From: an uncultured Oscillospiraceae bacterium
GTDB lineage: Bacteria; Bacillota; Clostridia; Oscillospirales; Oscillospiraceae
NCBI GenBank assembly: GCA_947585425.1
Contig: CANPWZ010000014.1
Location: forward strand, 1-48,793
Direction of reading: 5' to 3'
DNA length: 48,793 nucleotides
Part shown: piece after piece, positions 1 to 48,793 of the stretch
Layout: each line of letters opens with the position of its first letter
Numbering within the stretch: position 1 is the stretch's first letter
The notes under the pieces: generated by a model
The model's input: only the letters and a program-made list of their open reading frames with translations
Told to the model about the DNA's origin: nothing
Databases searched by the model: none
Translations under genes and position numbers: made by a program

Positions 1-147
1 ATGAACGGCATGAACTACTCCACCTTCATGCACGGCCTGAAGCTGGCCGGCGTGGAGATCAACCGCAAGATGCTGGCTGAGATGGCCGTCAACGACAAGG
101 CCGCCTTCGCCCAGCTCACCGGCATGGCCAAGGAGAAGCTGGCCTGA
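1..147 (+). CDS. rplT: 50S ribosomal protein L20, 3' part
   Basis: The window opens inside this gene; the last 48 residues are present and end in TGA at 145-147. They match the conserved L20 C-terminus, including the [13 protein letters not shown] and [13 protein letters not shown] stretches. L20 binds 23S rRNA early in assembly of the 50S subunit and, in the usual infC-rpmI-rplT operon, also represses its own operon; the upstream genes lie outside the window. A strong intrinsic terminator follows directly, so this is the end of its operon. Confidence 0.93.
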
Positions 148-163
148 CCCCCGCACGGCAGAG

Positions 164-195
164 ACTCCCGGCTCCCAAAGGGGCCGGGAGTTTTT
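164..195 (+). terminator. Intrinsic terminator of the rplT operon
   Basis: Perfect 9-bp stem (164-172 with 183-191, centred on CTCCCGGC/GCCGGGAG) followed by a run of five T at 191-195. Confidence 0.9.
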
Positions 196-214
196 GGCAT
201 ATGCGGAAAACCTG

Positions 215-243
215 TTGCAATCCCCGCGGGGCTGTGATATACT
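215..243 (+). promoter_or_regulatory. Sigma-A type promoter for the SLH gene
   Basis: TTGCAA at 215-220, a 17-nt spacer and TATACT at 238-243. It sits after the rplT terminator and about 65 nt upstream of the SLH-protein start. Confidence 0.75.
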
Positions 244-307
244 GTCCATACAAAATGTGTTAGTATGCTTTTGCGCCGGGCGTCCCGTGTAGAAAGAAGG
301 AGATCCT

Positions 308-1504
308 GTGAAACGAGTCCTCTCCATCCTCTTATCTGTCCTGCTGGCGTTCGCCCTGTGCGCGCCCGCCTCTGCGGTGGACGGCGGCCAGTTCACAGAC
401 GTGCCCGAGGGCGCGTGGTACACCCGGTATGTCCGGCTGGCCAGTCAGTCCAACCTGATGAAGGGGAACCCCGACGGCACCTTCGACCCCGAGGGCAAAC
501 TCCCCGCCGCCCAGGCCATCACCATCGCCGCCCGGCTGCACAACCGATACAGCAGCACCGGGGACTATATCGGCCCGGAGGGCTCCCCCTGGTATCAGAC
601 ATACGTGGATTACGCGGAGCGCAACGGCATCCTGCCCCCCGGGGCGGCCTATGACTATAACAGTCCCATATGCCGCGCCGACTTTGCCCTGCTCATCAGC
701 CGCGCCCTGCCCGACGTGGTCCTGCCCGCCGTCAACGACGTGGAGGACGGCGACATCCCCGACATGACGCAGACCGCCCCCATCGTGGCCGCCGCCGGGG
801 CCCTGATCGACTCCGGGGCGCTGGACAGCGGATCCGTCAACAGCGCCGCCTGGGAATTCACGCTGCTGGATGACAGCGGCATGGCGGAGGACGCCGCCGC
901 CGCGGCCGTCTACCGGCTGTACCGGGCGGGCATCCTGTCCGGGAACGACAAATACGGCACCTTCGCCCCCGCCAGCGGCATCAAGCGCAGTGAGGTGGCC
1001 GCCATCCTCAGCCGGGTGCTGGATCCCTCCCTCCGCCAGCACCTGGAGCTGGAGGAACGGCCCGTCTCCCTGACGCCCATGGATCAGCTTGCCAACCGCC
1101 GCAGCCTGCAAAAGCGGGCCAGCGCCGCCGAGCTGGCCCAGGCCTATGAGTCCGCCCGGGAGATCGTGGAGCCCCTGGCCAATCTGGGCCGGGAGGCCCA
1201 GCTGTACGGCGTGGCCATCGCCGTGCGGGCCATTACGGAGAGCCAGGTCACCTACTCCATGTCCGCCCCCCATTACAATGATCCCTACGGCTTCTTCGTG
1301 CTGCACACCGCCTCCTGCGCGGGCAGCACCCGGGCCACCGGGCTGTGCCTCAACATGCTGGGCATCCCCTATGAGCACGTGAACGAGGACGGCTACACCC
1401 ACCAGTGGGCCCGGGTCGATATGGGCGGCTCCTGCTGGATCTGCGACGCCTTCGGCCTCTGCTGCGGGCCTGAGCCCGCCCCTTATGAGCACCCCTTCCT
1501 CTGA
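308..1504 (+). CDS. Secreted SLH-domain protein with C-terminal transglutaminase-like fold
   Basis: 398 residues from a GTG start, chosen because AGAAGGAGAT lies just upstream and a signal peptide follows at once (KR, then a hydrophobic run ending at APASA, about residue 24). SLH-type segments are visible near residues 28-90 (FTDVPEGAWYTRYV, GNPDGTFDP) and 195-240 (GILSGNDKYGTFAPASGIKR), suggesting binding to cell-wall polymer. The C-terminal part resembles a transglutaminase/cysteine-protease core, with likely catalytic Cys337, His365 and Asp380. It is flanked by its own promoter and terminator, so it is monocistronic. The role is inferred as cell-wall-attached peptidase or cross-linking activity; the substrate is unknown. 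Confidence 0.8.
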   Translation: MKRVLSILLSVLLAFALCAPASAVDGGQFTDVPEGAWYTRYVRLASQSNLMKGNPDGTFDPEGKLPAAQAITIAARLHNRYSSTGDYIGPEGSPWYQTYVDYAERNGILPPGAAYDYNSPICRADFALLISRALPDVVLPAVNDVEDGDIPDMTQTAPIVAAAGALIDSGALDSGSVNSAAWEFTLLDDSGMAEDAAAAAVYRLYRAGILSGNDKYGTFAPASGIKRSEVAAILSRVLDPSLRQHLELEERPVSLTPMDQLANRRSLQKRASAAELAQAYESAREIVEPLANLGREAQLYGVAIAVRAITESQVTYSMSAPHYNDPYGFFVLHTASCAGSTRATGLCLNMLGIPYEHVNEDGYTHQWARVDMGGSCWICDAFGLCCGPEPAPYEHPFL

Positions 1505-1519
1505 GCGCCGGATGGAACG

Positions 1520-1550
1520 CTCCCGGTCCCGATTGGGACCGGGAGTTTTT
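1520..1550 (+). terminator. Intrinsic terminator after the SLH gene
   Basis: Perfect 11-bp stem (1520-1530 with 1535-1545, loop GATT) followed by T5 and a second T-rich tract. Confidence 0.92.
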
Positions 1551-1559
1551 ATTTTCCCC

Positions 1560-1588
1560 TTTTCAAGTGCCGCTTTTTGTGGTAAAAT
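1560..1588 (+). promoter_or_regulatory. Possible promoter of the WYL regulator
   Basis: TAAAAT at 1583-1588 with TTTTCA 17 nt upstream (1560-1565). The -10 is good and the -35 weak. It lies 33 nt before the ATG. Confidence 0.45.
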
Positions 1589-1620
1589 AGGACAAAACAT
1601 GACAAAGGGGGCCTGTTCCC

Positions 1621-2515
1621 ATGTCTGTGGATCGTCAATTCAGGCTGGTGTCCCTCCTTCTGGAGCGGGGCCGCATGACCGCCGGGGAGCTGGCGGAACA
1701 GCTGGAGGTCTCCCCCCGCACGGTGCTGCGGGACGTGGACGCCCTCTCCGCCGCCGGGGTGCCGGTATACACCGCTCAGGGGAGCGGAGGCGGGGTGTCC
1801 CTCCTGGAGGGCCGCGCGCCGGACAGCTCCGCCCTGACCGGCGGGGAGCGCCAGCGGCTCCTCACCGCTCTGGCGTCCCTCCCCGGCCAGGAGGGGGAGG
1901 GGGCGCTGGCGGGGCTGTCCGCCCTGTTCTCACAGCGGGAGGCCGACTGGCTGCGGGTCCACCTGTCCCGCCGGGGGGGACCCGGGCGGGGACGACCAGA
2001 CCTTTCTCCATCTGAAGGAGGCCATCCTGGCGCGCCGCGCCCTGCGGTTCTCCTACGCCTCCCGGGAGGGAACGTGGGACCGCCGCGTCCTTCCCGCCCG
2101 GTTGGTGTTCCAGAGGCGGGCGTGGTATTTGCAGGGGTTCGACCTGGACCGGGAGGACTACCGCCTCTTTCGGGTCAGCCGGATCCTGTCCCCCATCGAG
2201 ACAGGGGAGCCCTTCCGCCGGAAGCTGTCGCCCCCGGACATCGAGCCCGAGGGGGACATCCCGCCCCTGTTCCGGGTGGAGACCAAGCTTCGCTTCTCCC
2301 CCGCGGCGGCCGTCCGGGTGTATGACGAGTTCGCCCGGGAGATCGTCACCCCCCTGCCTGACGGCTCCCTGCTGGTGGACGCCGTGTTCCAGGAGGACGG
2401 GGCGCTGTACGGCTACCTGCTGTCCTTCGGCCCGGAGGTGACGGTGCTCTCGCCCGACACGCTGCGGCGGCGGCTGGGAGAGCTGGCCGGGGAGATCGCC
2501 CGCCAAAACGCATGA
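1621..2515 (+). pseudogene. HTH/WYL-domain transcriptional regulator, frameshifted
   Basis: The first reading frame (from ATG 1621) gives a DeoR/HTH_11-like winged helix over residues 1-60 (MTAGELAEQLEVSPRTVLRD). The frame is lost near 1973-1979, where the sequence has seven G. Removing one G there continues smoothly into the downstream frame ending at 2515, which carries the WYL domain (LKEAILARRALRFSYA, then RRAWYLQGFD). The intact protein would be about 297 residues, normal for WYL regulators, which sense ligands or nucleic acids and control transcription. The reading as given would produce a truncated protein with a nonsense tail. It could be a true pseudogene, a phase-variable tract, or a one-base assembly error. 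Confidence 0.8.
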
Positions 2516-2521
2516 CTTCAG

Positions 2522-2549
2522 GGGGATGGGGCCGGATCGTCCCATCCCC
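2522..2549 (+). other. Hairpin between the WYL gene and addB
   Basis: 9-bp inverted repeat (2522-2530 with 2541-2549) with a 10-nt loop. It has no T-tract, so it is a weak terminator or an mRNA 5' structure rather than a clear intrinsic terminator. Confidence 0.4.
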
Positions 2550-2593
2550 TGTTGTACGATGATCCCATCGAACCGAGGAGAGGAGGCGGCGCT

Positions 2594-5500
2594 ATGCTGA
2601 CCCTGTTATACCACCGCGGCGGCCAGGACGCTCTGGGCGAACTGCTGGAGCGGATGGGCAGGTCCTCCGCCCGGAGGAACCTGCTCATCGTGCCCGAGCA
2701 GTGGTCCCACGAGAGCGAGCGGGCCATGTGCGCCGCCCTGGGCAATTCCGCCTCCATGACCTGCGAGGTGCTGTCCTTCACCCGGCTGGCGGGCCGTCTG
2801 GCCGACGCCTGCGGCGGCGGGGCCGCCCCCATGCTGGACGGCGGGGGCCGGATGCTGCTCATGTACGCCGCCCTGCGGCAGATCGCCGACAGCCTGAGCG
2901 TCTACCGCGCCCCGTCGCGGAAGCCCACGTTCCTCACCGGCCTGTTGGCCACGGTGGACGAGTGCCGAGGCTACCGGGTGACTCCCGACGAGCTCATCGC
3001 CGCCGGGGAGGAGCTGGGGGGCCGGCAGGGGGACAAGTGGCGGGACCTGGGGCTCATCTACGCCGCCTATCAGTCCCTGGAATCTCAATCCGCCGCCGAC
3101 CCCCGCAGCCGCCTGGACCGGCTGGCGGAACAGCTGAAAACCTCCCGCTGGGCGGACGGCATGGCGGTGTTCGTCCACGGCTTCACCGACTTCACCCCTC
3201 AGGAGGAGAGTGTGCTGGCCCAGCTCATGGCCCAAGGGGAGGTCACCGTCTCCCTGCTGTGCGACCCAAAAGACGGCTCCGACCTCTTCCGCCCCGCCAT
3301 TCGGTGCGCCGGACGGCTGAAACGGGCGGCGCGGGAGATCGCCCTGCCCGTCCGGGAGGAACAGCTCTCCCGGCCCCTGCCCCGGCACCCCTCCCTGGCG
3401 TTTTTGGAGCGGGCTCTGTTCGGCGGGGAGGGCGTTCCCCTCTGGGAGGGCCCCTGCGCCGTCGCCCGGGTCAAGGCGGCCGACCCCCGGCAGGAGGTAG
3501 AGTGGTGCGCCGCGGAGGTGCGCCGCCTGCTCCGGGAGGAGGGCCATCGCTGCCGGGACATCGCCGTGTGCGCCCGCCGGCTGGACGGGTACGGGGAGCT
3601 CATCGAGAGCGTGTTCGCCCGGTACGGCGTCCCGGTGTTCCTGAGCGCCATGGAGGACGTACTGCAGACGCCCCCCCTGGCCCTGGTGACCTCCGCCCTG
3701 TCCGCCGCCGCGGGGGACTACCCCTATGAAGATGTGTTCCGCTACCTCAAGACCGGCCTCACCGATGTGACGGATGAGGAGCGGGACCTGCTGGAAAATT
3801 ACGTCCTCACCTGGGACATCCGGGGCGGGACGTGGACGAGAGAGAAGCCCTGGGACATGCACCCGGAGGGCTACGGCCTGCCCTTCTCCCCGGAGCAGAC
3901 CGCCCTGGTGGCGCGGCTGGATGCCCTCCGCCGGAGAGTCGCCGCGCCGCTGGAACGGCTGCGGAAGGACCCGGACAGGACGGGCAAAGGCCGGGCCCTG
4001 GCCCTCTGGCGGCTGCTGGAGGACATCGGCCTGCCCGAGCGGCTGGGCCAGCGGGCGGACGCCCTGGAGCGCCGGGGCGATCTGAACGCCGCCGCCCGCT
4101 GCCGCCAGCTGTGGGACATCCTGACGGTAGGGCTGGAGCAGTGCGCCCTGCTGCTGGAGACCACCGAGCTGGAGCTGGACGAGTTCTCCCGGCTGTTCTC
4201 CCTGGTGCTGTCCCAGTACGACGTGGGGGCCATCCCCGTGTCCCTGGACCGGGTGGCGGTGGGGGACGCCCCCCGCATGGCCCAGCGGGACGTGAAGGTC
4301 CTGTTCCTGCTGGGGGCGGACAGCGGCTCCATCCCCGACTGTTCCCCCTCCCCCGACCTGTTCACCGACCAGGACCGAGACGGTCTGGCCCTCCATTCCA
4401 TCGAACTGGCCCCCCGGCAGGAGGACAAGCTCCGCCGGGAGATGACCATCGCCTACGAGACCTGCGTCCGGCCCTCGGAGAAGCTGTATGTGAGTTACGC
4501 CGCCGGCTCCGGGAACAACGAGAAGGCCCCCTCCTTCCTGTGGGAGCGGCTGGCCGCCCTGTTCCCGGCGGAGCGGGCGGTGGACGCCTCCCTGGGGCAG
4601 GCGCGCCTGGCCTCCCCCGACACGGCATTGGAGCTGGCGGGGCAGGACAAAGCCCTGGCCGGCCTCCTCCGCCGGGTCCCCGGACTGGGCGGACGGATGG
4701 ATCGGCTGGACCGGGCAGCCGCCTGGAAGCGGGGGGCCCTCTCCCCCGCCGCGGTGACCGCCCTGTTCGGCCCGGCGGTGCCCATGTCGGCCACCCGGCT
4801 GGATCTCTACAACTCCTGCCACTTCGGCCACTTTATGCGCTTCGGCCTGGACGCGAAGCCCCGAAAGCCGGCCAAATTCCGCCCCACCGACTACGGCACC
4901 TTCGTCCACGCGGTGCTGGAGGACACCCTCCGCGCCGCCGGGGAGCGGAACATCCCCCTGGACGACGGAGCGGCCATCTCCCAACTGGCCAAAGAGGCCG
5001 CCGACCGCTATGAAAACGAGACGCTGGCGGGCCTGGAGGACGAGACCGCCCGGTTCCGCTGGCTGTTCCGTCGGATGAATGAGTCCGCCCTGGCGGTGGC
5101 GAACAGCGTGTGCCGGGAGCTGGCCGTGTCCGACTTCGACCCGGTGGCCTTTGAGCTGGGCTTTGGCCGGGGCAAGACCCTGCCCCCCGTGGAGGTGGAA
5201 AACGGCGTCACCCTGCGGCTGTCCGGCGCGGTGGACCGGGTGGACTCCTGGGTGAAGGACGGGAAACGCTACCTCCGGGTGGTGGACTACAAGACCGGCA
5301 AAAAGGCCTTCGATTTCGCCGACGTGGAGGACGGCCGGGGGCTGCAAATGCTGCTGTACCTGTTCACCCTGGCAAAAGAGGGCCAGGGGCTCTTCGGCCC
5401 GGAGGAGGTGGTCCCCGCCGGGGTGCTGTACGTCCCCGCCCGGAACCCGGTGGTGGACGGCGACCGGGCCATGACCGACGCCGACGTGGAGCGGGCCCAG

Positions 5501-5893
5501 AGCCGTCAGCTCCGGCGGCAGGGCCTGGTGCTGGACGATGCGGACGTCATCGCCGCCATGGAACGGAAGGGTGAGGACGGCTTCCGTTTCCTGCCCCTGG
5601 ACGGGAAGGGGGAGGCCCTCGTCACCCCCGAGCGGATGGAGCTGCTGGACGAATATATCGCCCAGGCCCTGAACAAGGCCGCCGGGGAGCTGGCCGCCGG
5701 GGACATCGACGCCGACCCCTTCTGGCGGGACGCCGCCCACAACGCCTGCCGCTGGTGCGACTATCAGGCCGCCTGCCACTTTGAGGAGGGCTGCGGCGAC
5801 CGGGCCCGGTACCGCCGGGGTGTGAAGGCGGCGGAGTTCTGGAACTGGCTGGCGAAAAAGGACCTGTCCGGCGGAAAGGAGGGCGGCGTCTGA
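2594..5893 (+). CDS. addB: ATP-dependent nuclease subunit AddB
   Basis: 1099 residues. ATG 2594 is preferred over an in-frame ATG 42 nt upstream because AGGAGG lies 6-10 nt before it and family alignment begins at MLTLL. AddB partners AddA in resecting double-strand breaks for RecA loading. Visible features are the N-terminal helicase-like fold (NLLIVPEQW, EVLSFTRLAGRLAD), a C-terminal RecB-type nuclease with Asp898-x-Lys900 in VVDYKTGKK and a QMLLYL helix, and Cys residues (NSCHFGHF; CRWCDYQAAC) that fit the AddB Fe-S cluster. The usual N-terminal Walker A (GxxGSGKT) is not present; the equivalent place reads YHRGGQDALGELL. It overlaps addA by one base. Confidence 0.93.
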   Translation: MLTLLYHRGGQDALGELLERMGRSSARRNLLIVPEQWSHESERAMCAALGNSASMTCEVLSFTRLAGRLADACGGGAAPMLDGGGRMLLMYAALRQIADSLSVYRAPSRKPTFLTGLLATVDECRGYRVTPDELIAAGEELGGRQGDKWRDLGLIYAAYQSLESQSAADPRSRLDRLAEQLKTSRWADGMAVFVHGFTDFTPQEESVLAQLMAQGEVTVSLLCDPKDGSDLFRPAIRCAGRLKRAAREIALPVREEQLSRPLPRHPSLAFLERALFGGEGVPLWEGPCAVARVKAADPRQEVEWCAAEVRRLLREEGHRCRDIAVCARRLDGYGELIESVFARYGVPVFLSAMEDVLQTPPLALVTSALSAAAGDYPYEDVFRYLKTGLTDVTDEERDLLENYVLTWDIRGGTWTREKPWDMHPEGYGLPFSPEQTALVARLDALRRRVAAPLERLRKDPDRTGKGRALALWRLLEDIGLPERLGQRADALERRGDLNAAARCRQLWDILTVGLEQCALLLETTELELDEFSRLFSLVLSQYDVGAIPVSLDRVAVGDAPRMAQRDVKVLFLLGADSGSIPDCSPSPDLFTDQDRDGLALHSIELAPRQEDKLRREMTIAYETCVRPSEKLYVSYAAGSGNNEKAPSFLWERLAALFPAERAVDASLGQARLASPDTALELAGQDKALAGLLRRVPGLGGRMDRLDRAAAWKRGALSPAAVTALFGPAVPMSATRLDLYNSCHFGHFMRFGLDAKPRKPAKFRPTDYGTFVHAVLEDTLRAAGERNIPLDDGAAISQLAKEAADRYENETLAGLEDETARFRWLFRRMNESALAVANSVCRELAVSDFDPVAFELGFGRGKTLPPVEVENGVTLRLSGAVDRVDSWVKDGKRYLRVVDYKTGKKAFDFADVEDGRGLQMLLYLFTLAKEGQGLFGPEEVVPAGVLYVPARNPVVDGDRAMTDADVERAQSRQLRRQGLVLDDADVIAAMERKGEDGFRFLPLDGKGEALVTPERMELLDEYIAQALNKAAGELAAGDIDADPFWRDAAHNACRWCDYQAACHFEEGCGDRARYRRGVKAAEFWNWLAKKDLSGGKEGGV

Positions 5894-8800
5894 TGGAACT
5901 CACAAGGGAACAGCGGGCCGCCGTGGAAAACCGGGGGGGCGACCTGCTGGTGGCCGCCGCCGCCGGATCGGGCAAGACCCGGGTGCTGGTGGAGCGGCTG
6001 ATGAACTGGGTGGAACAGGGCGAGGACATCGACCGATTTTTGGTCATCACCTTCACCAACGCCGCCGCCGCGGAGCTGCGGGGCCGCATCGCCGCCGCCA
6101 TCCACGCCCTGCTGGCAAAGCGCCCCGGGGACGCCCACCTCCGGCGCAGCGCCACCCTGGTGTACAAGGCCCCCATCTGCACCATCGACGCCTTCTGCCT
6201 GGACTTTCTGCGGCAATGGGGGCACCTGGTGGACCTGGACCCGGACTTCCGCCTCTGCGACGAAGCCGAGGCCGACGAGCTGCGCGCCCGGGCCCTGGAG
6301 GAGGTGCTGGAGGAGCGGTACGCCAATATCGCGAACGACCCCGCCTTCGCCGCCCTGGCCGGCGACCTGGCCGGGGAGCGGGACGACCAGACGTTGGAGG
6401 ATGTGGTGCTGGACGTCCACCGGCGGGTCCAGGCCCAAACTGACCCAAAGGGCTGGCTGCTGGGGCGGCGCAAAGACTTCGCCCTCCCCGCCGGGACCAT
6501 GCCGGAGGACACCCCCTGGGGCCGCCTGCTGCTGGCCGACGCCCGCTCGCTGGCGGACAGCTGGCATAAAACGCTGGACGCCCTGCGGTACGAGGTCAGC
6601 TTCGACGAGGTCCTGGAACAGAATTGGGGAGATTCCCTGGACGGCACCCTGGACGGGCTGGAGGCCCTCTCCGCCGCGCTGGACCAGGGCTGGGACGCGG
6701 CCGCCGCCCAGTTCCCCATCCCCTTCCCCCGGATCGGCGCCAAAAAAGGGGACTGCGACGAAGGGCTGAAGGCCCGCGTCAAGGCCCAGCGGGACCTGTG
6801 CAGGGAGCAGATGAAAAAGCTGGCCGCCCGGTTCGAGATCACCGGGGAACAGGCCATGGAGGACCTGCGGGCGGTCTCCCCGGCCATGACGGCGCTGCTG
6901 GAGGTCACCGCCCAGTTCGGGGACGCCTTTACCGCCGCCAAAGCCAGGCGGCACCTCATCGACTTCAACGACGGGGAACACCTCACCGCAAAGCTGCTGA
7001 CGGAGGCCGACGGCTCCCCCTCGGAGCTGGCCCTGGACGTGGGGGCCCAATACAAAGAGATCATGGTGGACGAGTACCAGGACACCAACGGGGTGCAGAA
7101 CGCCATCTTTGGGGCCCTGGCGTCCCGTCACAACCTGTTCATGGTGGGGGACGTGAAGCAGTCCATCTACCGATTCCGGCTGGCCGACCCCGCCATCTTC
7201 CTGGACAAATACGATCGGTATCCCCCGGCGGAGGACGCGGCGGAGGGCGAGGGCCGGAAGCTGCTGCTGTCCGCCAACTTCCGCTCCCGCCCGGAGGTGC
7301 TGGACGGGGTCAACTTTATCTTTCGGAACGTGATGAGCCGGGAGAGCGGCGAGCTGGACTACACCGCCGCCGAGGAACTGCGGCCGGGCCGCTCTGACCT
7401 GGCCCCCGACCCCCGGTACTGTGTGGAGCTGAACTGCGTGGACCTGTCCGGCCTCACCGACGACCCCGACACGGGGCGGGCGGACAAGGACCTGGTGGAG
7501 GCCCGGGCCGCCGCCAAACGCATCAAGGAGCTGCTGGACAGCGGCCTGCCCGTCGGGGACCGGCCCGTCCGGCCCGAGGACGTCGTGATCCTGCTCCGCT
7601 CACCGGGGCCGGTGATCCGGCACTACGCCGCCGCCCTGGACGAGCTGTCCATCCCCTGGACCGCCGAGGGGGGGAGGGACTTCTTCGGCTCCACCGAGAT
7701 CTCGGTGGCCATCGCCCTGCTGCAAGTCCTGGACAACCCCCGGCAGGACGTGCCCCTGCTGGCGGCGCTGCGCTCCCCCCTGTTCCACTTCACCCCGGAC
7801 CGGCTGGCGTATCTGCGGGCCGGGTGCGAGGGGACCGTGTACGACTGCCTCGCCGCCGGGGCGGTGCGGGGGGAGGAGGACTGCGCCTCCTTCCTGTCCC
7901 TGCTGGGCGAGCTGCGGGAGCTGGCCGCCGAGGAGAGCAGCCACCGGCTCATCTGGGAGCTCTATGGCCGGCTGGACGTGCCGGCGGTGTTCGCCGCCAT
8001 GCCCGAGGGCCAGCTCCGCCGGGCCAACCTCATGGCCCTGTATGACGAGGCCGCCCGGTTCGAGAGCGCCGGCCACCGGGGACTCATGGCCTTCCTGCTC
8101 CACCTGTCCCGGATGGCGGAGAACGGCGTGCCCGTGCCGGTGCCCTCCGGCGAGGGGGGCGGGGTGCGCATCCTGTCCATCCACAAGTCCAAGGGGCTGG
8201 AGTTCCCGGTGGTGTTCCTCTGCGGACTGGAGCGCCGCTTCAACGAGGGGGACTCCCACGAGACCATCCTGTTCCATCCGGACCTGGGTCTGGGCCCCAA
8301 GCGCACCGACCGGGCCCGGATGCTCCGCTATACCACCATCGCCCGGGACGCCGTGGCCCTCAAACTCCGGCAGCAGCTCCGGGCGGAGGAGATGCGCCTG
8401 CTCTATGTGGCCATGACGAGGGCCGAGCACAAGCTGTTCCTGTTCACGGCGGTGAACGGCCGGACGGGCTCCCTGACCTCTGTGGCCGCCCAGGCCCAGT
8501 GTCCTCCCTCCCCCCGGCAGATGGCGGAGGCGGGCTCCATGGCCGCCTGGGTGCTGACCCCCGCCCTGTGCCGCTCCGACAGCGGGGCCCTGTGGGAGAA
8601 CATCGACGCCCCCCGGCCCCTGCCCCCGGCGGATGAGGGCCATCCCTGGGACATCCGGCTGCTGTCCGGCAAAGAGTACGAGCGGCCTCAGCTTGCCGCC
8701 GCCGGGGACGGGGCGGAGGGCGCCCGCCGCTCCGTTTTGCCGGAAAACCTGATCGACATCCTGAATTGGAAGTATCCCCACGGGGCGTCGGCGGATATGC

Positions 8801-9447
8801 CGTCGAAGCTCACCGCCACCCAGTTGAAGGGCCGGGAGAAGGACAAAGAGGCCGCCGAGGAGGCCGCCGAATACCGCCCCGCCCCCCAGCCCGCGTCCCT
8901 CCGGCGACCCGTATTCCAGCGGGAGCGGCCCCTCACCCCCGCCCAGCGGGGCACCGCCCTCCACATGGTCATGCAGTACCTGGACTACGGCAAGACCGAC
9001 GCCCCGGAGCAGGTCAAAGACGAGATCGCCCGGCTGGTGTCGGGCCAGTTCATCACCCCCCAGCAGGGGGATGCGGTGGATCCCGGCGACATCCTGGCCT
9101 TCTTCCGCTCGGAGCTGGGCCGGCGGCTGAAAAACGCCCCCCGGGTGGAGCGGGAGTTCAAGTTCTCCCTGCTGGCCCCCGCCGCCGACTACTACCCAAA
9201 CGCCGAAAAAGGGGAGGAAGTCCTCCTCCAGGGGGTGGTGGACTGCTGGTTCGTGGAGGCGGACAAGTCGGTGACGGTGGTGGACTTCAAGACCGACCGG
9301 GTGACGGAACACACCGTCCAGGCCCGGGCGGCGGAGTACCTTCCCCAGCTGGAGGCGTACAGCCGCGCCCTGTCCGAGGCCGCCGGAGTCAAAGTGGCCC
9401 ATCGGTATCTGTGGTTCTTCGCCCTGGGCCGGGAGGTGGAGGTCTGA
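5893..9447 (+). CDS. addA: ATP-dependent helicase/nuclease subunit AddA
   Basis: 1184 residues, a typical AddA length. The ATG shares its A with the addB TGA, so translation is coupled. It is a UvrD-type superfamily 1A helicase: Walker A AAAGSGKT with Lys28, Walker B/motif II VDEYQDTN, motif III GDVKQSIYRFR, motif V HKSKGLEFPVVF and motif VI LLYVAMTRAEHKL. The C-terminus is a PD-(D/E)xK nuclease with VVDFKTDRV. With AddB it unwinds and degrades DNA from breaks up to Chi, then supports recombination. No terminator hairpin with a T-run is seen after it before rpmE. Confidence 0.96.
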   Translation: MELTREQRAAVENRGGDLLVAAAAGSGKTRVLVERLMNWVEQGEDIDRFLVITFTNAAAAELRGRIAAAIHALLAKRPGDAHLRRSATLVYKAPICTIDAFCLDFLRQWGHLVDLDPDFRLCDEAEADELRARALEEVLEERYANIANDPAFAALAGDLAGERDDQTLEDVVLDVHRRVQAQTDPKGWLLGRRKDFALPAGTMPEDTPWGRLLLADARSLADSWHKTLDALRYEVSFDEVLEQNWGDSLDGTLDGLEALSAALDQGWDAAAAQFPIPFPRIGAKKGDCDEGLKARVKAQRDLCREQMKKLAARFEITGEQAMEDLRAVSPAMTALLEVTAQFGDAFTAAKARRHLIDFNDGEHLTAKLLTEADGSPSELALDVGAQYKEIMVDEYQDTNGVQNAIFGALASRHNLFMVGDVKQSIYRFRLADPAIFLDKYDRYPPAEDAAEGEGRKLLLSANFRSRPEVLDGVNFIFRNVMSRESGELDYTAAEELRPGRSDLAPDPRYCVELNCVDLSGLTDDPDTGRADKDLVEARAAAKRIKELLDSGLPVGDRPVRPEDVVILLRSPGPVIRHYAAALDELSIPWTAEGGRDFFGSTEISVAIALLQVLDNPRQDVPLLAALRSPLFHFTPDRLAYLRAGCEGTVYDCLAAGAVRGEEDCASFLSLLGELRELAAEESSHRLIWELYGRLDVPAVFAAMPEGQLRRANLMALYDEAARFESAGHRGLMAFLLHLSRMAENGVPVPVPSGEGGGVRILSIHKSKGLEFPVVFLCGLERRFNEGDSHETILFHPDLGLGPKRTDRARMLRYTTIARDAVALKLRQQLRAEEMRLLYVAMTRAEHKLFLFTAVNGRTGSLTSVAAQAQCPPSPRQMAEAGSMAAWVLTPALCRSDSGALWENIDAPRPLPPADEGHPWDIRLLSGKEYERPQLAAAGDGAEGARRSVLPENLIDILNWKYPHGASADMPSKLTATQLKGREKDKEAAEEAAEYRPAPQPASLRRPVFQRERPLTPAQRGTALHMVMQYLDYGKTDAPEQVKDEIARLVSGQFITPQQGDAVDPGDILAFFRSELGRRLKNAPRVEREFKFSLLAPAADYYPNAEKGEEVLLQGVVDCWFVEADKSVTVVDFKTDRVTEHTVQARAAEYLPQLEAYSRALSEAAGVKVAHRYLWFFALGREVEV

Positions 9448-9489
9448 CCCCTCTTCGCGAAAAAATCCTGGCAAAAACGAAAAAAGTCC

Positions 9490-9518
9490 TTGCAATTTGC
9501 CCCGAGCCGTGGTAAGAT
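9490..9518 (+). promoter_or_regulatory. Promoter of rpmE
   Basis: TTGCAA (9490-9495), 17-nt spacer, TAAGAT (9513-9518), about 70 nt before the rpmE start. It gives rpmE its own transcription separate from addBA. Confidence 0.75.
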
Positions 9519-9586
9519 ACGTTTTGCGTTTACAGGGGGTCGCCATGCCCCAATGCATTGAAACCGACAGAAAGAGGTGAATCCCC

Positions 9587-9787
9587 GTGAAGGAAGGCAT
9601 CCATCCCAAGTACCAGGCCACCACCATTACCTGCGCCTGCGGCAACGTCATCGAGACTGGCTCGACGAAAACGGACATCAAGGTGGAAGTCTGCTCCAAG
9701 TGTCACCCCTTCTACACCGGCCGGCAGAAGGTCGTGGACACCGGCGGACGTGTCAGCCGCTTCAACAAGAAGTACGGTCTGGCGTAA
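9587..9787 (+). CDS. rpmE: 50S ribosomal protein L31, zinc-binding type
   Basis: 66 residues from GTG 9587, with GAAAGAGGTG about 8 nt upstream. Cys16, Cys18, Cys36 and Cys39 (CAC...CSKC) form the zinc site that defines the C+ type of L31. The sequence [25 protein letters not shown] is the family signature (split here: HPFYTGRQK, then [11 protein letters not shown]). L31 bridges the 50S and 30S subunits. In many bacteria a zinc-free paralogue replaces it in zinc shortage; none is seen here. Confidence 0.96.
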
Positions 9788-9801
9788 GCTGTGCCATTTC
9801 A

Positions 9802-9835
9802 AAAGCCCATGTCTTTATGACATGGGCTTTTTGTT
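9802..9835. terminator. Bidirectional terminator between rpmE and the DUF3169 gene
   Basis: Perfect 12-bp stem (9802-9813 with 9819-9830, loop TTTAT). It has T-runs on both strands and serves the two convergent genes. Confidence 0.92.
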
Positions 9836-9851
9836 TGAAAGACTGTACGAT

Positions 9852-10649
9852 TCACAGCGCCGCGTTCTGGGGCGACAGCTTCCTGCCCCACCAGGTGTAG
9901 ACTGACTGGCCCACCGCCCAGATGATACAGATGGCCAGCACCGGCAGGAAGCCCGTGCCCAGGAACATCCCCGCCAGCGTGAACACCAGCCACAGGGCCA
10001 TGCAGGCGTTGTTCACCGCCCGGTAGGCCCGGAAGGCGCACTGGCCGATGACGGCCCGCTCCGCCTCGTCGCACTGGGAGAACCACTCCTTCTGGAACTT
10101 GGGGTCGTAGACCGACGCCTTTTTCTCCGGGTACATCCGCTTGGTCAGGTCCACATACCGTTGCTGGAACAGGATGGAGATCGCCAGCGCCGCCAGGAAC
10201 AGGACCATGGTGCCGAAGAACCGCACCGCGCTGCCGGTGCTGACGGCAAAGCCCACGCTGTAAAACGCGGCGAACAGGAACATGGTCAGGGTCACCAGGA
10301 TGCTGTTGATCCACATCCCCGTGGACAGGGCCCGGTCCGCCCGGTCGGAGACGGTCTCGTCCTCCCCGTCCCAGCCCGCCAGGATGGCCTTGACCTTCGC
10401 GGTGAACGCCAGCCCGCAGAGGAGCTGGGCGGCGGCGCAGGCCGCCAGCAGCCAGGGGGCCACGTCCACGGAGAAGACCGTCCCGGCCTTTGCCAGGGCG
10501 CCGGCGGCGTTCTCCTCCCCCACGGCCAGCAGGGCCATGATCCCCACAAAGCCGAGCACGCAGCCGACGGCCAGGGAGATCAGCATGATGAGCAGAAATT
10601 TGGGCAGGGCCTTTTGGTTGGCCTGTTTGATCTCGTCACGGTTATCCAT
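9852..10649 (-). CDS. DUF3169-like multi-pass membrane protein
   Basis: 265 residues. Two ATGs lie 6 nt apart; the second (10649) is preferred because AGAGGAGG abuts the first and leaves a proper 6-nt gap only for the second. About six hydrophobic segments are visible. A soluble part has the features MYPEKKASVYDPKFQKEW and SQCDEAE, which I associate with the DUF3169 family. Such genes commonly sit directly behind a small Xre-type repressor, as here, where the two genes overlap by 8 nt. Function unknown; probably a membrane stress or export component controlled by the regulator. Confidence 0.75.
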   Translation of the reverse strand: MDNRDEIKQANQKALPKFLLIMLISLAVGCVLGFVGIMALLAVGEENAAGALAKAGTVFSVDVAPWLLAACAAAQLLCGLAFTAKVKAILAGWDGEDETVSDRADRALSTGMWINSILVTLTMFLFAAFYSVGFAVSTGSAVRFFGTMVLFLAALAISILFQQRYVDLTKRMYPEKKASVYDPKFQKEWFSQCDEAERAVIGQCAFRAYRAVNNACMALWLVFTLAGMFLGTGFLPVLAICIIWAVGQSVYTWWGRKLSPQNAAL

Positions 10650-10854
10650 GTTCATCCTCCTCTAAGATAAAAATATCCTCCACCGTCACGCCGCAGATCT
10701 TGGCCAGCGTGAGGGCCAGCGTCACCGAGGGCGAGTAGTCCCCCCGCTCGATGAGGCTGATGGTCTGCCGGGACACCCCGGCCATGCGCCCCAGCTCCTG
10801 CTGGTTGACGCCAAGGGCGGCCCGGCGCTCCTTCAAACGGTTGCGCAGTCCCAT
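10642..10854 (-). CDS. Small Cro/CI-type (Xre) transcriptional regulator
   Basis: 70 residues. The start at 10854 (MGLRNRLKERR) was chosen because AAAGGAGG lies 6 nt upstream of it, inside the longer reading frame. The fold is one HTH_3 domain filling the protein: ERRAALGVNQQELGRMAGVS, RQTISLIERGDYSPSV, TLALTLAKICGVTVEDIF. It ends within the start of the DUF3169 gene, so the two are co-translated. The adjacent divergent region holds a phased set of inverted repeats that are likely its binding sites, implying autoregulation and control of the flavin reductase gene. Confidence 0.88.
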   Translation of the reverse strand: MGLRNRLKERRAALGVNQQELGRMAGVSRQTISLIERGDYSPSVTLALTLAKICGVTVEDIFILEEDEHG

Positions 10855-10869
10855 GCCGCGCCTCCTTTC

Positions 10870-10938
10870 TGACAAGGCGGGTTGTCGTAATGACCTGTTC
10901 CTTTGTCATTTTGACAACTTTCTTTGTCATTCATAAAA
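10870..10938. promoter_or_regulatory. Phased operator array, 21-bp period
   Basis: One full palindrome TTGTCA-TTT-TGACAA lies at 10903-10917. Related half-sites recur exactly 21 bp apart: TTGTCx at 10882, 10903 and 10924; TGACxx at 10870, 10891 and 10912. The 10-mer CTTTGTCATT is repeated at 10901 and 10922. A 21-bp step is two helical turns, so all sites face the same side of the DNA. They cover the promoter of the flavin reductase gene and the leader of the Xre gene. Confidence 0.75.
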
Positions 10939-10939
10939 T
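10911..10939 (+). promoter_or_regulatory. Near-consensus promoter for the flavin reductase-hflX unit
   Basis: TTGACA (10911-10916), 17-nt spacer, TAAAAT (10934-10939). The -35 box lies inside the central operator palindrome and the spacer holds another half-site, so repressor binding would block RNA polymerase. Confidence 0.82.
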
Positions 10940-11010
10940 AGCATAGGGGAGGCATATTGTCAAGAGGGAATTTGCATTTTTTGCTTCAAAATAATAAGGA
11001 GGTCACGATC

Positions 11011-11511
11011 ATGTTCCAAAAAGTCGATCCCAAAACCCTGGACCTGAACCCCTTTGCCGCCATCGGCGAGCAGTGGATGCTCATCACCGCCGGCACCCCC
11101 GAACAGCTCAACACCATGACCGCCTCCTGGGGCGGGCTGGGGGTGCTGTGGGGCGCGCCCATGGCCATCGCCTATATCCGGCCCCAGCGGTATACCAAGA
11201 AATTCGTGGACGAAAACGAGTACTTCACCCTCTCCTTCTACGGGGAGCAATATCGGAAGCAGTTATCCCTCTGCGGCAGTAAGAGCGGCCGGGACATCGA
11301 CAAGGTGAAGGAGTGCGGGTTCACCCCCGCCTTCGCCGCCTGCGGCGCGCCCTATTTTGAGCAGGCCGACCTGGTGCTGGTGTGCCGCAAGCGGATGGTG
11401 GTCCCCATGGAGGAGGGCCGCATGCCCGCCGACGTGGTGGAGAAGTGGTACGACAAGGACTACCACGACATGTACTGGGGCGAGATCGTGGAGGCGTTGA
11501 AAAAAGCCTGA
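11011..11511 (+). CDS. Flavin reductase-like domain protein
   Basis: 166 residues, ATG 11011 with TAAGGAGGT 9 nt upstream. The split-barrel FMN-binding fold is indicated by TASWGGLGVLWGAP, IRPQRYTKKFVDENEYFTL and SFYGEQYRKQL, typical of small clostridial proteins of the flavin reductase/FMN-binding family. Such proteins bind FMN and may reduce flavin or act on small redox substrates; the substrate cannot be read from sequence. hflX follows after 26 nt, so they are probably co-transcribed. The promoter overlaps the Xre operator array. Confidence 0.85.
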   Translation: MFQKVDPKTLDLNPFAAIGEQWMLITAGTPEQLNTMTASWGGLGVLWGAPMAIAYIRPQRYTKKFVDENEYFTLSFYGEQYRKQLSLCGSKSGRDIDKVKECGFTPAFAACGAPYFEQADLVLVCRKRMVVPMEEGRMPADVVEKWYDKDYHDMYWGEIVEALKKA

Positions 11512-11537
11512 CCATACCAAATCACCAAGGAGAAATT

Positions 11538-12797
<1,260 letters not shown>

Positions 12798-12807
12798 ACG
12801 GACGGCA

Positions 12808-12840
12808 AAGCCGCCGGTCAACCGACCGGCGGCTTTTTGC
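12808..12840. terminator. Terminator after hflX, overlapping the facing gene's 3' end
   Basis: GC-rich stem (12810-12818 with 12825-12833, extended by A/T pairs) followed by TTTTT on the plus strand. The right half encodes the last residues and stop codon of the convergent DUF1461 gene. Confidence 0.88.
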
Positions 12841-13477
12841 GTTTCAAATCAAATATGATAAAGGCGGCGCACCCGATGATGAGGATGGCCAGGATCAGGA
12901 CGGCGCAGTTCCGGAAAAATTCCTCGGGCAAAATCAGGATGATCTGGTCGGTGTTGGGGTCGAACAGCCAGTTGGTTTTCCCGGGGAAAAAGAAGGAGTG
13001 GAAGATGACGAAGGCCCGGTCGAAGTCCAGGGCGGCCAATCCCCCGACGATCAGGAAGGCTCCGCCCAGGCCCGCCCCCGCCCAAAAGGATGGGCCCCTC
13101 CCCAGCAGGGGCGCGGCCCGGAGCTTTGCCGCTTTTTCGACGATCAGCAGGGCGATCAGGACGACGGCCGACGCCCCCAGCAGCCGCAGGTCCAGCAGGA
13201 ACAGCGCCCGCACGTCGGTGAAGTGGTCCTTCCCACTCTGGGACCATTTGAGGTCCCCGGTGGAGAACTCATCCGCCCCCAGGCAATAGTCCAGCATCTC
13301 GTTAAAGGCGGTCCTGATCTGCCCCTCGGTAAAGCCGGTGTCCTCCACGATATGCAGCGGGCCGATGTGGGCGTAGTAAAAGGGCCGGCACAGGATGGGC
13401 ACGGCGACGGCGGCGGCGAGCAGCAGCAGGGCCAGCGCCAGCGCCAGCAGGACGGTCATCAGCTTACTTGTTTTCAT
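12818..13477 (-). CDS. DUF1461 / TIGR01906 family integral membrane protein
   Basis: 219 residues, ATG preceded by GGGAGGTGTCCC. A signal-anchor helix is followed by an extracytoplasmic part (FTDVRALF) and three further helices. The family signature FHSFFFPGKTNWLFDPNTDQ and IILILPEEFF is clear. Function unknown; the family is common in Firmicutes and Actinobacteria. Its start overlaps the end of the upstream gene by 14 nt, so the two are one operon. Its last codons lie in the hflX terminator stem. Confidence 0.85.
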   Translation of the reverse strand: MKTSKLMTVLLALALALLLLAAAVAVPILCRPFYYAHIGPLHIVEDTGFTEGQIRTAFNEMLDYCLGADEFSTGDLKWSQSGKDHFTDVRALFLLDLRLLGASAVVLIALLIVEKAAKLRAAPLLGRGPSFWAGAGLGGAFLIVGGLAALDFDRAFVIFHSFFFPGKTNWLFDPNTDQIILILPEEFFRNCAVLILAILIIGCAAFIIFDLKRKKPPVG

Positions 13478-14123
13478 GGGACACCTCCCGGTCAGGCAGG
13501 GCGGACAGAGAAATCAACACCTGGGAGGGCAGATAGAACAGCCACATCCCGATGGAGACGAAACGGAGGGCACCCGGCGGGACCAGGCCGGAGTTGGCGA
13601 GGCCCACGCACACGTCGCAGCCCACGAACAGGGTCAGGCCCAGGGCAAACAGGGTCAGACGCCTCCCTTTTACCGACCAGGCCAGCAGCGTGTTGGACAC
13701 AAGCTGCGAGAAGTACAGCCCCGCCAGCAGGTTCAGCGGCGACGCCATGTGGAGGACATATAGCCCCGCCCCGGCCAGCAGGGCCAGGGCCGCCCGGAGG
13801 AACCATCCGCTCCCCGCCCCCAGCCTCCGCAGCCGGAGATAGTACGCCGTCTGGACGCAGAGGAACAGGGCCACCCCCACAGCGTAATGGTCATTCCGCA
13901 CCAGCAGGAACCAGTCGGCGGCGGCGGTGAGGACCAGGGCCGGGCACACCAGCCGGTCCCCTCCCCGCGCGGCGGCATACAGGGCGAAGAGGACGCATAA
14001 GAGGATCCCGGCGTACTTCACCGGCACGGTGGAGGGGCCGGCGTCCGTGACGTCCATCGCCAGGAAGGCGGCGTACAGGGCCGCCTCGGCCGTAGCAAAC
14101 CCGATAGGCACCGCCCGTCTCAT
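13464..14123 (-). CDS. YhhN/TMEM86-like (lysoplasmalogenase-family) membrane protein
   Basis: 219 residues with about eight predicted helices, ATG preceded by AGAGGAGGCGG. Acidic residues in membrane segments (AAADWFLL, FVGCDVCVGL) resemble the conserved Asp positions of YhhN/TMEM86 proteins, some of which hydrolyse the vinyl-ether bond of lysoplasmalogens. Clostridia make plasmalogens, so the activity is plausible, but the match is by pattern only. It could be an unrelated polytopic protein. First gene of a two-gene operon with the DUF1461 gene. Confidence 0.6.
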   Translation of the reverse strand: MRRAVPIGFATAEAALYAAFLAMDVTDAGPSTVPVKYAGILLCVLFALYAAARGGDRLVCPALVLTAAADWFLLVRNDHYAVGVALFLCVQTAYYLRLRRLGAGSGWFLRAALALLAGAGLYVLHMASPLNLLAGLYFSQLVSNTLLAWSVKGRRLTLFALGLTLFVGCDVCVGLANSGLVPPGALRFVSIGMWLFYLPSQVLISLSALPDREVSHENK

Positions 14124-14149
14124 TCCACCGCCTCCTCTTGCTTTTTCTG

Positions 14150-14178
14150 ATTATACCACCCCGCGGGGCAAAAGAAAA
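14150..14178 (-). promoter_or_regulatory. Promoter of the YhhN-like/DUF1461 operon
   Basis: Reading the minus strand: TATAAT (14155-14150), 17-nt spacer, TTTTCT (14178-14173). The -10 is perfect and the -35 weak. It lies 26 nt before the start codon. Confidence 0.6.
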
Positions 14179-14228
14179 GGCCCCCGAAAAGGCTGTCAAA
14201 ATATCCAGAAAATCATGGGGATTGCTCC

Positions 14229-14256
14229 TTGCTTTTGTGCTGGAACGTGCTATAAT
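14229..14256 (+). promoter_or_regulatory. Promoter of the rnf operon
   Basis: TTGCTT (14229-14234), 16-nt spacer, TATAAT (14251-14256). It leaves a GC-rich leader of about 95 nt before rnfC. Confidence 0.75.
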
Positions 14257-14356
14257 ATAAGTCAATGCGGCCCCCTGGCCGCCCAGCAAGAGACATCTCC
14301 CCGTCCGTCCGCTCCCAAAGGCGGCGGCGGAGACTTGCGAAGAAGGAGGAAGATAC

Positions 14357-15721
14357 GTGTTCAAGCGCAAGTTACACGGCGTCCACCCCCCGCACATGAA
14401 AAACACCGCGGGGAACAGACCCACCCGGATGCCGGTGTCTCCGATGATCACGGTGCCCATGTCCATGAACATCGGCGCGCCGGCGAAACCGGTGGTCAAA
14501 CCGGGCGATGAGGTCAAGGTGGGCCAGCTCATCGCCGAGGCGGGCGGCTTCATGTCGGCCCCCATCTACTCCGGCGTGTCCGGCAAGGTGAAACGGCTGG
14601 ACGAGATCCTCAGCTCCAACGGCCGGTTCGACACCGCCATCGTCATCGAGAGCGACGGGCTGCAGACCGAGTACGAGGGGCTGGAAAAGCCCGTGGTCAC
14701 CGACCAGAAGTCCTTTGTGGACGCGGTCCGCTCCTGCGGGGTCATCGGCCTCGGCGGCGCGGGCTTCCCCACCGCGGTGAAGCTGAACGTGGACCCCGAC
14801 CGGGTCCACCACATCATCATCAACGGCGCGGAGTGCGAGCCCTACATCACCTCCGACACCCGCACCATGATCGACAACGCCAGCCGCATCATCAACGGCG
14901 CCCAGCTCCTCCAGAAGTACTACACCGCCGACAACATCATCATCGGCATCGAGGACAACAAGCCCGAGTGCATCACCATCATGAAAGAGGCGGGCCGGGG
15001 CGTCCCCGGCTTCGAGGTGGCCGAGCTGCCCGCCCTCTACCCCCAGGGCGGCGAGAAGGTGCTGATTTACAACACCACCGGCGAGATCGTCCCGGAGGGC
15101 AAGCTGCCCATCGACGTGGGGTGCATCGTCATCAACTGCACCACCCTGGCGGTCATCGCCAAGTACATCGAGACGGGCATGCCCCTGGTGGAGAAGGTCA
15201 TCACCGTAGACGGCTCCGCCGTGGCCAACCCCCAGAACCTCATCGTCCCGGTGGGCACCCCCATCCAGGACGTGCTGGACTACGTGGGCCTCAAGGCCGA
15301 GCCCCGCAAAGTCCTCTACGGCGGCCCCATGATGGGCATCTCTGTGCCCAGCCTGGAGGCCCCCGTCATGAAGAACACCAACGCCATCCTGGCCTTCGCC
15401 GAGAAGGAGGCCGCCGACCCCACCCCCACCGCCTGCATCCGCTGCGGCCGGTGCGTGGCCCACTGCCCCTTCCATCTCATGCCCCTGGAGATCGAGCGGG
15501 CCTATAACGAGCGGGACGGCGCCGCCCTCAAGGCGCTGAAGGTCAACCTGTGCATGGAGTGCGGGTGCTGCTCCTACGGCTGCCCCGCCCGCCGTCCCTT
15601 GGTCCAGATCAACAAGCTGGCCAAGGGCGTGCTGAACAAGTACAACGCCGAGCTGAAAGAGGCCGAGGAGAAGAAAAAGGCCAAAGAGGCGGCGCAGAAG
15701 GAGGCGGGCGTCAATGGCTAA
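14357..15721 (+). CDS. rnfC: Rnf complex subunit RnfC
   Basis: 454 residues from GTG 14357, with AAGAAGGAGG upstream. RnfC is the peripheral NADH-oxidising subunit of the ion-pumping ferredoxin:NAD oxidoreductase. The N-terminal barrel-sandwich domain is seen (KPGDEVKVGQLIAEAGG), then the FMN/NADH-binding region with GLGGAGFPTAVK and NGAECEPYI. Two [4Fe-4S] motifs follow: CIRCGRCVAHCP and CMECGCCSYGCP. A short Lys/Glu/Ala-rich tail closes it, lacking the long repeats of proteobacterial RnfC. It overlaps rnfD by 8 nt. Confidence 0.96.
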   Translation: MFKRKLHGVHPPHMKNTAGNRPTRMPVSPMITVPMSMNIGAPAKPVVKPGDEVKVGQLIAEAGGFMSAPIYSGVSGKVKRLDEILSSNGRFDTAIVIESDGLQTEYEGLEKPVVTDQKSFVDAVRSCGVIGLGGAGFPTAVKLNVDPDRVHHIIINGAECEPYITSDTRTMIDNASRIINGAQLLQKYYTADNIIIGIEDNKPECITIMKEAGRGVPGFEVAELPALYPQGGEKVLIYNTTGEIVPEGKLPIDVGCIVINCTTLAVIAKYIETGMPLVEKVITVDGSAVANPQNLIVPVGTPIQDVLDYVGLKAEPRKVLYGGPMMGISVPSLEAPVMKNTNAILAFAEKEAADPTPTACIRCGRCVAHCPFHLMPLEIERAYNERDGAALKALKVNLCMECGCCSYGCPARRPLVQINKLAKGVLNKYNAELKEAEEKKKAKEAAQKEAGVNG

Positions 15722-16676
15722 CAAGGTAGTATCCGTCAACCCCCACGTCTACGCCCCTGAGACCACCACCACCATCATGCGGGACGTGATCATCGCCCTG
15801 TGCCCCGCCGTGGTGGCCTCGGTGCTGTTCTTCGGCGTCCGTTCCCTGCTGGTGGAGGCGGTCTGCATCGCCGTGGCCGTGCTGTGCGAGTGGGGCTTTG
15901 AGAAGATCTGCAAGCGGCCCGTCACCATCGGCGACCTGTCCGCCGTGGTCACCGGCCTGCTGCTGGCCCTGAACCTGCCCGTCACCATCCCCCTGTGGCA
16001 GGCCGCCTTCGGCGCGCTGGTGGCCATCGTGGTGGTCAAGCAGCTCTTCGGCGGCATCGGCATGAACTTCGCCAACCCGGCCATCACCGCCCGCATCGTC
16101 ATGCTGGTGGCCTTCGGCGCCAACATGACCCGCTGGGCCCCCGCCGCCTTCTCCGGGGCGCCCGCCGACACGGTCACCGCCGCCACCCCCCTGTCCATCA
16201 TCGCGGGGATCAACGGCGTGTCCGCCGGGACCAACACCGTGGCCGACCTGCCCTCCCTGGCCCAGATGTTCCTGGGCGCCCGGGGCGGCTCTTTGGGCGA
16301 GACCTCCTGCCTGGCCCTGCTCATCGGCGGCGTCTACCTGATGATCCGCAAGGTCATCACCTGGCACACCCCGGTGGCCTTCATCGGCACCGTGCTGGTG
16401 CTCACCGCCCTGCTGGGCCAGCAACCCCTGTATCAGGTCATGGCGGGCGGCCTCTTCATCGGTGCGTTCTTCATGGCCACCGACTACACCACCTCTCCCC
16501 CCACCCCCGCCGGCAAGCTGATCTTCGGCGTGGGCTGCGGTCTCATCACCGTGTGCATCCGGGTCTGGGGCAACTACCCCGAGGGCGTGTCCTTCTCCAT
16601 TCTGCTGATGAACATCCTCAACCCCTACATCTGCCGGTGGACCCGCTCCAAGCCGTTTGGAGGTGTGAAGGCATGA
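15714..16676 (+). CDS. rnfD: Rnf complex subunit RnfD
   Basis: 320 residues, polytopic membrane protein. The covalent FMN site is likely Thr158 in TVTAATPL, corresponding to the (S/T)xAT motif of RnfD/NqrB. The conserved loop FFMATDYTTSPPTPAGKL is present. RnfD carries electrons through the membrane part of the complex and takes part in cation transport. It overlaps rnfC by 8 nt and rnfG by 4 nt, so expression is tightly coupled. Confidence 0.95.
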   Translation: MANKVVSVNPHVYAPETTTTIMRDVIIALCPAVVASVLFFGVRSLLVEAVCIAVAVLCEWGFEKICKRPVTIGDLSAVVTGLLLALNLPVTIPLWQAAFGALVAIVVVKQLFGGIGMNFANPAITARIVMLVAFGANMTRWAPAAFSGAPADTVTAATPLSIIAGINGVSAGTNTVADLPSLAQMFLGARGGSLGETSCLALLIGGVYLMIRKVITWHTPVAFIGTVLVLTALLGQQPLYQVMAGGLFIGAFFMATDYTTSPPTPAGKLIFGVGCGLITVCIRVWGNYPEGVSFSILLMNILNPYICRWTRSKPFGGVKA

Positions 16677-17224
16677 CGAAATCCAAGTCCAACGTGATGG
16701 CCGACTTTGTGGCCCCCATCGGGGTGCTCACCGCCATCTGCCTGGTGATGACCCTGCTGCTGGCCGTCACCAACTACATCACCGCCCCCATCATCGCCGC
16801 CACCCAGGCCCGCCTGGCCGAGGAGGCCCGGCTGGAGGTCCTGCCCGCCGCCGACACCTTTGAGCAGATCGAGGTCGCCATCCCCGAGGGCAACCAGGTC
16901 ACCGAGGCGTACAAGGCCGCCAACGGCGCGGGCTATGTGTTCATGATCACCGCCGAGGGCTACGGCGGCAAGAACACCCTGGAGATGAGCGTGGGCATCG
17001 ACGCCGACGGCAAGATCGTGGAGACCAAGGTGATCAGCAACAAGGAGACCCCCGGCATGGGCTCCAAGATCACCGGGGACGACTTCAAGGGCCAGTTCCC
17101 CGGCAAGACCGACGGGGAGATCGACGGCCTGACCCCCATCACCGGCGCCACCAAGTCGTCCAACTTCTACAAGCGCGCCGTACACGACGCCTTCGCGGTC
17201 TATGAACTGGTAAAGGAGGGCTGA
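16673..17224 (+). CDS. rnfG: Rnf complex subunit RnfG
   Basis: 183 residues. ATG 16673 is chosen because it forms ATGA with the rnfD stop and GGAGGTG precedes it. One N-terminal membrane helix is followed by an extracytoplasmic FMN-binding domain. The flavin-attachment motif is ITGATKSSN with Thr160 as the likely acceptor of FMN, which needs an ApbE flavin transferase; no apbE is in this window. ETPGMGSKI matches the family. Confidence 0.94.
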   Translation: MTKSKSNVMADFVAPIGVLTAICLVMTLLLAVTNYITAPIIAATQARLAEEARLEVLPAADTFEQIEVAIPEGNQVTEAYKAANGAGYVFMITAEGYGGKNTLEMSVGIDADGKIVETKVISNKETPGMGSKITGDDFKGQFPGKTDGEIDGLTPITGATKSSNFYKRAVHDAFAVYELVKEG

Positions 17225-17229
17225 TCTGC

Positions 17230-17916
17230 ATGAAAAAAAGTAAACTCGCCATCCTCACCAACGGCATCATCAAGGAGAACCCCATCCTGGTGCTGATCCT
17301 GGGCACCTGCCCCTTCCTGGCGGTCACCACCCAGGCGTCCAACGCCATCGGCATGGGCCTGGCGGTCACCTTCGTGCTGCTGTGCTCCAACGTGATCATC
17401 TCCCTGCTGCGGAACGTCATCTCCGACAAGGTCCGCATCCCCTGCTACATCGTGGTCATCGCCTCCTTCGTCACCCTGGTGCAGATGATCGTCAAGGCCT
17501 ACGCCCCCGCGCTGGACAGCGCCCTGGGCCTGTACCTGCCCCTGATCGTGGTCAACTGCATCATCCTGGGCCGGGCGGAGATGTTCGCCAACAAGAACGG
17601 CATCGTGGACTCCGCCCTGGACGCCATCGGCATGGGGGTGGGCTACATGCTGGCCATGCTGGTGATGGCCTCCATCCGCGAGATCTTCGGGGCCGGCACC
17701 TGGTTCGGCATGAAGATCCCCGTGCTCAACGACAACAACATCTCCATCATGACCATGGCCCCCGGCGGCTTCGCCGTGTTCGGCCTGCTCATCGCCATCA
17801 TCAACAAGGCCAGCCACGGCAAGGCCATCAAGAAAAAGGAGTTCGGCTGCGAGGGCTGCCCCTCCGCCGGGTCCTGCGGCCAGAAGAGTTGTGACAGGAA
17901 GGAGGCCGCCGCGTAA
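17230..17916 (+). CDS. rnfE: Rnf complex subunit RnfE
   Basis: 228 residues with six helices, ATG preceded by AAGGAGGG. RnfE and RnfA are inverted-topology homologues forming the membrane core that ligates an Fe-S centre. LILGTCPFLAVTT and LIVVNCIILGRAE hold the conserved Cys residues. A Cys-rich cytosolic tail (CEGCPSAGSCGQKSC) is an addition not needed for the fold and could bind metal. Its stop overlaps the rnfA start by one base. Confidence 0.94.
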   Translation: MKKSKLAILTNGIIKENPILVLILGTCPFLAVTTQASNAIGMGLAVTFVLLCSNVIISLLRNVISDKVRIPCYIVVIASFVTLVQMIVKAYAPALDSALGLYLPLIVVNCIILGRAEMFANKNGIVDSALDAIGMGVGYMLAMLVMASIREIFGAGTWFGMKIPVLNDNNISIMTMAPGGFAVFGLLIAIINKASHGKAIKKKEFGCEGCPSAGSCGQKSCDRKEAAA

Positions 17917-18536
17917 TGGGAATCAAGGCATTGATCGCCATCGTCATGGCGGCCGTTCTGGTGAACAACTACGTGCTCCAGCAGTTTTTGGGCATCTGCC
18001 CCTTCCTGGGCGTGTCCAAGAAGCTGGACCAGGCCGCCGGCATGTCCGTGGCCGTCATCTTCGTCATGGTGCTGGCCACCGCCGTCACCTATCCCATCCA
18101 GTACTTCCTGCTGAACCCCAACGGCATGGGCTATCTCCAGACCATCGTGTTCATCCTGGTCATCGCCGCCCTGGTGCAGCTGGTGGAGATCATCCTGAAG
18201 AAGTACATCCCCGCCCTGCACGCCTCTCTGGGCGTGTACCTGCCCCTCATCACCACCAACTGCGCGGTGCTGGGCGTGTGCATCAGCAACGTGGACAGCT
18301 ATATGCTGGAGAAGGCCGCCTTCGGCCCCTCCTTCGTGCAGGCCCTGTTCAACGCGGCCGGCTCCGGCCTGGGCTTCCTGCTGGCCATGGTGCTGTTCGC
18401 CGGCGTGCGCAGCCGCGTGGACAAGTGCGACTGCCCCGAGTCCTTTAAGGGCATGCCCATCACCCTGATCTCCGCCGCCATCCTGTCGGTGTCCTTCATG
18501 GGCTTCGCCGGCCTGGTGGAGAACCTGCTGGGTTAA
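17916..18536 (+). CDS. rnfA: Rnf complex subunit RnfA
   Basis: 206 residues, six membrane helices, paralogous to RnfE. FLGICPFLGVSKK and LPLITTNCAVLGVC carry the paired Cys residues that hold the intramembrane [2Fe-2S] centre with RnfE. NNYVLQQFLG is a family landmark. The short tail VDKCDCPESFKGMPI is typical. Confidence 0.95.
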   Translation: MGIKALIAIVMAAVLVNNYVLQQFLGICPFLGVSKKLDQAAGMSVAVIFVMVLATAVTYPIQYFLLNPNGMGYLQTIVFILVIAALVQLVEIILKKYIPALHASLGVYLPLITTNCAVLGVCISNVDSYMLEKAAFGPSFVQALFNAAGSGLGFLLAMVLFAGVRSRVDKCDCPESFKGMPITLISAAILSVSFMGFAGLVENLLG

Positions 18537-18549
18537 GGAGGGCTGAGGT

Positions 18550-19374
18550 ATGACTGGAATCATCATCGCGGTAGTCGCCGTCACCGTCATCGGCCTGATC
18601 TGCGGCGCGGGGCTGTCCGTGGCCTCCAAGTTCATGGCGGTGGAGGTGGACGAGCGCATCCCCAAGGTGCGCGAGTGCCTCCCCGGCGCCAACTGCGGCG
18701 CCTGCGGCTTCGCCGGGTGCGACGGCTACGCCAAGGCCCTGGTGGAGGATCCTGACCTGTCCGTGTCCCTGTGCGTCCCCGGCGGGGCCACCGCCGCCGC
18801 CAACATCGGCGAGGTGCTGGGCCGCGCCGCCGGCGACGTGGAGCAGATGGTGGCCGAGGTCCGCTGCTCCGGCACCTGTGAGGCCACCTCCGTCAAGATG
18901 GATTACAACGGCCTGGACAGCTGCGCCGCCGCCAAGCTGCTCTTCGGCGGCACCGGCGCTTGCGTCTACGGCTGCATCGGCCTGGGCGACTGCGCCAAGG
19001 TCTGCCCGGTGAACGCCATCCACATCGGCGGCAACCTGGCGCGGGTGGACACCAGCGTGTGCATCGGCTGCGGCAAGTGCGCCAAGACCTGCCCCAACGG
19101 GGTCATCGCCATCCGGCCCGCCAACGCCCACATGGTGGTGGACTGCAACAGCCGCCAGAAGGGCGCGGGCACCCGCAAGGCCTGCAAGGCCGGGTGCATC
19201 GGCTGCCACCTGTGCGAGAAGAACTGCCACACCGGGGCCATCACCGTCACCGACAACCTGGCCTCCATTGACTACGCCAAGTGCGACGGCTGCGGCAAGT
19301 GCATCGAGGTCTGCAAGGCCGGCTGCCTGGTGGCCCTGAACATCTCCGCCGCCGAAGTGGTCAACGCGGAATAA
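18550..19374 (+). CDS. rnfB: Rnf complex subunit RnfB
   Basis: 274 residues, ATG preceded by AAGGAGGGC. RnfB is the ferredoxin-docking subunit. An N-terminal membrane anchor is followed by the four-Cys cluster NCGACGFAGCDGYAKAL and then ferredoxin-type clusters: CIGLGDCAKVCPVNAI, CIGCGKCAKTCPNGVI, CIGCHLCEKNCHTGAI and CDGCGKCIEVCKAGCL. It is the last gene of the rnfCDGEAB operon, in the order usual for Clostridia, followed by a terminator. Confidence 0.95.
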   Translation: MTGIIIAVVAVTVIGLICGAGLSVASKFMAVEVDERIPKVRECLPGANCGACGFAGCDGYAKALVEDPDLSVSLCVPGGATAAANIGEVLGRAAGDVEQMVAEVRCSGTCEATSVKMDYNGLDSCAAAKLLFGGTGACVYGCIGLGDCAKVCPVNAIHIGGNLARVDTSVCIGCGKCAKTCPNGVIAIRPANAHMVVDCNSRQKGAGTRKACKAGCIGCHLCEKNCHTGAITVTDNLASIDYAKCDGCGKCIEVCKAGCLVALNISAAEVVNAE

Positions 19375-19388
19375 TCGAACAGCATTTT

Positions 19389-19419
19389 GGGGAGGGCCGA
19401 AGGGCCCTCCCCTTTTTTT
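19389..19419 (+). terminator. Intrinsic terminator of the rnf operon
   Basis: Perfect 10-bp stem (19389-19398 with 19403-19412, loop GAAG) followed by seven T. Confidence 0.95.
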
Positions 19420-19423
19420 GTGG

Positions 19424-19452
19424 TTGATTCTCCCTCTTTGGTGTGATATGAT
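19424..19452 (+). promoter_or_regulatory. Promoter for the NusG-II / Gx transporter / glmM unit
   Basis: TTGATT (19424-19429), 17-nt spacer, TATGAT (19447-19452), directly after the rnf terminator and 27 nt before the next start codon. Confidence 0.75.
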
Positions 19453-19478
19453 AGCGTGACGGAAAGGGGGACGCCGGT

Positions 19479-19856
19479 TTGGAGTGGCTCAAAACACATC
19501 GGGGCGACGTCCTCCTCATCGCCGCCCTGCTGGTCCTGGCCGGGGCGCTGGCCCTGTTCCTGCGTCTGGGCCGACACAGCGGCGGGTACGTGTCCGTCTC
19601 CGTCCGGGGCGAGGTCGTGGCCGAACTGCCCCTGGACCAGGACGCCTCCCTGCCCATCGAGACGGAGGGCGGACACAACCTGCTCATCGTCGCCGGCGGC
19701 GCGGCCCGCATGGAGTCCGCCGACTGCCCCGATCTGCTGTGTGTGAAGATGGGACCCGTCCGCTGGGCCGGCGAGTCCATCGTGTGCCTGCCCCACGGAG
19801 TGGTAGTCACGGTGGAGGACGGCCCCGACGGCGGCTTCGACGCCGCCTCCCGGTGA
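19479..19856 (+). CDS. Membrane-anchored NusG domain II protein
   Basis: 125 residues. The start is TTG 19479, the only suitable codon after the AAAGGGGG ribosome site; the protein begins EWLKTHRGD and then a single helix (LLIAALLVLAGALALFL). The outer domain resembles NusG_II: YVSVSVRGEVVAELPL, CPDLLCVKMG and IVCLPHGVVV with paired Cys. This small family is often found next to rnf and Gx-transporter genes in Clostridia, as here, and may assist flavoprotein or quinone-linked electron transfer, but its function is not established. Confidence 0.78.
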   Translation: MEWLKTHRGDVLLIAALLVLAGALALFLRLGRHSGGYVSVSVRGEVVAELPLDQDASLPIETEGGHNLLIVAGGAARMESADCPDLLCVKMGPVRWAGESIVCLPHGVVVTVEDGPDGGFDAASR

Positions 19857-19866
19857 GGTGAGCCCC

Positions 19867-20358
19867 ATGAACGCCAAACGGATCGCCCGATTCGGGCTGC
19901 TGGTGGCGCTGGCTCTGGCGCTGTCCTACGCCGAGTCCCTGCTCCCCTCCCCCGGCGTGCCCGGGGTGAAGCTGGGCCTGCCCAATCTGGTCGTCGTGTT
20001 CGCCCTGTACCGGCTGGGGACGGCGGACGCCTGGGCCCTGTCCCTGGTTCGGGCGGCGCTGGCCTCCGTCCTGTTCGGCAGCGGGGTCAGCCTGGCGTAC
20101 AGTCTGGCGGGGGCGGCGCTGTCCCTGCTGGTGATGTGCCTGCTGAAACAGAGCGGCAAGTTCTCCGAGACGGGGGTAAGCGTGGCCGGGGGCGTGGCCC
20201 ACAACGGGGGGCAGATCATCGTGGCCGCGCTGCTGCTGGAGACCACCCGCCTCGCCTGGTATCTGCCGGTGCTTTGTCTGTCCGGCACCGTGGCCGGCGT
20301 CCTGATCGGCGTCGTCTCCGCCCTGCTGGTGAAACGGGTGCCGGAGTTCAAATCATAA
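19867..20358 (+). CDS. Gx transporter family / heptaprenyl diphosphate synthase component I-like protein
   Basis: 163 residues with five or six helices. ATG 19867 is chosen because GAGGTG lies 6 nt upstream; a GTG 9 nt earlier falls within that site. LPSPGVPGVKLGLPNLVVVFALYRLG and GGVAHNGGQIIVAALLLET are characteristic of this family (each written here in one short piece: LPSPGVPGVKLGLPN; GGVAHNGGQ). The family resembles ECF-type S components; the annotation as an isoprenyl synthase component is historical and doubtful. It follows the NusG-II gene by 10 nt. Confidence 0.8.
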   Translation: MNAKRIARFGLLVALALALSYAESLLPSPGVPGVKLGLPNLVVVFALYRLGTADAWALSLVRAALASVLFGSGVSLAYSLAGAALSLLVMCLLKQSGKFSETGVSVAGGVAHNGGQIIVAALLLETTRLAWYLPVLCLSGTVAGVLIGVVSALLVKRVPEFKS

Positions 20359-20374
20359 TAAGGAGTTCTGACCT

Positions 20375-21040
20375 ATGGACCTGACTGTCAACGGTCTGCT
20401 GGACCTGAGCCACACCCTGGCAAAGGACTATCTGTCCGGCTTTACATACCCCTGGGAGGCCCTGGACGGCATCAGGGAGCTGATCCTCTCCCTGGGCCCC
20501 GCCCTGGGCCCCGGCTACGAGGAGCGCGCCCCCCAGGTGTGGGTGCATAAGACGGCCAGGGTGTTCCCCTCGGCCTATCTGGGGGCCCCCTGCATCATCG
20601 GGCCGGAAACGGAGGTGCGCCACTGCGCCTTCATCCGGGGCTCGGCCCTGGTGGGGGCGAACTGCGTGGTGGGCAACAGCGTGGAGCTGAAAAACGTCAT
20701 CCTGTTCGACAGCGTGCAGACCCCTCATTACAACTACGTGGGGGACTCCATCCTGGGCTATCAGAGCCACATGGGGGCGGGGTCCATCACCTCCAACGTG
20801 AAGTCGGATAAGACCCCTGTGGCGGTGAAGGACGGGGACACCCGCATCGAAACAGGCCGCAAAAAGTTCGGGGCCATCCTGGGCGACCATGTGGAGGTGG
20901 GCTGCAACACCGTGCTCAACCCCGGCACGGTGGTGGGCCGGAACAGCCATATCTATCCCGTGTCCTGCGTCCGGGGAGCGGTCCCGGCGGACAGCATCTA
21001 TAAGACCGGGGGCGTCGTCATCCCCCAAAAAGGAGAATGA
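20375..21040 (+). CDS. Left-handed beta-helix (hexapeptide) acyltransferase-like protein
   Basis: 221 residues, ATG preceded by AATAAGGAGT. A helical N-terminus leads to hexapeptide repeats: VWVHKTARVFPSAYLG, APCIIGPETEVRHCAFI, ALVGANCVVGNSVELKN, GAILGDHVEVGCNTVLNPG. The layout resembles the C-terminal half of GlmU, the UDP-GlcNAc pyrophosphorylase/acetyltransferase, without the N-terminal nucleotidyltransferase (no LAAGxGTRM motif). The next gene, 3 nt away, is glmM, whose product is glucosamine-1-phosphate. A stand-alone GlcN-1-P acetyltransferase is therefore a reasonable inference, but other acyl acceptors are possible. Confidence 0.75.
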   Translation: MDLTVNGLLDLSHTLAKDYLSGFTYPWEALDGIRELILSLGPALGPGYEERAPQVWVHKTARVFPSAYLGAPCIIGPETEVRHCAFIRGSALVGANCVVGNSVELKNVILFDSVQTPHYNYVGDSILGYQSHMGAGSITSNVKSDKTPVAVKDGDTRIETGRKKFGAILGDHVEVGCNTVLNPGTVVGRNSHIYPVSCVRGAVPADSIYKTGGVVIPQKGE

Positions 21041-21043
21041 CCC

Positions 21044-22411
21044 ATGGGAAAGTATTTCGGCACCGACGGCTTCCGGGGTGCGGCTAACGAGGGCCTCACC
21101 GCCGACCACGCCTACCGCATCGGCCGGTTTTTGGGCTGGTACTACGGCCGGAGCAAAAAGCCCTCCATCGTGGTGGGCAAGGACACCCGCCGCTCCAGCT
21201 ATATGCTGGAGTACGCCATCAGCGCGGGCATGGCCGCCTCCGGGGCGGACGTGTACCTGCTCCACGTGACCACCACCCCCTCCGTGTCCTATGTGACGCG
21301 GGTGGACGGCTTCGACTGCGGCGTGATGATCTCCGCCTCCCACAACCCCTTCTGGGACAACGGCATCAAGCTGTTCAACCGGGAGGGCGAGAAGATGGAC
21401 GAGGGCACCATCCGCCTGCTGGAGGACTATCTGGACGGCTGCCTGGAGCTGGACGGCCAGCCCTGGCCGGAGGTCCCCTTCGCCACGAAAGAGCACATCG
21501 GCTCCATCGTGGACCACACCGCCGGCCGGAACCGGTACATGGGCTATCTCATCTCCCTGGCGGTGTACTCCTTCCGGGGCAAGAAGGTGGCCCTGGACTG
21601 CGCCAACGGCTCCGCCTGGGCCATCGCCCCCGACGTGTTTCGGGCCCTGGGGGCCGACGTGAAGGCCATCAACACCCAGCCCGACGGGCTGAACATCAAC
21701 CTGGACGCCGGCTCCACCCACATCGACGGGCTGAAACGGTTTGTCAAAGAAAACGGGTGCGACGTGGGCTTCGCCTTTGACGGGGACGCCGACCGCTGCC
21801 TGGCCGTGGACGAGAACGGCGAGCTGGTGGACGGCGACAGGATCATGTACGTGTACAGCCGGTACATGAAGGAGCGGGGCAAGCTGCTGACCAACACGGT
21901 GGTGACCACCGTCATGTCCAACTTCGGCCTGTACAAGGCCCTGGACGAGGCGGGCATCGGCTACGCAAAGACCAGGGTGGGCGACAAGTACGTGTACGAG
22001 GAGATGGTGAAGGGCGGCCACCGCATCGGCGGGGAGCAGTCCGGCCACATCATCCTGTCCAAGTATGCCCGCACCGGCGACGGCATCCTCACCGCACTGA
22101 AGGTAATGGAGGTCATGCTGGCCCGGAAGCTGCCCCTGAGCCGTCTGGCCGAGCCGGTGACCATCTACCCCCAGGTGCTGATCAACATCCGGGTGAAGGA
22201 CAAACAGGCCGCCCAGGAGGATCCCGCGGTCAAGGCGGCGGTGGAGGCCGTGGCGGACGAGCTGGGGGACACGGGCCGGATCCTGGTGAGGGAGTCGGGC
22301 ACCGAGCCCCTGGTGCGCGTGATGGTAGAGGCCCCCGGCAAGGATCAATGCCAATCTTTGGCCCAGGGAGTCGTGGACGTGATCCGCGCCCGGGGCCACG
22401 AGGCCGTGTAA
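21044..22411 (+). CDS. glmM: Phosphoglucosamine mutase
   Basis: 455 residues, ATG preceded by AAAGGAGAA. It converts glucosamine-6-phosphate to glucosamine-1-phosphate for peptidoglycan precursors. The start KYFGTDGFRG is the GlmM signature. Phosphoserine is Ser99 in ISASHNP, the metal loop is FDGDADRC, the sugar loop is GGEQSGH and the phosphate-binding loop is RESGTEPLVR. Some clostridial paralogues act on glucose or mannose phosphates, but the FGTDGFRG start and the hexapeptide neighbour favour GlmM. Confidence 0.9.
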   Translation: MGKYFGTDGFRGAANEGLTADHAYRIGRFLGWYYGRSKKPSIVVGKDTRRSSYMLEYAISAGMAASGADVYLLHVTTTPSVSYVTRVDGFDCGVMISASHNPFWDNGIKLFNREGEKMDEGTIRLLEDYLDGCLELDGQPWPEVPFATKEHIGSIVDHTAGRNRYMGYLISLAVYSFRGKKVALDCANGSAWAIAPDVFRALGADVKAINTQPDGLNINLDAGSTHIDGLKRFVKENGCDVGFAFDGDADRCLAVDENGELVDGDRIMYVYSRYMKERGKLLTNTVVTTVMSNFGLYKALDEAGIGYAKTRVGDKYVYEEMVKGGHRIGGEQSGHIILSKYARTGDGILTALKVMEVMLARKLPLSRLAEPVTIYPQVLINIRVKDKQAAQEDPAVKAAVEAVADELGDTGRILVRESGTEPLVRVMVEAPGKDQCQSLAQGVVDVIRARGHEAV

Positions 22412-22432
22412 CTTATCAATACGTGCAAGAGA

Positions 22433-22467
22433 GGGGCGGCCTATGGCCGCCCCCGCGTTTTATTTTT
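22433..22467. terminator. Terminator between glmM and the TVP38-like gene
   Basis: 9-bp GC stem (22433-22441 with 22445-22453, loop TAT) followed by GCGTTTTATTTTT on the plus strand. The convergent gene's stop lies within the T-rich tail. Confidence 0.85.
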
Positions 22468-23149
22468 CGGTTTTGTTCAGCCGACGGAGGATGGCCTCCT
22501 CCGCCCTGTCCCCGTATTTCAGGGCCAGCGCCATCAGCAGCAGCCCCAGCGCCCCCAGGGCGATCATGGCAGGCAGAGGCAGCTCCACGGCGTTCCCGCC
22601 CACGGCGCAGGCCGCCAGCAGCCCCCAGGGCCGGGCCAGCACCACCAGCAGAACGAACCGCCGGAAGGGGATGTCCGTCAGTCCCGCCAGGATGCACAGC
22701 ACGTCGTCCGGGAAAAAGGGGAACAGAAAGGCGATGAACAGGAACACGTCCCGCTTGCGGCGGATGATCTCCAGATACTTGCCGGAGGACTTCTCCCCCA
22801 CCAGCCGCCGGACGAACTCCTGCCCCAGCCCTCGGGCCAGGGCAAAGACCAGCACGGAGCCCGCCGCCACCGCTCCCCAGGTGAGCAGGAAGGCGGGTAG
22901 CATCCCGAACAGCCAGCCAGCCGCCGCCGCGGTGATGTTGCTGGGGATGGGGGCGATGATCACCGAGGCCAGCTGGATGGCAAAGTAAGCCAGATGGGAC
23001 CAGGGGGCGCTCTGAGCGATGTACTCCTCCATGGCCTCGGGGGAGGAAGCCGCCTCGAAAAAGCCGGTGGCCCACAGGGCCAGCAGGGTCCCTCCCAAAA
23101 TCAAAACGGTAGCCGCCCACAGCAGGATCCTGACGTATTTTTCCTTCAC
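22460..23149 (-). CDS. TVP38/TMEM64 (VTT domain) membrane protein
   Basis: 229 residues from GTG 23149 (VKEKYVRILLW), chosen because GAGAGGGGG lies upstream and the longer frame runs through the promoter. The VTT domain is clear: IIAPIPSNITAAAAGWLFG, then FLFPFFPDDVLCILAG, then RPWGLLAACAVG. Proteins of this DedA-related family are thought to move lipids or small ions across the membrane; some human homologues are scramblases. Monocistronic, convergent to glmM. Confidence 0.85.
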   Translation of the reverse strand: MKEKYVRILLWAATVLILGGTLLALWATGFFEAASSPEAMEEYIAQSAPWSHLAYFAIQLASVIIAPIPSNITAAAAGWLFGMLPAFLLTWGAVAAGSVLVFALARGLGQEFVRRLVGEKSSGKYLEIIRRKRDVFLFIAFLFPFFPDDVLCILAGLTDIPFRRFVLLVVLARPWGLLAACAVGGNAVELPLPAMIALGALGLLLMALALKYGDRAEEAILRRLNKTEK

Positions 23150-23194
23150 CGGCGCGCCCCCTCTCCGAAACGGTTGGATCTTGTCGCCAGAGAT

Positions 23195-23222
23195 AGTATA
23201 GCAGGTTTTTTGCCGAACACAA
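23195..23222 (-). promoter_or_regulatory. Promoter of the TVP38-like gene
   Basis: Minus strand: TTGTGT (23222-23217), 16-nt spacer, TATACT (23200-23195), about 45 nt before the GTG. Confidence 0.65.
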
Positions 23223-23302
23223 GAAGAGTTTTTTAATATCTGGTAAACTTTTCTTGAAACCCTTGAAAGAGCCGATTTTTGCCCCAAAACGCCAACTTTT
23301 GC

Positions 23303-23331
23303 TTGACGGTTCCGCTTTCGGCACATATACT
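23303..23331 (+). promoter_or_regulatory. Promoter of the debranching enzyme gene
   Basis: TTGACG (23303-23308), 17-nt spacer, TATACT (23326-23331), about 54 nt before the ATG. Confidence 0.8.
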
Positions 23332-23384
23332 GTTAAAGGTATGCTTTAGCGTGTTCCCGCGCGCGGCGCGGACGAGGAGGCCCC

Positions 23385-25502
23385 ATGGACGATCAACCGA
23401 AAAAAACGGCCCGGATGGGCGGCTTCAACACCCGGCAGTTCGACTTTCCCAGGGCGGTCAACCTGATCCCCCTGGATCGGATCAACGGCTTCGATGTGCG
23501 CCCCGGCCTCTATGAGGTCAACGGCGCCACCGCCATTCCAAGCGGGGTAAACTTCACCGTGTCCTCCCAGGGGGCCACCTCCATCGAGCTGCTGCTGTTC
23601 CGGCGCACGGAGGAGGAGCCCTACGCCGTCATCCCCTTCCCCCGGCACTACCGCATCGGCAATGTGTACTCCATGATCGTGTTCGATCTGGACATTCGAA
23701 ACTTCGAGTACGCCTACCGGGTGGACGGCCCCTGGAACCCCGCCAAGGGCCTGCTGTTCGACAGGACGAAATACCTGCTGGATCCCTACGCCAAGGCGGT
23801 CACCGGCCAGAACAAGTGGGCCCAGCCCAACCCCCACGGCCAGCACTACCGGGCGCGGGTGGTGCGGGACACTTTCGACTGGGGGAACATCCGCTCCCCC
23901 CTGATCCCCATGGAGGACCTGGTGATCTACGAGCTCCACGTCCGGGGCTTCACCCAGGACTCCTCCTCCGGCGTGGAGCACCCCGGCACCTTCGCCGGGC
24001 TCATCGAAAAGCTGCCCTACCTCCAGGAGCTGGGGGTCAACGCCATCGAGCTGATGCCCATCTTCGAGTTCGACGAGATGCTGGACTACCGCAGCAACAA
24101 CGGGGAGGCCCTCTACAACTACTGGGGCTACAACCCGGTGTCCTTCTTCGCCCCCAACGCCAGCTACTCCTCCTCCCTGGAGTTCAACCGGGAGGGCCGG
24201 GAGCTGAAGCGGCTCATCCGGGCCTGCAAGCAGCGGGGGATCGAGGTCTACCTGGACGTGGTGTTCAACCACACCGCCGAGGGCAACGAGACCGGCCCCT
24301 TCTTCTCCTTCAAAGGGTTCGACAACAACGTATACTACCTGCTCACCCCCGACGGGCGCTATCAGAACTTCTCCGGCTGCGGCAACTCCCTGAACTGCAA
24401 CAACCCCATCGTCCACCAGATGATCGTGGACTGCCTGCGCTACTGGGTGACCACTTACCGGGTGGACGGGTTCCGGTTCGACCTGGCCTCCATCCTGGGC
24501 CGGGACAAGGACGGCAACCCCATGAACGAGCCTCCCCTCCTCCGGGCCCTGGCCTTCGATCCCATCCTGGCCGACGTAAAGCTCATCGCCGAGGCGTGGG
24601 ACGCCGGCGGCCTCTATCAGGTGGGCACCTTCCCCGCCTGGAACCGCTGGGCGGAGTGGAACGGCCGCTACCGGGATGACATCCGCCGCTACCTGAAGGG
24701 AGATACCGGCATGGCCCGCAGCGCCGCCCTGCGGCTCATGGGCTCCACCGACATCTACACCGACAGCCGGAAAAACGCCTCGGTGAACTTTATCACCTGC
24801 CACGACGGATTCACCCTCCGGGACCTGTTCACCTACAACCAGAAGCACAACGAGAAAAACGGCTGGAACAACACCGACGGCGCCGACGACAACAACAGCT
24901 GGAACTGCGGCGTGGAGGGGGAGACCGACGACGAGGACATCAAGGGCCTCCGCCGGCGGATGGCCCGCAACGCCTTCACCCTGCTGATGTGCTCCCGGGG
25001 CATCCCCATGTTCCTGGCGGGGGACGAGTTCGGCAACACCCAGTTTGGCAACAACAACGCCTACTGCCAGGACAACATCACCTCCTGGCTCGACTGGTCC
25101 CTGCTGGAGAAGCACCGGGACATGTTCCGCTTCTTCCAGTCCATGATCCGCTTCCGCAAGGAGCATAGGGTGCTGCGGACCAACCTGTCCAACGGCGCCT
25201 GCGGCTTCCCCGACGTGTCCTGTTACGGCATCACCCCCGGGAAGCGGGAGTTCGACGACCACGACCGCTATGTGGGGGTCCTCTTCGCCGGGTGGGACCA
25301 GAGCGGCGGCGACCAGCTGATCTACGTGGCCTCCAACGCCTACTGGGAGCCCCTTCAGGTGGAGCTGCCCCGCCTGCCCGACGGCATGGGCTGGCACCTG
25401 GCGGTGGACACCTGGAACGAGGCCCCCCGGACCTACGGCCCCGTGGGGGACCGCTTCACCATCCGCCCCCGCTCGGTGATGGTATTCATCGGGCGGCGCT
25501 GA
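23385..25502 (+). CDS. glgX: Glycogen debranching enzyme, GlgX/isoamylase type (GH13)
   Basis: 705 residues, ATG preceded by GACGAGGAGGCC. It hydrolyses alpha-1,6 branches of glycogen or limit dextrins in the cytoplasm. An N-terminal CBM48-like domain (PSGVNFTVSSQGATSIELLL) leads into the GH13 barrel. The four conserved regions are visible: DVVFNHTAEG, nucleophile Asp366 in GFRFDLASIL, acid/base Glu403 in LIAEAWDAGG, and Asp474 in TCHDGFTLRD. No glgABCP genes are near, so glycogen genes are scattered. A pullulanase with related specificity cannot be excluded, but there is no signal peptide. Confidence 0.9.
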   Translation: MDDQPKKTARMGGFNTRQFDFPRAVNLIPLDRINGFDVRPGLYEVNGATAIPSGVNFTVSSQGATSIELLLFRRTEEEPYAVIPFPRHYRIGNVYSMIVFDLDIRNFEYAYRVDGPWNPAKGLLFDRTKYLLDPYAKAVTGQNKWAQPNPHGQHYRARVVRDTFDWGNIRSPLIPMEDLVIYELHVRGFTQDSSSGVEHPGTFAGLIEKLPYLQELGVNAIELMPIFEFDEMLDYRSNNGEALYNYWGYNPVSFFAPNASYSSSLEFNREGRELKRLIRACKQRGIEVYLDVVFNHTAEGNETGPFFSFKGFDNNVYYLLTPDGRYQNFSGCGNSLNCNNPIVHQMIVDCLRYWVTTYRVDGFRFDLASILGRDKDGNPMNEPPLLRALAFDPILADVKLIAEAWDAGGLYQVGTFPAWNRWAEWNGRYRDDIRRYLKGDTGMARSAALRLMGSTDIYTDSRKNASVNFITCHDGFTLRDLFTYNQKHNEKNGWNNTDGADDNNSWNCGVEGETDDEDIKGLRRRMARNAFTLLMCSRGIPMFLAGDEFGNTQFGNNNAYCQDNITSWLDWSLLEKHRDMFRFFQSMIRFRKEHRVLRTNLSNGACGFPDVSCYGITPGKREFDDHDRYVGVLFAGWDQSGGDQLIYVASNAYWEPLQVELPRLPDGMGWHLAVDTWNEAPRTYGPVGDRFTIRPRSVMVFIGRR

Positions 25503-25513
25503 CCTGGATACGC

Positions 25514-25550
25514 AAAAACTCCTTCGGATGCGTGATCCGAAGGAGTTTTT
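25514..25550. terminator. Bidirectional terminator between glgX and the YfhO-like gene
   Basis: Perfect 16-bp stem (25514-25529 with 25535-25550), 5-nt loop, A-run on the left and T-run on the right. It serves both convergent genes. Confidence 0.95.
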
Positions 25551-25554
25551 TGCG

Positions 25555-27873
25555 TCATCTGTGTTTCCGCTTCGCCCATACAGCCGCCCCAATGAGGGCC
25601 GCCGCCGCGAGGATCCCCAGGGCGATCCCCGGGTACAGCCCCGGCGGGGTGTACCGCAGCTCCACCGTGTGTTCCCCGGCGGACAGCGGCACAGCCAGGA
25701 AGGTGTCCAGCCAGGTCCCCTGCTCCGCCCGCTCCCCGTCCACCAGGACGGCCCAGCCGTCCTCGGCGGGGATGGTGGTGAGCACCTGCCGGGGGCCGTC
25801 CGCCGTCACCCTCAGGGACACCCGGCCGCCGTCCTCCACCGACAGCACCTGGGCGGCGTCCACCTCCGCCACGGCAGAGGACAGGGCCGCCCGGTCCAGC
25901 GCCCAGAGGAACTTCTCAGGCGGCGTCCAGTCCCCCTGGCGCCACACGGTGACGGTACACGCCTCCCCCTCTGCCGGGGCGCCCAGATAGTGGACGCTGG
26001 CGGCCTCGGAGGAACCCAGGCGCACCGTCTCGCCCCCCGCCATCTCCACCTGGAAGGGGCCGGAGACGGACAAGTCGGCATAGACGGGCATCCCGAGGCC
26101 GGTAAAGGTAAAGGTCACCGCGCCCCCCTCGTCCCGCCACTCGGCGTCGATGGGGGCGAACGCCTCCGCCCGCTCCCCCGTCAGATCGGACAGCAGATCG
26201 TTCTGCCGCTCAAAGGGGGTGGGGGCGGCGCTGAGGGACGGAGCGCTCTCCCCGGCGCTGAGATAGGCGATGGGCAGGGCGTCCGGGTTCTTGTAAAGGG
26301 TGTACCCTCCGCTCCGGGCCGCCGCCTCGTAGGGCTGGCTCCCCTGGGAGATGACATAGCGAAAGTCCAGCAAAGCGTCGGTCACCGGGGTGGAGCCGTA
26401 GTAGGCGCACCACATCCAGGTCTGGGCAAAGCCCAGGGCCCGGGTGAGCTCGTTCACGCTGTGGTTGTAGAGGCTGCTGTAATGGGTGAGGCCGGGGTAG
26501 CCGAAGGCCAGGGGGCCGTTGTGGCCCCGGTCCTCGGTGGCCCCCATGCGGAAGAAGGGCTCGGAATCGTCCGCGTACGCCGCGGCGGTGAGGGCGGCGT
26601 TGGCCCGGTAGTCATCTTGGTAGGCGGCGTAGGACTGGTAATGGAACTGGCCGTCCAGCCCGGTGAGGATGTCCCGGGTATTCAGGCCCAGGTCCAGCAC
26701 CGTCAGCACCAGCAGGGCGGCGGCCGCGGCGCGCTCCAGAGCGGGGCCCCGCTTGCGGGCGGCGGCCAGGACGGGAGGCAGGGCCATGTTGGCCAGGGCC
26801 GCGATCACGAAGGAGATCACGAACCCGTACCGCCAGGGGAACCAGTTGGGCCGCTGCATCACGTGCCACAGCTTGTCCAGGGGAGACAGCAGGGCCGACG
26901 CCAGCACCGCCCCCAACAGACCCAGCCAGGCCAGCTTCTCCCGAAGGGGATGTCTCTGATAGAAGTAGAGGACGGCCAGCAGCACGGTCATCGTGCCGCA
27001 GAAGAAATAGGGCAGGGCGCTGTATGTCACCGAGGCGTAGGAGCCGGAGAACAGCCGCCCCAGGAGGGTCAGGGGATCGACAGTGAGGAGTCCGTCGTAG
27101 TCCACGTTGCCGCCGCTGAACTTGCCGGTGAAGGCGGCCAGGAAGGTGGGCAGCCACAGCCAGGCGGTGAGGCCCATGGCGCAGGCCGCCCCCCCCAGAA
27201 AGCGGCCCCAGGCCAGTCCCAGGGGCCTGCCGGAGCGCTTCAGCATCACGCACCGGGCGATGAAGTACAACAGGCAGAAGGCCCCCGCCATATAGGACAC
27301 ATACCAGCAGGAGAAAAAGCACACCGCCAGGGCCGCCACAAAGGGCCCGAAGCCCCGTCCCGCCAGGATACGCTCCAGAGCCAGCAAAATCAGGGGCAGC
27401 CAGATGACCCCATCCAGCCACATGAGGTTCATGGAGTTGGCGGCGTTATAGCTCATGAGGGCGTAGCTGACGGCGCACATCAGGGAGGCCGCCGGCGAGC
27501 CGGGAAACATCCGCTGGGAATACAGGGCGAAGGCGGCCCCGGCAAGGCCGATCTTCACCGCGGTGAGAAACAGCAGGGCCAGGGGCAGATACTCGTTGGG
27601 GACGAAAACGGTCAGCAGGGTGATGGGGCTCGCCGCGTAGAAGGAGAACACCCCCACGTAGGAGGTGCCCAGGGCCTTGGACCAGGAGAAGAACAGATCC
27701 CCGCTCTTCAGGGCGCAGAAGTACTCCGCATACTCGTCCGCCATGTCGGAGATCAGCACCGATTTGTCCCCCCAGGGGGCCATGCCCAGGTCCGCGTACA
27801 CCAGCAGCATCACCAAAAACGGGATGGCAAAGGCCAGCAGGCACACGATCACACGTCTCCGCCGGTCCGTCAT
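25555..27873 (-). CDS. YfhO family polytopic membrane protein (GT-C-like)
   Basis: 772 residues from ATG 27873 (MTDRRRRVIV), preceded by GAGGAGGGGG; the longer frame has no ribosome site. Twelve or more helices are followed by a large extracytoplasmic C-terminal domain and a last helix with a basic tail (WAKRKHR). The N-terminal loop APWGDKSVLISDMADEYAEY and LGTSYVGVFSFYAASP match the YfhO signature. In Bacillus, YfhO is involved in glycosylating lipoteichoic acid with lipid-linked sugars; the same kind of role is inferred here. Confidence 0.88.
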   Translation of the reverse strand: MTDRRRRVIVCLLAFAIPFLVMLLVYADLGMAPWGDKSVLISDMADEYAEYFCALKSGDLFFSWSKALGTSYVGVFSFYAASPITLLTVFVPNEYLPLALLFLTAVKIGLAGAAFALYSQRMFPGSPAASLMCAVSYALMSYNAANSMNLMWLDGVIWLPLILLALERILAGRGFGPFVAALAVCFFSCWYVSYMAGAFCLLYFIARCVMLKRSGRPLGLAWGRFLGGAACAMGLTAWLWLPTFLAAFTGKFSGGNVDYDGLLTVDPLTLLGRLFSGSYASVTYSALPYFFCGTMTVLLAVLYFYQRHPLREKLAWLGLLGAVLASALLSPLDKLWHVMQRPNWFPWRYGFVISFVIAALANMALPPVLAAARKRGPALERAAAAALLVLTVLDLGLNTRDILTGLDGQFHYQSYAAYQDDYRANAALTAAAYADDSEPFFRMGATEDRGHNGPLAFGYPGLTHYSSLYNHSVNELTRALGFAQTWMWCAYYGSTPVTDALLDFRYVISQGSQPYEAAARSGGYTLYKNPDALPIAYLSAGESAPSLSAAPTPFERQNDLLSDLTGERAEAFAPIDAEWRDEGGAVTFTFTGLGMPVYADLSVSGPFQVEMAGGETVRLGSSEAASVHYLGAPAEGEACTVTVWRQGDWTPPEKFLWALDRAALSSAVAEVDAAQVLSVEDGGRVSLRVTADGPRQVLTTIPAEDGWAVLVDGERAEQGTWLDTFLAVPLSAGEHTVELRYTPPGLYPGIALGILAAAALIGAAVWAKRKHR

Positions 27874-27904
27874 GGGCGCTCCCCCTCCTCTGATCGTTTC
27901 CGCT

Positions 27905-27933
27905 ATCTTACCCCAAATCGGGCGGGCTGTCAA
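27905..27933 (-). promoter_or_regulatory. Promoter of the YfhO-like gene
   Basis: Minus strand: TTGACA (27933-27928), 17-nt spacer, TAAGAT (27910-27905), 31 nt before the ATG. Confidence 0.85.
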
Positions 27934-27948
27934 TCGCGCCCCGCCGTC

Positions 27949-27977
27949 TTGACTTTTGGCCCCTGTGAGCATACAAT
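27949..27977 (+). promoter_or_regulatory. Promoter of the cysteine desulfurase gene
   Basis: TTGACT (27949-27954), 17-nt spacer, TACAAT (27972-27977). It is back to back with the YfhO promoter, the two -35 boxes being 15 nt apart. Confidence 0.85.
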
Positions 27978-28009
27978 TGTTATGTTTACTTGAGGAAAGG
28001 AGCCGTCTT

Positions 28010-29149
28010 ATGGACGAGCTGATCTATTTCGACTACGCCGCCACCACCCCCGTCCGCCCCGAGGCCGCCGCCGCCATGATGGACGCCCTGGGGCAGTTCG
28101 GCAACCCCTCCTCCCGGTATGGGTACGGCCGGGAGGCCGCCCGGCGGGTGAAAGAGGGCCGGGAGACCGTGGCCCGCGCCCTGGGGTGTTCCCCCGGGGA
28201 GGTGTACTTCACCTCCTGCGGCACCGAGGGGGACAACTGGGCCCTCCGCCGGGGGGCGGAGCTGGGCCGCCGGAAGGGGAAGCACATCGTCACCACCGCC
28301 GTGGAGCACGCCGCCGTGCTGGAGACCTGCCGGGACCTGGAGCGCCGGGGATACGAGGTCACATATTTGAAGCCCGACCGGGCTGGCCGGATCACCGCGG
28401 GCCAGGTGACGGCCGCCCTCCGGCCCGACACGGCGCTGGTGTCCATGATGCTGGTGAACAACGAGACGGGGGTGCTCCTCCCCGTGGCCGAGGCAGTACG
28501 GGCCGTCAAGGCGGCGGATAAGGCCGTCCTGTTCCACACCGACGCCGTCCAGGGCTTTTTGAAGGTCCCCTTCCCGGTTTGCTCCACCGGGGCGGATCTC
28601 ATCACCGTCAGCGGCCACAAGATCGGCGCCCCCAAGGGGATCGGCGCGCTGTACGTGAAAAAGGGCGTGCGCCTCGCTCCCCTGCTCACCGGGGGCGGCC
28701 AGGAGGAGGGCATCCGCTCGGGCACCGAGGCCACCGGCCAGATCGCCGCTTTCGCCGCCGCCGTCGCCGCCGCGCTGGACGACCCCAAAAGGCTGGAAAA
28801 GGCCGCCGCCGTGAAGGAGTACGCCCTCGCGCGGCTGAAGGCCGCCCTCCCCAAACTGGAGGTCATCTCCGCGGGGGACGTGGGCCACATCTGCGCCGTG
28901 ACCCTCCCCGGCTACAAGAGCGAGGTGGTGGTGCGGGTGCTGGGGGACAGGAACATCTGCATCTCCTCCGGCTCCGCCTGCCACAAGGGGAGGCCCAGCC
29001 ATGTGTTCGCCGCCATGGGCCTGCCCAAGCCCTGGCTGGACGGCGCCCTGCGCCTGTCCTTCTCCCCGGAGAGCACCAGAGCCCAGGCCGACGTTTTGGT
29101 TTCCGCCTTGAAAGAGGCGGCAAACTCCCTGTTCACCACCCTGTCCTGA
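28010..29149 (+). CDS. Cysteine desulfurase (NifS/IscS family)
   Basis: 379 residues from ATG 28010 with GAGGAAAGGAG upstream. A PLP-dependent enzyme that takes sulfur from cysteine for Fe-S clusters or thiolated tRNA. YFDYAATTPVRPE opens the fold, PLP binds Lys204 in SGHKIGAPKG, and the persulfide Cys324 lies in SSGSACHKGRPS. The RSGTE motif is present. No iscU or thiI follows; the next gene is MoxR-like after 15 nt. The acceptor is therefore unknown, and the many Fe-S centres of Rnf are one obvious demand. Confidence 0.92.
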   Translation: MDELIYFDYAATTPVRPEAAAAMMDALGQFGNPSSRYGYGREAARRVKEGRETVARALGCSPGEVYFTSCGTEGDNWALRRGAELGRRKGKHIVTTAVEHAAVLETCRDLERRGYEVTYLKPDRAGRITAGQVTAALRPDTALVSMMLVNNETGVLLPVAEAVRAVKAADKAVLFHTDAVQGFLKVPFPVCSTGADLITVSGHKIGAPKGIGALYVKKGVRLAPLLTGGGQEEGIRSGTEATGQIAAFAAAVAAALDDPKRLEKAAAVKEYALARLKAALPKLEVISAGDVGHICAVTLPGYKSEVVVRVLGDRNICISSGSACHKGRPSHVFAAMGLPKPWLDGALRLSFSPESTRAQADVLVSALKEAANSLFTTLS

Positions 29150-29164
29150 ATCGGAGGTATCCCC

Positions 29165-30106
29165 ATGAGCGAAACCAATCTGGCCGTTTCCGTCGTCAAC
29201 GAAGTCAAAAAGGCCGTGGTCGGCAAGGATGACGTGATCTTCAAGGCCCTGCTGGTCATCCTGGCCCGGGGCCATCTGCTGCTGGAGGACATCCCCGGCG
29301 TGGGCAAGACCACCCTGGCCCTGGCCTTCTCCAAGGCCCTGGGGCTCAGCTATAACCGGGTGCAGTTCACCCCCGACGTGATGCCCTCCGACCTGACGGG
29401 CTTTTCCCTCTACAACAAGGACACCGGGCGGATGGAGTACCAGTCCGGCGCCCTGCTGTGCAACCTGTTCCTGGCCGACGAGCTGAACCGGGCCACCAGC
29501 CGCACCAAGTCCGCCCTGCTGGAGGCCATGGAGGAGGGCAGGGTCACCGTGGACGGGGTCACCCACCCCATCCCGGAGCCCTTCCTGGTCATCGCCACCC
29601 AGAACCCGGCGGGGGCCTCCGGCACCCAGCTTCTGCCCGACTCCCAGCTGGACCGCTTCGCCATGCGCCTGTCCATGGGCTACCCCAGCGCGGCGGACGA
29701 GCTGGAGCTGCTGCGCCGCAAGGCCCAGGGCAACCCCCTGGACGCCATCGTCCAGGCGGCCTCCCACGAGGACCTGGCCCGCCTTCGGAGCGAGGTGGAC
29801 CGGGTATACATCAGCGACATCGTTCTGAATTACATCATCCGCCTGGTCCGCTCCACCCGGGAGAGCCCCCAACTGGCCCAGGGGGCCAGTCCCCGGGCCG
29901 CCATCGCCGTAGCGGCGCTGAGCCGGGCCGCGGCCTGGGCCCATGGCCGGGACTTCGTGGTGCCCGACGACGTGAAGTTCGTCTGGACCGACGCGGTGGC
30001 CCACCGGCTCATCCTGCCCACCGGCGCGGTGGGCAGCACGGAGCGGGCCGTTCGGATCGCGGACACGGTGCTCGCCACCGTCCCCGCCCCCCGTCTCCCC
30101 CAGTAA
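29165..30106 (+). CDS. MoxR-family AAA+ ATPase
   Basis: 313 residues, ATG preceded by CGGAGGTATCCCC. Walker A PGVGKTTLA near residues 43-51, Walker B LFLADELNRA, sensor 1 VIATQNPAG, and LPDSQLDRF are all conserved. MoxR ATPases act as chaperones or assembly factors for neighbouring von Willebrand-type or DUF58 proteins. Here it is the first of a MoxR-DUF58-transglutaminase set, a widespread envelope module. Confidence 0.93.
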   Translation: MSETNLAVSVVNEVKKAVVGKDDVIFKALLVILARGHLLLEDIPGVGKTTLALAFSKALGLSYNRVQFTPDVMPSDLTGFSLYNKDTGRMEYQSGALLCNLFLADELNRATSRTKSALLEAMEEGRVTVDGVTHPIPEPFLVIATQNPAGASGTQLLPDSQLDRFAMRLSMGYPSAADELELLRRKAQGNPLDAIVQAASHEDLARLRSEVDRVYISDIVLNYIIRLVRSTRESPQLAQGASPRAAIAVAALSRAAAWAHGRDFVVPDDVKFVWTDAVAHRLILPTGAVGSTERAVRIADTVLATVPAPRLPQ

Positions 30107-30110
30107 GGCC

Positions 30111-31100
30111 ATGGTCCACCGCCGCCTGATCTATCTGGCGGTCCTCCTGGCCGCCTTTGTCCTCCAGATCACCAGCGAGAGCTACCTGGGCCAGTTCGTG
30201 TTCGTGCTGACCCTGGCCCTGCCGGTGCTGTCCCTCCTGCTGTCCCTGCCGGGGATGCTGCGGACCAGGCTGGTCCTCACCGCCGGCCGTACCCGGGTCC
30301 TCCGCGGGGAGGGGGCCCGCTGGCGGCTGACGCTGGAGGCCCCCGCCGGGCTCCCCCTCTCCCGGCTGTCCCTGCGCCTCACCGAGCGCAACCTCTTCAC
30401 CGGGGAGACGCGGCGGCGCGCCGCCGTCCTGTCCGGGGCCCCCGTGGAGCTGGACGCGGACACCGGCCACTGCGGCCTGCTGGAGCTGTCCGCCAGCCGG
30501 GTGAAGGTGCTGGACTATCTGGGCCTGTTCTCCCTGCGGCGGCCCGCGTCGGAGCCCGCCCGCATCCTGTCCGCCCCCATCGCCGGGGAGCTCCGCCCCG
30601 TCCCTCAGCCGGAGGGCGGGGCCCGGTACGTCTCCCCCGCAGGCGCCGCCCGGAAGGGTTCCGGGGAGGACTACGACCTGCGGGACTACCGCCCCGGCGA
30701 CCCGCTTCGGTCCGTCCACTGGAAGCTGTCCTCCAAGTGGGACGAGCTCATCGTCCGGGAGCGGACGGAGAGCCCCTCCCCCCTGCCCCTGCTCACCTTC
30801 GACCGGGACGGGGGAGCGGAGGATCAGGATCAGATCATGGACAAGCTGGAGGCCCGGTGCCGGTTCCTGCTGGCCGCCCAGCGTCCCTTTGCCGTGCTGT
30901 GGCCGGGCGGGGACGGCAAGCCCGCCCTCCGCCGGGTGAGCGACGAAAAGGAGCTGGAGGACTGCCTCACCGCCGTCCTCTCCTCCCCGCCGCCCCCCGC
31001 CGGGGCCAAACTGGACAGCCTCCCCAAACTCATCGAGCTGGCCGGGGAGCCCGTGTTCCGCCTCCACCTCACCGCCGGAGAGGAGGACAGCTATGGATAA
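30111..31100 (+). CDS. DUF58 domain membrane protein
   Basis: 329 residues, ATG 4 nt after the MoxR stop. Two helices near the N-terminus (residues 5-45) precede a beta-rich region and the DUF58 signature GEDYDLRDYRPGDPLRSVHW with KLSSKWDELIVRE. DUF58 proteins work with MoxR ATPases and transglutaminase-like partners; exact activity unknown. It overlaps the next gene by 8 nt. Confidence 0.9.
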   Translation: MVHRRLIYLAVLLAAFVLQITSESYLGQFVFVLTLALPVLSLLLSLPGMLRTRLVLTAGRTRVLRGEGARWRLTLEAPAGLPLSRLSLRLTERNLFTGETRRRAAVLSGAPVELDADTGHCGLLELSASRVKVLDYLGLFSLRRPASEPARILSAPIAGELRPVPQPEGGARYVSPAGAARKGSGEDYDLRDYRPGDPLRSVHWKLSSKWDELIVRERTESPSPLPLLTFDRDGGAEDQDQIMDKLEARCRFLLAAQRPFAVLWPGGDGKPALRRVSDEKELEDCLTAVLSSPPPPAGAKLDSLPKLIELAGEPVFRLHLTAGEEDSYG

Positions 31101-33465
31101 GTCCTCCCGCCTGTCCGCCGCCGCTCTCGTCCTGGGCAACGGCGTGCTGCTGCTGTGCGCCCTGGTCGGGCTGGCGGTGTCCTTCGTGTCCCTGTATCCG
31201 CTGGATATACCGCCCGCCGCCCTGCTGCCTCAGGCGGTCATCTTCGCCCTGATCTCCCTGTGCGCCTGGTCCCTGCCCCGGTATTCCGGCCGGGTGTGCC
31301 TGGGCCTGGCCGCCCTGTGGGGATTCAACCTGTTTCTCAACTGGCAGAAGGCCGTCCAGGGCGCCATGCTGGTGACCTCCGTCTGCCTGGAGTTCGTCTG
31401 TTCCCGGCTGGGCTATGTCCCCCTGATCCACTATGACCTCCCCCCCGCCGTCTCCCAAACGGAGGTCACCGTCACCTTTTTGACCCTGGCGCTGGCCCTG
31501 CTGGCCCTGCTGCTGGGGGGCGCCGTGGCGCTGCTGAGAAGCTGTCTGACCGTGGTGCTCCTCACTCTGCCGCCTCTGCTGCCCGCCATGATCACCAGCG
31601 CACTGCCCCACTGGGGCGGCTTTGGGGCGCTGTGCGTGTGCTGGTGCGCGCTGCTGCTGTCCTCCCTCTGCCGCAAGGGGGAGGGCCGGGGCCGGCTCAT
31701 CATCGCCGGGGCCGCCGCCTCCGCCCTCCTGCTGGCGGGCATCGTTATCCTGTTCCCCAGCGATGGATATACCCGCCCCCAGTGGGCGGTGGACACGGAA
31801 CAGGCGGTGGTGGAGTTCGGCGACCGATTCCTGACCTTCCTCCGGAACTGGAAGGGCCCCTTCCACCGGCCCGACGCCCCCGCCCAGGGACCCTCCGAAG
31901 AGTCGGTGGACCTGTCCGGCGCCGGCGAGCGGCATTATGTCAACCAGCCGAAGCTGATCGTCCGATCCGCCGTGGGGGGGCACTACTACCTCCGGGGCAG
32001 CTCCTTCGACCAGTACACCGACTCCTCCTGGGAGGTCTTTCCCGACGAGGTGTGGGAGGAATATACCTCCGCCCTGCCGGAGGGCGCATGGACCGGCTCT
32101 CCCCTGCTGTTCCTGGGCGCCGCCAGCCCCTACCGGGTCTACCCCGCCGTGGTGGACAACGTGGACCACGAGAGCCCGTCGGTGTTCCTGCCCTATCAGA
32201 TGGTAGAACAGGACTGGGAGGAGACAGGCGCCTGGCCCTTCCGGGACCAGGGGTTCGTCCCGGCGGAGGACGCCTGGGGCTTTTCGGTGTTTATCACCGC
32301 CTATGACCGGGACCTGTCTGCCCTTCTCGCCTGGCCGGACACCCACGACGGGGCCCTCAGTCCCCTCCCGGGATCGGAGGCCCGGGCGGAGGAGGTCTAC
32401 CGGGACTACGTGTACCGGCACTATCTGGACGTGCCCTTTTCCGCCCGGGAGGCGGTGGAGGAGCTTCTTACGGAGAAGCCGGTGAACGGCGCGCAGCTCC
32501 TTTCGGATGAAAACGGCCGGTTTTATCTGCTGTGGCCCGACACCGGGCTCCTCATGCCGGCAGCCCGGCAGCCCGACCTGCTGGCCGGACTGATCCGGGA
32601 CCTGCTGGCGGAGCGGTGCGCCTACGACCTGGAGACCCCCGCCACCCCCGAGGGGGAGGACTATGTGACCTGGTTCCTCAATGAGAGCCGGCAGGGTTAC
32701 TGTATGCACTTTGCCACCGCCGCCGCCCTGATGTTCCGTACCCTGGGCGTCCCCGCCCGGTATGTCTCCGGCTATACGGCGGACCTGATCGCCAATGCCA
32801 CCTCCTATGTGCCCGACTCCGCCGCCCACGCCTGGGTGGAGATCTATGTGGACGGCTGGGGCTGGTACCCCGTGGAGGTCACCCCCGGCTTCTCCGACCA
32901 GTTCTCCCTGGACCGGGTGACTGAGGGCGGCCCCTCCCAGGAGGAGGAGCCCACCCTCCCGCCGGAGGTCACTGAGCCGCCCCGGCCCACCCCCACCCCG
33001 GCCCCCAGCCGCGCTCCCGCGCCGGACGCATCCCGCCCCCCGGAGGAGCCGGACGCGCCCGGGAGCCCTCTCTGGAGCGGACTGCTGGCGGCGCTGTCCG
33101 TGCTGGGCAGGATCCTGGCGGCGCTGGCGGCCGTCGCCGCCGGGCTGTGGCTCATCCAGTTCGCCCTGAAGTCCCGCCGTCGCCGCCGGCTCAGCCGGCC
33201 GGACACCAACGGGGCCGTCTTGGACAGCTACCGCTGGCTCAGCCGGATGCGGCCCTGGGGCGGCGAGATCCCGCCCGAGGCCGCCGCCCTGGCGGAAAAG
33301 GCCATGTACAGCGGCCGCCCCCTCACCGAGGAGGAGCGGCGGAGGGCCGTCGCCCTCTACGACGGCCAGCGGCAGCTGCTGTGGATGCGGCTGTACGGCT
33401 GGCGCCGGCTCACCTTCCTCTGGCTTTGGGGCGGGCCGGAAAAGCAAAAACCGTCATCCAAATAA
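31093..33465 (+). CDS. TgpA-like transglutaminase membrane protein
   Basis: 790 residues. About six N-terminal helices (residues 10-220) are followed by an outer domain with a transglutaminase core: Cys537 in GYCMHFATA, His579 in AHAWVEI, and at the third catalytic position Glu595 (PVEVTPG) in place of the more usual Asp. A Pro-rich linker near residues 620-655 leads to a last helix and a DUF4129-like cytosolic tail (SYRWLSRMRPWGGEIPPEA). Third member of the MoxR-DUF58-TgpA module, presumably modifying or cleaving cell-surface proteins. Confidence 0.9.
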   Translation: MDKSSRLSAAALVLGNGVLLLCALVGLAVSFVSLYPLDIPPAALLPQAVIFALISLCAWSLPRYSGRVCLGLAALWGFNLFLNWQKAVQGAMLVTSVCLEFVCSRLGYVPLIHYDLPPAVSQTEVTVTFLTLALALLALLLGGAVALLRSCLTVVLLTLPPLLPAMITSALPHWGGFGALCVCWCALLLSSLCRKGEGRGRLIIAGAAASALLLAGIVILFPSDGYTRPQWAVDTEQAVVEFGDRFLTFLRNWKGPFHRPDAPAQGPSEESVDLSGAGERHYVNQPKLIVRSAVGGHYYLRGSSFDQYTDSSWEVFPDEVWEEYTSALPEGAWTGSPLLFLGAASPYRVYPAVVDNVDHESPSVFLPYQMVEQDWEETGAWPFRDQGFVPAEDAWGFSVFITAYDRDLSALLAWPDTHDGALSPLPGSEARAEEVYRDYVYRHYLDVPFSAREAVEELLTEKPVNGAQLLSDENGRFYLLWPDTGLLMPAARQPDLLAGLIRDLLAERCAYDLETPATPEGEDYVTWFLNESRQGYCMHFATAAALMFRTLGVPARYVSGYTADLIANATSYVPDSAAHAWVEIYVDGWGWYPVEVTPGFSDQFSLDRVTEGGPSQEEEPTLPPEVTEPPRPTPTPAPSRAPAPDASRPPEEPDAPGSPLWSGLLAALSVLGRILAALAAVAAGLWLIQFALKSRRRRRLSRPDTNGAVLDSYRWLSRMRPWGGEIPPEAAALAEKAMYSGRPLTEEERRRAVALYDGQRQLLWMRLYGWRRLTFLWLWGGPEKQKPSSK

Positions 33466-33484
33466 CTGACAGGAGGTAATGACT

Positions 33485-34045
33485 ATGATCCCGACGCCGG
33501 AACAGGCATGGCAGCTGCTGTGCCGCTACAACGAGGGGGACTTCCACCGCAGGCACGCCCGCACCGTGGGCGACGTGATGCGCTGGTTCGCCGTGGACCA
33601 GGGCTTCGCCGACGAGGCCGACTACTGGGAGGCGGTGGGCGTCCTCCACGACCTGGACTTTGAGCGCTGGCCCGATGAACACTGCGTCAAGTGCCAGGAG
33701 CTCATGCGGGCCGAAGGCATCGACGAATCCCTCATCCGCTCCGCCGCCAGCCACGGCTGGGGGATGACCGGGGCGGACATCGAGCCCGTCCACCAGATGG
33801 AGAAGATCCTGTTTGCCGCCGACGAGCTCACCGGCCTCATCGGGGCCGTGGCCATCATGCGGCCCTCCAAAAGCGTGGACGACCTGGAGGTCAAGTCGGT
33901 GAAAAAGAAGTTCAAGGACAAGAAGTTCGCCGCCGGCTGCTCCCGGGACACCATTCAGCTGGGAGCGGACCGCCTGGGCTGGACCCTGGACGAACTCATC
34001 GAGAAGACCATCCTGGCCATGCGGGAGAGCCCCGCAGTGGATTGA
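33485..34045 (+). CDS. HD-domain hydrolase
   Basis: 186 residues. ATG 33485 is taken because AGGAGG lies 8 nt upstream; an ATG at 33479 is only 2 nt from it. The HD superfamily metal site is seen: RRHARTVGDVM, then His55-Asp56 in GVLHDLDFE, then SHGWGM, then AADELTGL. Such proteins are phosphohydrolases acting on nucleotides or related compounds. It follows the TgpA-like gene by 19 nt and ends the operon. Confidence 0.85.
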   Translation: MIPTPEQAWQLLCRYNEGDFHRRHARTVGDVMRWFAVDQGFADEADYWEAVGVLHDLDFERWPDEHCVKCQELMRAEGIDESLIRSAASHGWGMTGADIEPVHQMEKILFAADELTGLIGAVAIMRPSKSVDDLEVKSVKKKFKDKKFAAGCSRDTIQLGADRLGWTLDELIEKTILAMRESPAVD

Positions 34046-34057
34046 ACAGAGCGGCTG

Positions 34058-34090
34058 AGAGCCGTCCGCGAAAGCGGGCGGCTCTTTTTT
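34058..34090 (+). terminator. Intrinsic terminator after the HD gene
   Basis: 12-bp stem (34058-34069 with 34074-34085, loop GAAA, one G-T pair) followed by six T. It separates the MoxR operon from the signalling island. Confidence 0.92.
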
Positions 34091-34139
34091 CGCGCCCGTC
34101 CGGGGGAGGAAAGAAGTTCGACGGCGGGAAAGCCTCCGA

Positions 34140-34148
34140 TGTTACAAT
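34140..34148 (+). promoter_or_regulatory. Possible extended -10 promoter of the signalling island
   Basis: TGTTACAAT at 34140-34148 (TGn + TACAAT) with no good -35 at 16-18 nt. It is the only promoter-like site between the terminator and the first FHA gene, 52 nt before that start. Confidence 0.4.
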
Positions 34149-34199
34149 CGAAAAGGTACAAAAAGGAAGCCAAAAACCAGAAAGAAAGGCGGAAAAAAG

Positions 34200-34808
34200 A
34201 TGTTGACGTTGGCGATCTGGATCGTGGTAAACGGGGCCATCGGGGCCCTGGTGGGACTCATCCCCTATTTCCTCTGCAAAAGCCAGCTGAAGCCCAATAT
34301 GGCCCAGCTGGCCCTGCTGTGCTGCACCATCGGCGGGGCCGTCGTGTTCGGCCTGGCGGTGCTGGTGGCCATCGGGTTCGGCGTCGCCGCCTTTGTCAGC
34401 GCGGGCGACACCGCCCCCGTCTTCCGGCGGAAGCCTCCCGCCGCCCCGGCGGCTCCCCAGCCCGGCCCCGCCTACTACGAGTACAATGACCAGTCCCGGC
34501 TGGGCCTCCGTTGTCTGTCCGGCCCCATGAAGGGCCGGGTCTACCCGGTGGGCAGCGACGGGATCATGATGGGCCGGGATTACGACTGCGCCGTCCGCTT
34601 CGACCCCCAGACCCCCGGCATCAGCCGCCACCACTGCTCCATCCGCTGGTACCAGGGAGGGGCGGCCCTGGTGGACCTGGGCTCCAGCTACGGCTCATTC
34701 CTGGCAAACGGCACCAGGCTCCCCCCCAACTATCCCACCGCCGCTCAGGTGGGGACCCGGTTCTACCTGGGCACCCCCGCCAACCTGTTCGAGCTCATCC
34801 AGATGTGA
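34200..34808 (+). CDS. Membrane-anchored FHA domain protein
   Basis: 202 residues; the ATG has only a moderate ribosome site (AAAGGCGG). Two N-terminal helices (about residues 3-25 and 35-65) are followed by a Pro/Ala linker and a cytoplasmic C-terminal FHA domain: MMGRDYDCAVRF, then GISRHHCSIRW, then SSYGSFLANGTRL. The Arg, Ser, His and Asn positions that bind phosphothreonine are all present. First gene of the kinase/phosphatase island. I infer a membrane reader of phosphorylated partners. Confidence 0.88.
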   Translation: MLTLAIWIVVNGAIGALVGLIPYFLCKSQLKPNMAQLALLCCTIGGAVVFGLAVLVAIGFGVAAFVSAGDTAPVFRRKPPAAPAAPQPGPAYYEYNDQSRLGLRCLSGPMKGRVYPVGSDGIMMGRDYDCAVRFDPQTPGISRHHCSIRWYQGGAALVDLGSSYGSFLANGTRLPPNYPTAAQVGTRFYLGTPANLFELIQM

Positions 34809-34849
34809 TCTGACCACACAAATATATCAAAAAACAGGAGGAAAACGAG

Positions 34850-35530
34850 ATGGAAATCAAGAACGATCTGGTCCAGTGCCCCAACGGCCACTATTACAAC
34901 GCGGCGGTCCACACCGCCTGCCCCATCTGCGGCAACGTGGCCGTCCAGGGCGGGCAGGGGAACTTCCCGCCCACTGAGAAGCCGGGGATGGGCGCCGCCG
35001 TGCCCCCCACCGGCGGCGGCGCGGGCAATTTCCCGCCCACGGAGGACCCGAACCGCTCCGGCGGCGGAGCCATGCCCGGCGGCATCGGCGCCACTGAGCC
35101 CGCCGGCGGCTGGAGCGGCGGGGGCGGCGTAAATCCCTTCAGCCAGCCTACCGTCATCGGCGGCGATATGGCCGCCGCCGGCCAGGTGGACCCGGTGGTG
35201 GGATGGCTGGTGTGCGTGGACGGGCCGGTGCGCGGCACCGACTGGCGGCTCCACGCGGGCTATAACTACATCGGCCGGGAGGCGGGCGACATCCACATCC
35301 AGGGCGACAGCCAGATCTCCCGTGAGAAGCACGCTATGGTGGCCTATCACTACAAGAACCGCACCTATTACGTGGGCCCGGCGGAAGGCCGCAACATCAT
35401 CGAGGTCAACGGCGAGCCGGTGTTCAACGCCACCAAGCTCAACAGCCGCGACGTGATCACCATCGGCACCACCAAGCTCATGTTCGTGCCGCTGTGCGGC
35501 GAGGACTTCGCCTGGGATCAGGAGAACTGA
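34850..35530 (+). CDS. Zinc-ribbon FHA domain protein
   Basis: 226 residues, ATG preceded by CAGGAGGAAAACG. An N-terminal CPNG...CPICG pair looks like a zinc ribbon. A Gly/Pro-rich middle carries two copies of GNFPPTE, near residues 37-45 and 61-70, each with a Thr next to Glu. The C-terminal FHA domain has YIGREAGDIHI, QISREKHAMV and IIEVNGEPV. It is soluble, with no membrane helix. The repeated PPTE sites may be phosphorylated by the island kinases and recognised by FHA domains, as with GarA/FhaA-type proteins; this is inference. Confidence 0.87.
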   Translation: MEIKNDLVQCPNGHYYNAAVHTACPICGNVAVQGGQGNFPPTEKPGMGAAVPPTGGGAGNFPPTEDPNRSGGGAMPGGIGATEPAGGWSGGGGVNPFSQPTVIGGDMAAAGQVDPVVGWLVCVDGPVRGTDWRLHAGYNYIGREAGDIHIQGDSQISREKHAMVAYHYKNRTYYVGPAEGRNIIEVNGEPVFNATKLNSRDVITIGTTKLMFVPLCGEDFAWDQEN

Positions 35531-35531
35531 T

Positions 35532-36416
35532 ATGATTGAGACGATCGTGACCTGCGCCGCCGTGGTGGCGGTAGAGCTTGTGACCACGGCCCTGGCCGTG
35601 GCGGCGGCCCTCCTCATCGAGCGGGCGGCCCGGCCCCGCTGGGAGGCCCAGGCCGCCGCCCGCCCTCAGGCGCCCAGCCCCATTCCCCAGGTGGGCAAGC
35701 TCCACCAGCAGGGGGCCCGGAAGAGCCAGCAGGACTGCTTCTCCGTCTCCCCGGAGGAGACGGTCCCCTCCTACGGCCTGCTGTGTGTGGTGGCCGACGG
35801 CATGGGCGGCCTCGCCGACGGGGACAAGGTGAGCCAGGCGGCGGTATCCGCCATGATGAACAGCTTTTACACCACCCCCGGCAAGCCGGAGGAGCTGCTG
35901 CTCACCCTGCTGGCCCGGGCCAACGAGGCGGTGGACCAGCTGCTGGGCCCCGACGGATACACCAAAAGCGGCTCCACCCTGGTGGCCGGCCTCGCCCGGG
36001 AGGGAAAATTCTACAACCTGTCCGTAGGGGACAGCCGGGTGGCCCTGTACCGGGACGGCGTGTTCTACCAGCTCAACCGGGAGCACATCTTCCTCCATGA
36101 GCTGGAGCTGCGGGCGGTGAACGGGGAGAGCGGCTTCCGGGACGCCTATTCCCATCCCAAGGGGGGCGGCCTCACCAGCTACCTGGGCATGGGCAAGCTG
36201 AAATATGTCGATATGCCCGCCGCGCCGGTGGAGATCCGGGCGGGAGACAAATTCCTGCTGATGACCGACGGCGTGTACAACGCCCTGTCCCGGGAGGAAC
36301 TCACCGCCTGCCTGGAGGGCTCCGCCCAGGAGTGCGCCGACCAGCTGGACGCCGCCGTCCGGGCCAAGGGCTACTCCAATCAGGACAACTATACCGCCGT
36401 GATCCTGGCCTACTGA
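35532..36416 (+). CDS. Membrane-anchored PP2C-type Ser/Thr phosphatase
   Basis: 294 residues, start 1 nt after the preceding stop. An N-terminal helix (residues 5-32) anchors a cytoplasmic PP2C domain. Metal-binding motifs: KSQQDCF, where the usual NED reads QQD with Asp kept; VVADGMGGLADGD; SVGDSRVALYRDG; LMTDGVYNAL; and DNYTAVIL. It reverses Ser/Thr phosphorylation, most likely that made by the two kinases in the same gene run. Confidence 0.9.
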   Translation: MIETIVTCAAVVAVELVTTALAVAAALLIERAARPRWEAQAAARPQAPSPIPQVGKLHQQGARKSQQDCFSVSPEETVPSYGLLCVVADGMGGLADGDKVSQAAVSAMMNSFYTTPGKPEELLLTLLARANEAVDQLLGPDGYTKSGSTLVAGLAREGKFYNLSVGDSRVALYRDGVFYQLNREHIFLHELELRAVNGESGFRDAYSHPKGGGLTSYLGMGKLKYVDMPAAPVEIRAGDKFLLMTDGVYNALSREELTACLEGSAQECADQLDAAVRAKGYSNQDNYTAVILAY

Positions 36417-36442
36417 GCGGGACCGGGGGAAGGAGGCGCCAA

Positions 36443-37159
36443 ATGCTTCAAACAGCGAGTTATACCGACATCGGCGGCCGCCCCGCCAACGAGGACACCA
36501 CCCGGCAGGTCCGCCTGGACGGGGACCGGCTGTGCCTGGTGGTGGCCGACGGGCTGGGAGGCCACGGCGGAGGCGCCCTGGCCTCCGCCGCCGCCGCGGA
36601 CGCCATCTGCCGGGCATGGGGCGGCGAGGCCGACGCCGACGGCCTCCGGGAGCTGGTGCTTCTGGGCCACCGGGCGGTAACGGCCATCCAGACTCCCGAG
36701 TGCGCCATGAAGAGCACCGTGGTGGCCCTGGAGCTGGAGGGCAGCCGGGCGGTCTGGGCCCACGTAGGGGACTCCCGGCTGTACCATTTCCAAAACGGGA
36801 AGCTGACCTTCCAGACCAGGGATCACAGCGCCTCCCAGCTGGCCGTGTTCATGGGGGAGATCACCGTGGACCAGATCCGCTTCCACGAGGACCGCAACCG
36901 GGTCCTTCGGGCCCTGGGGCAGGACGACCCCCCCACGGTGGAGACAAAAGAGACCGATCTGGACCCCGGAAAGCACGCCTTCCTGCTGTGTTCCGACGGG
37001 TTCTGGGAGTACGTGCTGGAAAAGGAGATGGAGGAGGACCTGGCCGCCGCGTCCGGCCCGCTGGACTGGCTGGCGCGGATGCGGAAGCGCCTGACGGGCC
37101 GGGTGCCCCCCGACAACGACAACAACACCGCCGCCGCCGCGTGGCTGGACGTGACCTGA
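36443..37159 (+). CDS. Soluble PP2C-type Ser/Thr phosphatase
   Basis: 238 residues from ATG 36443, preceded by GAAGGAGGCGCC. A compact PP2C domain without a membrane helix: GRPANEDTT, VVADGLGGHGGG, HVGDSRLYHF, LLCSDGFWEY and NDNNTAAAAW. A second, differently localised phosphatase in the same island, 26 nt after the first. It may act on soluble FHA proteins while the anchored one acts on the kinases. Confidence 0.9.
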   Translation: MLQTASYTDIGGRPANEDTTRQVRLDGDRLCLVVADGLGGHGGGALASAAAADAICRAWGGEADADGLRELVLLGHRAVTAIQTPECAMKSTVVALELEGSRAVWAHVGDSRLYHFQNGKLTFQTRDHSASQLAVFMGEITVDQIRFHEDRNRVLRALGQDDPPTVETKETDLDPGKHAFLLCSDGFWEYVLEKEMEEDLAAASGPLDWLARMRKRLTGRVPPDNDNNTAAAAWLDVT

Positions 37160-37199
37160 GCATCCCGGAGCGCAGAAAGAGAATCGAGGAGGAACGACC

Positions 37200-38633
37200 A
37201 TGAAAAAACGGATCGTATGTGTTTTAACGGCCCTTATGCTGCTTTGCCTCCTGACGGCAGGATGCGCGGGCGGCGGAAACGGGGCCAGGGAGGCCCGCGG
37301 CGGCGTGGCGCGGGTGCTGTCCATCTACGGGAACTGCACCGTGTACTACCTGGATCTGGAGACCCAGGATGTGGGCGTGTATTCCACCGGCGAGACCCTC
37401 ACCGCCACCGGCTCCGCCTTCGGCGTGGGGAACGCGGGGAAGGAGACCGACGTGTTCGTCACCAACCGCCATGTGGTGAGCCGGCTGGACATGGAGATCC
37501 TGGGCTTTCTCGACGACACCACGGTGCTGGTGGCCGACGGCAGCCTGACCAACGTATACCTGCTGAAGGACGACTACGCTTACAGCACCGGCGCCGGCCT
37601 GGACACCAGCCGCGCCGTGCCCTGCCGGGTCATCTATGAGGCCGATGACCGCAGCGCCGACCTGGCCGTCCTCCGGGCGGCGGAGCCCATGGAGGGCCGG
37701 GTGGCCCTGCCCCTGCTGGACGAGAAGGAGGAGCTGGAGGCCGGCGACGCCGTGTACGCCCTGGGCTTCCCCGGCAGTACCGACGACGCCTCCCTGGACT
37801 CCGAGGGCAACCACGACTATGCCGGCAGCGTGAACAGCGTCACCCTCACCAACGGCGTGGTGTCCCTCCACACCACCTATACCGACGACAACGATGTGCG
37901 GATCAACGTGCTCCAGCACACCGCCCAGATCAACCACGGCAACTCCGGCGGCCCCCTGGTGGACGAGCGGGGCGTGGTGGCCGGCGTGAACACCTGGATC
38001 GACGGGCAGGACCTGTCCACCGGCGACCGAATGAACTCCTACTCCATCGAGATCTCCTATGTCCGGGACGTGCTGGACAGCCTGCACATCGACTATGACA
38101 CCTCCGCCGGAGGCGGGGTCCCCGTCTGGCTCATCGTGGCCATCGTGGTGATCGTGCTGGCCGCCGCCGGCGCGGTGGTGTTCCTGAAGGTCCGGGGCGT
38201 GCCCTCCACGGCGGCCCCCGCTCCCGCGTCCCAGTCGGTCCCCGTGTCCGCTCCCGCGCCGCAGCCGGCCCCACAGCCCGCACCCCAGCCCGCGCCCCAG
38301 CCCATCGCCGGGGACAGCGGCCTGCGCATCCAGGGGACGAGCGGCCTGTTCGCGGGGCGGCGCTTCGCCATCGCGGGGCAGCTGCGCGTCGGCCGCGACC
38401 CCGCCCGGAACGACCTGGTCTACCCCGCCGACACCCAGGGGATCAGCGGCGTCCACTGCGTCCTGATCGCCGAGGGGGATCATGTGCTGCTGAAGGATCT
38501 TGGCTCCACCTACGGCACCTTTGTGGCCGGCAGCAGGCTGGCCGCCAGCCAGACGGTGTCCCTCCAGCCGGGAGAGGCATTCTCCCTCGGCTCGGAACAG
38601 GAGACGTTCGTCATTGTGAGAAAGGGCGGTTGA
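37200..38633 (+). CDS. Lipoprotein-type trypsin-like protease fused to a cytoplasmic FHA domain
   Basis: 477 residues, ATG preceded by GAGGAGGAACGACC. The N-terminus has a lipobox (LLTAGC). An HtrA-type trypsin domain follows with His91 (TNRHVVS), Asp154 (DDRSADLAVL) and Ser249 (HGNSGGPL), so the triad is complete; no PDZ is seen. A helix near 308-330 crosses the membrane, then a PQPAPQPAPQ linker and a C-terminal FHA domain: RVGRDPARND, GISGVHCVLI, GSTYGTFVAGSRL. The usual NG after the strand reads AG here. I infer an outside protease whose state is coupled to phospho-signals inside, or the reverse. Confidence 0.87.
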   Translation: MKKRIVCVLTALMLLCLLTAGCAGGGNGAREARGGVARVLSIYGNCTVYYLDLETQDVGVYSTGETLTATGSAFGVGNAGKETDVFVTNRHVVSRLDMEILGFLDDTTVLVADGSLTNVYLLKDDYAYSTGAGLDTSRAVPCRVIYEADDRSADLAVLRAAEPMEGRVALPLLDEKEELEAGDAVYALGFPGSTDDASLDSEGNHDYAGSVNSVTLTNGVVSLHTTYTDDNDVRINVLQHTAQINHGNSGGPLVDERGVVAGVNTWIDGQDLSTGDRMNSYSIEISYVRDVLDSLHIDYDTSAGGGVPVWLIVAIVVIVLAAAGAVVFLKVRGVPSTAAPAPASQSVPVSAPAPQPAPQPAPQPAPQPIAGDSGLRIQGTSGLFAGRRFAIAGQLRVGRDPARNDLVYPADTQGISGVHCVLIAEGDHVLLKDLGSTYGTFVAGSRLAASQTVSLQPGEAFSLGSEQETFVIVRKGG

Positions 38634-38634
38634 T

Positions 38635-41148
38635 ATGGATTTCTGTCCCCACTGTATGTCCCCGATCCAGGGGAACGGAACGGCCTGCCCCGTCTGCGGG
38701 GGCGACCTGACCTGGAAGGGCCAGGCCGGCATCGACCTGCCGGTGGGCACGGTGCTCACCGGGGGCAATGGCCTGCGCTCCTTCATCATCGGCGCGGCCC
38801 GGGGCAAGGGCGGCTTCGGCATCACCTATGTGGCCATGGAGACCCACTCCCACAGGCGGGTGGCCATCAAGGAATACTTCCCCACCCGGTGCGCCTTCCG
38901 CGCCGGCAACGGGGTGAACGTCCAGGCCATGACCAGCCAGGACAGCGCCTTCCAGGGCGGCATGCGGAGCTTCCTGGAGGAGGCCCGGATGCTGCTGGCC
39001 CAGGAGGATCTGCCCACCGTGGTGAAGGTCATCGACTACTTCCAGGCCAACGGCACCGCCTATCTGGTGATGGAGTACCTGGACGGCGTGGCCCTCCACA
39101 ACCAGATGATCAAGATGGGCGGGCGCATCCCGGCGGGTGAACTGCTGCCCCGGATGGAAAAGCTGATCCGGGACATGGGCCTGCTCCACAGCCGGGGGGT
39201 CATCCACCGGGACGTGAGCCCCGATAACATCATGTGGATGCCCGACGGGGGCCTGAAGCTCATGGACTTCGGCTCCGCCCGCTCCACCGAGGACGGCAAG
39301 TCCATGACGGTGCTGCTGAAGCAGGGGTTCTCCCCCATCGAGCAGTACCGCTCCCGGGGCCAGGGGCCCTACACCGACGTGTACGCCCTGGCCGCCACCA
39401 TCTACTACTGCCTGACGGGGACCATCCCGCCCTCCGCCGTGGAGCGGCTGGACGCGGACCCCCTCCAGCCCCCCAACAGCCTGGGGGCGGGCATCACCGC
39501 CCGGCAGGAGGAGGCCATCCTCTGGGGCCTGACCGTCCAGCCGAAAGACCGGCCCCAGACTATGGAGGAATTCGCAGCCCGGCTCTATCAGCCGGAGGCC
39601 GCCTCTGCCCCGCACCGGCCGGCCGCCGTCCCGCCCACCGGCCCCGGGCCGGAGCCCCAGGCCCAGCAGCAGACCCAGTGGCAGACCCAGCAGCAGGCCC
39701 AGCCCCAGCAGGCTCAACCCCAGACCCAGCAGCAGGCCCAGGCCCCTCAGGAAGAAGTCAATCCCCCGTACGCGTCCGGCGGGAACGGGCAGGAGGCCGG
39801 CACCCCCATCGGCCGGCTGGCCGATGGGCTGAAGGAGAGATTCAGCGCGGGCGGAGATAAAAAGCCCTCGCGTATGAAGCGAATAGCGGTGACTGTCGTG
39901 GGTGCGATCGTGTGCATACTGGTTTCGGTACCCGTCAGCCTGTGGATGCAGGATGTGCTGGACCGCCCTTCCACCCAGCATACGCCGCCGCCCGTCTTCT
40001 CCTCCGCGCCCAGCTTCGTCCTGCCCACCAGCACCCCCATCCTCCCCAGCACCGGGCTCGACATCACGGAGACCGGCGTCACTGAGGACGGCTACTCCTA
40101 CGAGATCTACGGCGGGGAATACGCCGTCCTCACCGGCTTTGAGGGGAACGGGACCGCCGGCTTCATGCCCGACGACATCGACGGCGTGCCCATCACCGCC
40201 ATCGCGGACAACGCCTTCGCCGGGGTGCCCATGGGGGGCGGCGCTTTCCTGCCCATCGACCTGGAGACCATCGGCGCCGCCGCCTTCCGGGGCTGTTCCG
40301 ATCTGGAGCGCGTCTACGCCTACAGCGCCGTGACCACCCAGTCCAACAGCTTCCAGGGCGCCCCGCTCCATACGGTGCTGCTCAACAGCAGCTCCGCCAT
40401 CGGCGGCTGGGCTGTGCCGGAGGATTGCCGCATCTTCTTCTCCGGGATGCAAACAGCGGTCGGAAAGGTGACAGACTTCTATTACGGCCCCAACTGGGAA
40501 CTTTACGGGGTCACCGATCAGGATTCCGCCGTCCTGCTGGATGTGCCCGCCGGGACCACGTCGCTGACCCTCCGGGATACCGCCGGCAGCGATGACTGCC
40601 CGGTGCAGTATGTGGACGACGGCGCGCTGGACCGGCTCTCCTCCTCGGGCATCGCCATCCGCCTGCCGGACGCCTGCATCTTCGACTACTCTCTGTTCAG
40701 CAAGGCCGACTGGACCGCCGCGCCGGACACCGTCTCCAACGTATGGCTGGTCAACTGCGAACTGGCCGACGCCATCAACGCCATCCGGCCCCAGGGGGCC
40801 GTACGGGTCGCCCCCGACCTGGCCCTGGTAGCCCCGGCCGCCATCCGGGCAGGGGAGCTGCTGGAAAAATACGACTCGGTGCGGCCCGACGGCACCACCG
40901 GCTGGGACCTGCTGGACGAGCAGAATGTGGACCGGTCCTTTGGCGGCTCGTGCTATTCCCGGAACTATGATGACCTCAACGAGATCAGGAGCGACGGCTT
41001 CGACTTCATCCTGGAGTCCTACGGCGGCCCCATCACCGAGGAGCAGAGCAAATCCCAGGCCGGAAAGTATGTGGACCAGCTGGGCCTGGCCTGGGCGACG
41101 GAAGCTGACGGAGAACTGTCCTGGTTCTGTTATCTGATAATTTCCTGA
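38635..41148 (+). CDS. Transmembrane Ser/Thr kinase with zinc ribbon and BspA/LRR-like ectodomain
   Basis: 837 residues, start 1 nt after the protease stop. Zinc ribbon Cys4, Cys7, Cys18, Cys21; kinase domain about 45-320 with G-loop GKGGFGITY, Lys79 (VAIKEYF), catalytic Asp193 (HRDVSPDN) and Asp211 (DFGSAR). A Gln/Pro/Ala linker (about 325-380) carries 21-bp DNA repeats. The membrane helix is about 414-437. The outer part (440-837) begins with Thr/Ser/Pro and includes BspA-type leucine-rich repeats (ITAIADNAFAG, IGAAAFRGCSDLERV). Likely a surface-sensing kinase; the ligand is unknown. Confidence 0.92.
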   Translation: MDFCPHCMSPIQGNGTACPVCGGDLTWKGQAGIDLPVGTVLTGGNGLRSFIIGAARGKGGFGITYVAMETHSHRRVAIKEYFPTRCAFRAGNGVNVQAMTSQDSAFQGGMRSFLEEARMLLAQEDLPTVVKVIDYFQANGTAYLVMEYLDGVALHNQMIKMGGRIPAGELLPRMEKLIRDMGLLHSRGVIHRDVSPDNIMWMPDGGLKLMDFGSARSTEDGKSMTVLLKQGFSPIEQYRSRGQGPYTDVYALAATIYYCLTGTIPPSAVERLDADPLQPPNSLGAGITARQEEAILWGLTVQPKDRPQTMEEFAARLYQPEAASAPHRPAAVPPTGPGPEPQAQQQTQWQTQQQAQPQQAQPQTQQQAQAPQEEVNPPYASGGNGQEAGTPIGRLADGLKERFSAGGDKKPSRMKRIAVTVVGAIVCILVSVPVSLWMQDVLDRPSTQHTPPPVFSSAPSFVLPTSTPILPSTGLDITETGVTEDGYSYEIYGGEYAVLTGFEGNGTAGFMPDDIDGVPITAIADNAFAGVPMGGGAFLPIDLETIGAAAFRGCSDLERVYAYSAVTTQSNSFQGAPLHTVLLNSSSAIGGWAVPEDCRIFFSGMQTAVGKVTDFYYGPNWELYGVTDQDSAVLLDVPAGTTSLTLRDTAGSDDCPVQYVDDGALDRLSSSGIAIRLPDACIFDYSLFSKADWTAAPDTVSNVWLVNCELADAINAIRPQGAVRVAPDLALVAPAAIRAGELLEKYDSVRPDGTTGWDLLDEQNVDRSFGGSCYSRNYDDLNEIRSDGFDFILESYGGPITEEQSKSQAGKYVDQLGLAWATEADGELSWFCYLIIS
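39682..39741 (+). repeat. 21-bp direct repeat in the kinase linker
   Basis: A 21-base perfect repeat (39682-39702 and 39721-39741) 39 bp apart, in frame, encoding QTQQQAQ. It is a likely site of slippage that changes linker length without a frameshift. Confidence 0.85.
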
Positions 41149-41184
41149 TGTCTTTTCCCGAGAAATGATGTATGATAGAAATGA

Positions 41185-41200
41185 CCGCCCTGCCGGGCGG
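41185..41200 (+). other. Small GC hairpin before the second kinase's ribosome site
   Basis: CCGCCC-TGCC-GGGCGG, a 6-bp stem ending right at GAGAGAAGG. It could stabilise the mRNA or tune translation of the second kinase. Confidence 0.5.
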
Positions 41201-41217
41201 GAGAGAAGGTGACCGTA

Positions 41218-44200
41218 TTGGATCAGAAATACTGCCCCTATTGCATGACGCCGGTGACGCCGGGCGAGCCCTGCCCCACCTGCGGGCTCACCGAGGGCAG
41301 CTACCACCCCCAGCCCCACCATCTGCCCCCCGGCACCGTGCTGGCGGGCCGCTATCTCCTGGGCCGGGTGCTGGGCGAGGGCGGCTTTGGCATCACCTAC
41401 ATCGGCTGCGATACCCGGCTGGAGCTGCGGGTGGCGGTCAAAGAATACTTCCCCAGCAGCTGGGTGACCCGGAACAGCGCCGTCTCCCTTTCCGTGACCA
41501 GCTACGACGGCGTAGCCGGCCGGGGCTTCGACCAGGGCCGGGAGCGGTTCATCCGGGAGGCCCGCACCATGGCCAGGATGGACAAGACCCCCCAGATCGT
41601 GGGCGTGCGGGACTTCTTCCAGGAGAACAACACCGCCTATATCGTCATGGAGTTCGTGGAGGGCACCACCTTCAAGGAGCTGGTGGCCCAGCGGGGCGGC
41701 AGGCTTCCCGCCCGGGAGCTGCTGAGCATGGTGGAGCCCCTGTTCGGGGCCCTGAACGCCATGCACAAGCAGGGGCTCATCCACCGGGACATCAGCCCCG
41801 ACAACCTGATGCTGGAGAACGGCCAGGTGAAGCTGCTGGACTTCGGCTGCGCCCGGGAGTCCACCCACGGGGACGAGACCATGACCATCGTGCTCAAGCA
41901 GGGGTACTCCCCTGTGGAGCAGTACCAGCACAAGGGCCAGGGCCCCTGGACCGACGTGTACTCCCTGGCCGCCACCATGTACTACTGCATCACCGGCAAG
42001 ACCCCCGCCCAGGCCCTGGACCGCATCTGCGACGACGAGCTGGTCCCCCCCAGGAAGCTGGGGGCGGAGCTCACCGAGCAGGAGGAGCTGGCCCTGCTGT
42101 ACGGCATGGGGCTCCAGCCCTCCCGGCGGTTCCGCTCCATCCAGGAGTTCCACGCCGCCCTGTACGAGGGGGCCCCGGTGCCGCTGACCTCCCACTCCCT
42201 CCGGCCCGGGGAGGAACAGTCCTCCGCCGGCCAGCCCGGGCCCCAGCCTGGACCCGAACCTGAAACGGAGTCCGAGCCCCAAACCGGGCCCCAGCCTGGA
42301 CCCGAGCCCCAAACAGAGCCTGAGTCCAAAACGGAGCCCGAGCCCCAAACAGAGCCCCGTACCGAGACCGGGCCCTCCCCCGCCCCAAAGCCGGACAGGA
42401 AGAAGCGGATCGCCGCCATCGCGGCGGCAGCGGCGGCGGTGGTGGTGATCGCCGGCGTCGCCGTGGGGATCGGCGTCAGCCGCCATTCGGCGGGCGGGCC
42501 CACCCCCACGCCGGGCGGCTCCGAGCCCCCGCCGGCCTCCCAGCCCGTAGGGGATCAATATCTCCTGACGTCCACCCGCAAGCAGGACTTCCTGGACGCC
42601 CTGGCCGACGACAGCATCGGTTCTATCCAGTTCAGCACGCGGGTAGAGATAGAACTCGACGCGCCGGTGGAGATCACCAAGCCGCTGATCCTTGGGCTGG
42701 ACAGCGGGCTGATCTGCAACGGGCCGGCCTTCCTTCTGGCGGATGTGACCTTGGGACGCGGCTCCCATGCCTACTTCCGGGACGGCGCCACCATCTCGGC
42801 GGCGATGACGTGCAGAGAGGGCGCCTACGGGGAGATCAGCGGCGACCTGCTCACCGTCACCGACACGGGCCGGATCGCCGTGGAGGAGGGGGCCGATGTC
42901 AGCGCCTGGTCCTGCCGCCAGGTCATCATCGACGGCGGCAGCCTGGAGGTGGACGGACACTTCGGTACCGACGGCCTGCTGCGCACCCTGAACGGCGGTG
43001 CCGTCGCCATCACGGACACCGGCTGGGCGGACCTGACCGCCCTCTGGCTGGAGCGCGAGAGCGACTTCACCGGCAAGGACCGATTCTCGATAGACCCCAG
43101 CGCCCTCCTGGCGGCCAGCGAGGATGTCTTTGAGGGCGCCGAGCATGTACGCACCTATCAGGAGCTGGAAAACGCCGTCAATAACCGGCTGGTCACCGCC
43201 ATCGTGGTGGACGGCAGTTTTGCGGTGGAGCAGTATCTGGGCCTGAACAAGCCCACGCTCGTCAGCGAGGGCGTGGAGCTCTCCACCAGCTCCATGGACG
43301 GCCAGGGACTGATCCTCCGCGATCTGCTGGTCAACCGCGGGCGGATCACCTGCCATGTCCAGCCCGACCTCTCCTCGGGCGGGAGCTGCATCAATTACGG
43401 CGAGATAGACGCGGGTCTCTACAGCGATGGCGGCGGGTTCCTGCTCAACTACGGGGCGCTCAATATCCAGTTTACCCAGTGGATCAATTCCGTCATCGTC
43501 AACCTGGGGACCATGCGCCATGAGACCCGCCAGGGTGACCGGGAGTACATGGACCTGATCGGCGGGACCGTAGTCAATCTGGGCGAGTTCACCCTGGCCT
43601 CCGGCAACAGCCTGAGGCTGGGCGGCGGGGTCTACTGGAGCGGCCCCAACGGCGCCGTTACGGTGGAACAGGGCGCCGAGCTTTCCAACGCATCTCACAT
43701 CCATAGCCCCATCACCCTGGCGGGGCACCTGGACAACTTCGGCGGCGTCGTGGAGTTCGACTCCCCCGACTGGCTGACCCTGGACGGCGGGACCATCGAC
43801 GGCGGCCTCATCCAGACCCACGGCGCGGGCGCCCTGCTGGAGGACAACGAGAGCGTTCGGTGCGCGGTGCTCACCTGCAGGGAAGAGGACTGGGTCTATT
43901 TGGACGTGACCTCCTCCAATATGCTGCTGGACGCCCTCGACAGCACTTCCAGAGGGATCCGGGTGCCCGCGGGCAGCCACATCGTCCTGGATGGGCCCGT
44001 GACTGTCTCCAACACCCTGTGCATCGATACCGGCGCCTCTCTGACGGTGAACGGCGAGCTGATCATGGGTGCCGGCATCCTGTGCAACCGGGGCGAGCTG
44101 ACCCTGGGCGGGCTGACCATTCAGGAAGACGCCCAGCTCCAGAATAACGGCAGCATAACGATCACCGGCGGCGGGACCTTCGCGCTGAACGGCGGCACCG

Positions 44201-44799
44201 CGGTGCTGTGGGGGCCGGTGACGGCGGCCGACGACGCGGGCGAGCTTCGCCTGGACGGCGGGGCCAGGCTGGTCAACTGGAGCGAGATCAAGGGCTTTGG
44301 CGTCACAGTGGACGGCGGGGCCTATCTGGCCGACGCCTCCAACATATTCCTGCCCAACGGGACCGACCTCCGGGTGAACAGCGGCGTCCTTTCTGAGCGG
44401 AACCAGCTCGTCCTCAACGAGGGCGCGATCCATGTGGGCCGGGACGGGACTTTGACCGTCAACGGCGGCATCGATCTCTCAGAGACCTCCCTGGTCAACG
44501 AGGGGTGGTTCATGTCCAGCGCCGACTTCACCACCCGCGCGGGCGGCATCACCAACCGGGGAAATATGTCGATCTCCAGCTGGGATTGGCAGACGATAAG
44601 CCTTGACGGCACCCTGGAAAACCGCGGAAACCTGTTCACGAACAATGGGCAGTTCAACCAGATCAGAAACTACGGCGAGATCGACATCACCGATCCGGTG
44701 ACCGTCCTCGGTGAGATCCAAAACAACGGGCGGATCATCCTCTCTGGCGAAGGCGCCATCTACGGAACAGTCTCCGGCGACGCGCCGATCCACCAGTAA
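41218..44799 (+). CDS. Transmembrane Ser/Thr kinase with zinc ribbon and beta-solenoid-like ectodomain
   Basis: 1193 residues from TTG 41218 (MDQKYCPYCM). This start is preferred over GTG 41209 because GAGAGAAGG ends there, giving an 8-nt gap, and because the product then begins like the paralogous kinase (MDFCPHCM). Zinc ribbon Cys6, Cys9, Cys19, Cys22; kinase with GEGGFGITY, Lys75, Asp191 (HRDISPDN) and Asp208 (DFGCAR). A Pro/Glu/Thr linker precedes the helix at about 398-421. The outer ~770 residues show many NxG turns and short strands (LVNEGWF, ITNRGNMSI, LENRGNLF, IQNNGRIIL), like a right-handed beta-helix. Last gene of the run, followed by a terminator. Confidence 0.9.
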   Translation: MDQKYCPYCMTPVTPGEPCPTCGLTEGSYHPQPHHLPPGTVLAGRYLLGRVLGEGGFGITYIGCDTRLELRVAVKEYFPSSWVTRNSAVSLSVTSYDGVAGRGFDQGRERFIREARTMARMDKTPQIVGVRDFFQENNTAYIVMEFVEGTTFKELVAQRGGRLPARELLSMVEPLFGALNAMHKQGLIHRDISPDNLMLENGQVKLLDFGCARESTHGDETMTIVLKQGYSPVEQYQHKGQGPWTDVYSLAATMYYCITGKTPAQALDRICDDELVPPRKLGAELTEQEELALLYGMGLQPSRRFRSIQEFHAALYEGAPVPLTSHSLRPGEEQSSAGQPGPQPGPEPETESEPQTGPQPGPEPQTEPESKTEPEPQTEPRTETGPSPAPKPDRKKRIAAIAAAAAAVVVIAGVAVGIGVSRHSAGGPTPTPGGSEPPPASQPVGDQYLLTSTRKQDFLDALADDSIGSIQFSTRVEIELDAPVEITKPLILGLDSGLICNGPAFLLADVTLGRGSHAYFRDGATISAAMTCREGAYGEISGDLLTVTDTGRIAVEEGADVSAWSCRQVIIDGGSLEVDGHFGTDGLLRTLNGGAVAITDTGWADLTALWLERESDFTGKDRFSIDPSALLAASEDVFEGAEHVRTYQELENAVNNRLVTAIVVDGSFAVEQYLGLNKPTLVSEGVELSTSSMDGQGLILRDLLVNRGRITCHVQPDLSSGGSCINYGEIDAGLYSDGGGFLLNYGALNIQFTQWINSVIVNLGTMRHETRQGDREYMDLIGGTVVNLGEFTLASGNSLRLGGGVYWSGPNGAVTVEQGAELSNASHIHSPITLAGHLDNFGGVVEFDSPDWLTLDGGTIDGGLIQTHGAGALLEDNESVRCAVLTCREEDWVYLDVTSSNMLLDALDSTSRGIRVPAGSHIVLDGPVTVSNTLCIDTGASLTVNGELIMGAGILCNRGELTLGGLTIQEDAQLQNNGSITITGGGTFALNGGTAVLWGPVTAADDAGELRLDGGARLVNWSEIKGFGVTVDGGAYLADASNIFLPNGTDLRVNSGVLSERNQLVLNEGAIHVGRDGTLTVNGGIDLSETSLVNEGWFMSSADFTTRAGGITNRGNMSISSWDWQTISLDGTLENRGNLFTNNGQFNQIRNYGEIDITDPVTVLGEIQNNGRIILSGEGAIYGTVSGDAPIHQ
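42237..42305 (+). repeat. 21-bp direct repeat in the second kinase's linker
   Basis: A 21-base perfect repeat at 42237-42257 and 42285-42305, with a 48-bp period (16 codons), inside a longer degenerate PEPQTEPE-type array up to about 42365. In-frame length variation between strains is likely. Confidence 0.85.
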
Positions 44800-44814
44800 A
44801 TCACGATAAAAGGA

Positions 44815-44846
44815 GCGCCCGGCTCTGGGAGCCGGGCGCCCTTTTT
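44815..44846 (+). terminator. Intrinsic terminator of the signalling island
   Basis: Perfect 11-bp stem (44815-44825 with 44829-44839, loop TGG) followed by five T. The facing gene ends 9 nt further on. Confidence 0.93.
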
Positions 44847-44854
44847 CTATCCGC

Positions 44855-45955
44855 TCAGCGGACGTTTTCGTATAGCTTGTCGATGACCTGCTCCAGCCGG
44901 TCCGCCATGGACTCGTCGTCCGGGGCGGTGAGGGCGTAGCAGAACAGCCAGTCGGAGGCGCTGCGGGGGTCCAGCGGGGGCATCCCGCAGTCCAGCAGCA
45001 TGGCGTTGATGGTCCACCAGTGCCGGTCCAGCCGCTCCGCCGTGGTGAGGTAGTCCTCGTCCAGCTCGGAGTAGTCGTTGCCGGCGTTGCCGGTGATGAT
45101 ATATAGCAGCAGGAGCAGCTTGCGGGGCACATCGGACCGGCGGGCCAGGATGTTTTTCAGGGCGGTGGTGTTGGGCCAGCCCCGCTTGATGAGCTTCTGG
45201 GTGAGGGTATAGCCCGCCCGGGACTTGCCCGACGGCATCCCCAGGGTCAGATACTTCTCCATCACCGTGTCCAGGGAATAGGCCTCCTCCGGGGTGTCGT
45301 CCCAGGGGGAAACGGGGTGGATCAGGGCGTCCATGTAGTGGTAGAAATAGCGGTAGGCCCGCAGATGGAAGGCGCCGAACCGGCCCAGATTCTCCTCATA
45401 GCACCGGCGGAGCTCCTCCTCGGTGTGGGCCAGGGCGAACTGGTCCTGGAGCCGGTGGGTGATGGTATAGGGGTCCTCGCCGGGGGGCAGCCCGCCCCCC
45501 TTGGGGACGGGTGGCAGGGAGTCGAACAGGTCCCTGGCCTCCTGGTAGCCCATGCCCCGGCGGAGGCACCAGGCGTATACCACCTCCCGGCCCTCCCGGT
45601 AGTGGATGCCGAACTCGGTACACATCCCCAGCAGGGCGCCGGCCTGCTGCTCGCTCAGGTCCAGGGCAAAGGCCATGCGGAACAGGTCCTCCCTGCTCTG
45701 GGGGCGGCTGGCGCCCGCCAGCCAGTTGGCCACCTTCCTGTGGACCGAGGGAAGGGACTGCTCGCCCTCCCGGAAGGCGTTGATCAGGCGGATGGACAGG
45801 TCTGGATAGGGATACATCTCCCGGAGGGTGTCGTCGAACCGGCGCAGGGGGATGCGCTCGTCCTGGAGGTAGACGGCGGCCATGGCGGGGGTCATCTCGC
45901 CGGAGCGGATACGGCCAAACTCGCGCTCGCTGGCCTGGGTCAAGGTGGATTGCAA
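44855..45955 (-). CDS. HTH-like protein of unknown function facing the kinase island
   Basis: 366 residues from TTG 45955, 10 nt after AAAGGAG; a GTG at 45964 is too near that site. I do not recognise a named family. The N-terminal third contains an Xre-like segment (KVANWLAGASRPQSREDLFR, then MAFALDLSEQQAGALL), so DNA binding is possible. The rest is helical with many aromatic residues, including HLRAYRYFYHYMDALIHP and LKNILARRSDVPRKLLLLLY. No membrane helix or signal peptide. Its position against the kinase run suggests it regulates, or is a phosphorylation target of, that system; this is inferred from context only. Confidence 0.7.
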   Translation of the reverse strand: MQSTLTQASEREFGRIRSGEMTPAMAAVYLQDERIPLRRFDDTLREMYPYPDLSIRLINAFREGEQSLPSVHRKVANWLAGASRPQSREDLFRMAFALDLSEQQAGALLGMCTEFGIHYREGREVVYAWCLRRGMGYQEARDLFDSLPPVPKGGGLPPGEDPYTITHRLQDQFALAHTEEELRRCYEENLGRFGAFHLRAYRYFYHYMDALIHPVSPWDDTPEEAYSLDTVMEKYLTLGMPSGKSRAGYTLTQKLIKRGWPNTTALKNILARRSDVPRKLLLLLYIITGNAGNDYSELDEDYLTTAERLDRHWWTINAMLLDCGMPPLDPRSASDWLFCYALTAPDDESMADRLEQVIDKLYENVR

Positions 45956-46010
45956 GGGCTGCACGCTCCTTTCCGGGGCCGCAACGGGCCGCCATGGACT
46001 TTCGTGCAGT

Positions 46011-46039
46011 AGTATAGCACACTGAACGCGATTTGACCA
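46011..46039 (-). promoter_or_regulatory. Promoter of the HTH-like gene
   Basis: Minus strand: TGGTCA (46039-46034), 17-nt spacer, TATACT (46016-46011). Good -10, weak -35. Confidence 0.55.
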
Positions 46040-46088
46040 TATCTTTGCGCAAAAAATACCGAAGCAAACCAAACGGTCTGCTCCGGCG

Positions 46089-46174
46089 TGGTGCGGATGA
46101 CGGGACTCGAACCCGTACGGCCGTGGGCCACTAGCACCTCAAGCTAGCCAGTCTACCAGTTCCAGCACATCCGC
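46089..46174 (-). tRNA. tRNA-Leu (anticodon GAG)
   Basis: Class II tRNA. Acceptor stem GCGGATG/CATCCGC (46174-46168 with 46099-46093), discriminator A and encoded CCA (46091-46089). Anticodon stem CTAGC/GCTAG with loop TTGAGGT; anticodon GAG is at 46140-46138. T-arm GGGTTCGAGTCCC and a long variable arm are present. Confidence 0.95.
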
Positions 46175-46213
46175 GTGTGCAATTTCGTGTGCAGTTTTCG
46201 CATCGCAGAGCCT

Positions 46214-46242
46214 ATTATAGCGTCGAGATCCTTTTTTGTCAA
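46214..46242 (-). promoter_or_regulatory. Consensus promoter of tRNA-Leu(GAG)
   Basis: Minus strand: TTGACA (46242-46237), 17-nt spacer, TATAAT (46219-46214). Perfect sigma-A consensus, fitting a stable RNA gene. Confidence 0.92.
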
Positions 46243-46257
46243 GAGAGAAAAAAACTG

Positions 46258-46286
46258 TTGACAACTGCCGCCCGCCGTGCTATTAT
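46258..46286 (+). promoter_or_regulatory. Promoter of tRNA-Leu(CAG)
   Basis: TTGACA (46258-46263), 17-nt spacer, TATTAT (46281-46286), about 33 nt before the tRNA. Back to back with the other tRNA promoter. Confidence 0.88.
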
Positions 46287-46318
46287 AATTCTCGCGTTGA
46301 GAAAACGTCAGCCCTTTT

Positions 46319-46405
46319 GCGCGAGTGGTGGAATTGGTAGACTCGCTGGCTTCAGGTGCCAGTGCTCGCAAGGGCGTGCGGGTTCGACTCCCGCCTCGCG
46401 CACCA
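46319..46405 (+). tRNA. tRNA-Leu (anticodon CAG)
   Basis: Class II tRNA. Acceptor stem GCGCGAG/CTCGCGC (46319-46325 with 46395-46401), A and encoded CCA at 46402-46405. Anticodon stem CTGGC/GCCAG, loop TTCAGGT, anticodon CAG at 46353-46355. T-arm CGGGTTCGACTCCCG. An integrase gene starts its 3' end 77 nt downstream, so this tRNA's 3' end is the probable integration site. Confidence 0.96.
46370..46405 (+). other. Probable attachment site of the integrated element (tRNA 3' end)
   Basis: Tyrosine recombinases of this kind usually recombine at the T-arm and 3' end of a tRNA gene, leaving an intact tRNA next to int. The matching second copy was looked for to the right and not found within the window, so the exact core is unknown. 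Confidence 0.4.
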
Positions 46406-46407
46406 GT

Positions 46408-46445
46408 AGAAAACCCTTGAAAGCCGCGGCTTTCAAGGGTTTTCT
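46408..46445. terminator. 38-bp perfect palindrome; terminator of tRNA-Leu(CAG) and of int
   Basis: Every base of 46408-46426 pairs with 46427-46445, with no unpaired loop in the DNA. TTTTC tracts occur at both outer ends. It begins 3 nt after the tRNA CCA and lies 37 nt from the int stop codon, so it can end transcription from both sides. Confidence 0.8.
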
Positions 46446-46481
46446 CTATGCCCTGAAAGCAGTTTTCCCTTATTTTTTCCC

Positions 46482-47702
46482 TTATGCGCTCTGTTTGCCC
46501 TCCCCGCCGACCGAGGCGATAAAGCGGTCCATGCGGTCCGCGCTGTCCTGCTTCATCCGCTCGGTCACATGGGCGTAGGTGTCCAGCGTAAAGGCGGCGG
46601 TGTGGTGCCCCAGGTTCTCCTGGACCGTCTTGATGTCGTCCCCGGCGCGCAGGGCGGCCACTGCGTAGCTGTGTCTTAAGTCGTGGAAGCGCGCCTCCGG
46701 GACCCCGGCCTGTTCGGCCAGGTTCTTGAAATGGAGGTAGACCGTCTGTGCGCAGAGATTCCCGCCCAACTCGTTGGTAAAGACCAAATCCCACTTGTTC
46801 TGCCATGCCTCTCCGGCAAACCGGCGGTTGGCCTCCTGCCGCTCTTTCTGGGTCTCCAGAAGCCCCATCACATATTTCGCGCAGGTAAGCACTCTGGATT
46901 TCCCGTTCTTGGGTGAGGACAGCACATAGACGCCCTTGGAGTTTCGGACCTTCTGGAGCTGCTGTTTGACGGTCACACGTCCGCTGGCGAAGTCCACGCA
47001 GTCCCAGGTGAGGCCCAGCACCTCCCCTTCCCTCATGCCAGTGAACAGGGTCACAAGATAGATCAGCTCATATTTGTGGCCGCGGATCGTCCGCATGAAG
47101 CGTTGGATGTCTTCCTCGTCCAGAGGCTTGATCTCCTTGCGCCGTATCCTGGGCAGCTCAGCGTGGTCGGCGGGATTCTTCGGGATCAGACCGATCCGAA
47201 CCGCCGTCGCCAGCGCCCGGTGCAGCGTGCCGTGGATGTTGGCCTTGGTCTTGGCGGACAGAGGCTCACCGGTGATCTTGTTGGTAAGGCCGTTGTAGAA
47301 CCGCTGGATGTCCATTGGCGTCAGCTTGCCCAGTCGGATGCCTCCCAAGATGGGCTTGATATGGATCTCGCAGTTTATGGAATAGCTGTCCACGGTGCGC
47401 GGCTTGACGTTCTTCAGGTAGTCAGCCAGCCATTGATCCAGCCAGTCGCTCAGCGTCATTTTGGAGGGCTCCACATAGCTCCCCTCATTGATGGAAACGA
47501 CGACCGTCTGTAATTTCTCCCGCACTTCTTTCTGAGTCTTCCCAGTAATGGATTTCTGAATCTGCTTCCCGGTGCCCGGATCAAAGCCCGTGGTGACTCT
47601 GGCCTCCCAGTAGGAATACGACTTCCCGTTTTTGCTGACGGTCTTTTTGCGGATCGTGCCTGAGCCCGATGCGTTCTTCTTATTTTTGGTGCCGTGCGGC
47701 AT
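46482..47702 (-). CDS. int: Tyrosine recombinase (phage/ICE-type integrase)
   Basis: 406 residues, ATG preceded by GAAAGGAGG. A basic N-terminal arm-binding region (KNGKSYSYWEARV, DPGTGKQIQKSITGKTQKEV) is followed by a SAM-like core-binding domain (LSDWLDQWLADYLKNVKPRT) and the catalytic domain. Catalytic residues: Arg in TGMREGEVLG, His340 and Arg343 (HDLRH), His366 (LGHH) and nucleophile Tyr376 (DTYAHV). It integrates and excises the element at tRNA-Leu(CAG). Its leader holds a large hairpin that may control translation. Confidence 0.95.
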   Translation of the reverse strand: MPHGTKNKKNASGSGTIRKKTVSKNGKSYSYWEARVTTGFDPGTGKQIQKSITGKTQKEVREKLQTVVVSINEGSYVEPSKMTLSDWLDQWLADYLKNVKPRTVDSYSINCEIHIKPILGGIRLGKLTPMDIQRFYNGLTNKITGEPLSAKTKANIHGTLHRALATAVRIGLIPKNPADHAELPRIRRKEIKPLDEEDIQRFMRTIRGHKYELIYLVTLFTGMREGEVLGLTWDCVDFASGRVTVKQQLQKVRNSKGVYVLSSPKNGKSRVLTCAKYVMGLLETQKERQEANRRFAGEAWQNKWDLVFTNELGGNLCAQTVYLHFKNLAEQAGVPEARFHDLRHSYAVAALRAGDDIKTVQENLGHHTAAFTLDTYAHVTERMKQDSADRMDRFIASVGGEGKQSA

Positions 47703-47718
47703 AATTGAACCTCCTTTC

Positions 47719-47762
47719 GCCGCACAGCGGGGATCATGGTTTCATGATAACCGCTGTGCGGC
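47719..47762 (-). promoter_or_regulatory. Hairpin in the xis-int intergenic leader
   Basis: 12-bp outer stem (47719-47730 with 47751-47762) and 6-bp inner stem (47733-47738 with 47743-47748) with 2-nt symmetric bulges. In the minus-strand mRNA it ends one base before the GAAAGGAGG site of int. Its 3' arm ends GUGCGGC, which could instead pair with GCCGCAC overlapping the int start codon. Confidence 0.7.
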
Positions 47763-47790
47763 TTTGTTTCAAGTGTTTTCTGTGAACAAT

Positions 47791-47988
47791 TCAGCCGGTT
47801 TGCTGATGGAGGAAGGCAAAAACCTCCTGCTTGGGGATGCGGATCTGCCTCCCGATTTTGACGCTCCTGATCTGCCCGGACCGCACCAGCTCATAGGCGG
47901 TGTTCCTGCCAATGCCGAGGATGGGCATCAGGTCCTCCACCCGGAGGGTCAGGGGCAGGTCGTCAAAAGAGCGATACTTAGTCTCCAA
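47791..47988 (-). CDS. xis: Excisionase-type small HTH protein
   Basis: 65 residues from TTG 47988, chosen because GGGAGG lies 7 nt upstream; the longer reading frame begins before that site. It is a MerR-like winged helix of the excisionase family: LRVEDLMPILGIGRNTAYEL, VRSGQIRSVKIGRQIRIPKQ, EVFAFL. Such proteins bend the attachment-site arms so that the integrase excises the element. It lies 88 nt upstream of int on the same strand, so they form one unit. Confidence 0.88.
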   Translation of the reverse strand: METKYRSFDDLPLTLRVEDLMPILGIGRNTAYELVRSGQIRSVKIGRQIRIPKQEVFAFLHQQTG

Positions 47989-48012
47989 AGTGATACCTCC
48001 CAGCAGAGGCAA

Positions 48013-48360
48013 TGTAAGCGTTCCTATTTCTGATGTTAGATTTCATATGATAAAGCCTCATTGTTTTTATAGTTATGCTCAGCCGGCGCGTTGCAGCGCA
48101 GGCCGCGGGTGTTCTGTGATCCCTCCGGCCGGGATCGGGGTATGCGAACTCTCACGCTGCCGGACCGGCGCAGCGCCGGAGCGGCGAGAGGTGAGACCGC
48201 TTGCCGACGGCCTCCGAGGTTGTCCACCCTGTGTCCCTGCAAACCTCAAAGCGGGGAGGGTCAAAAGCTGATCGACTGTTTGTATGGCACCCGTTTCCCT
48301 GACCGGCGGCTGGCAGGGCCGCCGGCTGCTCCTGATGAGCGGAAACACCTTCAAAAACGC
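48013..48360 (-). other. Non-coding leader upstream of xis with GC hairpins
   Basis: No convincing gene on either strand; short frames here have no ribosome site or recognisable product. It contains an 8-bp perfect stem (48303-48310 with 48318-48325) and other GC-rich inverted stretches such as GCGCAGCGC near 48170. A weak TATAAA near 48065 on the minus strand could be part of an xis promoter, but no good -35 accompanies it. Confidence 0.45.
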
Positions 48361-48418
48361 AAAAAGAGAGTGCGAAAAGTCGTCAAAACGTCAACGTCAA
48401 CAAACTTTTCGCACTCTC
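48361..48418 (-). terminator. Intrinsic terminator of the candidate RNA
   Basis: Perfect 15-bp stem (48366-48380 with 48404-48418) with a 23-nt loop holding three CGTCAA units, followed on the minus strand by TTTTTGCGTTTTT. Confidence 0.85.
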
Positions 48419-48665
48419 GATGAGCGCAGGCATTCTTCGATTTTCAGCCCGATGGGCTGTGATAAGCATTCAACAACGGGCAATCTACCCTCAAAAGGGT
48501 ATACTGCCCCCTACAAGCTCCTGCCAGTAAACGCCGCTATCTCCTGTAGCGGCCGTTCTGGCATAACGTACAACCTTAACAACGTATGCAATGCGGGTGC
48601 CCCCCGGTCCCAGGTCCAAAGGACCCGGCTCCGCGATTTCAGCGAAGTACGCACAAGCAATCAAC
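48361..48665 (-). ncRNA. Candidate ~305-nt structured small RNA
   Basis: Bounded by a near-consensus minus-strand promoter and an intrinsic terminator. Between them are successive stems: 48613-48617 with 48621-48625; 48533-48539 with 48547-48553, enclosed by 48523-48527 with 48558-48562; 48486-48491 with 48496-48501, enclosed by 48478-48482 with 48505-48509; 48445-48450 with 48454-48459. No frame on this strand has a ribosome site and product I recognise. I do not recognise the RNA family. Confidence 0.6.
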
Positions 48666-48671
48666 GATGAA

Positions 48672-48700
48672 ATGGTAACATATCCCAGCTAAATTGTCAA
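48672..48700 (-). promoter_or_regulatory. Promoter of the candidate RNA
   Basis: Minus strand: TTGACA (48700-48695), 17-nt spacer, TACCAT (48677-48672). A transcription start near 48665 is expected. Confidence 0.75.
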
Positions 48701-48762
48701 GAGCATACGCGCAAAATACCTGGATTTCTTCTCGACAGAATACTACATTTTATTCCGGCGGC

Positions 48763-48793
48763 CTCTAAAAACGAAGATTCTTCGTTTTTAGAG
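48763..48793. repeat. 31-nt palindrome at the very end of the window
   Basis: 15-bp perfect arms (48763-48777 with 48779-48793) around a single T. The right arm ends exactly at the last base of the window. Confidence 0.9.

Follow-up and report, generated by a model that had tools for sequence, protein, structure and literature searches.

The window analysed here, a 48,793-nucleotide stretch of DNA from an uncultured Oscillospiraceae bacterium, holds seven co-directional genes for FHA proteins, PP2C phosphatases, a protease-FHA fusion and Ser/Thr kinases, faced by a convergent gene for a 366-residue protein. The question that this locus raises is whether these genes act together and, if so, what their output might be. 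We slightly favour, with a rough probability of 0.55, the reading that the island encodes a transmembrane phospho-threonine circuit, which is self-contained, spreads horizontally and has an HTH output of its own. No title describing such a gene set was found in the open-access literature.

Organisation of the island

The seven plus-strand genes and the minus-strand gene opposite them lie where the initial annotation had placed them (Table 1), and the kinase, PP2C, FHA and protease identities that it proposed are backed by Pfam matches, all above curated cut-offs: genes 1 and 2 match FHA, genes 3 and 4 PP2C_2, gene 5 both Trypsin_2 and FHA, and genes 6 and 7 Pkinase. As had also been claimed, none of the island genes was recognised as one for secretion or wall synthesis. 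Both of the terminators suggested as its borders are predicted to fold, the hairpin at 34058 with -31.8 kcal/mol and a z-score of -4.8, and that at 44815 with a z-score of -6.1; the latter was recovered on both strands by a terminator consensus scan (44813-44841), and the former was not among the sites of that scan.

Table 1. Features of the island (positions in the window; TM, transmembrane segment)
Feature	Position	Strand	Description	Match or basis
Intrinsic terminator-like hairpin	34048-34094	+	ends upstream MoxR-DUF58-TGase-HD gene run	RNA fold
Seven-gene block	34200-44799	+	FHA1, FHA2, PP2Ca, PP2Cb, TRY, STK1, STK2	
FHA1	34200-34808	+	two N-terminal TM, cytosolic FHA	PF00498, E 2.4e-12; hydropathy
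FHA2	34850-35530	+	soluble; N-terminal zinc-ribbon-like cysteines, FHA	PF00498, E 6.8e-6
PP2Ca	35532-36416	+	one N-terminal TM; PP2C Ser/Thr phosphatase	PF13672, E 2e-14
PP2Cb	36422-37159	+	soluble PP2C phosphatase	PF13672, E 4e-8
TRY	37200-38633	+	trypsin domain 71-263, TM 311-329, FHA 396-464	PF13365, E 1.9e-18; PF00498, E 4.7e-14
STK1	38635-41148	+	zinc ribbon, Ser/Thr kinase, TM 417-435, LRR_5-like ectodomain	PF00069, E 1.1e-26; LRR_5, E 0.0015 (below cut-off)
STK2	41209-44799	+	zinc ribbon, Ser/Thr kinase, TM 401-419, ~770-residue repeat ectodomain	PF00069, E 2e-34; G8, E 9e-4 (below cut-off)
Bidirectional terminator	44813-44841	.	separates STK2 from regulator gene	RNA fold; consensus scan
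366-residue regulator candidate	44855-45955	-	all-helical, XRE-like HTH 39-114, TTG start	
Codon of regulator Thr166	45458-45460	-		

Kinases, phosphatases, FHA proteins and protease

Catalytic residues were retained in the island relatives wherever these could be aligned, in counts from a simple ORF picker, which overlooks some genes. The Hanks-type Lys, HRD, Asn and DFG residues were found in 47/47 relatives of STK1 and 60/60 of STK2, the PP2C motif residues in 48-49 of 49 for PP2Ca (one other unaligned) and 45/45 for PP2Cb, and the His, Asp and Ser of TRY in 37, 38 and 38 of 38, respectively (one other unaligned). The zinc-ribbon-like cysteines of FHA2 are present in 42 of 46 relatives, the remaining four being unaligned there. 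Hydropathy places transmembrane segments in TRY, PP2Ca and the kinases, and none in FHA2, PP2Cb and the regulator candidate.

Median identity among the STK2 relatives is 64% in the kinase domain and 23% in the ectodomain, which is probably a beta-helix, with N-x-G columns spaced 18-20 residues apart; a search of it against PDB sequences gave nothing at E<=0.1. PASTA repeats were not found by Pfam in either kinase, and the PASTA-kinase model NF033483 (NCBIfam) scored 128 and 171 against a cut-off of 450. On contig C3 of the same genome, a separate PASTA kinase adjoins a PP2C.

From its sequence, TRY is predicted to be an exported HtrA-like protease, linked through a transmembrane segment to a cytosolic FHA domain. 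The solved chains that it matches at E<=1e-6 are those of HtrA, DegS and further proteases of the Do family, the trypsin-like catalytic triad that marks HtrA, DegP and DegS is present, and 36 of 38 relatives show two hydrophobic segments. No PDZ domain appeared in its Pfam table at E<=0.1. Such a protease-TM-FHA fusion, if true, could let internal phospho-Thr steer proteolysis outside the cell.

The 366-residue regulator candidate

Read as a 405-residue frame, the convergent gene had no match in Pfam or NCBIfam (E<=0.1) or PADLOC (E<=0.01), an FHA domain as in EmbR-type (SARP-FHA) proteins included. The structural model built from 64 sequences is all-helical with a pLDDT of 90 and supersedes an earlier one from 10 sequences (pLDDT 71.6); its alignment omits, of the 72 loci described below, the partial or broken L124, L128, L132 and L137, and also L068, L080, L081, L102, L108, L115, L127 and L136, the depth being sufficient. 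Residues 39-114 weakly match the HTH domains of CI and DdrO. Foldseek of the model against PDB and BFVD returned nothing at E<=0.001, and the regulator profile nothing among PDB sequences at E<=10. Together with HTH Pfams at E<0.001 in 5 of the 8 short relatives scanned, the CI/DdrO match and the model weakly uphold the HTH-like character first suggested for this protein. At residue 166, 65 of 66 relatives have threonine and one serine, with a hydrophobic residue at +3 in all 66; the variable linker preceding it is the least conserved stretch of the protein.

Recurrence, linkage and spread

A scan of species genomes for the regulator family yielded at least 72 loci, a lower bound because the scan begins with two short peptide patterns. 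A zinc-ribbon membrane Ser/Thr kinase lies within 4.5 kb at 51 of the 53 loci with at least 4 kb on both sides, and the 366-residue gene therefore belongs to the island, as had been proposed. Two kinases, two PP2Cs, FHA2 and the protease accompany the regulator at 25 of the 34 loci with at least 9.9 kb on both sides; STK1 and STK2 queries can cross-match, and a recount with separate sites keeps 25/34. Among weak regulator relatives (n = 15; 4 and 11 from separate scans), a kinase adjoins 12, and none was seen for G262, G551 and G618; by comparison, none of the 27 HTH_3 matches in the window's genome has a kinase within 4.5 kb. Distant relatives adjoin other kinases, some of them fused to NB-ARC or TPR.

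The arrangement recurs in gut bacteria over genera and families, in nearly the same order and amid unrelated surroundings, so that the island spans more than one family, and its gene order is neither unique to this genome nor are its parts always scattered. Carriers not labelled as metagenome bins include Flavonifractor sp. An82 and Negativibacillus massiliensis. Because both order and catalytic residues are conserved, the genes form a system, which agrees with the initial annotation. Regulator and kinases are co-inherited: the regulator identity matrix correlates with that of the STK2 kinase with r = 0.85 over 57 loci (STK1, 0.81; PP2Ca, 0.80; TRY, 0.70), and 0 of 500 permutations reached the observed r. 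In three congeners the flanking genes are present and the island does not follow them; of the 27 other congeners with the HD gene, 8 were compared and just these three keep the upstream synteny, the contig of one (G706) stopping 4.4 kb past the HD gene. Horizontal transfer may explain this distribution.

Proposed circuit and alternative readings

In the circuit that we propose, STK1 and STK2, with zinc ribbon and kinase domain inside the cell, would sense something at the cell surface, STK2 through its large variable repeat ectodomain. The three FHA proteins would read the resulting phosphorylation and gather the kinases, PP2Ca and the protease at the inner face of the membrane, and PP2Ca and PP2Cb would reset it. 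One output would be the transcription-factor-like 366-residue protein with its XRE-type HTH; phosphorylation near the hinge of this protein, with Thr166 as the prime candidate site, would probably switch it. The other would be the exported protease: through its cytosolic FHA, internal phospho-Thr would control external proteolysis. An envelope-sensing role, with the protease or the HTH-like protein as its possible output, had been put forward in the initial annotation.

More tentatively, the island might be viewed as the Ser/Thr analogue of two-component systems, one that travels as a unit, with dedicated membrane kinases, FHA readers, a cognate XRE-type regulator and a phospho-controlled protease. 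Its kinase sensors would be exchangeable (beta-helix and LRR here, NB-ARC/TPR in distant relatives), a single conserved threonine would switch the regulator, and the exported protease would be controlled inside-out via FHA. According to excerpts of PMC4601284, a bacterial genome has few Ser/Thr kinases, and their targets are pleiotropic and not exclusive. A kinase genetically locked to one regulator, its readers and its phosphatases would, if true, be a counter-example to this picture, and the minimal eight-gene set allows it to be tested.

A rather less probable reading is envelope quality control, in which the protease, recruited or activated through FHA, would be the real output and the HTH protein would merely tune expression of the island. 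An exported HtrA/DegS-like domain whose triad is intact and which is joined to a cytosolic FHA would suit this role, and in the stretches read of a sister class of clusters, which have no 366-residue gene, three of four (G068, G078 and G071) hold a protease-like domain. However, the Lachnospiraceae clusters L130 and L138 retain the regulator and show no protease domain, and no operator was found to be shared between operon and regulator promoters in 40 pairs. The mean longest shared word was 14.1, inflated by L088, where both promoters lie in one intergenic region (8.8 without it; shuffles, 8.1); two further pairs share words of 12-13, one of them A-rich.

We consider anti-phage defence unlikely. 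Here a KKP- or PD-T4-6-like kinase, or the protease, would halt growth on sensing phage, restrained by the PP2Cs. KKP, a kinase-kinase-phosphatase module of two kinases and a PP2C, occurs in prophages and resembles this part of the island, as far as excerpts of PMC11341870 describe it. The PADLOC PD-T4-6/mad6 models match the island kinase domains, the distribution is patchy, and kinase-NB-ARC proteins adjoin three distant regulator relatives. The PADLOC matches, however, cover only the kinase domain common to all such proteins, the large variable parts are predicted to be extracellular, and no regulator relative was found in plasmids (no match) or viral contigs (31 pattern stretches, 0 confirmed). 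The kinase-CSD and kinase-FHA fusions of KKP are missing from the Pfam tables of STK1 and STK2 at E<=0.1.

It is equally doubtful that the 366-residue protein, HTH-like in its helical fold, does not bind DNA and instead serves the kinases as an adaptor or scaffold substrate. Besides the 5 of 8 short relatives that score as HTH, three of three short relatives match phage transcription regulators, and R73, K74 and N77 of the predicted recognition helix were nearly invariant in the first alignment of 10 sequences, although among 64 only N77 holds 90%.

That the island regulates a type VII secretion system from which it has become detached is very improbable: the T7SSc-T7SSj clusters often carry kinases, PPM phosphatases and FHA proteins (excerpts of PMC11217815), but WXG100 proteins, the mark of T7SSa-j, are absent from the window's genome and, at E<=0.001, from 25 of 30 island genomes sampled from those of the 72 loci, and the link was rejected.

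Comparison with known systems

As judged by profile matches, the island has none of the features tested for T7SS, T6SS, PASTA-kinase, KKP and mycobacterial FhaB sets. With T7SSc-T7SSj it has in common a kinase, PPM phosphatase and FHA set in Bacillota, and it differs in having no EssC-like gene inside. With KKP it shares two kinases and a PP2C within one gene set, to which it adds FHA, protease and HTH-like genes. TRY is like HtrA and DegS in its exported trypsin-like domain, and differs in its C-terminal transmembrane segment and cytosolic FHA. The initial annotation compared the island to T6SS and mycobacterial sets; the likeness extends to the logic and not to membership, the type VI model TagH VI_FHA scoring 18.2 and 30.1 bits on the island (cut-off 120.25) and the mycobacterial fhaB model NF049868 (FhaB/FipA) 27.3, 22.7 and 33.3 bits (cut-off 125).

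The actinobacterial cluster has the order fhaA-fhaB-pstP-rodA-pbpA-pknA-pknB. The island resembles it in the succession FHA-FHA-PP2C-...-kinase-kinase, in its FHA readers, its membrane kinases and one membrane phosphatase, and differs in being without rodA, pbpA and PASTA; instead, it has a second PP2C, the protease-FHA fusion and the convergent HTH-like gene. The genes of PknH and EmbR, and those of PknL and Rv2175c, are neighbours. In both pairs a kinase has a transcription factor as its substrate, according to excerpts of PMC4601284, and a similar pairing of a Ser/Thr kinase with a DNA-binding protein may exist in the island. There, the XRE-like protein is without FHA, its linkage is kept across families, and three separate FHA proteins and two phosphatases are added.

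Organisation of the island

The window is one complete contig from a genome of 2.0 Mb in 58 contigs. Gene calling and Pfam placed the seven same-strand genes and the facing gene as the initial annotation had described them, and each assigned domain scored over its curated cut-off: genes 1 and 2 (FHA1 and FHA2) have FHA, genes 3 and 4 (PP2Ca and PP2Cb) PP2C_2, gene 5 (the protease-FHA fusion TRY) both Trypsin_2 and FHA, and genes 6 and 7 (STK1 and STK2) Pkinase. The two hairpins proposed as flanking terminators both fold far better than shuffled sequences; however, the first sits 3' of the HD gene and therefore closes the upstream MoxR-DUF58-transglutaminase-HD run, not the island. The long frame antisense to both kinase genes is probably a by-product of high-GC codon usage.

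Positions of the island and neighbouring features in the window
Feature	Position	Strand	Remark
MoxR ATPase, DUF58-like, transglutaminase and HD-like genes	29165-34045		block common to three congeners
Hairpin	34058		z -4.8 against shuffles
Seven island genes	34200-44799	+	gene calling
Open frame, 1940 codons	38611-44433	-	antisense to both kinase genes
Hairpin	44815		z -6.1 against shuffles; fits a terminator pattern in both directions
Candidate regulator gene, 366 codons	44855-45955	-	TTG start; convergent to the seven genes
Codon of regulator residue 166	45458-45460
tRNA-Leu(gag), tRNA-Leu(cag)	46089-47702	-, +	position of the stretch holding both tRNAs and the integrase, next to the right end of the island
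Tyrosine integrase	46482-47702	-	abuts 3' end of tRNA-Leu(cag)

Recurrence of the gene set

The island is real and spread more widely than the initial annotation could know. Among 149 other genomes sampled within the family, nine matched the protease query (E<=4e-23), G090 through the FHA part only. The gene order, which had been proposed for a search in other genomes, was identical from FHA2 through PP2Ca, PP2Cb, TRY and STK1 to STK2 in the stretches read from G005, G117 and G136, and was kept as far as the contig end in G046; the G135 cluster was without PP2Cb and STK2 in the stretch read. The 366-residue gene stands at the cluster end in G005 and G136 and at its front in G117. In a sample of 294 other genomes from the order, its product matched seven at E<=1e-100 and another four weakly, the strong matches being located at such clusters or adjoining an STK2-like gene.

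Scanning 84,980 species genomes for this family yielded 72 loci. Where at least 4 kb were available on both sides, an STK kinase domain lay within 4.5 kb in 51/53 loci, the exceptions being L106 and L108. Flanks of at least 9.9 kb on either side were available for 34 loci. A kinase site was present in 32 of these and more than one in 31; a pair of PP2C sites was seen in 29, and FHA2 and the protease domain in 27 each. Two kinases, a PP2C pair, FHA2 and the protease were combined in 25. The remaining nine comprised L106 and L108 with no island part, L082 with one kinase only, four whose cluster reaches the locus edge (L067, L074, L126 and L127), and L130 and L138, which belong to a divergent Lachnospiraceae class lacking the protease domain. 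In L106 and L108, with no kinase across the 21 kb read, the gene lies 3' of a 552-codon frame of equal length in both.

A second class of cluster (G068, G078, G071 and G008; loci L036, L039, L041 and L042) carries an additional FHA protein beside FHA2, PP2Cs and kinases, with vWA in three of the four (over cut-off in two); the 366-residue gene was not found in the stretches read. An FHA protein without protease occupies the protease slot in G008. Distant relatives of the regulator adjoin kinase-NB-ARC/AAA fusions, with TPR in two (L063, 5702-8890; L186, 3193-6105; L187, 5517-8534), possibly a second, intracellular sensor class.

Conserved residues and topology

The catalytic motifs, annotated as complete, are kept in relatives wherever aligned: in STK1 47/47, STK2 60/60, PP2Cb 45/45, PP2Ca 48-49/49 and, for His, Asp and Ser of TRY, 37, 38 and 38 of 38 (remainder unaligned in the last two proteins). 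Together with the conserved order, this supports the view that the parts form a system. The FHA Ser is kept in every aligned relative; the His of FHA2 is Asp in 18/46 and the Arg of the TRY FHA is replaced in 6/38, so some FHAs may bind differently.

Hydropathy gave two N-terminal TM segments in FHA1, one in PP2Ca, one C-terminal to the kinase domain in each of STK1 and STK2, a signal segment plus a further TM (311-329) in TRY, and none in FHA2, PP2Cb or the regulator. Relatives share two hydrophobic segments in TRY (36/38), one in PP2Ca (46/49), STK1 (40/47) and STK2 (51/60), and zero in PP2Cb (45/45), FHA2 (45/46) and the regulators (70/71). On this topology the trypsin domain of TRY, closest to HtrA/DegS and with no PDZ match, should face outside and its FHA the cytosol. 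Zinc-ribbon-like cysteine motifs are present at the N-termini of FHA2, STK1 and STK2. The STK2 ectodomain has N-x-G columns spaced 18-20 residues, invariant in six sequences, and sub-threshold G8/pectate-lyase-like Pfam matches, which suggests a beta-helix; in 36/47 the part of STK1 beyond the membrane is shorter than about 100 residues.

Residue 166 of the regulator could be compared in 66 aligned relatives, the most distant at about 20% identity: 65 have Thr and one has Ser, and all 66 carry Leu, Ile, Val or Met at +3. The preceding stretch, 148-164, is the least conserved (30% mean), which makes the alignment of the most divergent rows less certain at that point. In the regulator model a helix begins at 165, so residue 166 is not its N-cap by DSSP, but the conservation may still have a structural reason. 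At +3, a hydrophobic residue is well suited to PknB-like kinases and FHA partners. Thr166 is a candidate switch.

Inheritance and mobility

Pairwise identity of the regulator correlated with that of the STK2 kinase (r 0.85, 57 loci), the STK1 kinase (0.81), PP2Ca (0.80), FHA2 (0.78), PP2Cb (0.73) and the protease (0.70), with 0/500 permutations equally high in each case; this shows joint inheritance and is not evidence of contact. Median identity in STK2 was 64% for the kinase domain versus 23% for the ectodomain, and a fast-changing ectodomain on a steady kinase would fit surface sensing.

Submitters' record titles assign the 60 tree loci to Oscillospiraceae (25), Lachnospiraceae (13), Clostridiaceae (Sarcina, one), Coriobacteriaceae (one) or no family (20); one more partial match is an Atopobiaceae record. 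The regulator tree mixes families, with at least four label changes for Oscillospiraceae and at least three for Lachnospiraceae on starred branches, which, in a quick tree labelled with submitters' names, are suggestive only. Searches of viral contigs and plasmids returned no relatives of the regulator.

The congeners G706, G727 and G703 align with the upstream run as far as base 34045 and continue with other genes after HD, with no island part in the stretch read. The gene in this block that we take to be DUF58-like had no Pfam match at 1e-5. To the right, the integrase and tRNA-Leu(cag) probably mark the edge of an integrated element running off the contig. The genome holds two more kinase-domain matches (L188, G000:C57); an integrase-like frame lies about 3.5 kb from the first of them.

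Comparison with known systems

Searches of the open-access literature found no title describing this gene set. Envelope sensing and an output through the protease or regulator, as initially suggested, are reasoned proposals. Passages in published accounts name PknH-EmbR and PknL-Rv2175c as kinase-transcription-factor substrate pairs (PMC4601284), and others describe kinase-PPM-FHA sets within T7SS clusters (PMC11217815), KKP modules (PMC11341870) and, among conflict systems, triplets of zinc-ribbon kinase, PP2C and vWA (PMC7159879). The island differs from PASTA kinases, FhaB, TagH, T7SS and KKP in the features tested. The same genome has a separate PASTA kinase adjoining a PP2C, and the island thus comes on top of that pair.
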